Shown piece by piece: positions 1 to 57,165 of a DNA stretch of 57,165 nucleotides. Below the pieces are notes generated by a model. The model saw only the letters and a list, made by a program, of their open reading frames with translations. It was not told where the DNA came from and made no database searches. Location of the stretch: assembly GCA_024636445.1 (NCBI GenBank), contig JAGXHE010000011.1, positions 1-57,165 on the forward strand, read 5' to 3'. Position 1 is the stretch's first letter. Every line of letters starts with the position of its first letter. This stretch comes from Sulfitobacter sp. (GTDB lineage Bacteria > Pseudomonadota > Alphaproteobacteria > Rhodobacterales > Rhodobacteraceae). The position numbers were made by a program, and so were the translations under genes.

Positions 1-198
1 GTAGCCCTGCAGTGCCGCTTCGGCGATCAGATCATCGCGGCCCTCAAAATGCCGGTAGACGGCTGCCGGTGTCACCCCCGCCTGTTTGGCGGCTTCCGAC
101 AAGGTAAAGCCGGTCGGGCCCTTGGCCTCAATCAGCTCAAGCGCTGCATCGACCAGCGCCTGACGCAGGTTGCCGTGATGATAGCCGCGCTTAGACAT
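1..198 (-). CDS. TetR/AcrR family transcriptional regulator, N-terminal part
   Basis: Only the first 66 codons are inside the window; the gene runs off the left edge. The visible residues form a typical TetR DNA-binding domain, with a helix-turn-helix at about residues 27-50 ([11 protein letters not shown], then [11 protein letters not shown]). Proteins of this family are dimeric repressors whose C-terminal half binds a small ligand; that half is not visible, so the ligand cannot be guessed. The ATG overlaps the stop codon of the upstream polyphosphate kinase gene by 8 bases, so the two are probably co-transcribed and translationally coupled. The family call is certain; the regulatory target is unknown. 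Confidence 0.9.
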
Positions 199-1060
199 CC
201 CAGATGTCCGGGCCGCCACAGATGGATATATCAATCTCGCCAATGGCTTGGCTATCTTTGTTCGCGTAGTCCAGCCCGTGCAGGACGCAGCGGATTGCCG
301 CCAGCCGTGCGCGGCGCTTGTCGTCCGAGCGCACGATGGTCCAGGGCGTGCTGTCAGAATGTGTCCGGTCCAGCGTTTCGCGGATCGCCTGACTGTAGTC
401 ATCCCATTTCGACATGCCCTCGATGTCTATCCAGCTGAGTTTCCACTGTTTCAAAGGATCGGACTCGCGGGCCATCATCCGGCGCAGTTGTTCGGCGCGG
501 CCCACGTTCATCCAGAATTTGAACAGATGAATGCCGTCTTCCACCAGCATCTCTTCATAGGGTTGCACCTGTTGAAAGAAATGCGCGCGCTGCGCGTCTG
601 TGCAAAACCCGAAAACCTTTTCGACAACGCCGCGGTTGTACCAACTGCGGTCATAGAACGCGAGGTTTCCAGCACTGGGCAAGCGATTGATATAGCGCTG
701 GAAATACCACTCTCCGGCCTCGGTTTCGGTCGGTTTCGGCAGGGCAACCACATGGGCGCTGCGGGGGTTCAGGTTTTCGCGAAACCGCTTGATCGTGCCG
801 CCCTTGCCGGCGGCATCGCGGCCTTCGAACACACAGACCACGCGCGCGCCGGTGTCCTGCACCCATGCCTGCATCTTGACCAGCTCGATCTGCAACTGCT
901 CCATCTGATCGTCATAGTCCTTGCGCGACATGCATTCGGCATGCGGATAGGTTTCGGACAGGATGTCATCCTTGTCCGCGCGCGAAATGGCGTTGCGGAT
1001 GTCTTCGGGTGCGCCTTGGGTGGCGTAGGTGCTGATCGCCCCGTCAAATGGTTTGGTCAC
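191..1060 (-). CDS. ppk2: PPK2 family polyphosphate kinase
   Basis: A 289-residue single-domain PPK2 enzyme. The family transfers phosphate between polyphosphate and nucleotides, usually making GTP or ATP from the diphosphate in the cytosol. Residues 80-88 (GRDAAGKGG) are the Walker A loop and 135-143 (FYDRSWYNR) the Walker B/lid region. Length and motifs fit the class I, nucleoside-diphosphate-phosphorylating group. The start is a GTG with AAGGGAA about 11 bases upstream; the next in-frame Met is residue 44, too late for a complete domain. It overlaps the TetR gene downstream. Substrate preference cannot be settled from sequence. Confidence 0.93.
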
Positions 1061-1116
1061 GGCGCAGGTTCCCTTTATGTGACTGCTCTTAACATCAATA
1101 TGGTGTGTGCGGGCGG

Positions 1117-2133
1117 TTAACGCAAACCCGCGCGTGTCGCGGCACGGTCAATCGCATCGACGACCGCCTGCGGGTCCACGTGGTGCGGCATGTGGCCGAC
1201 ACCGGGCATCACCGTCAGATTGGCACTTGGGACCTGTTGTGACAGCGGGATCGCGTGGATCTCAAGCGGGACGGTATCGTCGGCATCGCCGTGGATGATC
1301 TCGAACGGCATGGTCAGCTCTGAAAGCTGCGGTTTGATCGCGACCATATGAGGACGCAGCGTGTTCACCTGCCGCACATTGGCCCGCAAGGTGACGCGGC
1401 GCATCGACAGGCCCGCACCGATGTGGTCGGCATAATCCTGCGGTGCGGATTGCGGCGCAAAGATGCTGTCGATGCTGTCTTTGACGTAAGAACGCGGGGT
1501 AAGGGCGGTGATCAGCGGCACGGCCAATGCGCCGCCAGAGGTCGAGCCCAGAACGGTATAGAAGGGGCCCAGATCGCCGGGCCACGGTTGGGCCACGCCC
1601 GCAACCATCACCACGGCGGCGGTGTCATTGGGCCGCGCCAGCGCCCAGGCCATAGCCACCGAACCGCCAAAGCTGTGGCCCAGAACGACCGGATTGCTGA
1701 CCCCCAACTGGTCGGCGGCGCCTTGCAACAGCGTCGCTTGAACCTGAGGCGAGGTGCCCTCGCTGGCCCAGGCCCCATTTGACGCGTCGTAGGGCAATTC
1801 GGTCCAGCCCAGTCCGGGCCGGTCGAACAGGATCACGCGGTAGCGGTCGGTCAGACGGCTCGCGAACCCCAAGGTAAAGTCGCGCAGGTTGCCGCCTGCG
1901 CCGTGGATCAGCACAAGATCGGGGCCCTGTCCCATCACCACTGCGTGCACTTTGGTCCCGTTCACCACTAATATCTGCCCGATGGGCGGATGCGTACGTT
2001 CGGCGCGTGCCTCGCGCATGTAGGCCGCAATCTGCACGGTGGCCACGCAGGCCAAACCGAGAACAGCGATCCAGATCAACGCTCTACGTCCCAATTTTGG
2101 CCAGATCGAAAGGCGTGGATTGGTAGATTTCAT
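1117..2133 (-). CDS. Membrane-anchored alpha/beta hydrolase
   Basis: A 338-residue alpha/beta hydrolase. A hydrophobic segment at about residues 17-37 is a signal anchor, so the catalytic domain is probably periplasmic. The oxyanion HGAGG is at residues 77-81, the nucleophile elbow GHSFGG puts Ser154 at the active site, and the late acid (HGDADDTVP) and His (GVGHMPH) complete the triad. The substrate is unknown; esterase, lipase and haloperoxidase-like enzymes share this fold. I chose the Met at 2133, which overlaps the 3' end of metA by 50 bases. An upstream in-frame start at 2202 would add 23 residues of poor quality inside metA. Confidence 0.85.
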
Positions 2134-3001
2134 TGATCCAGTTCCCGTACAAAAGATGCGCATGGCTGCGCCAGCGGTTCTGCGGCGGCTGGCTGGGGTC
2201 ATCGTTGGGGTAATAATTCATCGGCACGTTGATCTCGGTGCCCGAGGCCACGTCGCGGTCGTATTCCTGTTTCAGCGTGTCGCTGTCGTACTCGAAATGG
2301 TTGAAGATATAGAGCGCGCGGTGGTCCACATCCTCGACCAGACAGGGGCCGACCTCGTCACTGCCCAGCAGGGTGCGCAGGCCTGACGCCGCGTCGACTT
2401 CGGCCTGGCGCATTTCGGTCCAGCGGCTGACCGGGATCACGCAATCATCCGAAAACCCGCGCAAGTAAGGCGAGGCATGGGCCAGATTGCGGTGCCGGAA
2501 GCAGCCGAAGGCCTTCTTTTCCAGAATATGCTTCTGCACGCCGTGGAAATGGTTGATCATCGCCATCCCGCCCCAGCACACGCCAAAGGTCGAATGCACG
2601 TTGGTCTGGGTCCAGTCCATCACCTGTTGCAGCTCGTCCCAATAGCCGACCTCGTCAAAGTCGAGATGTTCGATCGGCGCGCCGGTGATGATCAGCCCGT
2701 CGAATTTCTCATCGGTGACATCCGAGAAGGGGCGGTAAAAGCTCTCCATATGTTCGGCAGCGGTGTTGCGGGTGTTGTGCTCGGACATGCGGATCAGGCT
2801 GAATTCGATCTGCAGCGGCGTGGCACCGATCAGGCGGGCGAACTGGGTTTCGGTCTGGATCTTCTTTGGCATCAGATTCAACAGCGCGATGCGCAGCGGG
2901 CGGATGTCCTGGCTTGCGGCCAGTTCCTCGTCGACGACCATCACACCCTCGCGCGTCAGCACGTCGTAGGCGGGCAGGGTGGATGGTATCTTGATGGGCA
3001 T
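2084..3001 (-). CDS. metA: Homoserine O-acyltransferase, MetA family (probably acetyl-CoA dependent)
   Basis: A 305-residue MetA-family enzyme that acylates homoserine in the first committed step of methionine synthesis. The nucleophile is Cys142 in FGVCWGG, and the HFEYD segment carries the partner His and Glu. Residue 111 is Glu (GAPIEHL). In this family Glu111 goes with acetyl-CoA use, whereas E. coli, with Gly111, uses succinyl-CoA. The product is therefore likely O-acetylhomoserine despite the usual succinyltransferase name. It lies 30 bases downstream of an ATPase gene and overlaps the hydrolase gene. No SAM riboswitch fits in that 30-base gap. Confidence 0.95.
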
Positions 3002-3031
3002 TGCTGTGGTCCGGACTTGTTCAGGAGAAGA

Positions 3032-3904
3032 TCAGATAGGCTTATGCGTGCGCCGCTCAAGGGCACCCGCGATCAGGTCGGTGAAATCGGCGGGGGTGTT
3101 CATGGCAGCCACCTCGTCGGCGGTGACGGTGACACCCCAGCGCGACATGGCCTGATAGCGTGGCTGGCGGTGGGCCAGCGCGCGGGCATAGGTCCAGCGA
3201 ATAAAGGTGTCGGGGTTTACTTTTGCCTCGGAAAGCCCTGTTTCTGCAAGGTATTCCTGCCAGCACTGCACCAGGAACGCGGGCAGGTAGGCCATCGGCT
3301 TGGGCGCCTTGTCGAAGCGACGGACAAGCTCTGCGGTGTGCGCGTCGCTGCCCTTGATCCATACCGGCAGGCAGCTGGCAGACAGTTCGGTCATCAGCGG
3401 ATCGTGATCGTCTGTCGCATCCACCCACTCGCAGATCGACCCGCCGGTGTCGCAGATGAAGTGCGGGTAGCCATAAAGCGTGCGACCACGGTCCGCAAAA
3501 TAGGCGGTGTCGCGCAGGGCGTTGATCTCGGCCTTGCGGAACTGTTCCTGACGGCGGGTGTATTCGGCGATGGGCAGGCCACCCAGTGCCGGATCGCCCG
3601 GTTTGCCCAAGTAGGTGGCGACTGGCGACAGGTTGTCGAAGGTGATGTTGGAGCCGATGTAGATGCTGTCGGTCATCAGAAGGTCACGCAGGAACGGAAC
3701 CTTCATCGCCTCGGCCTTGGCGTTGTCTGCGATGAATTCGCCCATGTAGCGCGTGCCGATGCGGTAATCGATGGAATAGTGGAACCAGTGGCCCGAGGCG
3801 CGCAGCAGCGTCGACATATGGGTTTTGCCAAGGCCTGACATGCCGTAGACCAGCACTCGTTTTTCGCGGGCATCACGCCAGCTTGCGGCATCTGGATAAA
3901 GCAT
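3032..3904 (-). CDS. P-loop ATPase of unknown function
   Basis: A 290-residue soluble protein with an N-terminal Walker A loop (GMSGLGKT, residues 21-28). A basic/aromatic segment follows (HYSIDYRIGTRYMG), and FICDTGGSICEW further on could contain the Walker B strand. The rest matches no domain I can name; early-P-loop architecture resembles small nucleotide kinases. It is the first gene of a likely three-gene unit with metA and the alpha/beta hydrolase. I recognise it only as a conserved ATPase from roseobacters, and its link to methionine metabolism rests on position alone. Confidence 0.75.
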   Translation of the reverse strand: MLYPDAASWRDAREKRVLVYGMSGLGKTHMSTLLRASGHWFHYSIDYRIGTRYMGEFIADNAKAEAMKVPFLRDLLMTDSIYIGSNITFDNLSPVATYLGKPGDPALGGLPIAEYTRRQEQFRKAEINALRDTAYFADRGRTLYGYPHFICDTGGSICEWVDATDDHDPLMTELSASCLPVWIKGSDAHTAELVRRFDKAPKPMAYLPAFLVQCWQEYLAETGLSEAKVNPDTFIRWTYARALAHRQPRYQAMSRWGVTVTADEVAAMNTPADFTDLIAGALERRTHKPI

Positions 3905-3987
3905 CGGTCAGTGTCCGTTATCTGTTTGACCACGTTCCTATCCGAGCGTCGCGAAAGACGCCAGTTCAGGCGCTGCGTCAGATGGAA

Positions 3988-4016
3988 AAACCCGCAGCCT
4001 TGTGGGCTGCGGGTTT
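3988..4016 (-). terminator. Rho-independent terminator of the FadL-type porin gene
   Basis: A perfect inverted repeat CCCGCAGCC / GGCTGCGGG (3991-3999 and 4005-4013) is flanked by AAA on the left and TTT on the right. On the minus strand the stem is followed by a T run (GGGTTTTTCC), 28 bases after the porin stop codon. It separates the porin from the ATPase-metA unit. Confidence 0.85.
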
Positions 4017-4043
4017 GGGGTGTTGCTTTGGTGGGCGACAGGA

Positions 4044-5144
4044 TCAGAAGCTGTAGCCGACCTTCACGCCAAGTGCGACGGCGTGGTTGTCTTCAAAGTT
4101 TGCAGCGGGTGCGAAACCCGGTATCTGGGTCTGCGCATCACCGATGTTGATATAGCGGATACCGGTGGTGATCTTCATGTTGTCCTGGGTATAGACCGCC
4201 GCCAATGCCAGGCTTTTGTTGCCGTCGGTCGGACCGAGGTTGCTGGCAAAGCCACCGTTGGATTTTTCATAACCGACCGAGGCCGACACCGACCAGTTGT
4301 CGTTCAACCGGCGACCGACACCCAGCGAGTATGTGAACACATCGTCGTCGTAGCTGACGAGGGAAGAGCCGCCTGTCGCACCGGCATAGCCCACCGGAGT
4401 GATGTCGAACTCGGACCATTCAGCCCATCGGATGCCGCCGAACAGCAACGTGTCCTGGGCGATGCCGGTCTGGAAATCCAGATTGACCGATTGCGGTGTT
4501 TCGATCTGGGTCGTTGACGTTGCCGCCGGACCAAGGCCAAAGGTTTCCGCGGTGTCGACATCGAAATCAATGCTGGAGTTGTAGGTAAGTGCAACGCGCA
4601 GTGCGATCTCGGGCCGCTCATATGCCACGCCGGCCACATAGCCTACGCCGATGTCACGGTCGCCAGTCACGGCATAGCCGCCGACGAAGGGCACTGCCGC
4701 GGTCGCCTCGATGCTTTGTACGCGCAGGCCACCATGGACGCTGAAGTTGTTCGCGAACTTGTAGCGCAACAGGCCGGTGATCGCGTGGGATTCGAAATCG
4801 GCGCTGGCGCCTTGGGCGTAATAGCCTGTGCCCGTGGGATAATCCACATCTGCGCCAAAGGGTTGGTCGTAGATGATGGCATAGGACAACTGGCTGTTGA
4901 TGTCCGCCTTGTAGGCGGCACCCAGTTGCAAGAAGTTGGACGTCATGTCGCCGGAGTTGAAACCGCCCAAACCTGCCACCGCGGTGCCCGACGTGTCGGG
5001 CGAAACGGCGCCAAGGCTGAATTCGGCGTAACGGCCGGATTCGAAAAGCGCGAGAATGGATTGGCCCGAACGGTCGATGCCGCCCGCCTGCGCTGTGCAA
5101 GCCGAGCCCAGAAGCGCCGCAATGGCGATGTGTTTAACTGTCAT
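4044..5144 (-). CDS. OmpP1/FadL/TodX family outer-membrane transporter
   Basis: A 366-residue outer-membrane beta-barrel. The first 20 residues are a signal peptide ending in AQA before GGID. The rest alternates amphipathic strands typical of FadL-like channels and ends in Phe (KVGYSF), the C-terminal signature for outer-membrane insertion. The family takes up long-chain fatty acids or other hydrophobic compounds, but the substrate here is unknown. A strong ribosome-binding site (GGGGAGGAG) precedes the ATG, and a clear terminator follows, so it is probably monocistronic. It is shorter than E. coli FadL (about 420 residues), as is common in this lineage. Confidence 0.88.
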   Translation of the reverse strand: MTVKHIAIAALLGSACTAQAGGIDRSGQSILALFESGRYAEFSLGAVSPDTSGTAVAGLGGFNSGDMTSNFLQLGAAYKADINSQLSYAIIYDQPFGADVDYPTGTGYYAQGASADFESHAITGLLRYKFANNFSVHGGLRVQSIEATAAVPFVGGYAVTGDRDIGVGYVAGVAYERPEIALRVALTYNSSIDFDVDTAETFGLGPAATSTTQIETPQSVNLDFQTGIAQDTLLFGGIRWAEWSEFDITPVGYAGATGGSSLVSYDDDVFTYSLGVGRRLNDNWSVSASVGYEKSNGGFASNLGPTDGNKSLALAAVYTQDNMKITTGIRYINIGDAQTQIPGFAPAANFEDNHAVALGVKVGYSF

Positions 5145-5256
5145 ATCACTCCTCCCCAGAAGCTGCTCCGCAGGGTGAGTACAGGCGAAGCTACGTTACC
5201 AGAGCGTGTAAAACCACGTCACGTCAATCACTGACGCAAAGGAAGCGGGGTTGCGC

Positions 5257-6201
5257 TTACGTTTGGTCACTCTGCGCAGGCGAGCGCGCCCGCAAACGCG
5301 CCCAGATGCGCCCGTCCAGTACCACCAGCCCCAGCGCCAGTAATCCAAAACCCGCATAGGCGTGCGGCCCAAGCGTTTCGCCGCGCACCCAAGCGCCAAG
5401 GGTGATGGCCACGGGCGGGATCAGCAGGGTGACGATCATCAGATTGCCGCTGCCCGCCATTTGCAGCACGCGGTAATAGAGCAGATAGGCACCGGCGGTG
5501 GCGATGATCGCGTAATAGGCGATGGCCAGCAGCGTGTCTGGGGCCAGAGCAAGGGTGATCGGCCCCTCAATCGCCCAGGCCAGCGGCAGGGTTATCAGGC
5601 TGGACCCCGTCAGCATGCCCGCAGCCGCCAACACAGGGTGCAAGCCACCCAGATGCTTGCGTGCCCAGACACCGGCCAGCGCATAGCTGGCGGCACCGGC
5701 AAGCACGGCCAGTTGCGCAAGGCTTTGCAGATCGAAGCTGTGCAGGTTCTCCAGCCCGATGGCCGTGACCACTCCGGCAAAGCCCAATGCGACACCGAAT
5801 GCGCGGCGCGGCGTCATACGCTCGTCTGCAAAAAACAGCGAGGCGGCCAGAACGCCGAAGATGGCTGTGGCGGCGTTGAAGATCGACGTAAGGCCGCTGG
5901 CGATGTGCAACTGCCCCCACGCCATCAGGCCGAAGGGGATCACGTTGTTCAAAAGGCCCATCACCAGAAACGCGCCCCAGATGCGCGGATCGCGGGGCAT
6001 TGGGATGCGGCGCAGCGCGACCATACCCCAAAGCACCAGCATCGCCCAGCCGGTGCGATGGGCGACAGCCGTCAGCGGCCCGATTTCATCCAGTGCGATG
6101 CGGATCGACAGGAACGAGCCGCCCCAGATGGCCCCCAGCAGCAGCATTTCGGCCCATGCACGGCCGGATATGGATTTTTGATCTGTCATGGCCATGGCCA
6201 T
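5257..6201 (-). CDS. DMT family transporter (EamA domains)
   Basis: A 314-residue integral membrane protein with about ten transmembrane helices arranged as two EamA repeats, as in small-metabolite exporters of the drug/metabolite transporter superfamily. The first helix carries the typical LLGAIWGGSFL. Substrate cannot be predicted. The start is uncertain: three ATGs at 6201, 6195 and 6189 lie in a row (MAMAM) without a decisive ribosome-binding site. It is 46 bases downstream of a second DMT gene on the same strand, so the two may be co-transcribed. They are not close copies of each other. Confidence 0.9.
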   Translation of the reverse strand: MAMAMTDQKSISGRAWAEMLLLGAIWGGSFLSIRIALDEIGPLTAVAHRTGWAMLVLWGMVALRRIPMPRDPRIWGAFLVMGLLNNVIPFGLMAWGQLHIASGLTSIFNAATAIFGVLAASLFFADERMTPRRAFGVALGFAGVVTAIGLENLHSFDLQSLAQLAVLAGAASYALAGVWARKHLGGLHPVLAAAGMLTGSSLITLPLAWAIEGPITLALAPDTLLAIAYYAIIATAGAYLLYYRVLQMAGSGNLMIVTLLIPPVAITLGAWVRGETLGPHAYAGFGLLALGLVVLDGRIWARLRARSPAQSDQT

Positions 6202-6247
6202 GGTCTTAGCGATGCGATAGCGCCCCGACGATCCGAAAATTGCGCAT

Positions 6248-7108
6248 TCAGCGGCGGCGGGTTTCGAACCAGATGTTCATGTAGTTGCCCGCAAAGATCA
6301 CCGCAGCACCGACGAAGACCCAAACATCGACCACTTCTGAATACATCAGCATCCCCACAACCGCGATGGTGGGCAGGCGGATAAAGTCGATGGGCACCAC
6401 CACGGTGGCAGGCGCGATCTTCAGCGCATTGGTCAGGCAGAAGTGCGCCAGCAGGCCCGCCAGCCCGATCAGCACCAGCCACGGCAAGGTGGCGGCAGTG
6501 GGTAGCATCACGTCGCCGTCGTATCCGGCCATGGCGACCCCCATGACCACCTGCATCGCGGTCAGCCAGAACAGGATGCAGGTGATCGACTGGGTGCGGG
6601 TGAGCCGCTTGGTAAACATGATGGTCAGCGCAAAGAAGATCGCGGCACTGGCCGCCGTCACCACGCCTGCATTGATCGCACCCACATCAGGACGCGCCAC
6701 GATCAGGATGCCGGCAAACCCCATAAGGGCCGCCAGCGCGCGCACCAGCGTCAGCCGTTCGCCAAGGATCAGCGGCGACAGCACGATCACCCAGATGGGC
6801 GAGGTAAACTCGAGCGCGAAGACCTGTGCCAGCGGGATCACGGTGACGGCATAGAACCACAGGTTCTGGCCGGTGAAATGCGCCACGTTGCGGATCAGGT
6901 GGGTGCCCATCTGCTGGGTGTTGACCTGCCGCCATGTGCCGGTCAGCCCGGCCACAAGGCAAACGATGACGATCCCCACAAGGCTGCGGTACATCATGAT
7001 CTCGAAGGTATCGAGCTCGAAGGCCACTTCGCGCCCCGCCACGGCCATTGCGGAGAACGACGCGATAGAGCCCGTCATCCAGAGGGCGGCCTTGAGGATG
7101 GGGTTCAT
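6248..7108 (-). CDS. DMT family transporter (EamA domains)
   Basis: A 286-residue inner-membrane protein with two EamA repeats and about ten predicted helices, ending in a short basic tail (ETRRR). It belongs to the same superfamily as the gene downstream but differs clearly in sequence. Segments such as ALEFTSPIWVIVLSP (end of the first repeat) are typical of EamA exporters. The ATG at 7108 is preceded by AAGGC about 11 bases upstream. It lies between guaA and the second DMT gene; a hairpin separates it from guaA. Substrate unknown. Confidence 0.9.
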   Translation of the reverse strand: MNPILKAALWMTGSIASFSAMAVAGREVAFELDTFEIMMYRSLVGIVIVCLVAGLTGTWRQVNTQQMGTHLIRNVAHFTGQNLWFYAVTVIPLAQVFALEFTSPIWVIVLSPLILGERLTLVRALAALMGFAGILIVARPDVGAINAGVVTAASAAIFFALTIMFTKRLTRTQSITCILFWLTAMQVVMGVAMAGYDGDVMLPTAATLPWLVLIGLAGLLAHFCLTNALKIAPATVVVPIDFIRLPTIAVVGMLMYSEVVDVWVFVGAAVIFAGNYMNIWFETRRR

Positions 7109-7137
7109 GGGGTCAGGGCCTTGCCTTGGATGTGATG

Positions 7138-7161
7138 GACAGCCCCCGGTGCAGGGCTGTC
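7138..7161 (-). terminator. Possible terminator downstream of guaA
   Basis: An 8-bp perfect stem, GACAGCCC / GGGCTGTC, lies 11 bases beyond the guaA stop codon on the minus strand. No T run follows, so it may be a weak or Rho-assisted terminator or a 3'-end stabiliser. Confidence 0.4.
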
Positions 7162-7171
7162 GGAGCGGCGT

Positions 7172-8734
7172 TTATTCCCACTCGATGGTGCCCGGAGGTT
7201 TCGAGGTGATGTCATAGGTCACCCGATTGATCCCCGGCACTTCGTTGATGATCCGCGTGGCGGTCTCGCCCAGAAACTCGTGGGTGAAGGGGTAATAGTC
7301 GGCGGTCATGCCGTCCACGGATGTCACCGCGCGCAGGGCGCAGGCGAAATCATAGGTGCGCCCGTCGCCCATGACGCCCACGGTGCGCACGGGAAGGATG
7401 GCGACGAAAGCCTGCCAGATCTCGTCGTAAAGCCCGTGCTTGCGGATCTGGTCGATATAGACCGCATCGGCCTCGCGCAGGATGTCCAGCTTGGCGCGGG
7501 TGATCTCGCCGGGGCAGCGGATCGCCAGACCCGGACCGGGAAAGGGGTGCCGACCGATAAAGCTGTCGGGCAGGCCCAGCTCGCGACCCAGCGCGCGGAC
7601 CTCGTCCTTGAAGAGCTCGCGCAGCGGCTCGACCAGTTGCATGTTCATCCGCTCGGGCAGGCCGCCGACGTTGTGGTGCGATTTGATGGTGACGGAAGGG
7701 CCACCCGAGAACGACACGCTTTCGATCACGTCGGGGTAGAGCGTGCCTTGGGCCAGAAAGTCCGCGCCGCCGATTTGCTTGGCGTATTTCTCAAACACGT
7801 CGATGAACAGACCGCCGATGATCTTGCGTTTGGTCTCGGGGTCGCTGACCCCTTCAAGCTTGCCCAGGAACAGTTCAGATTCGTCGGCGTGGATCAGCGG
7901 CAGGTTATAGTGTTCGCGGAACATGCCGACGACCTGTTCGCTTTCGGCTTTGCGCATCAGGCCGTGGTCGACGTAGACGCAGGTGAGTTGCTCGCCGATG
8001 GCCTCGTGGATCAGCACGGCGGCGACCGAGCTGTCGACACCACCAGACAGCGCGCAGATCACCTTGCCGTCGCCGACCTGATCGCGGATGCGCTGCACGG
8101 CCTCGTCGCGGTAGGCGTCCATGGTCCAGTCGCCCTTGAAACCCGCCAGTTTGACGAAGTTCTGATAGAGCGTCTTGCCGTTGGGGGTGTGGTGCACCTC
8201 GGGGTGGAACTGCACGGCGAAGAAATTGCGCGCAGGATCGGCGGTGATTGCGAAGGGTGCGTGGGGCGAAGTTCCGAACACCTCGAAACCCGGCGCGAGG
8301 GCGCTGACGTGGTCGCCGTGGCTCATCCAGACCTGTTCGCGCTCTTCCAGGAACCAGCCGTTCAGCCAATCCAGCGGCTTGGCCCCCTTGGAGACATAGG
8401 CGCGACCGAACTCGGCGGTGCCGTGCCCGCGTTCCACCTTGCCGCCCAGACAGTGCATCATCACCTGTTGGCCATAGCAGATGCCAAGGATTGGCACGCC
8501 GAGATCAAACACCGACATCGGCGGCATCGGCGCGCCCTCGGCGAAGACGGAAGACGGACCGCCCGAAAAAATCACCGCCCTGGGCGCGAATTCCGCAAGG
8601 AAGGCGTCGGTCACGGCGTTGAACGGATGGATTTCGCAATAGACGTTCAGTTCGCGCAGGCGGCGCGCGATCAGCTGCGTTACCTGGCTGCCAAAGTCGA
8701 TGATCAGGAGGCGGTCATGGGAGGTTTGTTTCAT
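7172..8734 (-). CDS. guaA: GMP synthase (glutamine-hydrolysing)
   Basis: A 520-residue full-length GuaA that converts XMP to GMP with glutamine and ATP in purine synthesis. The N-terminal class I glutamine amidotransferase domain has Cys86 in GICYGQQ and the His177/Glu179 pair in FHPEV. The ATP-pyrophosphatase domain has the SGGVDSS loop at residues 230-236. The C-terminal dimerisation domain ends with the typical KPPGTIEWE. The gene appears intact and to stand alone. Its 5' flank holds one copy of a dispersed double-hairpin repeat shared with three other intergenic regions. Confidence 0.98.
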
Positions 8735-8777
8735 GCAGACCTGTTAAGGCGATGGACTGGCTGTGGCAAGCGTCTGA

Positions 8778-8820
8778 CGGGGCTCTGCCCCGAACCCCGG
8801 AGTTTATTTTGCAAGATGAA
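8778..8820 (-). repeat. Dispersed intergenic repeat, copy A
   Basis: Read on the minus strand this begins TTCATCTTGCAAAATAAACT, continues CCGGGG, and ends in the small hairpin CGGGG-CAGAG-CCCCG. It matches copies at 16735 and 50796 in the leader and resembles a variant at 32861. It sits in the divergent region between guaA and the MttB-family gene, so it is not simply a terminator of either. The same region (8735-8944) otherwise shows only the ribosome-binding site for the next gene. Confidence 0.7.
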
Positions 8821-8944
8821 GCGGGTCTGGCCCGCGATATGTCGCTTTTTGCCCTTGGCTGCCGTTCAGGGCGTGCGCTTGGGGGTGGTGCTGGGCTAAT
8901 CAGCGGGTCAAGGCAGTTACCCGCATAGACGAGGGAATGGAATC

Positions 8945-10492
8945 ATGACGGACACAGCAACATCTGGACGGCGCGGACGCGGGGGCGGTGGCGCCGCACG
9001 GCGGGCCGAGCGCAGCGCGGTGTCGTTCGAGACGGCAAAGTATATCGAACGCAATATTCCCAACTTTGAAATCCTGAACGAGGAAGCGCTGCAGATCATC
9101 GAGGCCAACGCCGAGACGATCCTCGAAGAGATCGGTGTGAACTTTCCCGATAACCCTGCCGCCTTGCAACGCTGGCGCGATGCGGGTGCGGATGTGGACG
9201 GTGAACGCGTGCGTATTCCCAAAGGGTTGGCCCGCGAGTTGTGCAAGACCGCACCAAGCGAATACACCCAGCACGCGCGCAACCCCGAGCGCAATGTCGT
9301 GGTGGGCGGGCGCAATCTGGTGTTGGCGCCGGTTTACGGTCCGCCCTTCGTGCGCGATGCTGCCGGTGGCCGCCGCTATGCGACGCTGGACGATTTCCAG
9401 AAGTTCGTGAAGCTGGCCTATATGTCCAAATGGCTGCACCACTCGGGCGGCACGGTCTGTGAGCCGACGGATATCCCGGTGAACAAGCGCCACCTTGATA
9501 TGCTTTATGCGCACATGACGCTGTCGGACAAACCGTTCATGGGCTCGGTGACCGAGCCCAGCCGCGCGCAGGATTCGGTCGATATGTGCGGTGTGCTGTT
9601 CGGGGAGGACTTTGTTCAGCAGAACACGGTGATGACCTCGCTGATCAACATCAACTCGCCGATGACCTTTGACGATGTGATGATGGGCGCGCTGGAGGTC
9701 TATGCCAAGAACAACCAGGCCTGCATTATCTCGCCGTTTATCGTCGGTGGCGCGATGGCGCCGGTGTCGGTGATGGGCACGCTGACGCAGGTGCTGGCCG
9801 AAGTGTTGGCGGGCATTGCCTATAGCCAGCTGTGCCGCAAGGGCGCGCCGGTGATTTTCGGGGCGTTTGTGACGTCGATTGACATGAACTCGGGCGCGCC
9901 CACGTTTGGCACGCCGGAGGCTGCGCACATTACCTATGGTGCGGGGCAACTGGCGCGGCGCATGGGGCTGCCGTTCCGGTCGGCGGGATCTTTCTGCGGA
10001 TCGAAACTGCCCGATGCGCAGGCGGCCTATGAGACGTCGAACTCGCTGAACATGGGGCTGTTGTCAGGTGTGAACTTCATGCTGCACGCTTGCGGCTGGC
10101 TTGAGGGCGGGCTGGTGTCGTCCTTCGAGAAGTTCGTGATGGACGCCGACCAGCTGGGCACGTTGCACCATCTGGCCCGTGGCGTTCAGATCGACGAGAA
10201 CGCGCAGGCGATGGATGCGATCCGCGAAGTGGGGCCCGGTGGGCACTATCTGGGCTGCGCCCATACGCAGGCGAACTTCAAGGCTGCGTTCTGGAAGTCT
10301 GACTTGCTGGACTATAAACCATTCGAGACCTGGCAGGACGATGGCGCGCGCGACACGCAGGCGCTGGCCAGCATCCGTGTCGAAAAGATGCTGAACGACT
10401 ATCAGCAGCCTGCCATCGACCCGGCCATCGTTGAAGCGCTGGATGCCTTCGTGGCCAAACGCAAGGCGGCCGAACCCGATTCGTTCATGTAA
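8945..10492 (+). CDS. Trimethylamine methyltransferase (MttB) family protein, non-pyrrolysine
   Basis: A 515-residue TIM-barrel methyltransferase of the MttB superfamily. Archaeal MttB carries pyrrolysine encoded by an in-frame amber codon; here the reading frame is continuous. It therefore belongs to the large non-pyrrolysine branch that includes glycine betaine and other quaternary-amine methyltransferases feeding a corrinoid protein. No corrinoid protein or methyltransferase partner lies nearby, so the methyl acceptor and donor are unknown. The first 25 residues are a low-complexity Arg/Gly/Ala stretch. GAGG precedes the ATG by 8 bases. The 3' end runs into an inverted repeat shared with DUF6477. 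Confidence 0.9.
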   Translation: MTDTATSGRRGRGGGGAARRAERSAVSFETAKYIERNIPNFEILNEEALQIIEANAETILEEIGVNFPDNPAALQRWRDAGADVDGERVRIPKGLARELCKTAPSEYTQHARNPERNVVVGGRNLVLAPVYGPPFVRDAAGGRRYATLDDFQKFVKLAYMSKWLHHSGGTVCEPTDIPVNKRHLDMLYAHMTLSDKPFMGSVTEPSRAQDSVDMCGVLFGEDFVQQNTVMTSLININSPMTFDDVMMGALEVYAKNNQACIISPFIVGGAMAPVSVMGTLTQVLAEVLAGIAYSQLCRKGAPVIFGAFVTSIDMNSGAPTFGTPEAAHITYGAGQLARRMGLPFRSAGSFCGSKLPDAQAAYETSNSLNMGLLSGVNFMLHACGWLEGGLVSSFEKFVMDADQLGTLHHLARGVQIDENAQAMDAIREVGPGGHYLGCAHTQANFKAAFWKSDLLDYKPFETWQDDGARDTQALASIRVEKMLNDYQQPAIDPAIVEALDAFVAKRKAAEPDSFM

Positions 10493-10499
10493 ACGATCC

Positions 10500-10529
10500 G
10501 CGCACCGCCCTTAGTCCTGGGCGGTGCGC
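10500..10529. repeat. Perfect 11-bp inverted repeat between convergent genes
   Basis: GCGCACCGCCC (10500-10510) and GGGCGGTGCGC (10519-10529) flank an 8-base loop. The loop and right arm encode the last codons and stop of the DUF6477 gene, and the MttB-family stop is just to the left. It probably acts as a two-way 3' end structure. No T run follows on either strand, so classical intrinsic termination is doubtful. Confidence 0.55.
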
Positions 10530-10798
10530 ATCACGCGGGCTTCGGCCACGATGGCGATCAGCACGTCGATATGGCGCGTCAGACTATAGCCCGTATCGTT
10601 CCCCTTGCGCTGGGCATTCAGCGCCGATTCCATTTCCATCAACTGCATCAGTGCCGCCCCGTAGCGCGGCAAAGTGCCGTAGCCCAGCAGGCGCGGCAGA
10701 TGCACGTCGCGTCTGTAGTCTTCGGCCCCAAAACGGGCGGCACGCATCAACAGGCGTGGACGGTGGATGGCGGAAAGCATCGACAGGATATCTTGCAT
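10511..10798 (-). CDS. DUF6477 family protein
   Basis: A 95-residue soluble, Arg-rich protein that I recognise as the DUF6477 family, found in Rhodobacterales. Its function is unknown. I chose the ATG at 10798 because AAAGGAA lies 8 to 14 bases upstream; a start 24 bases further out (10822) lacks a good site. It is divergent from the HTH/DUF6456 gene, and the 247 bases between the two starts hold the DnaA-box pair. The arrangement suggests shared regulation. No catalytic motif or membrane segment is visible. Confidence 0.75.
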   Translation of the reverse strand: MQDILSMLSAIHRPRLLMRAARFGAEDYRRDVHLPRLLGYGTLPRYGAALMQLMEMESALNAQRKGNDTGYSLTRHIDVLIAIVAEARVMRTAQD

Positions 10799-10961
10799 GG
10801 GGTGATTCCTTTGCAGTGGCACATCTGCGGGCCGTCTCGGACCAGCGGGCTTTCACCTTGGCACAGCTTTAAAGGGTGTTGCGTGCACCTTTGGACCGGC
10901 GCGCGCCGGTTTCACCAGAGTTTATGATTTGGAAACAATGATTGGCTCATCGGACAGTTTG

Positions 10962-10976
10962 TTAAGAAATGCGTAA
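10962..10976. promoter_or_regulatory. CtrA-like site
   Basis: TTAA, seven bases, then GTAA: one mismatch from the alphaproteobacterial CtrA consensus TTAA-N7-TTAA. It lies 20 bases left of the DnaA boxes. A motif this short is weak alone; its position beside the boxes is the reason to record it. Confidence 0.3.
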
Positions 10977-10995
10977 CCAGTGCACTTTTAGGTTG

Positions 10996-11016
10996 TGTGG
11001 ATAAGTCTGTGGATAA
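10996..11016 (-). promoter_or_regulatory. Two tandem perfect DnaA boxes
   Basis: TGTGGATAA occurs at 10996-11004 and again at 11008-11016, both being the minus-strand reading of the consensus DnaA box TTATCCACA. They are in direct orientation 12 bases apart and end 29 bases before the start codon of the HTH/DUF6456 gene. DnaA, the replication initiator, also acts as a transcription factor through such boxes. The flank 10920-10990 is relatively AT-rich. Confidence 0.7.
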
Positions 11017-11045
11017 AGTGCAGATAGAACTTCAGGGGAAGACAC

Positions 11046-12197
11046 ATGGGGACGGACCGATTTTTGGATCAACGGATGTTGATCGCCGACACGCCTGCTT
11101 GGGTGCCCGAGGCAGCGCAGGCCTATCTGGCGCACACCGAAGCGGGTCTGACAATTCGCGCGCTGGCACGTATCGCGGGCTGTCACGCATCGACGGTGCT
11201 GCGTCAGGTCAGGAGGTTGGAAAGCCGTCGTGACGATCCTCTGGTCGATGCGGCCCTGCACAATCTGGGTGCCCGGTTCTACCGCGATGACGCGGCGTCT
11301 GGTGAAGGTGTTTCAGAAATCAAGGACGGTCCAAAGATGAATCAATTTGTCAGAAAAAGCGAAGCACCCGAAGAGGATCACCTTGAGCGTGACGCGCTGC
11401 GGGTGTTGCGGCGGATGTGTGAAAAAGGCGCGGTACTGGCGGTGGCCGGTGATCTGGACAAGGCGGTGGTCGTGCGCGATGGCACCACGCGTACCGCGGT
11501 GGTGGACCGGACAGTTGCCGAGGCGATGGCGCTGAAGGACTGGATCGCGCCAGACGGGCAGGGCCGGATCATACGCTACCGTATCACGGCGTCGGGGCGG
11601 GCGGCACTGACGCAAATGTTGCGGGACGCGGGCGAAGAGGCGCTTGCCGAGGGGTTTGCCGAAGCGCGCACCGATTTTGCAGGCCAGCACCGGCAGTGGG
11701 GCGAAAAGGACGTAAGCGAGGCGGATGGGGAGGACACGGGCACGCGCCGGATGCGCTACAACCTGTCTGAATCGCCGCTGACGGCGTTGGCACGTCGGCG
11801 CGACAAGGATGGCGCGCAGTTCCTGAGCGGTGATCTGGTGCGTGCGGGCGAGCGTCTGCGCGAGGATTTCGAGCTGGCCAACATGGGGCCCAAGGTGGCG
11901 CAGAACTGGGACCGGTTCCTGACGGCGGGGGTGCAAGGCTCCGCCAGCCCCGATGGCGGCATCGGTACCGGGCCGGAAGGCGCGCGCAGACGGGTGTCGG
12001 GGGCGCTGAGTGATCTGGGGCCGGGACTGTCGGATGTTGTCTTGCGTTGCTGCTGCTATCTGGAGGGGCTGGAAACCGCCGAAAAGCGTTTGGGCTGGTC
12101 GGCGCGTTCGGGCAAGATCGTGCTGCGGATCGCGTTGATGCGGCTGAAACGGCATTACGACGAGGTGTCGGGGCCGGGGGGCGGTTTGATCGGGTAG
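11046..12197 (+). CDS. Helix-turn-helix regulator with C-terminal DUF6456 domain
   Basis: A 383-residue protein. Residues about 35-60 form a helix-turn-helix (LTIRALARIAGCHASTVLRQ), and a second, possibly winged, segment occupies about 110-200. The last 130 residues match the DUF6456 domain widespread in alphaproteobacteria (YNLSESPLTALARRR; LGWSARSGKIVLRIAL). The combination suggests a DNA-binding regulator, but target and signal are unknown. The start codon follows AGGGGAAG. Two perfect DnaA boxes and a CtrA-like site lie just upstream, hinting at cell-cycle control. No terminator belongs to it; the hairpin downstream faces katG. Confidence 0.82.
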   Translation: MGTDRFLDQRMLIADTPAWVPEAAQAYLAHTEAGLTIRALARIAGCHASTVLRQVRRLESRRDDPLVDAALHNLGARFYRDDAASGEGVSEIKDGPKMNQFVRKSEAPEEDHLERDALRVLRRMCEKGAVLAVAGDLDKAVVVRDGTTRTAVVDRTVAEAMALKDWIAPDGQGRIIRYRITASGRAALTQMLRDAGEEALAEGFAEARTDFAGQHRQWGEKDVSEADGEDTGTRRMRYNLSESPLTALARRRDKDGAQFLSGDLVRAGERLREDFELANMGPKVAQNWDRFLTAGVQGSASPDGGIGTGPEGARRRVSGALSDLGPGLSDVVLRCCCYLEGLETAEKRLGWSARSGKIVLRIALMRLKRHYDEVSGPGGGLIG

Positions 12198-12230
12198 GGA
12201 CTTATGACGCGACACAACGCGGGAGACGAA

Positions 12231-12267
12231 AAAAGGGCGCCTCGGAGATGTTCCGAAGCGCCCCTTT
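12231..12267 (-). terminator. Rho-independent terminator of katG
   Basis: The stem GGGCGC/GCGCCC plus TCGGA/TCCGA, with one internal mismatch and a 5-base loop, is followed on the minus strand by a run of six T. It starts about 19 bases after the katG stop codon. Confidence 0.8.
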
Positions 12268-12285
12268 CGTTTGGTTTGGCGATCC

Positions 12286-14802
<2,517 letters not shown>

Positions 14803-15750
14803 ATGCGCGATCTTAAAATCCCGGAGCAACGCCACCCTGAAAAGGCGCGTCGCCCCGACAACCCGCAGCCGAAAAAGCCGGACTGGATCCGCGTCAAGGC
14901 GCCGGGCGGGCAAGGCTATGCCGAAACGCGCAAGATCATGCGCGACAACAATCTGACCACGGTCTGCGAAGAGGCAGGCTGCCCCAACGTCGGCGAATGC
15001 TGGAGCCAGGGACACGCCACCATGATGATCATGGGCGAGGTCTGCACCCGCGCCTGCACCTTCTGCAACATCGCCACCGGCAAACCACCCGAGGATCTGG
15101 ATGCGTTCGAGCCGGGCCGCGTGGCCCATGCGGTCGAAAAGCTGGGTCTGAATCATGTGGTCATCACCAGCGTCGACCGCGACGATGTGACCGACGGCGG
15201 GGCGGACCACTTTGCCCAGACCATTCGTGCCATCCGGCACCGCAGCCCCGGAACCACCATCGAGATCCTGACGCCGGATTTCATCCGCTGCGATCCTGCG
15301 GTGCTCGAAGTCGTGGTCGAGGCGCGCCCCGATGTGTTCAACCACAACCTCGAAACCGTGCCCGGCCTTTATCCCGAAGTGCGCCCCGGCGCGCGCTACT
15401 TCCACAGCTTGCGTCTGTTGCAGCGGGTCAAGGAACTGGACCCGACGATGTTCACCAAGTCAGGCATCATGGTGGGCCTTGGCGAAGACCGCCAATCGGT
15501 TATCCAGGTCATGGAAGACATGCGCGCCGCCGACATCGACTTTCTGACCATCGGCCAGTACCTGCAGCCTACGCCCAAACACCACCGGGTGGACCGCTTT
15601 GTGCATCCCGATGAATTCGCGAACTACGAAAAGTCGGCCTATGGCAAAGGCTTTTTGATGGTCTCGGCCACGCCGCTGACCCGTTCATCCTATCACGCGG
15701 GCGATGACTTTGCGCGGCTGCGTGCCGCGCGGCTTGCAAGGTTTGGCTGA
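14803..15750 (+). CDS. lipA: Lipoyl synthase
   Basis: A 315-residue radical-SAM enzyme that inserts two sulfur atoms into protein-bound octanoyl groups to make lipoyl cofactors for pyruvate and 2-oxoglutarate dehydrogenases. The auxiliary iron-sulfur cluster is held by Cys55, Cys60 and Cys66 ([12 protein letters not shown]). The radical-SAM cluster is held by Cys81, Cys85 and Cys88 (CTRACTFC). The conserved C-terminal RSSYHA serine ligand is present. The DMT gene immediately downstream may be co-transcribed. lipB is not adjacent. Confidence 0.98.
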
Positions 15751-15760
15751 GACGGGCGAC

Positions 15761-16732
15761 GTGGTCCAAGACGACGTCCAAGGCGACGCGACGCAAGATG
15801 ACGGGGCGCAAGATGACGGGGCGAAAGACGCCGCGCGCACCCGTCTGGTCGGGGTTTTCTTTGGCCTCTCTGCCGTTGTCATGTGGGCCCTGTATTTCGT
15901 CTATGCCCGAGAGGCCGCGCAGACCGGTCTCAAGCCCATCGACGTCATCTTGTTGCGCTACGGTGTCGCGGGGCTGATCCTGCTGCCGTGGCTGATCCGC
16001 AAGGGTCTGGGCAATCTGGGCGGCGTCGGCTGGGGGCGCGGCATCGTGGTGGCGCTGTTCGTCGGTCCGATATTCCTGATGTTCGGCGCGGGTGGATTTC
16101 TGTTCGCACCGCTGGCCCACGGTGCCGTGATGCAGCCCTCGACTGCTGCACTGGTGGCGACGGGGATCGCGATCCTGTTTCTGGGGGAAAAGCTGCACGC
16201 TGCGCGCATAACCGGCATCGCGATGGTACTGGGTGGTATCGCGCTGATTTCGCTTACCGGAACGACCGAAGCCTCGCCCGACGCGTGGAAGGGGCATTTG
16301 ATGTTCATGGTGGCGGGCACCTGCTGGGCGGGCTTCACGATCATCGTGCGCATCTGGCAACTGGGCGCGATTGCAGCAACGGCAGCGGCGTCGGTGCTGT
16401 CGGCGGTGGTGGTGGTGCCGGGGGTGCTGATCTTCGGCACGCTGGAGCGTCTTGCAGCCCTTCCCGTCGAGACGCTGATGGTACAGATCACGGTGCACGG
16501 CGTGATGGCGGGCGTGCTGGCGATGGTCGCCTACGCGCGCTCGGTCGCGATGCTGGGCGTGGGCTCGGCGGCGCTGTTTCCCGCCGTGGTGCCCGCGGTA
16601 GCACTGATCCTGGGCATTCCGATTGCAGGCGAAGTGCCCACGGCCCCCGAATGGCTGGGTGCCGTGCTTGCAACCACCGGTCTTGCCGTGGCGCTGGGGG
16701 GCATCCCCGGAATGCGCCGCGTGGGGGCCTGA
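15761..16732 (+). CDS. DMT family transporter (EamA) with acidic N-terminal repeat
   Basis: About 323 residues with two EamA repeats and roughly ten membrane helices, the third DMT exporter in the window; substrate unknown. Before the first helix is an unusual acidic tail made of near-repeats of QDDGA, encoded by an exact 15-base tandem duplication. The start is uncertain. GTG at 15761 lies 10 bases after the lipA stop. An ATG at 15704 would overlap lipA by 47 bases and read its 3' end in another frame. The next Met is inside helix 1. Strand and spacing suggest co-transcription with lipA. Confidence 0.85.
   Translation: MVQDDVQGDATQDDGAQDDGAKDAARTRLVGVFFGLSAVVMWALYFVYAREAAQTGLKPIDVILLRYGVAGLILLPWLIRKGLGNLGGVGWGRGIVVALFVGPIFLMFGAGGFLFAPLAHGAVMQPSTAALVATGIAILFLGEKLHAARITGIAMVLGGIALISLTGTTEASPDAWKGHLMFMVAGTCWAGFTIIVRIWQLGAIAATAAASVLSAVVVVPGVLIFGTLERLAALPVETLMVQITVHGVMAGVLAMVAYARSVAMLGVGSAALFPAVVPAVALILGIPIAGEVPTAPEWLGAVLATTGLAVALGGIPGMRRVGA
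15794..15823 (+). repeat. Exact 15-bp tandem duplication within the DMT gene
   Basis: CAAGATGACGGGGCG is repeated head to tail (15794-15808, 15809-15823), with degenerate copies on either side. It encodes QDDGA twice, in frame, in the cytoplasmic N-terminal tail of the transporter. Such a repeat could expand or contract by slippage without breaking the frame. Confidence 0.8.
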
Positions 16733-16734
16733 GC

Positions 16735-16791
16735 TTCATCTTGCCAGATAAACTCCGGGGGAGGTGCCTTGGCACCGGGGGCAGAGCCCCC
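16735..16791 (+). repeat. Dispersed intergenic repeat, copy B
   Basis: It starts 2 bases after the DMT stop codon with TTCATCTTGCCAGATAAACT, then CCGGGGG. Two hairpins follow: GGTGCC-TT-GGCACC (16763-16776) and GGGGGC-AGA-GCCCCC. The leader is shared with copies at 8778 and 50796. Its position suggests a 3'-end structure. Confidence 0.75.
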
Positions 16792-16826
16792 ATACTCACC
16801 ACGTGGCAGAGCCCCTAGTCACCACC

Positions 16827-16994
16827 TCAGGGCCTCGCGCGCGTCGCAGTCGCCCAATCTGGCCACCAGCCGATCTTTTCGATGCCCCAGATCATCAGCA
16901 GCACGGCGATGATGCCAAACACCAGCTTGATCCGTCCCGTCGACGGCGGATTGCGCGCCCAGCGGGTCATGCGCACGAACCAGATCGGATTCAT
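16827..16994 (-). CDS. Small single-pass membrane protein overlapping hpt
   Basis: A 55-residue frame beginning [17 protein letters not shown]. It has a basic N-terminus, one hydrophobic helix at about residues 22-38 ([16 protein letters not shown]), and a Trp-rich tail (IGWWPDW). Its ATG overlaps the hpt stop codon as ATGA, which implies translational coupling. The charge pattern predicts an inner-membrane protein with its N-terminus in the cytosol. I do not know a function; I believe similar short proteins occur beside hpt in related bacteria, but this needs checking. Confidence 0.7.
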
Positions 16995-17527
16995 GTGAAC
17001 CGTACCTTTCCGATATAACTCAGATTTCGGTTCCGCTGGGCAAAGTCGATGCCGTACCCCACGACAAATTCATCTGGGATTTCAAAACCGGTCCAATCCG
17101 CCTTCATGTCGATCTCGCGGCGTTCGGGTTTGTCCAGCAGCGCGATGGATTTCAGCCGTGCAGGTCCGCGTGACCGTAGCAGGTTGATCACGTGGTGCAA
17201 CGTGTGCCCGGTGTCGACGATATCCTCGACCACCAGCACGTCGCGCCCTTCGATAGCACCGCGCAAGTCCTTGAGAATACGCACCTCTCGGCTCGATTCC
17301 ATCCCGTCCCCATAGGAAGATGCCTCAAGGAAATCGACCTCGATCGGCAAGTCCAGCTCGCGCACCAGATCGGCGATGAACACGAACGAGCCGCGCAGCA
17401 GGCCCACGACGACCAGCTTGTCGGTGCCTTCGAATTCGACCTGTATTTCGCCGCACAATTCTTCGATCCGCGCGGCGATTGTCTTGGCCGAGATCATCTG
17501 ATCAATCACATAAGGCCGGTCCGTCAT
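16991..17527 (-). CDS. hpt: Hypoxanthine phosphoribosyltransferase
   Basis: A 178-residue purine-salvage enzyme that joins hypoxanthine (and often guanine) to PRPP to give IMP or GMP. The PRPP-binding signature [12 protein letters not shown] is clear, and the first loop GLLRGS (binding pyrophosphate) and the C-terminal Asp region ([12 protein letters not shown]) are in place. I start it at the ATG at 17527, preceded by AAGGGG; an upstream frame to 17584 adds 19 unlikely residues. It overlaps the small membrane-protein gene by 4 bases and is divergent from the COQ10-like gene 70 bases away. Confidence 0.95.
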
Positions 17528-17597
17528 GGTGTTCCCCTTGAACTCAGGTGTGTTTCGTAACACATGGGTTTCAACCTTTGCCATAACTCATAGCGTG

Positions 17598-18041
17598 ATG
17601 CCGACACATTCCGAAACCCGTTTCCTGCCCTATTCCGCCCAACAGATGTACGATCTGGTGGCCGACGTCGATTCCTACCCGCAGTTTCTGCCTTGGTGTT
17701 CGGCGGCGCGCGTCAAGTCGACGACGGACAAGGGCGACCATACCGTGATGGAGGCTGATCTGGTGATCAGCTTCAAGGTGTTCCGCGAGCGTTTCACCAG
17801 CCGCGTGGTCCTGTATCCGCAGGATTACAAGATTGACACCGAATATCTGGATGGTCCGTTTCGCTATATGAAATCGAACTGGCAGTTCACCGATGCCGAG
17901 GGCGGCTGCGACGTGCATTTCTTTGTCGATTTCGAGTTCCGCAACCGCATGTTGCAAGGCATCATCGGCGTCGTGTTCAATGAAGCGATGCAGCGGATCG
18001 TCCGCGCATTCGAACGGCGCGCAGCCGAGCTTTACGGCTAG
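17598..18041 (+). CDS. COQ10/RatA-type START domain protein
   Basis: A 147-residue single-domain protein of the polyketide cyclase/START superfamily, close to mitochondrial COQ10 and bacterial RatA. The beginning (THSETRFLPYSAQQMYDLVADVDSYPQFLPWC, quoted here in pieces: SAQQMYDLV, YPQFLPWC) is diagnostic. COQ10 homologues bind ubiquinone and help respiration. E. coli RatA was reported as a ribosome-association toxin, but in alphaproteobacteria a quinone-chaperone role is more likely. The ATG at 17598 was chosen; an upstream frame begins inside the hpt leader. No partner antitoxin (ratB-like) gene lies next to it. Confidence 0.88.
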   Translation: MPTHSETRFLPYSAQQMYDLVADVDSYPQFLPWCSAARVKSTTDKGDHTVMEADLVISFKVFRERFTSRVVLYPQDYKIDTEYLDGPFRYMKSNWQFTDAEGGCDVHFFVDFEFRNRMLQGIIGVVFNEAMQRIVRAFERRAAELYG

Positions 18042-18162
18042 GCGCTCCGCAATTTTGGGGGGAGGCCGCTGTGATGCCGTTGTGCATGGTTCGAAGGCGC
18101 ACAGGGCGCGCCCGCAGGGCATTGCAAGGCGACGATCTGGCCGGTTTTATCGCCCTGATCGG

Positions 18163-18636
18163 TTAGATCCCCGTCAGCGCACCAAGCAGCAGGCCAAGCG
18201 CATGATCACGGGCCGCTGCGCGCACGTTCGCGCGGCCCAAAGCGCCGAATTCGACCGTCTGTGTGGTCACGCCGTCCGGTCCCGCCACCCCGAAACATAC
18301 ACGCCCCTCGGGCTTGTGGTCCGATCCGCCGGGGCCTGCGATACCGGTGATCGCCACGGCCAGCTGCGCGTGGCTATGCTTTAACGCGCCTGAGGCCATC
18401 TCGGCTGCGATCTGTTCCGAGACAGCGCCGTGCGCGTCCAGCGTGGATTGCGCGACGCCCAGCATCTCGATCTTGGCGGCGTTGGTATAGGTGACCATGC
18501 CGCGATCGACCACGGCCGACGATCCGGGGATGTCGGTCAGCGCCGCCGCCACCATGCCGCCCGTGCAGCTTTCGGCCGTGGCGATCATCATGCCGCGTGC
18601 CTTTGCGGCTTCCAACACGGTGACAGGCAGGCTCAT
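18163..18636 (-). CDS. pncC: CinA C-terminal family protein (nicotinamide-nucleotide amidase)
   Basis: A 157-residue CinA C-terminal domain protein, standing alone without the N-terminal pyrophosphatase domain. The family signature is TAESCTGG near the start, then ITGIAGPGG. Members such as E. coli PncC deamidate nicotinamide mononucleotide and so recycle NAD. The ATG overlaps the pgpA stop codon by 4 bases, and it is the last gene of the ispD-ispF-pgpA-cinA string. A frame continuing upstream on this strand is a run-through of pgpA in another phase and was left out. Confidence 0.92.
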   Translation of the reverse strand: MSLPVTVLEAAKARGMMIATAESCTGGMVAAALTDIPGSSAVVDRGMVTYTNAAKIEMLGVAQSTLDAHGAVSEQIAAEMASGALKHSHAQLAVAITGIAGPGGSDHKPEGRVCFGVAGPDGVTTQTVEFGALGRANVRAAARDHALGLLLGALTGI

Positions 18637-19136
18637 CGCATCAGCACCCCGTGCGCCAGCCCTGCCAGCAGCACCACACCGATGGCCGCGAATATTCCTG
18701 CGATCACGTCGTCCAGCATCACGCCCATCGCATCCCCGCGCCGGTCGGCACGGCCCACCAGCCAGGGCTTCCAGATGTCGAACAGGCGAAACAGCACGAA
18801 GGCCGCAACCCAGCCCGGCCACATCGCCAGCATCGATACGCCGTTGTTCATGGCCGCGATAGACAGCGGCAGCAGGGCGATCCACTGGCCCACAACCTCG
18901 TCCGCCACAATCTCGGACGGGTCGTGGTCGGTTTTGCCCCTGGTCATCTCGCCCGTGGCCCAATACCCGGCGGCAAAGAGCACGACGATCCCCACCATCA
19001 ACAGCGGCCAGCCACCTATGACGTGCAGCAGCCACGCCCACGGCAGCGCCACCAGCGACCCCCATGTGCCCGAGGCGGGACGGATATACCCGACACCCAA
19101 GACGGTGCCGATGGCGGTTGCAAGCTTGCGTGTCAT
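18633..19136 (-). CDS. pgpA: Phosphatidylglycerophosphatase A
   Basis: A 167-residue membrane phosphatase that converts phosphatidylglycerophosphate to phosphatidylglycerol. The first conserved block ([17 protein letters not shown]), the acidic [14 protein letters not shown] and the late [11 protein letters not shown] and DDVIAG motifs match PgpA and include its metal-binding acids. Three or four hydrophobic segments place it in the inner membrane. It overlaps ispF upstream and cinA downstream by 4 bases each, so translation is probably coupled along the string. Confidence 0.95.
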
Positions 19137-19612
19137 GATTTCACCAATGTGCAGGTTGCCAGTGCCGCGATGCCTTCGCCGCGCCCGGTAAAGCCGAGAC
19201 GTTCCGATGTGGTCGCCTTGACGGAAATGCGATCCTCTCCGATCCCGGTGATCTCGGCCATACGCGCGCGCATGGCGGCGCTGTGCGGCCCGATCTTGGG
19301 GAACTCGCAGATGATCGTGCAGTCGATGTTGCTGATGGCAAAACCGTTTTCACGTGCCAGATCGACCGCATGTTTGAGGAAAATATGGCTTGCGGCCCCT
19401 TTCCACTGTGGATCAGAGGGGGGGAAATGCTGGCCGATATCACCCATCGCCAGCGCGCCATAGATCGCATCGGTGACCGCGTGCATCGCCACATCCGCGT
19501 CCGAATGGCCATTGAGACCCTGATCGTGGTCGATCCGAACGCCGCAGAGCGTCACATGATCGCCGCCTTCAAAGGCGTGCACGTCAAAGCCGTTACCCAG
19601 TCTGATGTCCAT
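19133..19612 (-). CDS. ispF: 2-C-methyl-D-erythritol 2,4-cyclodiphosphate synthase
   Basis: A 159-residue enzyme of the MEP isoprenoid pathway that cyclises the CDP-methylerythritol phosphate intermediate. The metal ligands are in GFDVHAF (Asp and His near the N-terminus) and the His in GHSDADV. The C-terminal [10 protein letters not shown] loop is intact. It overlaps ispD by 20 bases. Many alphaproteobacteria fuse these two as IspDF; here they remain separate frames, with the overlap looking like an intermediate arrangement. Confidence 0.97.
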
Positions 19613-20261
19613 TGCGTCCTCTTATGATGCGTGCGGCGCGGTCAAAGTCGCCGGGGTGGGTGATTTTCAGATTGTCCTCGTCCCCCGTGACGATCGCCAC
19701 GTCAAGCCCTGCGGCCCGCGCGACCTCGACGTCGTCGGCGGCCTGCCCGGTATAAGCGGCATGGGCGGCGGTGATCGCGGCGCGGTCGAAGCCTTGCGGT
19801 GTTTGCGCACGATACAGGCCGGTGCGGTCCTGCGTTCCGGTGACGCGGCCATCGCGGCCCGTCCACAGCGCATCTGTGACAGGCAGTGCGGGGGCGGCAC
19901 CCGCAGAATGCTCAAGCGCTGCGATCACTTCGCTGATGGTGCGCGCGGTGATGCAGGGGCGGGCAACGTCATGGATCAGCACGCGGATGATCGCCGGATC
20001 GCGCAATGCAGCCAGCCCCGCGCGGACCGACGCCGCGCGGTCGGGACCACCCGTGGTGCAAGTGACACCGGCGAAATCAGCATCCTTGACGTCATCGGCA
20101 TGCAGAACCAGAACCACATGGGCAATCTGGGGATGGCTGAGAAATGCAGCCAGCGTATGGTCGATCACCCGCGTGCCGCACAGTGGTTGCCATTGCTTCG
20201 CCACGGTGCCACCAGCACGCACGCCACGGCCAGCGGCCACGATGATGGCTGCGCATGTCAT
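19593..20261 (-). CDS. ispD: 2-C-methyl-D-erythritol 4-phosphate cytidylyltransferase
   Basis: A 222-residue cytidylyltransferase that adds CMP to methylerythritol phosphate, two steps before IspF. The nucleotide-binding N-terminus [11 protein letters not shown] is conserved, as are IHDVARP and the late [13 protein letters not shown] motif. It is first in the ispD-ispF-pgpA-cinA unit. The divergent gap to dusB (183 bases) contains short inverted repeats, including GCCTA-N5-TAGGC at 20339-20353, but no motif I can name. Confidence 0.96.
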
Positions 20262-20444
20262 GGGGTCGTGCGGTGTTTAAGTGTCATGCCTGATGTGTAG
20301 GGGCATTGGCGCGGGCTGGCAATTCGGCAGTTGTCGTGCCTAATAACTAGGCACAGGCCGCGCTGATGCGCGCAAATCGGTCATGCAGGATTGAGCCTGC
20401 CCAAAGGTTGGGCTAGGTCGAAGATACGCACAAGGATTAGGCAT

Positions 20445-21431
20445 TTGCCCCAACACAGCGACCCATTGAAGATGAGTGCCCCGGTGATGCTGGCCCCGAT
20501 GGCCGGAATCACTGACCTGCCGTATCGCAAGCTGGTCGCACGTTTCGGTGCGGGCATGGTGGTGTCGGAAATGGTCGCCAGCGTCGATATGCTGAACGCC
20601 CGCCCCGGCACCCGTGAAAAGGCCGAGCTGGGCCTCGATCAACAGGGCACCGCCGTCCAGCTTGCGGGTCGTGAAGCAGCCCCCATGGCCGAAGCCGCGC
20701 GCATGGTCGAAGGGCAGGGCGCTGCCGTCATCGACATCAACATGGGCTGTCCCGCCAAAAAGGTCACCCAAGGCTATTCCGGCTCGGCGCTGATGAAAAC
20801 ACCGGACCACGCGCTGACCCTGATCGAAGCGGTCGTGAACGCGGTCAGCATCCCCGTCACGCTGAAAACACGGCTGGGCTGGGACGATGCGCTGCTGAAC
20901 GCGCCGCAGATCGCCGCACGGGCAGAGGCGGCAGGCATCCGCCAGATCGTCATTCACGGGCGCACCCGCTGCCAGTTCTACAAGGGCCGCGCCGACTGGG
21001 CGGCGATCCGTGGGGTCAAGGATGCGGTGAGCATTCCGGTGATCGCCAACGGCGATATCGTGAACGTGGCCACCGCGCGGCAGGCACTGGACCAATCAGG
21101 CGCCGACGGCGTGATGATCGGGCGCGGTGCCCAAGGGCGGCCCTGGCTTTTGGCCGAAGTGGCCCATGCGCTCTATGGCACGCCCGCCCCCGTAGTGCCC
21201 GTCGGGCAGGAATTCGCACAGATGGTGATGGCGCATTACACCGAGATGCTGGAATTCTATGGCACGGTTCTGGGTCTGCGCGTCGCACGCAAACATCTGG
21301 GCTGGTACATGGACACGGCGGGCACCTCTGCCGATCTGCGCCGCGCCGTGCTGACCGCTAAGACCCCGAACGAGGCAATGCGGCTGCTGCCCGACGCGCT
21401 GTCGCCCTGGACCGGACAGGTGGCCGCATGA
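20445..21431 (+). CDS. dusB: tRNA-dihydrouridine synthase (NifR3/DusB family)
   Basis: About 328 residues; an FMN TIM-barrel enzyme that reduces uridines in tRNA. Conserved parts include [13 protein letters not shown], the catalytic Cys in NMGCPAKKV and VIANGDI. In Rhodobacter the homologue nifR3 is the first gene of the ntrBC operon, as here. The start is probably the TTG at 20445: AAGGA sits 8 bases before it. An ATG at 20472 has no site, and a TTG at 20391 adds implausible residues. The stop overlaps the ntrB ATG as ATGA. Confidence 0.94.
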
Positions 21432-22495
21432 GCCCCGCTGCAGATATCTGGGCATCGCTGCCCGTGCCCGCGCTTTTGATTGATGCTGACGACCGTATCC
21501 TGGAAATCAACGCCGCCGCAGAAGGGTTCCTGAACGTCTCGGCCAAGTCCGTGGTTGGTGTGCCGGTCTGGGATCAGGTCAACGTCGACTCGCCACTGGA
21601 AGAGGCCTTTGCCCGCGCCCGCAATTTCGAAGCGCCGCTGTTCGTCAATGACGTCGATGTGGGTGGCGGCCAGCGTGCACCGTTGCAATGTGCGTTGCAG
21701 ATCGCCCCGCTTCAGGGCGCGCCGGGGCAGATGATCATGCTGATCAGCCCGCGCGAAATGGCCGGGCGCATCACCCAGCACGACAGCGTCAAATCGGCGG
21801 CGAAATCCGCCATCGGCATGGCGGAAATGCTGGCCCACGAGATCAAGAACCCGCTGGCAGGGATAACCGGCGCCGCGCAACTTCTGAGCATGAGCCTGAG
21901 CAAGGACGATCTGGAACTGACCGACCTGATCGTCGAGGAAAGCCGCCGCATCGTCAAACTGCTTGAGCAGGTCGAACAGTTCGGCAACCTGTCGCCGCCC
22001 GACTTTCGCGAGGTCAACATCCACGACGTGCTGGACCGTGCACGACGTTCGGCGCTGTTGGGTTTTGGCGCTCAGATGAAGATCATCGAGGACTACGACC
22101 CCTCGCTGCCGATGGCCCACGGCGATCCCGACCAGTTGCTGCAAGTGGTGCTGAACCTGCTGAAAAACGCCTCTGAAGCGGCAGGCAAGGACGGCGGAAC
22201 CATTCGCCTGCGCAGCTATTTCGAGCACTCGTTCCGCCTGCGCAGGTCGGACGGAACCGGTCGCTCGCTGCCGCTTCAGATCGAGATCATCGACGATGGC
22301 CCCGGCCTGCCCGACGCGATCAAGGCAGATGTGTTCGATCCCTTTGTTTCGGGCCGTGAAAACGGCACCGGCCTCGGGCTGGCGCTGGTCAGCAAGATCA
22401 TCTCGGACCATGGCGGTTCGATCTCGGTCACCTCGGTGCCCGGACGCACCGTGTTCCGGTTGTCGCTGGCCCGCGCAACCAACAAGATTAAGTAA
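21428..22495 (+). CDS. ntrB: Two-component sensor kinase NtrB
   Basis: A 355-residue cytoplasmic histidine kinase that phosphorylates or dephosphorylates NtrC according to nitrogen status, normally through PII protein. A PAS domain occupies about residues 1-115, the phospho-acceptor is in HEIKNPLAG, and the ATPase domain has N (LKNASEA), G1 (DDGPG) and G2 (GTGLGLAL) boxes. There is no membrane segment. It overlaps dusB by 4 bases and is followed by ntrC after 18 bases, so the three are surely one operon. Confidence 0.96.
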
Positions 22496-22513
22496 AAAAA
22501 GGAAGTCTAAAGT

Positions 22514-23878
22514 ATGGACGGCACGGTTCTGGTTGCGGACGATGATCGCACAATTCGCACGGTTTTGACGCAGGCGCTGACGCGGGCAGGGTGCAAGGTG
22601 CACGCCACGTCTTCGCTGACGACGCTGATGCGCTGGGTCGGCGAGGGCAAAGGTGATGTCGTCATTACCGACGTCATGATGCCTGATGGCAACGGATTGG
22701 AAATGCTGCCGAAAATTGCGCAGGATCGCCCCGGCCTGCCGGTGATCGTTATCTCGGCGCAGAACACCATTATGACGGCCATTCAGGCCGCCGACGCCGA
22801 CGCCTATGATTATCTGCCCAAGCCCTTCGATCTGCCGGACCTGATGAAACGCACCGCGCGCGCATTGGAAAGCAAGCAAAGCCGCCCCAGGATTCAGACG
22901 GCCGAGGATGACCGCCCCGACGATCTGCCGCTGGTCGGACGCACGCCGGTGATGCAAGCACTCTACCGTGTGGTCGCGCAAGTGATGAACACCGACCTTC
23001 CGGTGCTGATCTGGGGCGAAAGCGGCACGGGCAAGTCTTTGATCGCGCGTGCAATTCACGATTTCTCTGACCGGCGTTCGCAGCCTTTCGTCTCGGTGAC
23101 CCCGGCCGATCTGGTCGATATCGAAGGGCCTGCGCGAGTGATGGCGCGGGTGCGGAGCGGGACGCTGTTGATCGACGAGATTGGCGATATTCCCGACGAA
23201 ATACAGGCGCGTATTGTGCGCATGACCGATGTCTCGGGCGATGATGTGCCGCGTTTTCTGGCAACCAGCCAGACCGATCTGGCCGCCGCGATGGAAAGCG
23301 GCGCAGTACGCAAGGATCTGTACTACCGGCTGAGCGGTGCGACGCTGCACGTGCCGTCGTTGCGTGAGCGTGTGGACGATATTCCGCTGCTGGCGCACCA
23401 CTTTCTGGCGCGCGGCGACAAATCCGGCGCCGCCCAACGCACCCTTTCGGAAGAGGCGGCAGAGGTGTTCCGCACCTATTCATGGCCCGGAAACGTGCGC
23501 CAACTGGAAAACACCGTGCGCCGTCTGGGTCTGACCAGCCGTCTGCCCGAGATTTCCGCCACGGAAGTCAAACAGGCGCTAGGCAGCCAGCCGGAGATGG
23601 AACCGCTGCAAGCGGTGGGCGACACCGAAAAGCTGGGTGCGTCGGTCTCGCGCCATCTGCAGCGCTATTTTGATCTGCACGGCGATATGTTGCCCCCTGC
23701 GGGCCTGCATGGCCGCATTCTGCGCGAAGTCGAAGCGCCGCTGATCGAGATTGCCCTGTCCGCCACCGCCGGAAATCAGGCCAAAGCCGCCGAACTTCTG
23801 GGGATCAACCGAAATACCCTGCGCAAGAAGATCACGGACCTTGGAATACAGGTGACACGCGGTCGAAAGATGATGTAA
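22514..23878 (+). CDS. ntrC: Nitrogen regulator NtrC, lacking the GAFTGA loop
   Basis: A 454-residue response regulator. The receiver has the phosphorylation site Asp53; the AAA+ domain has Walker A GESGTGKS (168-175) and Walker B LLIDEIGD (218-225). A Fis-type helix-turn-helix ends the protein ([18 protein letters not shown]). Between PFVSVTP and GTLLIDE only about 20 residues remain, so the L1 loop with GAFTGA, needed to contact sigma-54, is missing. Rhodobacter capsulatus NtrC has the same deletion and activates the sigma-70 polymerase. This protein very probably does the same. The gene is intact, not a pseudogene. Confidence 0.96.
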
Positions 23879-23979
23879 AACTGCCACATCAAACCGTGGC
23901 CATTCGAACACTTTCGGATCAGGACCACGATATATGGCGGTAGGTGCTTGCGGGCACCGCATCAACAGGTGGGTGCAGG

Positions 23980-26214
23980 GTGGCAACCCGGACACGGCAA
24001 TCACGTTGGGCAACAATGGGGCGTTTGCGCCGCCAAAAGCGTGTGCGCAACGTAGCGACGCTGGGTTTGGTCATTCTGGGCCCGGTGCTGGCGCTTGCGA
24101 CATTCCTGATTTTGGGGCCGTTGGATCAGGGCACCAGCAACATTTCACTGCGCCTGATTCTGCTGGCCGACTTTGTCTACATCCTTGTGGTCGCAGCCTT
24201 GGTGATGAGCCAGGTTGCCCGCCTGATCGCCGCACGGCGGGCAAAATCGGCGGGTTCGCGACTGCATTTGCGGCTGACCGGCGTTTTTGCGCTGATGGCG
24301 TTGATCCCGACGGTGACGGTGGCGGTGTTTGCCGGGCTGACGGTGAACATCGGGCTTGAGGGCTGGTTTTCGGACCGGGTCAGCAACGTTGTCGGATCGT
24401 CCCTTGCCGCTGCCGAAGCCTATGAGGCCGAGCAGAACGACGATTTGATCGAAGACGCCCGCGCGCTGGCCGAATTCATCGACCGCATCCGGCGCACCGA
24501 GCCCAGCGAGAGCGACATCGAAACTCTGGCCGCCGGACAGCGCCAGATTCAGCGTGGTCTGCGCGAGGCCTATCTGATCGACGGCACTGGCGAAATTCGT
24601 GCCCGTGGCGACCGGTCGTATCTGTTCGACTACGAAGAACCCAGCGCGGCCCAACTGGAAGAGGCCCGCGCGTCGGGCCTGCTGGTGATCGAGGACTGGC
24701 CCAACAACGAATTCCGTGCGCTGCTGCCGCTGACCACGTCAGTCGATCGGTTTCTATATGTCAGTCGCGATGTGGATGGGGAAATCCTGTCGCTGCTGGA
24801 CGAAACCCAGGAAACCGTGCGGCTGTACCAGCAGCTCGAAGCGGATCGGGGGCGGGTGCTGTTTGAGTTTGGCCTGCTTTATCTGGGCTTTGCCGTTATT
24901 CTGATCCTTGCCGCGATCTGGCTGGGTCTTTGGTTTGCCGAGCGGCTGTCGGGGCCGGTTGGCCGACTGACCGGAGCGGCGCAGCGCGTGGGCGCGGGCG
25001 ACATGGATGTACGTGTGCGCGAAGAGGAAGGCGACGATGAGATTGCGATGCTGGGTCGGTATTTCAACCAGATGACCCGCCAGATCAAGGCGCAGCGTGA
25101 CACGCTGCTGGATAACACCCGCCAGATCGAGCGCCGCCGCCGTCTGTTTGATTCCGTGCTCAGCTCGGTCACCTCGGGCGTCGTCGGGCTGGACCCCGAA
25201 GGGCGCGTGGCCTTTGTGAACCGGTCGGCAGAACGGTTGCTGGACTGGCAGGAGAACAACCAGTCAATCGCGATATCGGCAGCCGTCCCCGAGTTTGGAC
25301 CTCTTTTCAATACGTTGAAGGACACTCTTCAGGAAGTCACCCAAGGCGAGGTCAAGGTCAGTCGCAGCGGCCATCTGGAAAACCTGCTGGTGCGCATGGC
25401 CACGCGGCGTACTGAAGACGGGCGGCTAGAAGGTTATGTGGTGGCCTTTGACGACGTGACTGATCTGGTCAGTGCCCAGCGGATGGCGGCCTGGGGCGAT
25501 GTTGCACGCCGGATCGCCCACGAGATCAAGAATCCGCTGACCCCGATTCAGCTGAGCGCCGAACGCATCAAACGCAAGTTCTCGTCGAAAGTGGGCGAAG
25601 ACAGCGACAGTCTGGAGCAGATGACAGATGTGATTGTGCGCCAAACCAACGACTTGCGGCGCATTGTTGACGAGTTTTCCAAATTCGCGCGGATGCCCGA
25701 GCCTGACCGGCAAAACCACGATCTCGCCAAGATCGTGCGGGATGCGGTCACCTTGCAACGCGCAGGCCAACCCGGTGTGATCATCGACGCCTATCTGCCC
25801 GATGCGCCCCTGAACACCGATCTGGACGCCACGATGATTGGTCAGGCGCTGACAAACCTCATAAAGAACGCCGGGGAAGCCATTGAGACACTTCAGGAAA
25901 ACAATCCACCCGACGGATTGAAGCCACGTGTGAGCATCCACCTTGAAACCTTGAACAATCGTGCAATCATCCAGATTGCGGACAATGGCATCGGTCTGCC
26001 CGAAGACCGCGCCCGTTTGTTCGAGCCTTACGTGACCACAAGGTCCAGCGGTACGGGTCTGGGCCTGCCGATCGTGAAGAAAATTATCGAAGAGCATGGC
26101 GGCACGCTGGCTCTGGAAGACGCGCCCGTATTCGAGGGCCAAACGCATTTCGGCGCTATGGCGGTCATTACACTGCCTCTGACGCCGCAACGTAAAAACA
26201 GTGAGGTAACATGA
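23980..26214 (+). CDS. ntrY: Membrane sensor kinase NtrY
   Basis: About 744 residues. Helices near residues 25-45, 60-80 and 95-115 and a fourth near 285-305 bracket a periplasmic domain of about 170 residues. A HAMP linker (ERLSGPVGRLTGAAQ), a PAS domain and a kinase core follow (HEIKNPLTPIQLSAER, then GTGLGLPIVKKI). With NtrX it responds to nitrogen and, in several alphaproteobacteria, redox state. I prefer the GTG at 23980, with AGGTGG 8 bases upstream; GTG 23944 and ATG 24016 are alternatives. Its end overlaps ntrX as ATGA. The ntrC-ntrY gap is 101 bases and may hold a promoter. Confidence 0.94.
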   Translation: MATRTRQSRWATMGRLRRQKRVRNVATLGLVILGPVLALATFLILGPLDQGTSNISLRLILLADFVYILVVAALVMSQVARLIAARRAKSAGSRLHLRLTGVFALMALIPTVTVAVFAGLTVNIGLEGWFSDRVSNVVGSSLAAAEAYEAEQNDDLIEDARALAEFIDRIRRTEPSESDIETLAAGQRQIQRGLREAYLIDGTGEIRARGDRSYLFDYEEPSAAQLEEARASGLLVIEDWPNNEFRALLPLTTSVDRFLYVSRDVDGEILSLLDETQETVRLYQQLEADRGRVLFEFGLLYLGFAVILILAAIWLGLWFAERLSGPVGRLTGAAQRVGAGDMDVRVREEEGDDEIAMLGRYFNQMTRQIKAQRDTLLDNTRQIERRRRLFDSVLSSVTSGVVGLDPEGRVAFVNRSAERLLDWQENNQSIAISAAVPEFGPLFNTLKDTLQEVTQGEVKVSRSGHLENLLVRMATRRTEDGRLEGYVVAFDDVTDLVSAQRMAAWGDVARRIAHEIKNPLTPIQLSAERIKRKFSSKVGEDSDSLEQMTDVIVRQTNDLRRIVDEFSKFARMPEPDRQNHDLAKIVRDAVTLQRAGQPGVIIDAYLPDAPLNTDLDATMIGQALTNLIKNAGEAIETLQENNPPDGLKPRVSIHLETLNNRAIIQIADNGIGLPEDRARLFEPYVTTRSSGTGLGLPIVKKIIEEHGGTLALEDAPVFEGQTHFGAMAVITLPLTPQRKNSEVT

Positions 26215-27620
26215 GTGACATTCTGATTGTTGACGACGAGCGCGATATCCGCGAACTGATTTCCGATATCCTCAAGGACGAAGGCTTTGCCACGCGGTTG
26301 GCGGGCAATTCCGACGACGCGATGAGCGCCATCAACACCGAGGCCCCGGCGCTGATGATCCTGGATATCTGGCTGAAAGACAGCCGCATGGACGGCATCG
26401 ACATCCTCAAGACGGTCAAGCGTGACAACCCGGATGTGCCGGTGGTGATCATCTCGGGCCACGGGAATATCGAGATTGCCGTCGCCGCGATCAAACAGGG
26501 CGCTTACGACTTTATCGAAAAGCCATTCAACATCGATCAATTGCTGGTAGTGATCCGCCGCGCGATGGAAACCTCGCGCCTGCGCCGCGAAAACCACAGC
26601 TTGCGGCGGCAGGACAGCGGCACGACCCAGATGATTGGATCAAGTACTTCGTTCAAGGGATTGATTTCGCAGCTGGATAAAGTCACCAAGTCCAATGGTC
26701 GGGTGATGCTGACCGGGCCTGCGGGTGCGGGCAAGGAGCTTGCGGCGCGTTATATCCACGCCCATAGCAGTCGCGCGTCGGCGCCGTTTATCACGGTCAA
26801 CTGCGCAGGCGTCGCCCCTGACCGCATGGAAGAAGTCCTGTTCGGCCGCGAAAGCACTGAACGCGGCGTCGAGCCGGGATTGCTGGAACAGGCCCACGGC
26901 GGCGTGATCTACTTTGACGAAGTTGCTGACATGCCGCTGGGCACCCAGTCCAAGATCCTGCGCGTGCTGGTTGACCAGCAATTCACCCGCGTTGGTGGCA
27001 ACGACAAGGTGCGCGTCGATCTGCGGGTCATCTCGTCGACCAACCGCAATCTGGAACAGGCCATCGCTGCCGAAACCTTCCGGCAGGAGCTGTTTCACCG
27101 TCTGAACGTGGTGCCGATCGCCGTGCCGTCGCTGGAAGACCGGCGCGAGGACATTCCGGTTCTGGCCGGACATTTCATCGAGGAATTCAACGCCACCCAA
27201 GGCCTGCCCAAACGCGAGATCACCGACGAGGCGCAGGCGCTGCTGCAGACGATGGTCTGGCCGGGCAACGTGCGCCAGCTGAAAAATCTGATCGAGCGGG
27301 TGCTGATCCTTGGCGATGGCACGGGTCCGATCGAGGCGCGAGAACTGCCCGGAACCGACGATTCCTCTGGCGGCGAAGAGGGACGCGTCGTGCTCTCGGG
27401 GTCGCTGGCCACATTGCCGCTGCGTGACGCCCGCGAGGCGTTCGAGCGTGAATACCTGCTGACGCAGATCAACCGTTTCGGCGGCAATATCAGCCGCACG
27501 GCCAATTTTGTTGGCATGGAACGCTCGGCCCTGCACCGCAAGCTCAAAAGCCTTGGCGTGGTTACGTCTTCCAAGGCCGGTGCGCGGGTGGCGCATATGG
27601 ATGAAGAGGACGAAGACTGA
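26211..27620 (+). CDS. ntrX: Response regulator NtrX
   Basis: A 469-residue NtrC-family regulator, partner of NtrY. The receiver phosphorylation site is Asp52 (ILDIWL). Walker A reads GPAGAGKE and Walker B IYFDEVAD; the arginine-finger region and a C-terminal Fis-like helix-turn-helix (ISRTANFVGMERSALHRKL) are present. At the GAFTGA position it reads FGRESTERGVEPG. It therefore also lacks the sigma-54 contact motif, as is usual for alphaproteobacterial NtrX, and should act on sigma-70 promoters or by repression. Walker A ends in Glu instead of Ser/Thr, which may reduce ATPase activity. Confidence 0.95.
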   Translation: MSDILIVDDERDIRELISDILKDEGFATRLAGNSDDAMSAINTEAPALMILDIWLKDSRMDGIDILKTVKRDNPDVPVVIISGHGNIEIAVAAIKQGAYDFIEKPFNIDQLLVVIRRAMETSRLRRENHSLRRQDSGTTQMIGSSTSFKGLISQLDKVTKSNGRVMLTGPAGAGKELAARYIHAHSSRASAPFITVNCAGVAPDRMEEVLFGRESTERGVEPGLLEQAHGGVIYFDEVADMPLGTQSKILRVLVDQQFTRVGGNDKVRVDLRVISSTNRNLEQAIAAETFRQELFHRLNVVPIAVPSLEDRREDIPVLAGHFIEEFNATQGLPKREITDEAQALLQTMVWPGNVRQLKNLIERVLILGDGTGPIEARELPGTDDSSGGEEGRVVLSGSLATLPLRDAREAFEREYLLTQINRFGGNISRTANFVGMERSALHRKLKSLGVVTSSKAGARVAHMDEEDED

Positions 27621-27631
27621 GAGGGCGCTTT

Positions 27632-27650
27632 GCGGGGCATTGCGCCCCGC
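27632..27650. terminator. Possible terminator between ntrX and the lipoprotein gene
   Basis: GCGGGGC / GCCCCGC with a 5-base loop lies 11 bases after ntrX and 6 bases before the stop of the convergent gene. There is no T run, so intrinsic termination is uncertain. Confidence 0.4.
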
Positions 27651-27656
27651 GCGGCA

Positions 27657-28127
27657 TCAGCCCTGGTTGACGATCTGAAAGCTGCCATCGGGATTGCGGA
27701 TTGCGCAGGACCTTGATGTCAGACGCGGCAGTGTCGCGGTTGCCGCCGGAACAGCGGCCTGTTTGACCCCCTGTGGACAGGCCGGAATGCTGGCGGGACT
27801 GTACCCCAGATCGGCCATGCACTGAGTCTCGACCCTTTTGCGCAGCGGGCCGTTCACATCGTAGGTGTAGATTTCACCGGGCAGGTAGTACCCGCCCGTA
27901 GTGCTGCACGCGCCAGCCGAATTGCAGATACGGCGCGGCGGCACATAGGTGGGCGGCGTGCGGCGCACCTGATTGGCGACGGGCGCATCGCGCAGCGCGC
28001 GCACCTGACAGGCGGTGGTGTCACGCTCCAGCTTGGCGACAGGCACGCCGGGCTGATAGTACAGCGTCAGCGGTGCACAGGCAGGCAGCGCAAGCATCAC
28101 GATCAGGGCGGCAAATGGGGTTTTCAT
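27657..28127 (-). CDS. Putative lipoprotein
   Basis: A 156-residue secreted protein. The signal peptide ends in a lipobox LPAC, making Cys17 the lipidated residue. The mature part has no domain I recognise but contains cysteines (CQVRAL, ICNSAGACS, QCMADLGY, ACPQ, SCAI) that could form disulfides in the periplasm. The start is the ATG at 28127; a frame running to 28193 adds 22 residues without a ribosome-binding site. It is convergent with ntrX and divergent from trkA. Function unknown. Confidence 0.75.
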   Translation of the reverse strand: MKTPFAALIVMLALPACAPLTLYYQPGVPVAKLERDTTACQVRALRDAPVANQVRRTPPTYVPPRRICNSAGACSTTGGYYLPGEIYTYDVNGPLRKRVETQCMADLGYSPASIPACPQGVKQAAVPAATATLPRLTSRSCAIRNPDGSFQIVNQG

Positions 28128-28244
28128 GCGCCGACCTTGCCGCAGATCCTTACGATTTACAATTGAATTGACCCGGTTTCGACCATCTGTCATTCAGATG
28201 TTTCGGATCACTATGGTTGCGATTGCCAAAGGGGCAAGGAACGC

Positions 28245-29621
28245 ATGAAGGTCATCATTTGCGGTGCGGGTCAAGTTGGCTGGCAGATCGCACGACACCT
28301 CTCGAATGAACGCAACGATGTAACCGTGGTCGACAGCGACCCCGATCTGGTGCGGCGCGCCACGGATTCGCTGGATGTGCAGGGCGTCGCGGGCTATGCG
28401 AGCTATCCTAACGTCCTGGACCGTGCAGGTGCGCGAGACGCCGATATGATCATCGCTGCCACCCATTCGGACGAGGTGAACATGGTCACCTGTCAGGTCG
28501 CGCACTCGGTTTTCGGCATAAATCGCAAGATCGCGCGGCTGCGGTCGCAGTCGTACCTTGATGCGATCTATTCCGACCTCTACCGCCGTGATCACATGCC
28601 CATCGACGTGGTGATCAGCCCCGAACGCGAGGTCGCGGCGGCTGCACTTCAACGTCTGCACACCACGGCCGCCTTCGACACCGAACGCTTCATGGACGGC
28701 AAGGCGCACCTGCTGGGCATCACCATCGAGGAAGAATGCCCGGTGGTGAACACGCCCCTGCGCCAGCTTACCGACCTGTTTTCGACCCTGCGCGCGGTCG
28801 TGGTCGGTGTGCGCCGTGATGGCACGCTGTTCACGCCCGAGGCCAAGGACCAGCTGTTCGTCGGCGACGATTGCTATGTGTTCTGTCACGTGGATGATGT
28901 GGCCCGCACGATGGAGATTTTCGGCAAGAAACTGGCCAAACAGGAACGCATCATTCTGGTGGGCGGCGGCAATGTCGGGCTGGCCGTCGCGGCCGAGCTG
29001 GAAAAGCGCACCCACCGCGTGCGCACCAAGATCATCGAGAAGAACCGCAAGATTGCCGAACGTGCCGCAGAGGCGCTTGAGCGGACGATCGTGCTGAATG
29101 GCGACGGTCTGGATGTGGCGCTGCTGCACGAGGCGGGCGTGTCGCGTGCCGATGCGATGCTGGCCGTGACCGACGACGACAAGACCAACATGCTGGCCGC
29201 CGTGCGCGCCAAGACCGAAGGCTGCCCCTATGCCATCGCGCTGATCAACGACCCGACGCTGGTGCCGATGATGGGCCCTCTGGGGATCGACGCCTATATC
29301 AACCCGCGCGCCACCACGGTGTCGTCGATCCTGCGTCACATCCGGCACGGGCGGGTGCGCTCGGTCTATTCCATCGGAGACGCCGAAGCCGAGGTGATCG
29401 AGGCCGAAGTGCTGTCGACCTCGCCCCTCGCGGGGCGCAAGATCGGCGAGATCGAATTTCCCGAAGGCGTGCTGGTCGGTGCCGTGCGCAAGGGCGGCGA
29501 AGTGATCCGCCCGATGTCGTCCACCCGCATCGACGAAGGCGACGTGATCGCGATCTTCAGCCTGGCCAAGGATGTCCCCGAGGTCGAGCGGCTGATGCAA
29601 GTGTCCATCGACTTCTTCTGA
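28245..29621 (+). CDS. trkA: Trk potassium uptake regulatory subunit TrkA
   Basis: A 458-residue peripheral membrane protein with two RCK_N/RCK_C units. Nucleotide-binding Rossmann motifs appear as GAGQVGWQIA at the start and GGGNVGLAVA near residue 240, so NAD(H)/ATP binding is expected in both. It gates the TrkH channel in the inner membrane. AAGGA precedes the ATG by 4 bases. trkH starts 1 base after its stop. The ntrYX-trkAH neighbourhood is conserved in many alphaproteobacteria. Confidence 0.97.
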   Translation: MKVIICGAGQVGWQIARHLSNERNDVTVVDSDPDLVRRATDSLDVQGVAGYASYPNVLDRAGARDADMIIAATHSDEVNMVTCQVAHSVFGINRKIARLRSQSYLDAIYSDLYRRDHMPIDVVISPEREVAAAALQRLHTTAAFDTERFMDGKAHLLGITIEEECPVVNTPLRQLTDLFSTLRAVVVGVRRDGTLFTPEAKDQLFVGDDCYVFCHVDDVARTMEIFGKKLAKQERIILVGGGNVGLAVAAELEKRTHRVRTKIIEKNRKIAERAAEALERTIVLNGDGLDVALLHEAGVSRADAMLAVTDDDKTNMLAAVRAKTEGCPYAIALINDPTLVPMMGPLGIDAYINPRATTVSSILRHIRHGRVRSVYSIGDAEAEVIEAEVLSTSPLAGRKIGEIEFPEGVLVGAVRKGGEVIRPMSSTRIDEGDVIAIFSLAKDVPEVERLMQVSIDFF

Positions 29622-29622
29622 C

Positions 29623-31158
29623 ATGGCGCAGCCGTCCGCCCTTCAGGATCGCGTTCTGCAGCTGCCGCTGTTCTTGCTGATGTTCGGGGTGGCGTCGGTG
29701 CTGATGCTGGTGCCTGCGATCCACGGCGGGGTGATCCGCGAACTGGCGACGGCGCGGGCGTTCCTGTATTCTGCCTTGCTTGGCATCTTGCTTTTTGTCC
29801 TGATCGCCCTTGCCCATGCGGGCCGCGCCCCGCGTCATGGCACGCTTGGCCCGCTGATGAGCCTTTTTTGTGCCTTCACCGTGCTGCCTGTGTTTCTGGC
29901 CGTGCCCTTTTACGAGGGGCTTGGTACCACGTCGTTTCTGAATGCCTATGTCGAAATGGTCAGCTCGGTCACCACCACGGGCGCCACGCTTTTCGACACG
30001 CCGGGGCGGCTGAACGATACGCTGAACCTGTGGCGCGCGCAGGTCGGCTGGATGGGCGGGCTGTTGATGTGGATCGCCGCCAGCGCCATTCTGGCCCCGC
30101 TGAACCTGGGCGGGTTCGAAGTGACAGCCCGTGCCGAGCCGGGGCGGTATGAGGAGCGGGGGTTTCGATTTCAGCACCCCGAAGGTCGTGCGCGGCTGGT
30201 CAAGGTGACCAAGGCGCTGGTGCCGATCTATCTGGGGCTGACGATCCTGCTGTGGATCTTGCTGATTGCCGGGGGCGACAGGTCACTGGTGGCGCTGTGC
30301 CACGCGATGTCGGTGATGGCGACCTCGGGCATTTCGCCGGTGGGCGGCTTGTCGGGCTCAAGCTCCGGCATCAGCGGTGAAATGGTGATGGCGCTGTTCA
30401 TGCTGTTCGCGCTATCGCGCATGACCTTTTCCACTGACACCGTCACATCCGAAAGCGGCGGCCTGCGCAACGACCCCGAGTTTCGCATCGGCATCGCCCT
30501 GGTGCTGGGCGTGCCGCTGATCCTGTTTCTGCGGCATTTTGTGGGTGCCTTCGATGTCGGTGAACAGGATCGTCTGATCTCGGCCTGGCAGGCGCTGTGG
30601 GGCAGCGTGTTCACGGTTCTGTCGTTCCTGACCACCACCGGCTTTGCCAGCACGCATTGGGAAACGGCGCAAAACTGGTCGGGGCTGGCGACACCGGGGA
30701 TGATCCTGATGGGCCTTGCGCTGATTGGCGGCGGGGTGGCCACGACGGCGGGCGGGGTGAAGCTGCTGCGGGTCTTTGCGCTCTATCAGGCGGGCCTGCG
30801 CGAGATGGAAAAGCTGGTGCATCCGTCCTCCGTCAGCGGCAGCACCATGCTGGGCCGGCGGGTGCTCAAGGGCGGGGCGTTTATCGCCTGGGTGTTCTTC
30901 ATGCTGTTCGCCATGAGTCTGGCGCTGGTCACCACGGTGCTGGCAGGCTTGGGCGTCGGGTTCGAAGCGGCGATGACGATGGCGGTCGCGGCCCTGTCGA
31001 CCACCGGCCCGCTGCTGACCTGGGCGGGCGACGAACCGATCCGCCTGCAAGAGCTGGGGCCCGCTGCCAAGTCGGTGTTTGCGGCGGCGATGGTGCTGGG
31101 TCGGCTCGAGACACTGGCGATTATCGCATTGCTGTCGCCGGGATTGTGGCGCAGTTAA
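29623..31158 (+). CDS. trkH: Trk potassium channel subunit TrkH
   Basis: A 511-residue inner-membrane protein with four membrane-pore-membrane repeats forming a potassium pore. The four pore loops read TTTGATLF, MATSGISPV, LTTTGFAS and LSTTGPLL; the third-position Gly of each filter strand is kept. It works with TrkA, directly upstream. It is slightly longer than E. coli TrkH (483). A gap of 144 bases leads to hfq, without a clear terminator, so read-through into hfq is possible. Confidence 0.97.
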   Translation: MAQPSALQDRVLQLPLFLLMFGVASVLMLVPAIHGGVIRELATARAFLYSALLGILLFVLIALAHAGRAPRHGTLGPLMSLFCAFTVLPVFLAVPFYEGLGTTSFLNAYVEMVSSVTTTGATLFDTPGRLNDTLNLWRAQVGWMGGLLMWIAASAILAPLNLGGFEVTARAEPGRYEERGFRFQHPEGRARLVKVTKALVPIYLGLTILLWILLIAGGDRSLVALCHAMSVMATSGISPVGGLSGSSSGISGEMVMALFMLFALSRMTFSTDTVTSESGGLRNDPEFRIGIALVLGVPLILFLRHFVGAFDVGEQDRLISAWQALWGSVFTVLSFLTTTGFASTHWETAQNWSGLATPGMILMGLALIGGGVATTAGGVKLLRVFALYQAGLREMEKLVHPSSVSGSTMLGRRVLKGGAFIAWVFFMLFAMSLALVTTVLAGLGVGFEAAMTMAVAALSTTGPLLTWAGDEPIRLQELGPAAKSVFAAAMVLGRLETLAIIALLSPGLWRS

Positions 31159-31302
31159 GCCACAGGGGGGATGCAGCGTCGCCACAGGCCGCCACCTTGC
31201 TGATTTTGGGCTGGAAACTCTGTAACTTGGTCTTCATACTATTGCGCAACGAGGGATGGCTTGATCCGCAAGCCTGCTAACAAGAAAAAAGGTAAGACCG
31301 AC

Positions 31303-31542
31303 ATGGCTTCGGACAGACAAAATTTGCAGGATGCCTTCCTGAACCACGTGCGCAAAACCAAGGTGCCCGTGACGATTTTCCTGATCAACGGGGTGAAATT
31401 GCAAGGCGTGATCACGTGGTTTGACAACTTCTGCGTTTTGCTGCGCCGTGATGGTCAGTCGCAACTGGTATATAAACATGCCATTTCGACGATCATGCCT
31501 AGCCAGCCGATCAGCCTGTACGAGGGCGAAGACGCCTCTTGA
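31303..31542 (+). CDS. hfq: RNA chaperone Hfq
   Basis: A 79-residue Sm-like protein that forms hexamers and helps small RNAs pair with messages. The Sm1 ([16 protein letters not shown]) and Sm2 (YKHAIST) motifs are clear. The short C-terminal tail is typical of alphaproteobacteria. The ATG at 31303, with AAGGTAAG upstream, is right; an in-frame start at 31261 would add 14 lysine-rich residues. The stop overlaps the probable TTG start of hflX. Hfq is known to influence nif expression in Rhodobacter, which suits its place beside the ntr genes. Confidence 0.97.
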
Positions 31543-32837
31543 GCAAACCTCCATTCCAGTTGGACGACAGTGAAGGGCCGCGGATGACGCGGGCCTTTGT
31601 GTTGCATCCCGATATCAAATCTGACCGCAACCGGCGTGGTGCCGCACTGGCCATTGCCGAAGCCGTGGCGCTGGCCCACGCGCTGCCGCATCTTCATGTG
31701 GCGGGCGAACTTGTCGTGCCGTTGCCAAAGGTGCACGCGGGCAAGTTGTTCGGCAAAGGCAAGATCGAAGAACTGCGCGCTCGTTTCAAAGCCGAAGAAA
31801 TCGAGCTGGTGCTGGTCGACGGCCCCGTCACACCGGTGCAGCAGCGTAACCTCGAAAAGGCGTGGGGGGTCAAGCTGCTGGACCGCACCGGCCTGATTCT
31901 CGAGATTTTCAGCGACCGTGCCGCCACCCGCGAGGGCGTGTTGCAGGTCGAGATGGCCGCGCTGAATTACCAGCGCACCCGTCTGGTGCGCGCCTGGACC
32001 CACCTTGAACGCCAACGCGGCGGGCTTGGCTTTGTCGGTGGCCCCGGTGAGACCCAGATCGAGGCCGACCGCCGCGCGATCGACCTGCAACTGGTGCGCC
32101 TGCGCCGCCAGCTGGAAAAGGTCGTCAAGACCCGCACCCTGCACCGTGCCGCGCGCGCCAAGATACCGTTCCCGATCGTGGCCCTCGTGGGCTATACCAA
32201 CGCGGGCAAATCCACACTTTTCAACCGTCTGACCGGCGCCAACGTCCTTGCCGAAGACATGCTCTTTGCCACGCTCGACCCCACCATGCGCCGTGTCGAG
32301 CTGGACGATGGCCCCGAAATCATCCTGTCCGATACCGTGGGCTTTATCTCCGACCTTCCCACGGAACTGGTCGCCGCCTTCCGCGCCACCCTCGAAGAGG
32401 TGCTGGCCGCCGACATCATCTGCCACGTCCGCGATATCTCGCACCCCGAGACCGAAGATCAGGCTCAGGACGTGCGCGAGATCCTGACCACGCTTGGCGT
32501 CGGCAACGAGCGTCCGATGTTCGAGATCTGGAACAAGATCGACCTGCTGCCCGAGATTGACGCCGATGCAGCGCAGGCCCGCGCTGCGCGCGACGAAGAT
32601 ATCATCGCCATGTCGGCGCTGACCGGCAAGGGCGTCGACAGCTTCATGTCGATCATCTCGGAGGCGCTTCAGGGCCGCGTCAGCGAAGAGCAATTGCGCC
32701 TCAGCTTTGCCCAAGGCAAGAAACGCGCATGGCTCTTCTCCGAAGGCGTCGCCGTGGACGAGGTACAGGACGAAGACGGCTTCGCCATCACTGTCCGCTG
32801 GACCCCCAAACAACGCGCGCAATTCGAACGGGTCTGA
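31539..32837 (+). CDS. hflX: Ribosome-associated GTPase HflX
   Basis: About 432 residues. The N-terminal HflX domain (residues about 20-190, with [10 protein letters not shown] and the GPGETQIE motif) is followed by a TRAFAC GTPase domain with G1 [10 protein letters not shown]3 DTVGF and G4 NKID. HflX splits stalled 70S ribosomes, especially after heat stress. The likely start is the TTG at 31539 overlapping the hfq stop (TTGA). The ATG at 31584, with AAGGG upstream, is a good alternative but would trim the N-terminus compared with relatives. A dispersed repeat follows the stop. Confidence 0.95.
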
Positions 32838-32860
32838 AACGCGAACCAGTTCAAACCAGC

Positions 32861-32922
32861 TTTCTTTTGGCCGAAAATATCCCGGGGGAAAGCGCCGCAG
32901 GCGCTTGGGGGCAGCGCCCCCC
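32861..32922 (+). repeat. Dispersed intergenic repeat, variant copy D
   Basis: It begins TTTCTTTTGGCCGAAAATAT, then CCCGGGGG. Hairpins follow: AGCGCC-GCA-GGCGCT (32891-32905) and GGGGGC-AGC-GCCCCC (32907-32921). The plan is that of the copies at 16735 and 50796, but the leader differs. It lies 23 bases after hflX and before the convergent pseudouridine synthase gene. Confidence 0.7.
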
Positions 32923-32935
32923 TAAATCCCCCCAC

Positions 32936-33484
32936 CTAGACCTCGATACGCCGCCAGCTGCCGTTTTCAAGCCCGTCCAGCGTCCAGTCACCGATACTGA
33001 CGCGCACCAGCCGCAAGGTCGGCAGTCCGACATGGGCGGTCATCCTGCGCACCTGACGGTTGCGGCCTTCGGTCAGAGTCAGCTCGAACCACCCATCCGG
33101 CACCGTCTTGCGCACGCGGATCGGCGGCGTGCGCGGCCACAGATCTGCGGGTTCTTCCATCAGGCGGGCCTTTGCGGGCAGGGTCGGCCCGTCCTTCAAC
33201 GTCACGCCCGCGCGCAGCTGCGCCATATGGGCTTCGGTGGGCGTGCCTTCGACCTGCACCCAATAGGTCTTGGGCTGCTTGAACTTGGGGTGCGATATCC
33301 GCGCCTGAAGTGCTCCGTCCGAGGTCAGCACCATCAACCCCTCGCTGTCACGGTCCAGCCGTCCTGCGGGGTAGACCTGTGGCACATCTATATAGTCCGA
33401 CAGGGTGGGTCGCGTCGTAGGGCTGCCCCGGTCGGTGAACTGGGGCAGCACGCCAAAGGGTTTGTTGAACAGCAGCGTTGTCAT
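32936..33484 (-). CDS. rluE: Pseudouridine synthase, RluE type
   Basis: A 182-residue RsuA/RluB/RluE family pseudouridine synthase; no S4 domain is present, which fits RluE, the enzyme that modifies one uridine of 23S rRNA (U2457 in E. coli). The catalytic Asp lies in [11 protein letters not shown], and the family block [11 protein letters not shown] is intact. The ATG at 33484 overlaps the stop codon of the penicillin acylase gene as ATGA; a frame extending to 33577 is run-through in another phase. Confidence 0.92.
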
Positions 33485-35952
33485 GGTGTGGCAGGTTCCA
33501 GTTTGGTGATGCCCACCGATGCCGCCCGCGCGAGCCCCTGATCCAGCGACATCGGAATATACTCTCCGCGCCGCCACAGCTGTGCCATATCGTCGTAATG
33601 GCGCGACAGGAAATGTCCGGACTGGCCGGTGGACCCGACAAAGACCGAACTGTCGGGATCGGCAAAGTCATAGACCCCGCGGTAGCCCGCCCCGTGCACG
33701 TTCTCGAACGCATTGGCGCCGGGGCCGCCGCGCGTCAGCCCGCGTTGCAGGGTATTGTCGCCGCCAGAGGTGCTTTGACGGATGTTCACGAAATAGCGCA
33801 GCAGCGGGACATCTCCCAGCACCGGGTGGTCGTGGACGGCCTGGTGCGCATCGCCCCAGCGCAGCGATTCCAACTGGGTGCCATATGTCTCGCCGATCCA
33901 GACCAGCGCGTCGTCCAGCGCCATCCGGGCCATGTCTGGGCAGGTCTCGACGGGTGCGCTTTGGCGCACGTCGCACCAGGCCGATGCGCCGTCTACATCG
34001 CGAAAGGCGCGCTCGATCAGCAGCGGCTCCACATGGACAAGCTCGTTGGCCAGCGGCCCGATGTCATCACGCACGATCCGGTCCTGCAGGGCGCGCAGCC
34101 ATGCGGCATAGATCAGCGGCTCGGGCAGGTGTTCGTTCATCTCGCCGTTCCATTCGGCCAGCAGCGCCAGTGCCCGCTGGCGCTGGCGTTCGGCGCCGCC
34201 TTCGGGGGCGGCTTCTCCAGTGAACCACAACTCGGCCCCGATCAGCGGCAGCAGCGTCCGCGCCGTGGTGCTGACCGTGTCCAGTTGCGCTTCGATGAAA
34301 CTGTCGCGGGTGTGCACCTGACGTGCCTGCATCAGCCGGTTCCAGCGTTGGATGCGCTGGGTGTCGCCCCAGCGATAGGTCAGGTGGTTGGGAAAGGGCC
34401 GGTCGACCGTCTTGTTGTTGGTATTGCCCAGAATACCGCCCAAAGGTGCGACGAAACCGGGATTGGAGGCGAAGGGCATCACACCCTGCCAGTTGTTCTC
34501 GGGCAGATAGCCAAAGGACGGCATCCGCCCCTTGGACTGGTGCGCCGGATCGCGGCGCGGCACCGCCCCCACGGTTTTCATCGCAATGGTGTCGCGATCG
34601 GCCAGCGTCAGGTTCTGCGCCGGTGCGATCAGCAGTTCCGAAGCGTTGATCGCTTCGGCCACGTCGCGCGCTGACATCAACTCGACCGCCGCACTGACCG
34701 ATGTGTCGTTGGGTGACAGGACCGTCCAACCGAGTGCTGCGACATGGCCCGCTGGGGTGACCGTGCCGATGTTCTTGAAGCCGCCGGGCAACACCGGGCC
34801 GTTGTCGGTCCAGCGCAGTGTCAGCGTGATCGGTGCTGCGTCCTTGATGGTGATGATCGACTTGCGGGTCTCGAAGTCTTTCCAGCCGTCGGGCGTGCGG
34901 TATTGTGTGGGGTTGTCGGGGTTCTGCTCTTCGATGAACAGATCCTGATCGTCGACATAGGCCGTTGTCACACCCCAGCCCAGATCGTCGGACCGTCCGG
35001 TCAGCACCGTTGGCATGCCGGGGATCGTGGCCCCGATCACGCCGCCAGCGGCCAGATCCAGCCGCGCCAGATACCAGATGCCGGGGGCGGTAAAGCCCAG
35101 ATGCGGGTCATTGGCCAGCAACGTCCCGCCCGACGCCGAACGTGAAGGATCGGCAGCCCATGCGTTTGACGCACCGGCAAAGGCCTCGGGTCCGAACGGC
35201 GACATCAGGTCGATCTGCTGCGGCTGTGCTGCGGCATAGCGTGGTACATCCGGCACCAGCGCCGAATATTCCGGCAATGCTGCCACGCCAGTACCCGGCG
35301 CATCGGGCAGGATGTCCTTAAGACGTTCGGGATCGGGCAGCGCCAGCGACATTCGCGCGCGCAGCACTTCGGCGTCGAGCTGGCCCGACAGTTGCAGCCC
35401 CATCAGCTTGCCTATGGCGATGCTGTCGGCGGGTTGCCAGGGGGCCAGCGCCATCGGAAATACAAAGAATTCGGGTGCGCCACGCCCCAGCGCCTCCTGG
35501 TTGATCTGGGTGATACGTGCGTTCACACCTGCGGAATAAGCTTCCAGCGCCGTGATGGTCTTTGGTGTCTGTGCCGCTACCGATTGCACCGCCAGCCGGT
35601 AGATATCCAGACGGCGTATAAAGCTGTCGGTCTCCACCGTCTTGGTGCCGAACACTTCCGACAGACGCCCCTGTGCGGTGCGCCGCAGCAGCATCATCTG
35701 CCAAAGCCGGTCCTGTGCATGGACGAACCCCAATGCAAAGAACGCGTCGGCGTCGCTCTGCGCCAGAATGTGCGGAACATTGGCGTTGTCGCGTATGATT
35801 TCGGTATCCGCGCCCAGGCCCGAAACCTTCAGCGTCGCGTCATAGGCAGGCAGGGACCGCGAGGCGAGATAATAGATCATCCCCACACCCAGCACCGCCA
35901 ACACGATCAGCCCGGAGGTCAAGCGCACCAGCCACCGAAATACCACAGCCAT
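33481..35952 (-). CDS. Penicillin acylase family protein
   Basis: An 823-residue Ntn-hydrolase precursor. An N-terminal hydrophobic segment (residues about 7-30) is a signal or anchor. The alpha-chain region is followed by a processing site where Ser262 (in ASNAW) becomes the new N-terminal nucleophile of the beta chain. Relatives include penicillin G acylases and quorum-signal (AHL) acylases such as PvdQ and QuiP; substrate cannot be chosen from sequence. I start it at the ATG 35952, preceded by GAGAGG. The open frame extends to 36357 but runs antisense through the next gene. Confidence 0.92.
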
Positions 35953-36049
35953 AGACGGCCTCTCACTTTGCTTGCACAGTTGACCCGATGTGCCTGACTG
36001 ATAGGAAAGGCGCAAGCGATAGGCAACATCCACGTAAAAGGAAGATCGA

Positions 36050-36922
36050 ATGGCAAAGCTGGCATTTCTGGGTTTGGGCGTGATGGGCGCACCTATGGCG
36101 GGGCACCTGCAAAAGGCAGGCCACGACGTCACTGTGTACAACCGCACCACCTCCAAGGCGCAGAACTGGGTCGACGACAACGGCGGTGCGCTGGCGAAAA
36201 CGCCGTTCGAGGCGGCCAAAGGTGCCGATTTTGTGATCTCCTGTGTGGGCAACGACGATGATCTGCGCGCGGTCTGTGTAGGCGATAAGGGTGCGTTCAA
36301 GGGCATGACCAGCGGTGCGATATTCATCGACCACACCACCGTGTCGGCGCAGGTCACAGCCGAGCTTTATGCCGCCGCCGATGCGGCCCAGATCAGCTTT
36401 GTCGATGCGCCGATTTCGGGCGGGCAGGCGGGGGCCGAAAACGGCGCGCTGTCGATCATGTGCGGTGGCGATCAGGGTGCCTATGACCGGGCGCTGCCGA
36501 TCATGGAAGTCTATTCCAAGATCTGCCGCCGCCTGGGTGAAAGTGGCGCTGGCCAGAAGACCAAGATGTGCAACCAGATCGCCATCGCGGGTCTGGTGCA
36601 GGGCCTGTCCGAGGCGCTGCATTTTGCCGAAAAAGCGGGCCTTGACGGGCGCGCGGTCGTCGAGGTGATCAGCCAGGGCGCTGCGGGATCGTGGCAGATG
36701 GCGAACCGCTTCGAGACCATGCTGGACGACAAATTCGACCACGGGTTCGCAGTGGACTGGATGCGCAAGGATCTGGGTATCTGTCTGGACACGGCAGATG
36801 AAAACGGCGCGTCGCTGCCGGTCACTGCGCTGGTCGACCAGTTCTACAAGGATGTGCAGAAACTGGGTGGCGGCCGGTGGGACACCTCAAGCCTGATCAA
36901 ACGTCTGCGCGCGATGGGCTGA
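36050..36922 (+). CDS. NAD(P)-dependent beta-hydroxyacid dehydrogenase
   Basis: A 290-residue enzyme of the 3-hydroxyisobutyrate/tartronate semialdehyde reductase family. The Rossmann motif GLGVMGAPM is at residues 8-16, the substrate-binding DAPISGGQAGAENG near 120-133, and the catalytic Lys in GQKTKMCNQ near 170. It oxidises a small beta-hydroxyacid or reduces the semialdehyde; which one is open. It is divergent from the penicillin acylase gene (97 bases between) and ends in a good terminator. Confidence 0.92.
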   Translation: MAKLAFLGLGVMGAPMAGHLQKAGHDVTVYNRTTSKAQNWVDDNGGALAKTPFEAAKGADFVISCVGNDDDLRAVCVGDKGAFKGMTSGAIFIDHTTVSAQVTAELYAAADAAQISFVDAPISGGQAGAENGALSIMCGGDQGAYDRALPIMEVYSKICRRLGESGAGQKTKMCNQIAIAGLVQGLSEALHFAEKAGLDGRAVVEVISQGAAGSWQMANRFETMLDDKFDHGFAVDWMRKDLGICLDTADENGASLPVTALVDQFYKDVQKLGGGRWDTSSLIKRLRAMG

Positions 36923-36948
36923 GGTGCTGCCCGGGCCCCTTTGAAACG

Positions 36949-36975
36949 AAAACACCCGCAAAGCGCGGGTGTTTT
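36949..36975. terminator. Bidirectional Rho-independent terminator
   Basis: AAAACACCCGC and GCGGGTGTTTT form a perfect 11-bp stem with a 5-base loop. It is A-rich on one side and T-rich on the other, so it can work on both strands, between the convergent dehydrogenase and SYLF genes. Confidence 0.85.
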
Positions 36976-37046
36976 GCGTTTTCGTGCCCGTTCTGGATTT
37001 GACGGCCCGATGAATACGAGCGCAGCCCTTCAGATGCGGTGCAAAA

Positions 37047-37613
37047 TCACGGAATGATCCGCGAATATTTGGTGCCTTCCAGCGTCGCACCGATGCGCAG
37101 GCCCGCGCGGCCGAACACGGCAGCCAGAACCGGGGCCAGCGCCGTTGTGGTTTCGGCGTTCACGCTGTCGCCCTGATCCGAAATGACATACCCCAGATCC
37201 GCACCAGCAGCCCAGCCGGGCGACCGGCGGAAGCCTGTCAGCGCGTCCTGGGTCATGAAGAACAGCACGTGGGCATATTGCTGCGCGCCGATCTGAAGAC
37301 CACCCGACGCTTTGGTCATGGAATAATAATCCACCGTCACATTGTTCACCCGCAGCGCACCGCGCCCGTAGGCGCCGCCAAATCCAAGGCCCGCTTCGGT
37401 CACCAAGGGCATCACCAGCATGCCGTTGGCTTTTTGCGCCAGCGACTGGGTGTTGGGGTAAAGGCGGTACATTTCCGCCAGTGTGGCATCGACGCGGGCA
37501 TCGATTGTGGCAGGACCGCGTCCGCCGACGCCATTGCCACAAGCAGCCAGAGCCGCGGTTGAGGAAAGTGCTCCAAGCGCAAAGGCCCGGCGTGAGAGGG
37601 TGGGTAAGGTCAT
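37047..37613 (-). CDS. SYLF domain lipoprotein
   Basis: A 188-residue exported protein. The N-terminus has a twin-arginine pattern (LSRRAFALG) followed by the lipobox LAAC, so it may be a Tat-exported lipoprotein with Cys25 lipidated. The rest matches the SYLF (YSC84-like, lipid-binding) domain, with AGLGFGGAYGRG and YSMTKASGG in the expected places. In bacteria these are periplasmic lipid-binding proteins of unclear role. The 200 bases between it and hemB hold the hairpin GAAGCG-GGGG-CGCTTC but no gene. Confidence 0.88.
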   Translation of the reverse strand: MTLPTLSRRAFALGALSSTAALAACGNGVGGRGPATIDARVDATLAEMYRLYPNTQSLAQKANGMLVMPLVTEAGLGFGGAYGRGALRVNNVTVDYYSMTKASGGLQIGAQQYAHVLFFMTQDALTGFRRSPGWAAGADLGYVISDQGDSVNAETTTALAPVLAAVFGRAGLRIGATLEGTKYSRIIP

Positions 37614-37813
37614 TGTAAACCGCCTGTGTTTGTTGCTCTGGTGCCGGTTGTCCGGTCTTGGCCGAAACTATAGGCGCAAGATTGCCACCTGTCACGCGCG
37701 AAGGCGCCGATGGGCGGTGCGGTGCCTGTGTTTTTGGCGCTTTGGTACGCAGAACGCCGGGGCCGAAGCGCCCCCGCTTCACCCCCGATGTCAAAAGCGG
37801 CCGTAAAAACGCC

Positions 37814-38815
37814 TTAGCCCTTGGCCAGCAGACGTGCAGCGGCTGGGGCGAAATAGGTCAGGATGCCGTCGCAGCCTGCGCGTTTGAACGCCGTCAGGCT
37901 TTCCATCATCACCCTGTCGCCGTCGATCCACCCATTCTGCGCGGCGGCCTGGATCATCGCGTATTCACCCGACACCTGATAGGCGAAGGTCGGCGCGCCA
38001 AAGGTGTCGCGGGCGCGGCGGCAGATATCCAAGTAAGGCATGCCGGGTTTGACCATGATCATATCCGCCCCTTCGGCCAGATCGCGTTCGATCAGGCGCA
38101 TCGCCTCGTCGGAATTGCCAGGGTCCATCTGATAGGTGTTCTTGTCGCCGGTCAGCGCTGCAGATGCGCCCACCGCGTCGCGAAAAGGCCCGTAAAACGC
38201 GCTGGCGTATTTCGCGGCATAGCTGAGGATCATCACATTGCTGTGGCCTGCCGCCTCGAAGGCCGTCCGCATCGCGCCGATGCGCCCGTCCATCATATCC
38301 GAAGGGCCGATAATGTCGGCACCTGCGTCGGCCTGCGATAGCGCCATCTTGACCAAGGCCTCGACCGAGCGGTCGTTGACGATCTGGCCTTCTTCGACAA
38401 AGCCGTCGTGCCCGTTGATATTGTAGGTGTCCAGCGCCACGTCTGTCATGATTGCGATGTCGGGCACCGCTGCCTTGATCGCGCGGATGGCGCGGTTGAC
38501 GTGGTTTTCTGGGTCCCATGCGCCCGCACATTCTTCGGTGCGCTCTTCCAGTCCGGTATAGGGGAACAGGCAGATCGCGTTGATCCCCAGATCGGCTGCC
38601 TCGCGCGCGGCCTCGACCACCTTGTCGACCGACCGGCGATAAACGCCGGGCATCGAGGGCACGGGCTCCATGATATTTTCGCCTGCGCGCACGAACACGG
38701 GCCAGATGAAATCATCCACAGACAGTTTGTTCTGACGCACCAAGGCGCGGATCTGGGGCGTGGCGCGGGTGCGGCGCAGGCGCGCGGCGGGAAAGGGTGC
38801 TAGCGTTGGGCGCAT
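37814..38815 (-). CDS. hemB: Delta-aminolevulinic acid dehydratase (porphobilinogen synthase)
   Basis: A 333-residue enzyme that joins two aminolevulinates into porphobilinogen for haem and related tetrapyrroles. Lys202 (SYAAKYASAFYG) and Lys256 (MVKPGMPYLD) are the Schiff-base residues. The zinc-binding cysteine cluster is absent: the segment reads TDVALDTYNINGHDG, so this is the magnesium-type enzyme. AAGGC precedes the ATG at 38815. It is divergent from the SufBCD-associated gene and alone in its unit. Confidence 0.97.
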   Translation of the reverse strand: MRPTLAPFPAARLRRTRATPQIRALVRQNKLSVDDFIWPVFVRAGENIMEPVPSMPGVYRRSVDKVVEAAREAADLGINAICLFPYTGLEERTEECAGAWDPENHVNRAIRAIKAAVPDIAIMTDVALDTYNINGHDGFVEEGQIVNDRSVEALVKMALSQADAGADIIGPSDMMDGRIGAMRTAFEAAGHSNVMILSYAAKYASAFYGPFRDAVGASAALTGDKNTYQMDPGNSDEAMRLIERDLAEGADMIMVKPGMPYLDICRRARDTFGAPTFAYQVSGEYAMIQAAAQNGWIDGDRVMMESLTAFKRAGCDGILTYFAPAAARLLAKG

Positions 38816-38933
38816 GATATGATGCCTTTTTGAAAGTCATTCTTGGGTGCCACGTAAATTTGCACCGTGCAAGGGTAGGAATTGGCGCAACGCAGCGGTA
38901 AGAGAAGCAATATCCACGCAAAAGGCTCTGGCG

Positions 38934-39461
38934 TTGAACTGGCATCAAACAATTTTCGAACTGATCGACATGCGGTCCTTTTCCAATCTGTGGTTCTGGA
39001 TCGCCCTTGCGGTCGTGTGGTCCACCGCCAGTCACTGGGTGCTGGGTGTGCCGTTCGACATGGTGGCACGGGCGCGCAAGGCGGGTGGCCAGATCGAGGA
39101 AGATCTCGAAGATCTGGTGCGCATCAACGTGAACCGGTTCTTGTATATCGCACGTCTGTCCGGGCTTTGGCTGCTGGGGTTGGTGTGTTTTGTGCTGACC
39201 ATGCTGGTGCTGCTGGGCTGGGTCTATGGAATCGAGTTTGCGCAGGCTCTGTTCCTGCTGGGCTTTCCGATGTCGCTGGTGGGCGCGCTGAACCTGTCCA
39301 CCGCACGGCTGATCGAGCGGGACCAGCTGAGCGGCGAGGGGCTGCGCCGTCGTCTGACGCGGCACCGCACCTATACGCAGGCCATCGGCATGCTGGCGAT
39401 TTTCGTGACAGCACTTTGGGGGATGTACCAGAACCTGAACATCGGGGTTTTGGGCGGTTGA
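38934..39461 (+). CDS. Small membrane protein annotated as component of SufBCD complex
   Basis: About 175 residues with three hydrophobic segments (about residues 15-35, 75-100 and 145-165) and a cytoplasmic acidic loop (GGQIEEDLEDLVRIN). I recognise the family in Rhodobacterales by its beginning ELIDMRSFSNLWFWIA; databases often label it component of the SufBCD complex, though I know of no direct evidence for an iron-sulfur role. The TTG at 38934 (AAAGG 8 bases before) gives the N-terminus typical of the family. An ATG at 38970 would start inside it. mfd follows 34 bases later. Confidence 0.78.
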   Translation: MNWHQTIFELIDMRSFSNLWFWIALAVVWSTASHWVLGVPFDMVARARKAGGQIEEDLEDLVRINVNRFLYIARLSGLWLLGLVCFVLTMLVLLGWVYGIEFAQALFLLGFPMSLVGALNLSTARLIERDQLSGEGLRRRLTRHRTYTQAIGMLAIFVTALWGMYQNLNIGVLGG

Positions 39462-39495
39462 CAGTGGTCCTGACTGCCCCACATGAAGCGCGCTT

Positions 39496-42400
39496 ATGAC
39501 TGATCCCGCACATATCACAGTTTCCGGCGCGCCCGAAGGGTTCGACGCCACCCGCATCCTGGCCGAACTGGCGCGGGGCGTGCCGGTGGCCCACGTGGCG
39601 CGCGATGACAAACGGCTGGCGGCGATGCGCGATGCGCTGCGGTTCTTTGCGCCCGATGTTCCGGTGATCGTCTTTCCCGGATGGGACTGTCTGCCCTATG
39701 ACCGCGTGTCGCCCAACGCCGATATTTCGGCGCAGAGGATGGCGACGCTGGCCGCGCTTGCCCACGGGATGCCGGACAAGTTTGTCCTGCTGACAACTTT
39801 GAATGCGGCTACACAAAAGCTGCCTGCACGGTCGGTGCTGCGCGAGGCCGCGTTTTCGGCACGTGTGGGCGACCGGATCAATGATGCGTCCTTGCGCGGA
39901 TTTCTGGTGCGCATGGGCTTTGTGCAATCGCCCACGGTGATCGAGCCGGGCGATTACGCGGTGCGCGGCGGCATCATCGACATCTATCCGCCCGGCGATC
40001 TGGGGCCTGTGCGTCTTGATCTGTTCGGCGATGTGCTGGACGGCGCGCGCCGGTTTGATCCCGCGACGCAACGCACCACCGAAAAGCTGGATATGATCGA
40101 GCTGGCTCCTGTGTCCGAGATCATTCTGGACGAGGCGGCGGTCACCCGGTTTCGTCAGAACTACCGGCTGGAATTCGGGGCGGCAGGCACCGACGATCCG
40201 CTTTACGAGGCGATAAGCGCAGGCCGCAAGCATCAGGGTGCCGAGCATTGGATGGCGTTTTTCCACGATCATCTCGAGACGCTGTTCGACTATCTGCCCG
40301 ATGCGGCGATCACGCTGGACGATCAGGTGACGCCGACGCGGCTGGCACGTTGGGACACGATTGCCGACCAATACGAGACGCGGCGTCTGGCGATGCTCAA
40401 CCGCTCCAAGATGGATACGGTCTATAAGCCCGCGCCGCCGCAGGGTCTGTATCTGGACGATGCCGCGTGGGAGGCCACCGTTGCAGGCCGCCGCGTGGTG
40501 CAGTTTCGCGCGCTGGCGCAGTCCACGGGTCTCGGCGTTGTGGATGCAGGCGGGCGCATCGGGCGCAACTTCTCGCCCGAGCGACAGCAGGAAAGTATCA
40601 GTCTTTTCGGCGCTTTGGCTTCTCATATTAAAGCAAAGCTCGAGGGCGGCCCCGTGGTCGTGGCAAGCTACTCTGCCGGGGCGCGCGAACGTCTGAGCGG
40701 GCTGATCGAGGATGAGGGCCTGTCCGAGACCATCCCCGTCACCGATGCCACGCGCATCGGCAAGCGGGGCCTTCATCTGGTGGTCTGGGCGCTGGAGCAT
40801 GGCTTTGAGGGGCCGGTTGACGGCAAGCAACTGACGGTGATTTCCGGGCAGGACGTGCTGGGGGACCGGCTGATCCGCCAGCCCAAACGCAAGCGCCGGG
40901 CCGAGAACTTCCTGACCGAAGCAACCAGCCTGACGCCGGGCGACTTGATCGTGCACGTGGATCACGGCATTGGCCGCTATCTGGGGATGGAGGTGATCAC
41001 CGCCGCCGGGGCAGCGCACGAGTGCCTGCTGCTGGAATATGCCGAGAATTCAAAGCTGTATCTGCCAGTGGAAAACATCGAACTGCTGTCGAAATATGGC
41101 CACGACGAAGGTCTGCTGGACCGGTTGGGCGGCGGTGCATGGCAGTCGAAAAAGGCCAGGCTGAAAGAGCGCATTCGCGAGATGGCCGACAAGCTGATCC
41201 GCATTGCAGCCGAACGCGCGCTGCGCCGTGCGCCGGTGCTTGAGCCGCCTCCGGGCATGTGGGACGCGTTCAGCGCGCGGTTCCCCTACGAGGAAACCGA
41301 CGACCAGCTGAAAGCCATCGGCGATGTGATCGAGGATCTGACCAGCGGTGCGCCGATGGACCGTCTGGTGGTCGGTGACGTGGGCTTTGGCAAGACCGAA
41401 GTGGCAATGCGCGCGGCCTTTGTCGCGGCGATGGCGGGCGTGCAGGTGGCGGTGATTGCCCCCACGACCTTGCTGGCACGGCAGCACTTCAAGAGTTTCT
41501 CGGAACGGTTTCGCGGTTTTCCGATCGAGGTGCACACGCTCAGCCGGTTTGTCAGCACCAAGCAGGCCTCCAACACCCGCGAGGCGATGTCGCGCGGCAC
41601 CGCCGATATTGTCATCGGAACCCATGCGCTGCTGGCCAAGAATACAAGGTTCAAGGAATTGGGCCTTCTGATTATTGATGAAGAACAACACTTTGGCGTG
41701 GGGCATAAGGAACGGTTGAAGCAGATGCGCTCGGACGTGCACGTGCTGACACTGACGGCCACGCCGATCCCGCGCACGCTGCAACTGTCGCTGACGGGGG
41801 TGCGCGATCTGTCGATCATCGGCACGCCGCCCGTCGACCGTCTGGCGATCCGCACCTATGTCAGCGAGTTCGACGCCGTCACCGTGCGCGAGGCGCTGCT
41901 GCGCGAACATTATCGCGGCGGGCAGTCGTTTTATGTGGTGCCGCGCCTGTCGGACCTGCCCGAGATCGAGGAGTTCCTTAAGACGCAATTGCCCGAACTG
42001 TCCTATGTCGTGGCCCATGGCCAGATGGCGGCAGGCGAGCTGGATGACCGGATGAACGCCTTTTACGACGGCAAGTTCGACGTGTTGCTGGCAACCACCA
42101 TTGTCGAATCCGGTCTGGATATTCCCACCGCCAACACGATGATCGTGCACCGCGCCGATATGTTTGGTCTGGCGCAGCTCTATCAGATACGGGGACGGGT
42201 GGGCCGTTCGAAAACCCGTGCCTATGCGTACCTGACGACCAAACCGCGTGCTAAGCTGACGCCGGTGGCCGAGAAACGTCTGCGTGTGCTGGGCTCGCTC
42301 GATACGCTGGGCGCGGGCTTTACGCTGGCCAGCCAGGATCTGGACATTCGCGGTGCGGGCAACCTGCTGGGCGAAGAACAGTCGGGGCAGATGCGCGATG

Positions 42401-42966
42401 TCGGGTTTGAATTGTACCAGTCGATGCTGGAAGAGGCGATTGCCAAGATCAAGGCAGGCGAGATGGAAGGCCTGAGTGAGGCCGACGAACAATGGGCGCC
42501 GCAGATCAATCTGGGCGTTCCTGTACTTATTCCCGAGGATTATGTACCGGACCTGGATGTGCGTCTGGGCCTCTACCGTCGTCTGAGCGGTCTGAGCACC
42601 AAGGTCGAGCTGGAAGGCTTTGCCGCCGAGCTGATCGACCGGTTCGGCACGCTCCCGCGCGAGGTCAACACGCTGATGCTGGTGGTGCGGATCAAGGCGA
42701 TGTGCAAACGCGCCGGGATTGCCAAGCTGGACGGCGGGCCGAAGGGGGCTGTGATCCAGTTCCACAAGGACAAGTTCGCCTCGCCCGAGGGGCTGGTCAC
42801 CTTCATTCAGGATCAGCGCGGGCTGGCCAAGGTCAAGGACAACAAGATCGTGGTGCGCCGCGACTGGAAATCCGAAGGCGACAAGATCAAGGGGGCCTTT
42901 GCCATTGCCCGCGATCTGGCGGAAAAGCTGGTGGCCGAGAAGAAGAAGACCCGCAAAAAGGCCTGA
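39496..42966 (+). CDS. mfd: Transcription-repair coupling factor
   Basis: A 1156-residue Mfd. The UvrB-like N-terminal module is followed by an RNA-polymerase interaction domain (LIVHVDHGIGRYLGME) and a RecG-like motor with Walker A GDVGFGKTE and DEEQ box (IDEEQHFGVGHKE). TRG motif and C-terminal domain are present. It frees RNA polymerase stalled at DNA damage and recruits UvrA. The start codon at 39496 follows the SufBCD-type gene by 34 bases. Its stop is 3 bases from the convergent transporter gene's stop. Confidence 0.98.
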   Translation: MTDPAHITVSGAPEGFDATRILAELARGVPVAHVARDDKRLAAMRDALRFFAPDVPVIVFPGWDCLPYDRVSPNADISAQRMATLAALAHGMPDKFVLLTTLNAATQKLPARSVLREAAFSARVGDRINDASLRGFLVRMGFVQSPTVIEPGDYAVRGGIIDIYPPGDLGPVRLDLFGDVLDGARRFDPATQRTTEKLDMIELAPVSEIILDEAAVTRFRQNYRLEFGAAGTDDPLYEAISAGRKHQGAEHWMAFFHDHLETLFDYLPDAAITLDDQVTPTRLARWDTIADQYETRRLAMLNRSKMDTVYKPAPPQGLYLDDAAWEATVAGRRVVQFRALAQSTGLGVVDAGGRIGRNFSPERQQESISLFGALASHIKAKLEGGPVVVASYSAGARERLSGLIEDEGLSETIPVTDATRIGKRGLHLVVWALEHGFEGPVDGKQLTVISGQDVLGDRLIRQPKRKRRAENFLTEATSLTPGDLIVHVDHGIGRYLGMEVITAAGAAHECLLLEYAENSKLYLPVENIELLSKYGHDEGLLDRLGGGAWQSKKARLKERIREMADKLIRIAAERALRRAPVLEPPPGMWDAFSARFPYEETDDQLKAIGDVIEDLTSGAPMDRLVVGDVGFGKTEVAMRAAFVAAMAGVQVAVIAPTTLLARQHFKSFSERFRGFPIEVHTLSRFVSTKQASNTREAMSRGTADIVIGTHALLAKNTRFKELGLLIIDEEQHFGVGHKERLKQMRSDVHVLTLTATPIPRTLQLSLTGVRDLSIIGTPPVDRLAIRTYVSEFDAVTVREALLREHYRGGQSFYVVPRLSDLPEIEEFLKTQLPELSYVVAHGQMAAGELDDRMNAFYDGKFDVLLATTIVESGLDIPTANTMIVHRADMFGLAQLYQIRGRVGRSKTRAYAYLTTKPRAKLTPVAEKRLRVLGSLDTLGAGFTLASQDLDIRGAGNLLGEEQSGQMRDVGFELYQSMLEEAIAKIKAGEMEGLSEADEQWAPQINLGVPVLIPEDYVPDLDVRLGLYRRLSGLSTKVELEGFAAELIDRFGTLPREVNTLMLVVRIKAMCKRAGIAKLDGGPKGAVIQFHKDKFASPEGLVTFIQDQRGLAKVKDNKIVVRRDWKSEGDKIKGAFAIARDLAEKLVAEKKKTRKKA

Positions 42967-42969
42967 TCG

Positions 42970-44178
42970 TCAGCCGCGATTTTCGATCCGGCCCATCCAC
43001 AGCATCAGCGCATAGCCGCAGGACACGAACAGCATGACGGCGATCATCAGCGGCACTGCGGTGCCGTTGTAAAACAGCGCCACAGGGGATGCGATGGCCG
43101 CCGCCGCCAGCGTTGAAAACGCGCCGATAACAGAGGCGGCCATGCCTGCGATATGCCCCATCGGGTCCATCGCGATGGCGTTGAGGTTGCCCACCGCAAA
43201 GCTGGCAGTGCAGAACAGTGAAAGCTGCCAGATCAGGAACAGGTAGAACTCGCCCGAAAGGTGCAGGCTGGTCACGACCATCATCGCGCTGGCGAACGCG
43301 ATCTGGGTTCCCAGCGCCCATGTCACCAGTCGCCGCATGCCCAACCGCACCACCACCAGCGCGTTGGTCAGACTGGCAAGGCCGGAGACCAGTGCCACCA
43401 GCCCGAACCAGAACGGAAAGCTGTCGCCGCGCGCGTAGACATCGGTATAGATCGGCTGGATCAGCATCAGCGTGCAAAACAGCATCGCCACGATCAGGGT
43501 CTGCACGGCGATTGACAGCCGCACCGTGGGGTGGCGGAACATTTCGATCACCGCATCGCGCATCAGGCGCAACCGCAGCGGGCGTCGCTCTGCGCGCGGC
43601 AGGGTTTCGGGCAGCCGCAGGCCGAGCCAGCCGACCGACACCACGGAAAAAACCACGAAGGCACCGAAAATGCCGCGCCATCCGGTGATCCCCATGATCA
43701 CAGCACCCATGGCGGGGGCAAAGGCGGGCACGAGTGTAAAGATCATCATCACGATGGACATGATGCGCGCCATGCCACGGCCTTCGTACAGGTCGCGGAT
43801 GATTGCCAGCGCCACGACACGCGGACCGGCGGCACCGAGGCCTTGGAAGAACCGCGCGGCCAGTACCATCGCAAAGGTATCTTCGTACCAGCCCACAATC
43901 GCGGACACGATATAAAGGCCGGCCCCCGCATAGACCACGGGTTTGCGCCCCAGCGCGTCTGACAGCGGGCCGGTAAAAAACGTGCCCAACCCCATGCCCA
44001 TCAGGAACACTGTCAGGATCAGCGCTGCCTGCGCCGCGTCGCCGCCCGTCAGCTCGTCCGCGATCTGGGGCAGGGCGGGCAACATCGCGTCGATGGAAAA
44101 CGCGATGGTGGCGAACATCATGCCCATCAGCGCGATAAATTCAACGCGACCGATGGTGGGGTCCTTGCGGGGGGTCAT
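42970..44178 (-). CDS. Multidrug efflux MFS transporter (Bcr/CflA type)
   Basis: A 402-residue membrane protein with twelve predicted helices of the major facilitator superfamily, most like the Bcr/CflA drug-resistance group (TGPLSDALGRKPVVYAG is the loop 2-3 motif; GLGAAGPRVVALAIIRDLYEG is typical of the subfamily). Substrates vary: bicyclomycin, chloramphenicol and others. The ATG at 44178 has AGGAG upstream; a frame to 44220 adds 14 unlikely residues. It is convergent with mfd. Confidence 0.92.
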   Translation of the reverse strand: MTPRKDPTIGRVEFIALMGMMFATIAFSIDAMLPALPQIADELTGGDAAQAALILTVFLMGMGLGTFFTGPLSDALGRKPVVYAGAGLYIVSAIVGWYEDTFAMVLAARFFQGLGAAGPRVVALAIIRDLYEGRGMARIMSIVMMIFTLVPAFAPAMGAVIMGITGWRGIFGAFVVFSVVSVGWLGLRLPETLPRAERRPLRLRLMRDAVIEMFRHPTVRLSIAVQTLIVAMLFCTLMLIQPIYTDVYARGDSFPFWFGLVALVSGLASLTNALVVVRLGMRRLVTWALGTQIAFASAMMVVTSLHLSGEFYLFLIWQLSLFCTASFAVGNLNAIAMDPMGHIAGMAASVIGAFSTLAAAAIASPVALFYNGTAVPLMIAVMLFVSCGYALMLWMGRIENRG

Positions 44179-44285
44179 CGGCTGTCGGCTCCTGAATTGG
44201 CGCGCAACGGCGTCATACACGCGCAGGTTTAACCCAGCGTTTTCAGGATCGCAATATAGCGAGACAGATCAGACAATTGCCGGTT

Positions 44286-44690
44286 TCAGGCGGCTGAAAT
44301 CTGCCGCTGAATTAGGCCTGCTGGCAGCAGATCAGGTGACTGCGGCAGGTAAACCACGCGGGTCAGATCCCCCAGATCGTCGAATTGCCCGGCCCATTCA
44401 CTGCTCATGGCAAAGACCGATACATTGTGGTTCACGATGTCCGACCGTTTCTGATCATAGCTGGTCTCGGGGATCACCCGCGTGACATAGCGGCAGGATT
44501 CCAGAATGTCGCGGCGCTGGGAAAAGGGCATCGCACAGCGTTTGCCCTGGATATCATTGAAGGCATCGGTAGAGCAGCCGACGATCAGGCTGTCGCCCAG
44601 TTGCGACAGGCGCTGCAGCAGGCGGACGTGAACCTGATTGAACAGATCGAAGCTGCCATAGGTCAGGACAGTAGTGGGGCTGTGTGTCAT
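44286..44690 (-). CDS. Nucleotidyltransferase-fold protein with degenerate HxGH motif
   Basis: A 134-residue protein of the glycerol-3-phosphate cytidylyltransferase (TagD/RfaE-like) fold, recognisable from TYGSFDLF at residues 10-17 and SLIVGCSTD. Normally HxGH follows; here the sequence is NQVH (residues 18-21), so the first His and the Gly are lost. The C-terminal ISSTS-type motif is also missing (LLPAGLIQRQI). It probably binds a nucleotide poorly or does something else. The frame is intact. The ATG at 44690 was chosen because homology begins there. It stands alone, with no polysaccharide genes beside it. Confidence 0.7.
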   Translation of the reverse strand: MTHSPTTVLTYGSFDLFNQVHVRLLQRLSQLGDSLIVGCSTDAFNDIQGKRCAMPFSQRRDILESCRYVTRVIPETSYDQKRSDIVNHNVSVFAMSSEWAGQFDDLGDLTRVVYLPQSPDLLPAGLIQRQISAA

Positions 44691-44958
44691 CGGGCCCGCC
44701 TTTGCATCAAGGCTATGGAACCGCTCGCGATGCTGTTGGCGCTCGCGATGCTGTCGGGGCCGTTTGAATTTCGAATGAAAACGCTCTGCGCCCTCAGAGG
44801 CGCTGCCTGTGTGTCTGCCATAATACCCGCTCAATAGATTATTTTATAATTATAGTCGGAGGCTTATGCCCCTCGTAGAGCTGAGATTACGGCATAGTGG
44901 CTGCGTTTTCCACAGTTTTTTACGCAGGTTTTTACGCAAGCGCGACAGGCTTCCCGGT
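44691..44958. other. Non-coding region with AT-rich core and short repeats
   Basis: No gene is visible in 268 bases. Features seen: a 14-base direct repeat GCTCGCGATGCTGT at 44723 and 44741; an AT-rich stretch at 44836-44859; one DnaA-box-like 9-mer TTTTCCACA at 44906-44914; and TTTTTACGCA twice, 12 bases apart (44917, 44929). Their purpose is unknown. Confidence 0.5.
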
Positions 44959-45606
44959 TCAGTCGTCTTGCGCGGACATCTCGGCGATGACTTTCGACCA
45001 CAATTCGGGTGGTTGCGCGCCGGGTACGGCGTGTTTGCCTGCGACGATGAAGGTCGGGACGGAGCTGATGCCCATCTTGCGGCTGTGCGCGTCGCGGTCG
45101 ATGATCAGCTGTTGGTCGGCATCCGAGGCCAGAAGGCGGCGCACCACGGCTGCGTCCATTTCGATGCTGTCGGCAATGTCGGCCAGCGTGTCGGCATCAC
45201 CGATATCGCGGCCTTCGACGAAATAGGCTTTGAACAGGGCGGAAACGGCGGCGGTCTGGCGGCCTTCTATACCGGACCAGTGGATCAGCCGGTGCGCATC
45301 CAGCGTGTTCGGCGTGCGTTTCATCGCCTCGAAGTCGATTTTCAGCCCAGCGGTTTTCGCGTGTTCAACCACGGGCGCATAGGCTTTCACCGCACCCTCC
45401 TTGCCACCGAACTTGCCTTCGAGATAGGCGCGGCGGTCCATGCCTTCGGCGGGCATGTCGGGGTTCAGCTGAAAGGGATGCCATTCGATCTGGAACGGAT
45501 GATCGGGGTTTTGCTCCATCGCGCGGTCCAGATAGGATTTGCCGATATAGCACCAGGGGCAGATCGGGTCGGACATGATATCGAGCTTGACGACGGCTGC
45601 GGGCAT
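44959..45606 (-). CDS. DsbA family oxidoreductase (FrnE-like)
   Basis: A 215-residue thioredoxin-fold protein without a signal peptide, so cytoplasmic. The active-site CPWC is at residues 16-19 (SDPICPWCYIG) and the cis-Pro loop reads SVPTF. It matches the FrnE/2-hydroxychromene-2-carboxylate isomerase-like branch of DsbA proteins; FrnE of Deinococcus acts as a disulfide isomerase in oxidative stress. AAGGTGA precedes the ATG. The CoA synthetase gene lies 66 bases upstream on the same strand. Confidence 0.92.
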   Translation of the reverse strand: MPAAVVKLDIMSDPICPWCYIGKSYLDRAMEQNPDHPFQIEWHPFQLNPDMPAEGMDRRAYLEGKFGGKEGAVKAYAPVVEHAKTAGLKIDFEAMKRTPNTLDAHRLIHWSGIEGRQTAAVSALFKAYFVEGRDIGDADTLADIADSIEMDAAVVRRLLASDADQQLIIDRDAHSRKMGISSVPTFIVAGKHAVPGAQPPELWSKVIAEMSAQDD

Positions 45607-45672
45607 CGGGGGTCACCTTGGTTGTTTTTTCGTCACATAGCGCGGTTTGCGCACGGATGCACCCCCAAGCAC

Positions 45673-47187
45673 CTAATGGGTGGCGTCGAAGTTGTCGCGC
45701 AGCTGGCGGCGCAGGATCTTGTTGTTGGCCCCGGTGGGCAGGGCGTCGATGTGCACATAGAGACGCGGGCGTTTGTATTGGGCAAGGCGGGTCTCGGCAA
45801 AGGTCTTGAGCGCATCGGGGTCCAGCGGCGCGGGGCCGGTGTAGAATGCGGCGATCACGCGGGTGTCGGCCTTGACCAGCACATCGGTGGCGGCGACGCC
45901 GGTGATGCCCTCGTGCGAAAGCAGCGCCTGTTCGACTTCGATGGGCGACACGCGGTAGCCGCCCGCGTTCATCATATCGTCGGCGCGGCCCAGATAGGTG
46001 ACCTGAAAATTGGCGTCCATCTTCGCCTCGTCTCCGGTCAGGAACCAGTCGTTCGCGAACCTCTGCGCGGTTTCCTCTGCAGCGCCGATGTATTCCAGCA
46101 TCAGGCCGGGGTCAGAGCGGTGCACGGCGATGATACCAGGCTGGCCGATGGGCGTCGGGGTGCCGGTGTCGTCGACGATGGCGATGTGACGGCCCGGCTG
46201 CGGTTGGCCCGAGGCGCCTGCGGTGGCCGGATTGGTCGGGCTGGCCGAGATGAAGGTGGAGCATTCCGACATGCCGTAGGCCTCGAACACCGGGGTATCG
46301 GTGGCTGCAACCCAGGCGTCGCGGATGCGGTCGGGCAGCTTTTCACCCGCGCTTAGCCCATGGCGCAGATCGGGCAGGGGCAGGGTGTTCGTACCTTTCA
46401 GCATCTGGCGGTAGACGCCTGGGGCTGCGGCAAAGATGGTGGCGCGGTGGCGGGCCAGCAGGTCGGGCAGGGCCTGTGCGGCAGTTCCGGGGGCGGGGAT
46501 CAGCGCGGTCGCCCCCAGCGTCCACGGGTCCATCAGCCCGGTGCCCAGCGTATAGGTCCAGTTGAACGCGCCCGCATGGCACAGCCGGTCATCGGGGCCG
46601 AGCCCGTACCAGCCCTGATGCATCATCCCCCGCGCCCAGATTGCACGGTGTGCATGGGCCACGGCACGCGGTTTGCCGGATGTGCCCGAGGTATAGATGA
46701 CATAGGCCAGCCGGTCAGGGTCACCCGTTGCGGCATCGGCGGGTGACAGGACGCGCATCGCTTGCAGCGCGTCCAGCGGGATGCAGCGCGCGTCGTCGGG
46801 GCAGTCCACGGCAGGATCGCGCAGAATGGCTGCGACAGGCAGTTCAGCGAGGATCGCCGCCACTTCCGTGTCAGTCAGCGCCGCCGAGGTCGGGATCGGC
46901 ACCAGCCCGGCCCAGATCGCGCCCAGATAGGCGATGGGGAAATCCACCGTATTGCCCAGCCGCATCAGCATCATCTGACCGGGCTGCGCATGGCGCAACA
47001 GCCCCGTTGCGGTGCCGCGAATGGCGTCCGTCAGCGCGCCATAGCTCCAGTCTTCGGTGTGGTCGCCGTGCAGGATGCTCAGTGCGGCCTGATCGCGGCG
47101 CGCAGTCCCTGCGTGCAGGACATGGGCGGCCATATTGAACGGCGCGGGGCAACGGGGATGCTCCCCTTGGGCAAAGACTGACAACAT
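45673..47187 (-). CDS. Class I adenylate-forming acyl-CoA synthetase
   Basis: A 504-residue AMP-dependent synthetase. The P-loop-like YTSGTSGKPRAV and the YGMSE motif in the core are clear. The domain hinge reads YLGRADDMMNAGGYRVSP and the C-terminal catalytic Lys is in GANNKILRR. Closest in feel to the benzoate-CoA ligase and medium-chain acid branches; the acid is unknown. It activates a carboxylic acid with ATP and CoA in the cytosol. The ATG at 47187 gives the N-terminus expected for the family. No beta-oxidation genes are adjacent. Confidence 0.92.
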   Translation of the reverse strand: MLSVFAQGEHPRCPAPFNMAAHVLHAGTARRDQAALSILHGDHTEDWSYGALTDAIRGTATGLLRHAQPGQMMLMRLGNTVDFPIAYLGAIWAGLVPIPTSAALTDTEVAAILAELPVAAILRDPAVDCPDDARCIPLDALQAMRVLSPADAATGDPDRLAYVIYTSGTSGKPRAVAHAHRAIWARGMMHQGWYGLGPDDRLCHAGAFNWTYTLGTGLMDPWTLGATALIPAPGTAAQALPDLLARHRATIFAAAPGVYRQMLKGTNTLPLPDLRHGLSAGEKLPDRIRDAWVAATDTPVFEAYGMSECSTFISASPTNPATAGASGQPQPGRHIAIVDDTGTPTPIGQPGIIAVHRSDPGLMLEYIGAAEETAQRFANDWFLTGDEAKMDANFQVTYLGRADDMMNAGGYRVSPIEVEQALLSHEGITGVAATDVLVKADTRVIAAFYTGPAPLDPDALKTFAETRLAQYKRPRLYVHIDALPTGANNKILRRQLRDNFDATH

Positions 47188-47325
47188 GCCAAATCGGTAG
47201 ACCGACCGCCGCGCCGTTGCAAGGTGCAGGGCAGCCGTCCTTCGGCGTTTCGCCCATGATCCCAGAGCCGACCAAACCTGCCAATAGCAGACTTGTGCCC
47301 AGCCCTTCGGCCGCGAGCTTTCGGA

Positions 47326-47805
47326 TCAGGTCAGAGTGCCGATGCGTTTCAAAAGGGCCTCAAGCTCGGTGGTCTCCATCGTCTCGAACGGATGATCCAA
47401 AAGCGCCTGTGTGCGGCGGTTCAGAATCTCAAAGGTGGTTTGAAAGGCCTCGTCCCATTCTGCTTTGGGAGCGGATGCAGGGTCGTCGGTACCCCAGTGC
47501 GCGCGGATCGGCGTGCCCTTCCATATCGGGCAGGTTTCGATCTCGAGCGATCCGCACAGGGTGATTACCAGATCCAGGGCAGGCGCGTCGTCGTCGGCAA
47601 ATTCGTCCCAGCTTTTGGAGCGTGCGGATGTGTCCATCTCCATCTCGGTCAGCAGCTTCAACGCGTGCGGATGGACGCGCCCCGCAGGTCGAGAGCCCGC
47701 GGAAAAGGCTTGGATGCGGCCGATACCGGCATCATTGAGGATGGATTCCAGCAAGATCGAGCGGGCCGCGTTTTCGGTGCACAGCACGAGTACATTCATC
47801 ACCAT
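47326..47805 (-). CDS. Low-molecular-weight phosphatase / ArsC-type arsenate reductase family protein
   Basis: A 159-residue protein with the LMW phosphatase P-loop as Cys9-TENAA-Arg15-Ser, where the common form is CTGNSxRS. Two further cysteines (LCGSLEIETC) sit where thioredoxin-linked ArsC has its redox pair, with one extra residue between them. An arsenate reductase role is therefore plausible but unproven; no ars genes are nearby. I start it at 47805 (GGGGA 8 bases upstream). The solute-binding protein gene ends 34 bases upstream on the same strand. Confidence 0.82.
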   Translation of the reverse strand: MVMNVLVLCTENAARSILLESILNDAGIGRIQAFSAGSRPAGRVHPHALKLLTEMEMDTSARSKSWDEFADDDAPALDLVITLCGSLEIETCPIWKGTPIRAHWGTDDPASAPKAEWDEAFQTTFEILNRRTQALLDHPFETMETTELEALLKRIGTLT

Positions 47806-47839
47806 TTCGTTAATCCCCGAGTGCAACGGTTCCGCGGCA

Positions 47840-49654
47840 TCACTCTTCCCACCACCAGACTTCGGGCATGTAATTCGGCCCGTCGCCATAGATCGGCAGC
47901 ACTTCGGGGTGTTTCATCTCTTTGACATGGGCGATGCGTCCTTCGGTGAATTGCCAGAAGGGGATCACATAGCGCCCCGCAGTCAATACCCGGTCCAGCG
48001 CGCGGGTGGCCGAGACGAACTGTTCCTGTCCTTCTGCCCCCAGCATCGCGTCGATCATCGCATCGACTGCCGGGCTTGCGATGCCGGGCAGGTTGCGCGA
48101 GCCTTCGGCCGCGGCCGCCTCGCTGCTCCAGTAATAGCGCTGTTCGTTGCCGGGTGACAGCGACAGGGCGCGGCGGAAATAGGTCATGTCGAAATCGAAA
48201 CTGTTGGTGCGCGCCAGAAACTGCGCGTCGTCCACGGTTTCGATGCCGGCAGTGATGCCCAGCCGCGCCAGAGCGCCCACGTAGATGTCCGCGATGGCGA
48301 TGTTTTCGGTACTGCCCTTGGGCAACAGGATGTCGAAGGTAAACGGCGTGCCGTCGGGGCCGCGCAGGGTGCCCCCGTCGGCGGAAAATCCGGCCTCCTG
48401 CAACAGGTTGGTCGCCGCGCGCAGGTTGTCGCGGTTGCGGGCAGTGCCGTCCGAGACGGGCAGGGCGTAGCCGTCAAGCGTGCCTTCGGGCAACTCTGCC
48501 GCAAAGGGTTCGAGCAAGGCCGCCACCTCAGGCCCCGCTGGCCCTTCCTGCATCGAAAGGACGGAGTTCGAGTAATACGAGGTGATGCGGGGCTGCGCGC
48601 CCCCGGTCAGCGTGTCGTTGATGTATTCAAAGTTGAATGCATGGATCAGCGCCGCCCGTACCCGCCAGTCGTCAAAGGGCGCGCGGCGGGTGTTCATCGC
48701 AAGGCCGGTCATGCCCGATGGTTTGCCATGCGGAATCTCGGACTGCACCACAGCGCCGCTGAGCGCGCGGGGGAAATTGTATTGCGAGGTCCAGCTTTCA
48801 GCGTTGAATTCGCGAATGGCGGAAATCTCTCCCGCCTTGAAGCCTTCGAGCAGCACAGTGCCGTCGCCGTAGAAATCGATACGGATGTTGTCGAAATTGT
48901 GGGTGCCCCGACGCACGGGCACATCCGCGCCCCAGTAATCGGGGTTGCGGGTCAGTTGCACAAACCGTCCGCCCTCGTATCTGCTGACCACATAGGGTCC
49001 GCTGCCAAGGGGCACGTCAGCAAGCGGCGCACTGGCGAAATCGCGACCTTCCCACTGCGCTTTGCTGAGGATCGGGCGCATCCCTGCCAACAATGCCAAC
49101 TCGCGGTTGCCGGGATCGAAAGTGATTTTCACCGCGCGCGGCCCGTCTTTGGTGATCGAGGTAATCTGCGCCCACAGGCCGTGATATCTCGGGTGCCCTT
49201 CGGTGCCGAGCGTCTCGTAGCTCCAGATCACGTCCTCGATGGTGACGGGGGTTCCGTCAGAGAACGCCGCCTCGGGGCGCAGCACGAATCGCACTTCAGT
49301 GCGGTCCTCGGATACTTCGACCGATTCGGCCAAAAGACTGTACAAAGTGAACGGCTCGTCCAGTGTGCGACCCATCAAGCTTTCGTGTGTGAACTCGGCC
49401 AGTTGCCACGGCGCGTTGCCTTTGCGCACGAATGGATTGAGAGAATCAAACCCGCCTGTGTTGCCCAGCACGATAGACCCGCCACGCGGTGCATCGGGGT
49501 TCACATAAGGCAGAGACACAAAATCAGGTGGCAGCGCAGGGTCACCATACATAGCTATGCCATGCGCGGGCTCGGATACCGCCGCACCACCACCGAGAAT
49601 CAGTGCCGCCAAGACGAGGTTGCGAAGTCCTGTTTGGAAAATATTCGAGCCCAT
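47840..49654 (-). CDS. Extracellular solute-binding protein, family 5 (peptide ABC transport)
   Basis: A 604-residue secreted protein with a signal peptide (residues 1 to about 32). It is the SBP_bac_5 fold typical of oligopeptide binding proteins, closest in style to YejA (YVNPDAPRGGSIVLGN, RIDFYGDGTVLLEGFKAGE). It should capture peptides in the periplasm for an ABC importer. No permease or ATPase genes of that importer lie in the window, so it is an orphan. A strong orphan promoter/hairpin unit faces away from it just upstream. Confidence 0.92.
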   Translation of the reverse strand: MGSNIFQTGLRNLVLAALILGGGAAVSEPAHGIAMYGDPALPPDFVSLPYVNPDAPRGGSIVLGNTGGFDSLNPFVRKGNAPWQLAEFTHESLMGRTLDEPFTLYSLLAESVEVSEDRTEVRFVLRPEAAFSDGTPVTIEDVIWSYETLGTEGHPRYHGLWAQITSITKDGPRAVKITFDPGNRELALLAGMRPILSKAQWEGRDFASAPLADVPLGSGPYVVSRYEGGRFVQLTRNPDYWGADVPVRRGTHNFDNIRIDFYGDGTVLLEGFKAGEISAIREFNAESWTSQYNFPRALSGAVVQSEIPHGKPSGMTGLAMNTRRAPFDDWRVRAALIHAFNFEYINDTLTGGAQPRITSYYSNSVLSMQEGPAGPEVAALLEPFAAELPEGTLDGYALPVSDGTARNRDNLRAATNLLQEAGFSADGGTLRGPDGTPFTFDILLPKGSTENIAIADIYVGALARLGITAGIETVDDAQFLARTNSFDFDMTYFRRALSLSPGNEQRYYWSSEAAAAEGSRNLPGIASPAVDAMIDAMLGAEGQEQFVSATRALDRVLTAGRYVIPFWQFTEGRIAHVKEMKHPEVLPIYGDGPNYMPEVWWWEE

Positions 49655-49733
49655 TTTGGCGACAATTCCCTTCTGCCCATGTTTTGTTAGACCCAGCGGT
49701 AACTGGGGTTTCAGGTGATTTCAAACTTTTAGC

Positions 49734-49762
49734 TTGGCCCTCGGCCTTAGATTGCTTATAAA
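49734..49762 (+). promoter_or_regulatory. Sigma-70-type promoter for the candidate small RNA
   Basis: TTGGCC (49734-49739), a 17-base spacer, and TATAAA (49757-49762) match the -35 and -10 consensus at 4 and 5 of 6 positions with ideal spacing. Transcription would start near 49769. Confidence 0.6.
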
Positions 49763-49768
49763 GGTCTC

Positions 49769-49844
49769 ACTGCTCGATAGGTTTCTTGCCTGTATGAAAC
49801 CTGCCTCAATAACTTAACGCCAGCTTCGTGCTGGCGTTTTTTTT
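49769..49844 (+). ncRNA. Candidate small RNA (about 76 nt) or leader attenuator of bdhA
   Basis: From the predicted start the transcript would have a 7-bp hairpin AGGTTTC / GAAACCT (10-base loop, 49779-49802), a 13-base linker and a terminator hairpin with T8. No coding frame upstream on this strand needs that terminator: the gene to the left is divergent. The structure fits a free-standing small RNA. It could also be a bdhA attenuator, since bdhA begins 165 bases downstream. Confidence 0.55.
49816..49844 (+). terminator. Strong Rho-independent terminator
   Basis: AACGCCAGC and GCTGGCGTT form a perfect 9-bp stem with a TTCGT loop, and eight T residues cover the end. It is the strongest intrinsic terminator in the window and has no protein gene before it on the plus strand. 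Confidence 0.9.
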
Positions 49845-50009
49845 GGTCGGTTCGCTTGGTTGGGCGACATCTATCCGATTTTCCGCGATTGGTTCTCAGG
49901 GCAATGCCGATATGCGCACGGAACTGCGCCTTGCGGTTTGACGTTCCTTTTGCATGTGCAGCATGGCAAGGTTGGCTCAGCACATCAAAAACCTCGAAGG
50001 AGCATTCTC

Positions 50010-50795
50010 ATGGCCATCACAATGGACCTGTCCGGCAAAACCGCAGTTATTACCGGGTCCAACTCGGGCATCGGCCTCGGCGTCGCCAAGGAACTGGGCA
50101 AGGCGGGGGCCAATCTGGTTCTCAACAGTTTCACCGATTCCGAAGAAGATCACGAACTCGCCGCCGAACTGGCGCGCAGCCTGGGTGTCGATGTCCGCTA
50201 TATTCAGGCCGACATGTCCAAGGCCGAAGAGTGCCGCCGTCTGGTCGTGGCCGCCGGTGGCTGCGATATCCTGGTGAACAACGCAGGCATCCAGCACGTC
50301 GCCGCGATCGAGGAATTTCCCATCGACAAATGGAACGCGATCATCGCGATCAACCTCAGCTCGGCCTTTCACACCAGCGCCGTCGCCGTCACCGGTATGC
50401 GCGAACGCGGTTGGGGCCGCATCATCAACATCGCCTCGGCCCATGGTCTGACGGCGTCGCCCTACAAATCGGCCTATGTGGCGGCGAAGCATGGCATCGT
50501 CGGGCTGACCAAGACCGTCGCACTTGAAACCGCCACCGATCCGATCACTGCCAATGCGATCTGTCCGGGCTACGTGCTGACCCCCATCGTCGAAAAGCAG
50601 ATCCCCGACACGATGAAGGAATATAAAATGACCCGCGAAGAGGTGATCCAAAACGTGATGCTGACGCGCCAGCCCAGCAAGGAATTCGCCACCACCGAAC
50701 AGATGGGCGGCACCGCCGTGTTCCTGTGTTCCGACGCCGCGGCCCAGATCACCGGCACCACCATCAGCGTCGATGGCGGCTGGACCGCCCTTTGA
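50010..50795 (+). CDS. bdhA: 3-hydroxybutyrate dehydrogenase
   Basis: A 261-residue short-chain dehydrogenase that interconverts 3-hydroxybutyrate and acetoacetate with NAD. The cofactor motif is TGSNSGIGLG and NNAGIQHVA is the structural block. The catalytic Ser is in NIASAHG and the Tyr/Lys pair in SAYVAAKHG. ICPGYVLTPIVEKQIPD is typical of BdhA and separates it from other SDRs. GAAGGAG precedes the ATG at 50010; the longer open frame to 49860 covers the non-coding leader. A patatin gene follows, separated by a dispersed repeat. Confidence 0.93.
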   Translation: MAITMDLSGKTAVITGSNSGIGLGVAKELGKAGANLVLNSFTDSEEDHELAAELARSLGVDVRYIQADMSKAEECRRLVVAAGGCDILVNNAGIQHVAAIEEFPIDKWNAIIAINLSSAFHTSAVAVTGMRERGWGRIINIASAHGLTASPYKSAYVAAKHGIVGLTKTVALETATDPITANAICPGYVLTPIVEKQIPDTMKEYKMTREEVIQNVMLTRQPSKEFATTEQMGGTAVFLCSDAAAQITGTTISVDGGWTAL

Positions 50796-50846
50796 TTTCA
50801 TCTTGCCCCTTAAACTCCCGCCGGAGGCATCCCGAAGCCTCCGGCG
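50796..50846 (+). repeat. Dispersed intergenic repeat, copy C
   Basis: Immediately after the bdhA stop codon: TTTCATCTTGCCCCTTAAAC, then TCC, and a perfect 10-bp stem CGCCGGAGGC / GCCTCCGGCG with an 8-base loop. The leader matches copies at 8778 and 16735. The hairpin ends 16 bases before the patatin start codon and may limit or modulate its expression. Confidence 0.75.
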
Positions 50847-50862
50847 CGCGCAAAGGCCACCA

Positions 50863-51894
50863 ATGACACGCAAACGCATCAATCTGGCTCTGCAAGGGGG
50901 CGGCGCACATGGCGCTTTCACCTGGGGCGCACTCGACCGTATCCTCGAAGACGACCGTATCGAAATCGCCGCCATTTCCGGCACTTCTGCGGGGGCCCTG
51001 AATGGCGCTGCGTTAAAGTCCGGCATGGTCAAGGGCGGGGTCGATGGCGCACGCGAGGCACTCGATGCGCTGTGGCTTGAGGTTGCGGGCCTGCAAGGGG
51101 TCGGGGTCGACAGCTGGATGGCGCCCTTTGGTGTGCGCAATGTCAGTCAGGCGATGGAGATGAACCCGCTTTACCTGATGGGCGAGATGATCAACCAAAG
51201 TATATCGCCCTATGCGTTGGGTCCGTTCTATTCCAATCCTCTCAAGTCGATTGTCAGCGCCTTTGACTACGACAACGTCTGTGCCGACGAAGGCCCGGAA
51301 TTCTTCGTCAACGCCACCCGCGTGCGCAATGGCAAGCTGCGCGTTTTCGCCGCCGAGGAGGTCACCGCCGATGTCATCATGGCCTCGGCCTGTTTGCCGA
51401 CGCTGTTTCAGGCGGTGCAGGTCTTTGACAGCCAGACCGGGCGGACCGAGGCGTTCTGGGACGGAGGGTACACCGGCAACCCGGCGCTTTTCCCGTTCTT
51501 TGCCAAAGGATTGCCTGCCGACATTGTGGTGATCAACATCAATCCGCTGGAACGCGAAGACGTACCCTATACACCGCAGCAGATCCAGAACCGGATCAAC
51601 GAGATCAGCTTCAACTCGTCTCTGCTGCGCGAGATGCGCGCGATTGCCTTGGTTCAGCGGCTGTTGGACGAGGGCACCCTGCCCGAAGAGCGGATGTCGC
51701 GGGTGAACATGCATATGATCGCCGACGACGATTTGATGAACGATCTGTCGGTGGCCACCAAAACAGTGCCCAACGGCTATGTTCTGGGGCGTCTCAAGGA
51801 GGCGGGCCGTGCGGCGGCGGATGGCTTTCTGGACCAGCACTTCGACGATCTGGGCCAACGCTCCAGCATCGACATGCGGGCGATGTACGGCTGA
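50863..51894 (+). CDS. Patatin-like phospholipase family protein
   Basis: A 343-residue cytoplasmic lipid acyl hydrolase. The oxyanion loop GGGAHG is at residues 12-17, the nucleophile Ser42 in GTSAG, and Asp200 in DGG forms the dyad. Bacterial patatins are phospholipases or esterases; neighbouring bdhA suggests a role in polyhydroxybutyrate granule turnover, an inference from position only. The ATG at 50863 has AAAGG upstream; an earlier frame from 50773 covers the bdhA end and repeat. The stop is 4 bases from that of convergent DUF502. Confidence 0.92.
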   Translation: MTRKRINLALQGGGAHGAFTWGALDRILEDDRIEIAAISGTSAGALNGAALKSGMVKGGVDGAREALDALWLEVAGLQGVGVDSWMAPFGVRNVSQAMEMNPLYLMGEMINQSISPYALGPFYSNPLKSIVSAFDYDNVCADEGPEFFVNATRVRNGKLRVFAAEEVTADVIMASACLPTLFQAVQVFDSQTGRTEAFWDGGYTGNPALFPFFAKGLPADIVVININPLEREDVPYTPQQIQNRINEISFNSSLLREMRAIALVQRLLDEGTLPEERMSRVNMHMIADDDLMNDLSVATKTVPNGYVLGRLKEAGRAAADGFLDQHFDDLGQRSSIDMRAMYG

Positions 51895-51898
51895 AGGT

Positions 51899-52606
51899 CT
51901 ATTCCTCCGGCTGGCTGGGGTCCTTGGCGTTCGGATAGACCAGCCCCGCCGAGATCACCAGTTTCGCGGCGTCCTCGACGCTCATGTCCAGTTCGATCAC
52001 GTCCTCTGTCGGGAAATACAGCAAAAATCCCGAAGTCGGGTTCGGAGTCGTCGGCACAAAGATCGACAACAGCCCGTGCGGCGCGCCCGAGCGGCGTGAG
52101 ATTTCGCCCTTGGCAGGCGTCGAGATAAAGCCGATGGCCCATATGCCACGGCGGGGGTATTCGATCAGGCAGGCCTTTTCGAAGCTGCGCTCGGACTGGG
52201 CAAAGACGGTTTCCGAGATCTGCTTGATGCCCGAATAGATTGACCGCACCACCGGGGTGCGTTCCACCATGCTTTCGCCAAAGCGCAGGACCGAGCGGCC
52301 GATCAGCCCTTTGGCCATCCAGCCGACCATGATGGTGAACACCAGAAAGATGATCACGCCGATGCCGCGCACGTTGATCTGCGAATCGCGCGCCAGACCA
52401 AAGTAATCCTGGATCAACCGGTCGGGATGATAGGCGCGCGGCACGAACGGCAGCACAAAGCCGTCGATCCAGCCAACCACCGCCCAGATCAACCAGATGG
52501 TCAGGCCCACGGGCGCAATCACCACCAGCCCGGTCAGGAACGACGCACGCAGACGCGCAAACATGCTGACCTTGCGGCGTGGTTCCTCGTCAAAAGGTGT
52601 GTTCAT
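51899..52606 (-). CDS. DUF502 family membrane protein
   Basis: A 235-residue protein with two strong helices (about residues 21-48 and 80-100), matching the DUF502 family of bacteria and plants. Conserved blocks include LTGLVVIAPVGLTIWL, VERTPVVRSIYSGIKQ and FLLYFPTEDV. The plant relatives (LIKE COV) affect vascular patterning; the bacterial role is unknown. It is convergent with the patatin gene. The gap of 112 bases to psuG shows no gene. Confidence 0.92.
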   Translation of the reverse strand: MNTPFDEEPRRKVSMFARLRASFLTGLVVIAPVGLTIWLIWAVVGWIDGFVLPFVPRAYHPDRLIQDYFGLARDSQINVRGIGVIIFLVFTIMVGWMAKGLIGRSVLRFGESMVERTPVVRSIYSGIKQISETVFAQSERSFEKACLIEYPRRGIWAIGFISTPAKGEISRRSGAPHGLLSIFVPTTPNPTSGFLLYFPTEDVIELDMSVEDAAKLVISAGLVYPNAKDPSQPEE

Positions 52607-52718
52607 CGGGTTCCCGGAAATAGGTGGATTAAGTGATCCAGCGGCAGACGGTTCAAAATAGGGGCTTTGCTCAGGGCCTACAACACCGACACTGCGGCTG
52701 TATCAAGCCCTTTTGCGG

Positions 52719-53627
52719 CTATCTGGTCAATTCGACAGCAATTTGTGCGGCCAGTCGTGCATTGTTGCGCACAAGTGCAATGTTTGCGGTCAGCGACCGG
52801 CCTTCGGTCAGCTCGAAGATGCGTTGCAGCAGGAACGGCGTGACCGACTTGGCGCTGATGCCTTGCGCATCAGCTTCGGCCTGAGCCTGTGCGATGATCG
52901 GGGCCAGCACGTCGGGGGCGATTTCGTCCTCGGCGGGGATCGGGTTGGCGATCAGTTGCCCGCCCGGCAGCGCCAGACGTGCCCGCATCTTGTGGGCGTT
53001 TGCAATCTCGGCGGGGCTGTCCATGCGCAGCGGCGCGTCAAAGCCTGCGCTGCGCGACCAGAACGCGGGCAGGGCGTCCTGACCGTAGGCGATGACCGGC
53101 ACGCCTTGGGTTTCCAGCACTTCGAGGGTCTTGGGAATATCCAGGATCGCCTTTGGCCCCGCGGCTACGACGGTCACGGCGGTCTGCGCCAGTTCCATCA
53201 GGTCGGCGGAGATGTCAAAGCTTTGGTCCGCACCCATGTGCACACCGCCGATGCCACCCGTGGCAAAGACGCCGATATCGGCCAGACGTGCGGCGATCAT
53301 GGTGGCAGCGACAGTGGTGGCGCCGGTGCGTCCTTGTGCCATGCACACCGCCATATCGGCGCGGCTGAGCTTGGCCACGTTTTTGGCCTGTGCCAGCGCC
53401 TCAAGCTGCGCGTCGGACAGACCCACGTGCAGACGCCCCGAGATCACCGCCATCGTTGCAGGCGTGGCCCCGGTGCTGCGCACGTCTTCTTCAACCTGTC
53501 GCGCGACCTCCAGATTTTGCGGATAGGGCATGCCGTGGGTGATGATCGTGCTTTCAAGGGCGACGACGGGCGCGCCGCTGGCTTGGGCATCGGCGACTTC
53601 GGCGGAACGGGCGTAGGAATGGGTCAA
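52719..53627 (-). CDS. psuG: Pseudouridine-5'-phosphate glycosidase
   Basis: A 302-residue enzyme that splits pseudouridine 5'-phosphate into uracil and ribose 5-phosphate. Family signatures include ALESTIITHGMPYP near the start, GGIGGVHMGAD and the C-terminal FELTEGRSL. It uses a TTG start overlapping the psuK stop codon (TTGA), with AGGAG 10 bases upstream inside psuK, so translation is coupled. Psu genes salvage pseudouridine from RNA breakdown. Confidence 0.95.
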   Translation of the reverse strand: MTHSYARSAEVADAQASGAPVVALESTIITHGMPYPQNLEVARQVEEDVRSTGATPATMAVISGRLHVGLSDAQLEALAQAKNVAKLSRADMAVCMAQGRTGATTVAATMIAARLADIGVFATGGIGGVHMGADQSFDISADLMELAQTAVTVVAAGPKAILDIPKTLEVLETQGVPVIAYGQDALPAFWSRSAGFDAPLRMDSPAEIANAHKMRARLALPGGQLIANPIPAEDEIAPDVLAPIIAQAQAEADAQGISAKSVTPFLLQRIFELTEGRSLTANIALVRNNARLAAQIAVELTR

Positions 53628-54511
53628 TTGGGTGTGTCTCCTGAAACGTAGATTGCGGCGGCTTCCAATGCTTGGGCCAGTGCTGCGTGGCGGTCGGCGC
53701 CGCGGGCTTCGGCGGCGATATGGGCTGCCATGAATGTGTCGCCTGCGCCGGTCACGCGGGTGACCAGCACTTGCGGCGGTGTGGCGTGGATGACGCCGCC
53801 TGCAGCGTCGCCTTCGGCGGCGTCTTGTCCGCCGTTGGTGACCAGAACGCGGGCAGCGCCCCGCGTCAGCAGGGCGGCGGCGGCTTGGGGTGCGTTGTCG
53901 AAGGTGGTCTGGCAGAGCAGTCCGGCTTCCTCGCAGTTCACGTAAAGCGTGCCACGGGTATTGTTGAGGAAGGGCGTCAGCCGCTCGGCTTTGCCCGGTG
54001 ATGCCGGGGCCACGCGCAGATCGGCCTGTGCCAAGGCGTCACCGCTTGCGATCTCGGCCAGCAGTTCCAGCGTCAGATTGCCGTCGAGCGCCACCAGCCC
54101 GGTATAGGGCGCAGGCAAGGTGCCATCGGTCAGCGGGCGCAGGATCTTGGCGCCTGCGGCCTCAAGCGAATGGGCATCGGCAATCGCCGCGATCAGCCCG
54201 TTGGCACCTTCGACGGCCATATAGCGGTCGGTCGGCAGATCGTCAGAGCGGTAAACGGTCGTGGTGATCATCCCGCGCGCAGCGCAGGCTGCCATCAGCT
54301 CGCAGCCTTCGGGATCTCGGCCTATTGCGGTCAGCAGCGCAGGCGTCAGACCAAAGCGCGCCAGCGTCATCGCGATGTTCATCGCGACGCCTCCGGGCAG
54401 GCGGGTGATCCGTCCCGGCACGTCCGAGCCTTGCCGCATGACCGAGGCAGAGCGCCCGATCACGTCCCACAGGACCGATCCGATACACAAGATGTCAGCT
54501 GACTTTTTCAT
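53624..54511 (-). CDS. psuK: Pseudouridine kinase (PfkB family)
   Basis: A 295-residue PfkB-type sugar kinase with the N-terminal GSVLWDVIG and PGGVAMNIA blocks and the C-terminal signature VTGAGDTFMAA, whose Asp is catalytic. PfkB members act on many nucleosides and sugars. The coupled psuG gene makes pseudouridine the likely substrate. It phosphorylates it at the 5' position so PsuG can cleave the product. No dedicated transporter for pseudouridine is beside them. Confidence 0.92.
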   Translation of the reverse strand: MKKSADILCIGSVLWDVIGRSASVMRQGSDVPGRITRLPGGVAMNIAMTLARFGLTPALLTAIGRDPEGCELMAACAARGMITTTVYRSDDLPTDRYMAVEGANGLIAAIADAHSLEAAGAKILRPLTDGTLPAPYTGLVALDGNLTLELLAEIASGDALAQADLRVAPASPGKAERLTPFLNNTRGTLYVNCEEAGLLCQTTFDNAPQAAAALLTRGAARVLVTNGGQDAAEGDAAGGVIHATPPQVLVTRVTGAGDTFMAAHIAAEARGADRHAALAQALEAAAIYVSGDTPN

Positions 54512-54584
54512 CCGCGCTTCATGGCCTGCGCCGCTGCGTCTTGCAAGATGTTCGGGCGCGCTTTTGCGCTAAACTATTCTGGTA

Positions 54585-55400
54585 CTATTCTGGCACTTTA
54601 AACGTCAGCGCAGCCCACAGGGTTTCCCACACCGCATCCTTGTCACCCGAATAGGGGCGCAGCACGACGGCATCCAGCAGGTATTCGCTGCCCGGTGTCA
54701 CCGGAATGCTGGCCACGCCATCGGCATTGGTGCGCGTCAGGGTCACTTCGACCTCGCCATCCGGCTTGCGGTGAAAGATTTCCACCTGTGCATCGGCGCG
54801 TGGCTGCGCCTTGTAGAGCACCTGTACCTGCATGGTGCCATCGAAGGCGGCGGAATAGGGATTGGTCAGGGCGACAAATTCGGTCTCCATCCCGGTGACC
54901 ATATCGGTGCCTTCGCCATTGCCCACTGCCACCAGCGATTTGACGAAACGGGCATAAACCTCGCGGAAATCCTGTTGGGGCCAACCGGCGGCGAGATGAG
55001 CGGGCTCGGCGATCTTGAAATCCTTATGTTCGGCGAAGGCCATGAATTTTTCCCACTCGGCGTATTTCAACGATGATTCAGTGGATTGATAGACCAGAAC
55101 CATCAGCCCATCGACGGAGGGTGCTGCGGCGGCCAAAGCGGGAATATTGCCCAGACGTCCCTCGACAGGCACGCTTGCCTCGCCCATGATCATGTCGAAG
55201 CGCACGATGTTGTTGGCGAAATAGGCCAGCGTCGAGCCGACAAATTCCTCGCCGTTCTTGAGGTCTGCGGTCAATTCGCCTGCGGTTTCGACTTGATACT
55301 CGTGCGGTTCGATCCACAACTCATGGGCAGAGACCGTACGGGCGCCCGCAAGGGGGCCACACAAGACAGCGGCGATAAACAAGAACTGGGACAGGCGCAT
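54585..55400 (-). CDS. DUF4198 domain exported protein
   Basis: A 271-residue periplasmic protein with a signal peptide ending at VSAHELW; the mature N-terminus thus starts near His, as in metal-related proteins of this family. It resembles DUF4198 proteins, which are sometimes linked to nickel or cobalt uptake. AAAAGG lies 8 bases before its ATG. That start codon shares two bases with the ATG of the divergent HupE/UreJ-like gene, so their promoters must lie within each other's coding sequence. Confidence 0.85.
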   Translation of the reverse strand: MRLSQFLFIAAVLCGPLAGARTVSAHELWIEPHEYQVETAGELTADLKNGEEFVGSTLAYFANNIVRFDMIMGEASVPVEGRLGNIPALAAAAPSVDGLMVLVYQSTESSLKYAEWEKFMAFAEHKDFKIAEPAHLAAGWPQQDFREVYARFVKSLVAVGNGEGTDMVTGMETEFVALTNPYSAAFDGTMQVQVLYKAQPRADAQVEIFHRKPDGEVEVTLTRTNADGVASIPVTPGSEYLLDAVVLRPYSGDKDAVWETLWAALTFKVPE

Positions 55401-56592
55401 GATCAAACCTTTTGCTAAATTAGGCCTCAAGCTGCGCCAAGTGGCGGCGATGTCAACCCTTTGGGTGTTGACGGTCGCGTCAGCGGGCCATGCGCACGAG
55501 ATAATGCCGACGGTCGCGGACATCAGCGATGCGAACGGAACCGTCACCATCCAGATGCGCGCCAACGTCGAGGCGTTTCTGGCAGGGATCGACATGGACG
55601 CCGTCACCGACACCGATGCCGCCGAGGAGGCTGAGGAATACGACGCCCTGCGCGCGCGTCCCCTGGGCGAGATCGAAGAGCGGCTGGAGGGGCTGATCCA
55701 GCAATGGAACAACCTGCCGATGGTGCGCGCAGATGGCACGGCGGTGCCACTTGCCATACAAGACTTCGAGGTGGCCGAAGCCCCCGATCCCGAAGCGCCG
55801 CGCCAGTCGCTGCTGACGATGACGGGGGAATTGCCTGATGGTGCATCTGAGGTCGTGGTGTTCTGGCCCGAGGGACTGGGGGCGTTGGTCTTGCGTCAAC
55901 AGGGTGTCGAAGAGCCCTATACCGGCTATGTCGAAAGCGGCAACGACAGCGGACCGATTGCGCTGGCCGGTGGAGGTGCTGCGACAGGCTGGGCGACGTT
56001 CGCGGGGTATATCCCCGTGGGTTTCGATCACATCCTGCCGCAGGGTCTGGATCATATCCTGTTCGTGCTGGGCCTGTTCCTGCTGAGCACCGCGTGGCGG
56101 CCCCTGATCCTGCAAATCAGCGCCTTCACCGTGGCCCATACCGTCACATTGGCGCTGGGGGCGCTGGGGCTGGTCACCATTCCGGCCAGCATCGTCGAGC
56201 CGTTGATCGCTGCCAGCATCGTCTATGTGGCGGTCGAGAACATCTTCTGGCGCAAGCTATCGCCGTGGCGGCCCTTCGTGATCTTTGGCTTCGGGCTGCT
56301 GCACGGGCTGGGGTTTGCGTCGGTGCTGGCCGAATTCGGCCTGCCTGACGATCAGTTCGTACCGGCGCTGCTGGGGTTCAACGTGGGCGTCGAGATCGGA
56401 CAGCTGACGGTCGTGGCGCTGGCGGCCATCGTGGTGGCACTGTCGCTGGCGGCTGCGCGCGCGGTCGAGTTGGAGGGCGACGAGATCTTTGTGCAGGAAA
56501 GCGACGTGCTGTTCCGCGCGATTTCGATCACCGGGTCGCTGATCATCGCGCTGGTGGGCGCGTGGTGGGTGGTCGAGCGGGTGTTCTTGTAA
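55399..56592 (+). CDS. HupE/UreJ-like membrane protein
   Basis: A 397-residue protein. A signal peptide (residues about 1-34) leads a periplasmic domain to about residue 190, followed by six or seven helices of the HupE/UreJ_2 type, with HILPQGLDHILFVLGLF and FTVAHTVTLALGA. These carry His residues that could bind a metal. HupE/UreJ relatives are nickel permeases, so metal transport with DUF4198 is a fair guess. The ATG at 55399 may not be the true start; an ATG at 55450 also gives a usable signal peptide. A hydrogenase is not present in the window. Confidence 0.83.
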   Translation: MIKPFAKLGLKLRQVAAMSTLWVLTVASAGHAHEIMPTVADISDANGTVTIQMRANVEAFLAGIDMDAVTDTDAAEEAEEYDALRARPLGEIEERLEGLIQQWNNLPMVRADGTAVPLAIQDFEVAEAPDPEAPRQSLLTMTGELPDGASEVVVFWPEGLGALVLRQQGVEEPYTGYVESGNDSGPIALAGGGAATGWATFAGYIPVGFDHILPQGLDHILFVLGLFLLSTAWRPLILQISAFTVAHTVTLALGALGLVTIPASIVEPLIAASIVYVAVENIFWRKLSPWRPFVIFGFGLLHGLGFASVLAEFGLPDDQFVPALLGFNVGVEIGQLTVVALAAIVVALSLAAARAVELEGDEIFVQESDVLFRAISITGSLIIALVGAWWVVERVFL

Positions 56593-56612
56593 CACCCGCC
56601 GCCCGGTGTCTT

Positions 56613-57165
56613 TCAGAGGTCGGCCAGAAGCGCCGTCAAGGCTGCGGCGGGGTCATCCTCGCTCCAGATTTCCGCGCCGATGCCGAAAAAGTCGGTGTAG
56701 GGCGCCAAAGCCGCGATTTGCGCGCGGTCCAGATTGCGCTCGGCGATCACCGGAATTTCGATGACTTCCGACCACCACTGGAACAGCTCTGCCTCGGCAA
56801 AGTCGTCGTCCTCGGCAGTCTTGCCCTGAACCGGACCAAAAGCCACATAATCCGCGCCTGCTTCGCCCGCCGACAAGCCGTCGTGGCGTGATCCGCCGCA
56901 GAACGCGCCGACGATGGCATCCGCCCCCAGCGCCTTGCGGGCATCGCGCACCGATCCGGGCAGGGTCAGGTGGACGCCGTCGAGCCCCAGACGTTCGGCC
57001 AGCGGCAGGTTGTCGGTGATCACCAGCGCCACGTCGCGCGCATGGGTCACCTCGCGCAGCGCGTCGGCGGCGCGCGACAGACGGTCGTCGTCGCGGGTGT
57101 CCAGCGCCAGCCGCACACAGGCGATGGGGTGCGCGTCCAGCACCCGTGCCAGCGCGTCGGGGAAC
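56613..57165 (-). CDS. thiE: Thiamine phosphate synthase, C-terminal part
   Basis: The gene enters from the right edge; 183 residues are visible and the N-terminus lies outside. The TIM-barrel fragment has DGVHLTLPGS, GADYVAFGPV and the late IPVIAERNL-like motif, matching ThiE, which joins the thiazole and pyrimidine parts of thiamine. Some usual ThiE residues differ (GPVQGKTAEDDDF instead of a GPV-PTxTK form), so a TenI-like variant is possible. It is convergent with the HupE/UreJ-like gene. Confidence 0.8.
   Translation of the reverse strand, partial: FPDALARVLDAHPIACVRLALDTRDDDRLSRAADALREVTHARDVALVITDNLPLAERLGLDGVHLTLPGSVRDARKALGADAIVGAFCGGSRHDGLSAGEAGADYVAFGPVQGKTAEDDDFAEAELFQWWSEVIEIPVIAERNLDRAQIAALAPYTDFFGIGAEIWSEDDPAAALTALLADL

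Follow-up and report, generated by a model that had tools for sequence, protein, structure and literature searches.

Positions 49769–49844 of the DNA studied here most likely make a 76-nt regulatory RNA equivalent to StsR, the stress RNA known from Rhodobacter sphaeroides. The DNA is a stretch of 57,165 nt from Sulfitobacter sp. (contig JAGXHE010000011.1, GCA_024636445.1), which was analysed at its full length and is called the window below. An earlier note, made from the letters alone, had pointed out an orphan unit of promoter, hairpin, linker and terminator; comparison with related genomes turns this orphan promoter–terminator unit into an identified regulator. We regard the whole explanation as highly probable, that is, an StsR gene with an RpoH-type start, whose product would pair with UpsM with the aid of Hfq and act as has been described in R. 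sphaeroides.

Locus layout

The unit lies between a divergent gene and bdhA, and the features relevant to it are as follows.

47840–49654, minus strand: divergent solute-binding protein gene, SBP_bac_5
49722–49733, plus strand: upstream box CAAACTTTTAGC (also written CAAACTTTTA), immediately 5' of the -35 element
49734–49739 and 49757–49762, plus strand: promoter, TTGGCC, 17-nt spacer, TATAAA
49769–49844, plus strand: small RNA gene, very probably StsR; predicted transcript of 76 nt with all 8 T counted (covariance model match, fold)
49770–49776, plus strand: StsR nt 2–8, CUGCUCG, predicted single-stranded; may touch the loop of UpsM as a second contact
49778–49785 and 49796–49803, plus strand: arms of hairpin 1, predicted, 7 pairs plus one U-G
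49787–49804, plus strand: StsR nt 19–36, from the loop of hairpin 1 and its 3' arm; complement of UpsM, the mraZ/dcw leader
49816–49824 and 49830–49838, plus strand: stem of the Rho-independent terminator, 9 pairs (6 G-C), with T run 49837–49844 (T8)
50010–50795, plus strand: short-chain dehydrogenase gene (bdhA), starting 166 nt downstream of the RNA unit

The promoter–hairpin–linker–terminator unit and its coordinates hold, and its conservation argues against chance. TTGGCC-N17-TATAAA is present as described, although "near-consensus" was slightly generous: the promoter agrees with the sigma-70 consensus at 9 of 12 bases and is missing from the list of our consensus promoter scan, because that scan demands T as the last base of the -10 hexamer. 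It agrees with the -35 TTG and -12 TAT elements given for RpoHI/RpoHII promoters in the available text of PMC10673084, and is probably RpoH-type. The predicted transcript reads ACTGCTCGATAGGTTTC... from 49769, a conserved first base A that stands 6 nt after the -10 hexamer. The box just upstream of the -35 element, which is exact in 62 of the 85 distinct sequences compared, is perhaps an extended -35 or an activator site. A search for CAAACTTTTANCTTGG (49722–49737) with at most one mismatch gave exactly one match per genome in 18/18 genomes, always at the StsR-type RNA and hence with no second copy of the promoter box in these 18, and the reversed pattern gave 7 matches in 6 genomes in the same search.

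The 7-bp hairpin placed after the promoter by the earlier note was recovered as seven pairs plus one U-G within 49778–49803. Folding of 49767–49845 yielded -24.8 kcal/mol (z = -4.61), and 0/200 shuffles were equally stable. The 9-bp terminator stem and its T8 tail are likewise present, and 49816–49844 ranks first in the terminator list for 40000–57165. The description "strongest in the window" is true only if T8 is counted, since two other repeats of the same window, 36949–36975 (11 pairs) and 38475–38499 (10 pairs), have more pairs and poorer T tails. The former, an inverted repeat flanked by A and T, may terminate transcription in both directions. All sequence tests run agree with an RNA of about 76 nt that stands by itself between a dedicated promoter and terminator; this had been considered the simplest reading, and the RNA is predicted at 49769–49844.

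The solute-binding protein gene is indeed divergent, and hfq, said to be present, was located inside the window at 31324–31512. The same genome carries an rpoE–chrR pair and two genes for RpoH-like sigma factors, of which one, at 369 bits, exceeds the curated cut-off and the other, at 271 bits, does not. At 52719–54511 on the minus strand, a gene of the Indigoidine_A family adjoins one for a PfkB kinase, as in pseudouridine breakdown pairs.

Distribution and conservation

BLASTN with 49700–49860 matched 37/37 genomes of the same family (best E 1.4e-79 to 5.5e-13); the 24 genomes searched from other families yielded no match in 6 cases and in 18 only weak ones, with E of 0.013 or higher. One genome (G001) had a weak second match. 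We then used a covariance model, R1, built from 30 loci. The search in relatives that the earlier note had proposed covered 295 genomes of the same family, each from a different genus, and found R1 matches in 289 of them; among the 260 of good quality, 258 matched. We infer that this family is Rhodobacteraceae because some of its genomes coincide in their match coordinates with named ones, such as G120 with Cereibacter changlensis (G552) and G135 with Sedimentitalea arenosa (G560). The genome of origin has a single match at E ≤ 0.001 (109.7 bits), and so does each of 17 named genomes, Cereibacter johrii included. Three genomes (G131, G210 and G315) have two matches each at E ≤ 0.001, which are possibly duplicates or redundant contigs.

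In a class-wide sample of 190 genomes, 31 matched R1 at E ≤ 0.1; family placement covers the sample except for 139 genomes that had no match. Scores above 100 bits were reached in three genomes only, all of the same family, and the other 28 matches scored at most 31.1 bits. In loci from 7 of these 28 low-scoring genomes, the longest stretch in common with the 39-nt core described below is no more than 10 bases. All genomes of an order-level sample matched (101/101); they belong to the same family, hence this sample contains no outgroup. As judged from these searches, the unit is strongly conserved within Rhodobacteraceae, in nearly every sampled member, roseobacters included.

The core of 39 nt is identical in 81 of 85 distinct 150-nt sequences, a figure that leans high because the 30 loci fetched were best R1 matches and the copies were detected via a loose pattern within the core. 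The seven genomes weakest in BLASTN were added deliberately to this comparison, and four of them differ from the core by one or more bases. Ahead of the core, CTTGG-N17-TAT is kept in 74/85 distinct sequences, at a distance of 6 nt in 73 of the 74. Two divergent copies (L288 and L290) read CTTGAA instead of CTTGG at -35, possibly a shift in sigma preference. Behind the core, single-base indels are tolerated. For a bacterial sRNA, a 39-nt core that hardly changes over such a number of genera is remarkable. As the unit is real and strongly conserved, it is neither a chance arrangement nor a new kind of RNA.

Complementarity to the mraZ/dcw leader

In BLASTN, an 18-nt stretch of the RNA recurred at a second site in several genomes. 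In the genome of origin, this second site lies on the opposite strand in the leader of mraZ, which heads the cluster of division and cell-wall genes, so that the RNA is perfectly complementary to its own mraZ leader. This leader contains the 18-nt site and a terminator-like hairpin, and corresponds to UpsM; in Sulfitobacter sp., UpsM would also be made as an RNA. Upstream of the leader, the genome has repeated TGGGAATTCATGGGA-like blocks, which we take to resemble MraZ binding boxes.

The gene mraZ was sought in 30 relatives (29 found) and in the 17 named genomes (16 found), and 45 loci were compared. The longest run complementary to the core was 12–18 nt at 38 loci, 11 nt at four and shorter at three; it was at least 15 nt at 27/45. 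Controls did not exceed 11 nt, which was reached at 1/45 loci on the other strand and in 14 of 900 trials with shuffled cores. Among the named species, all 16 mraZ loci have a run of 11–18 nt. The three low loci are G034 (8 nt), G022 (8 nt; the contig ends near mraZ) and G019 (9 nt). In the divergent genome G034, StsR and UpsM have both drifted, and the own duplex (-15.2 kcal/mol) is weaker than that with consensus StsR (-20.1 kcal/mol); thus, no compensatory change between the two RNAs was found there.

Probable identity with StsR

StsR (formerly RSs0827) of R. sphaeroides is described, in the accessible parts of PMC8307010, PMC11354728 and PMC8625941, as a 72-nt, Hfq-bound RNA under the control of RpoHI/RpoHII, which binds UpsM and the dcw 5' UTR and opens an RNase E site. 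It was first seen as induced by iron limitation and prolonged singlet oxygen stress, according to excerpts of PMC3413700 and PMC3688512. As far as the text of PMC5089854 was available, early termination within the 268-nt mraZ leader of R. sphaeroides can yield an sRNA of 206 nt, UpsM; cleavage of UpsM by RNase E, which depends on Hfq and on RpoHI/RpoHII, leaves a product of 130 nt. The RNA at 49769–49844 fits StsR in length, probable promoter type, UpsM complement and the copy in C. johrii, and is very probably its orthologue.

The link to StsR runs through two species closely related to R. sphaeroides: C. johrii and Luteovulum azotoformans have an identical 39-nt core, a similar promoter and terminator, and the same two neighbours. 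Their RpoE proteins are 98% and 93% identical, respectively, to the PDB RpoE chain used as query, which we take to be from R. sphaeroides. The rpoE mRNA near its start is a second target published for StsR. In a crude, accessibility-corrected estimate of this pairing, shuffles did better in 5/6 cases for C. johrii and in 1/6 for L. azotoformans.

That the identity rests on relatives of R. sphaeroides, and that the rpoE pairing is not clearly better than shuffles, would leave room for a conserved Rhodobacteraceae sRNA that shares the target of StsR and is distinct from it, either a paralogue or a second UpsM-binding RNA. We consider this very improbable. StsR is matched in length, in the UpsM complement and in the probable type of promoter, and the single R1 match in the genome of origin and in each of the 17 named genomes means that no paralogue was seen. 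The earlier label of a "new" small RNA is consequently dropped, as the RNA fits the published StsR. A literature search with fragments of the core found no related paper, and in the parts available of papers on other sRNAs of the group (including PMC4809877) we found no description of the RNA at 49769–49844.

With StsR as the preferred identity, the following sequence of events can be proposed. Under stress or in stationary phase, an RpoH-type sigma factor would start transcription near 49769, and the terminator would end the StsR transcript near 49844. With Hfq, StsR nt 19–36 would pair with UpsM, the leader at the 5' end of the mraZ/dcw transcript. As published for R. sphaeroides, this pairing would open UpsM to RNase E, leading to lower dcw mRNA and slower growth. 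The sequences show the gene with its promoter and terminator, the conservation of these parts and the complementarity; in Sulfitobacter sp., the RNA's expression, the sigma factor that reads it, its binding to Hfq and the cleavage with its effect are presumed to follow the published scheme.

Terminator, neighbouring genes and the bdhA reading

The earlier note had named an attenuator of bdhA as its alternative: the 76-nt RNA would be a terminated bdhA mRNA, with regulated read-through into the gene 166 nt downstream. The arrangement is frequent, with a BdhA homologue downstream on the same strand at 41 of 47 loci. At the other six, however, no BdhA homologue was found within about 1.5 kb downstream, and at 4 of the 41 it lies 304–1304 nt away and the unit is kept. 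SBP_bac_5 is the divergent neighbour at 46/47 loci; its linkage is tighter than that of bdhA, and the promoters of SBP_bac_5 and the RNA may be coupled.

The pattern of change within the unit also bears on this reading. In the alignment, 99.0% of the cells of the terminator stem are paired, and two-sided changes occur at 4 of its 9 pairs. The part upstream of it is nearly invariant and does not follow these paired changes, which leaves no room for a conserved antiterminator that pairs with the stem. The RNA is, moreover, strongly complementary to an unrelated leader, that of mraZ. With no compatible antiterminator and bdhA not always the next gene, attenuation of bdhA was rejected and appears very improbable. 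The eight pairs of hairpin 1 show no variation in 23 distinct rows; as they never vary, the alignment neither proves nor disproves their pairing, which is a prediction of the fold.

A small protein-coding gene or a functionless chance pair of promoter and terminator is hardly credible, even though a single consensus scan finds such sites at about shuffle frequency, because the identical core followed by tolerated single-base indels is unlike a reading frame, and the unit is confined to one family, in which almost all sampled members have it.

A possible second contact between StsR and UpsM

StsR nt 1–7 hardly vary, are unpaired in the predicted fold, and lie apart from the stretch complementary to the first UpsM site. 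CGAGCAG, the complement of StsR nt 2–8, occurs 31–44 nt beyond the first site in 39/43 leaders, these 43 being the leaders with a first-site run of at least 9 nt. In the reversed-sequence control, 7 nt were reached in 1/43, and the chance of a given 7-mer in a 90-nt window is estimated at about 0.5%. The order of both sites in UpsM fits one antiparallel interaction. The calculated cost of opening was small, 2.9 and 4.4 kcal/mol for two UpsM leaders and 0.9 kcal/mol for StsR, and the hybrid gave -10.4 kcal/mol. CGAGCAG lies in or near a hairpin loop of UpsM, inside a generally conserved block, and may for that reason be kept on another account.

When the lengths known from R. sphaeroides are projected onto UpsM of C. 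johrii, the 130-nt product starts at nt 77, a projected and not a mapped cut, which lies between the first site (nt 54–71) and the second (nt 107–113). We tentatively propose, at somewhat less than even confidence, that StsR grips UpsM at two sites, nt 19–36 on the 18-nt site and nt 2–8 on the hairpin loop, forming a clamp that holds open the intervening RNase E stretch, and that the pair is a co-maintained cell-division switch throughout Rhodobacteraceae. The two-site grip around the RNase E cut is a concrete prediction. In the literature searched, which did not cover the main StsR paper, we found no report of a second contact; relative to that literature, the present analysis adds this possible contact, the family-wide conservation of the pair and the lack of a match to any Rfam family at gathering score. 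Going by the parts of the R. sphaeroides literature at hand, our results indicate that the StsR–UpsM pair studied there persists in almost all of the family, including the roseobacters. The gene is thus a strongly conserved sRNA gene and very probably that of an RNA already known, for which the refinement of the mechanism is testable.

Comparison with known RNAs

A search of the whole window against Rfam release 15 gave no family at gathering score, and our alignment would therefore be useful for an Rfam entry. The best permissive match was RyhB (RF00057), with 20.5 bits against a gathering score of 55. RyhB shares the terminator hairpin and a short A/U-rich linker, but the resemblance is limited to the terminator and short flanks; the weak permissive matches mostly cover the terminator.

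Another RNA of the family is "intergenic 134" of Paracoccus denitrificans, which, in the portion of PMC5107571 available, is an expressed sRNA of 84 nt, conserved in Rhodobacteraceae and said to share its genetic context with an R. sphaeroides sRNA. The same portion also reports matches in Actinobacteria and Chloroflexus, which do not fit the RNA at 49769–49844. Compared by description, "intergenic 134" is a possible counterpart.

UpsM is the partner RNA and is distinct from StsR, being made from the mraZ promoter. StsR of R. sphaeroides belongs to another genus, and its rpoE pairing was not clearly reproduced here, but it resembles the Sulfitobacter RNA in size (published as 72 nt, against a predicted 76 nt), rho-independent end, UpsM complement and, probably, RpoH-type promoter.
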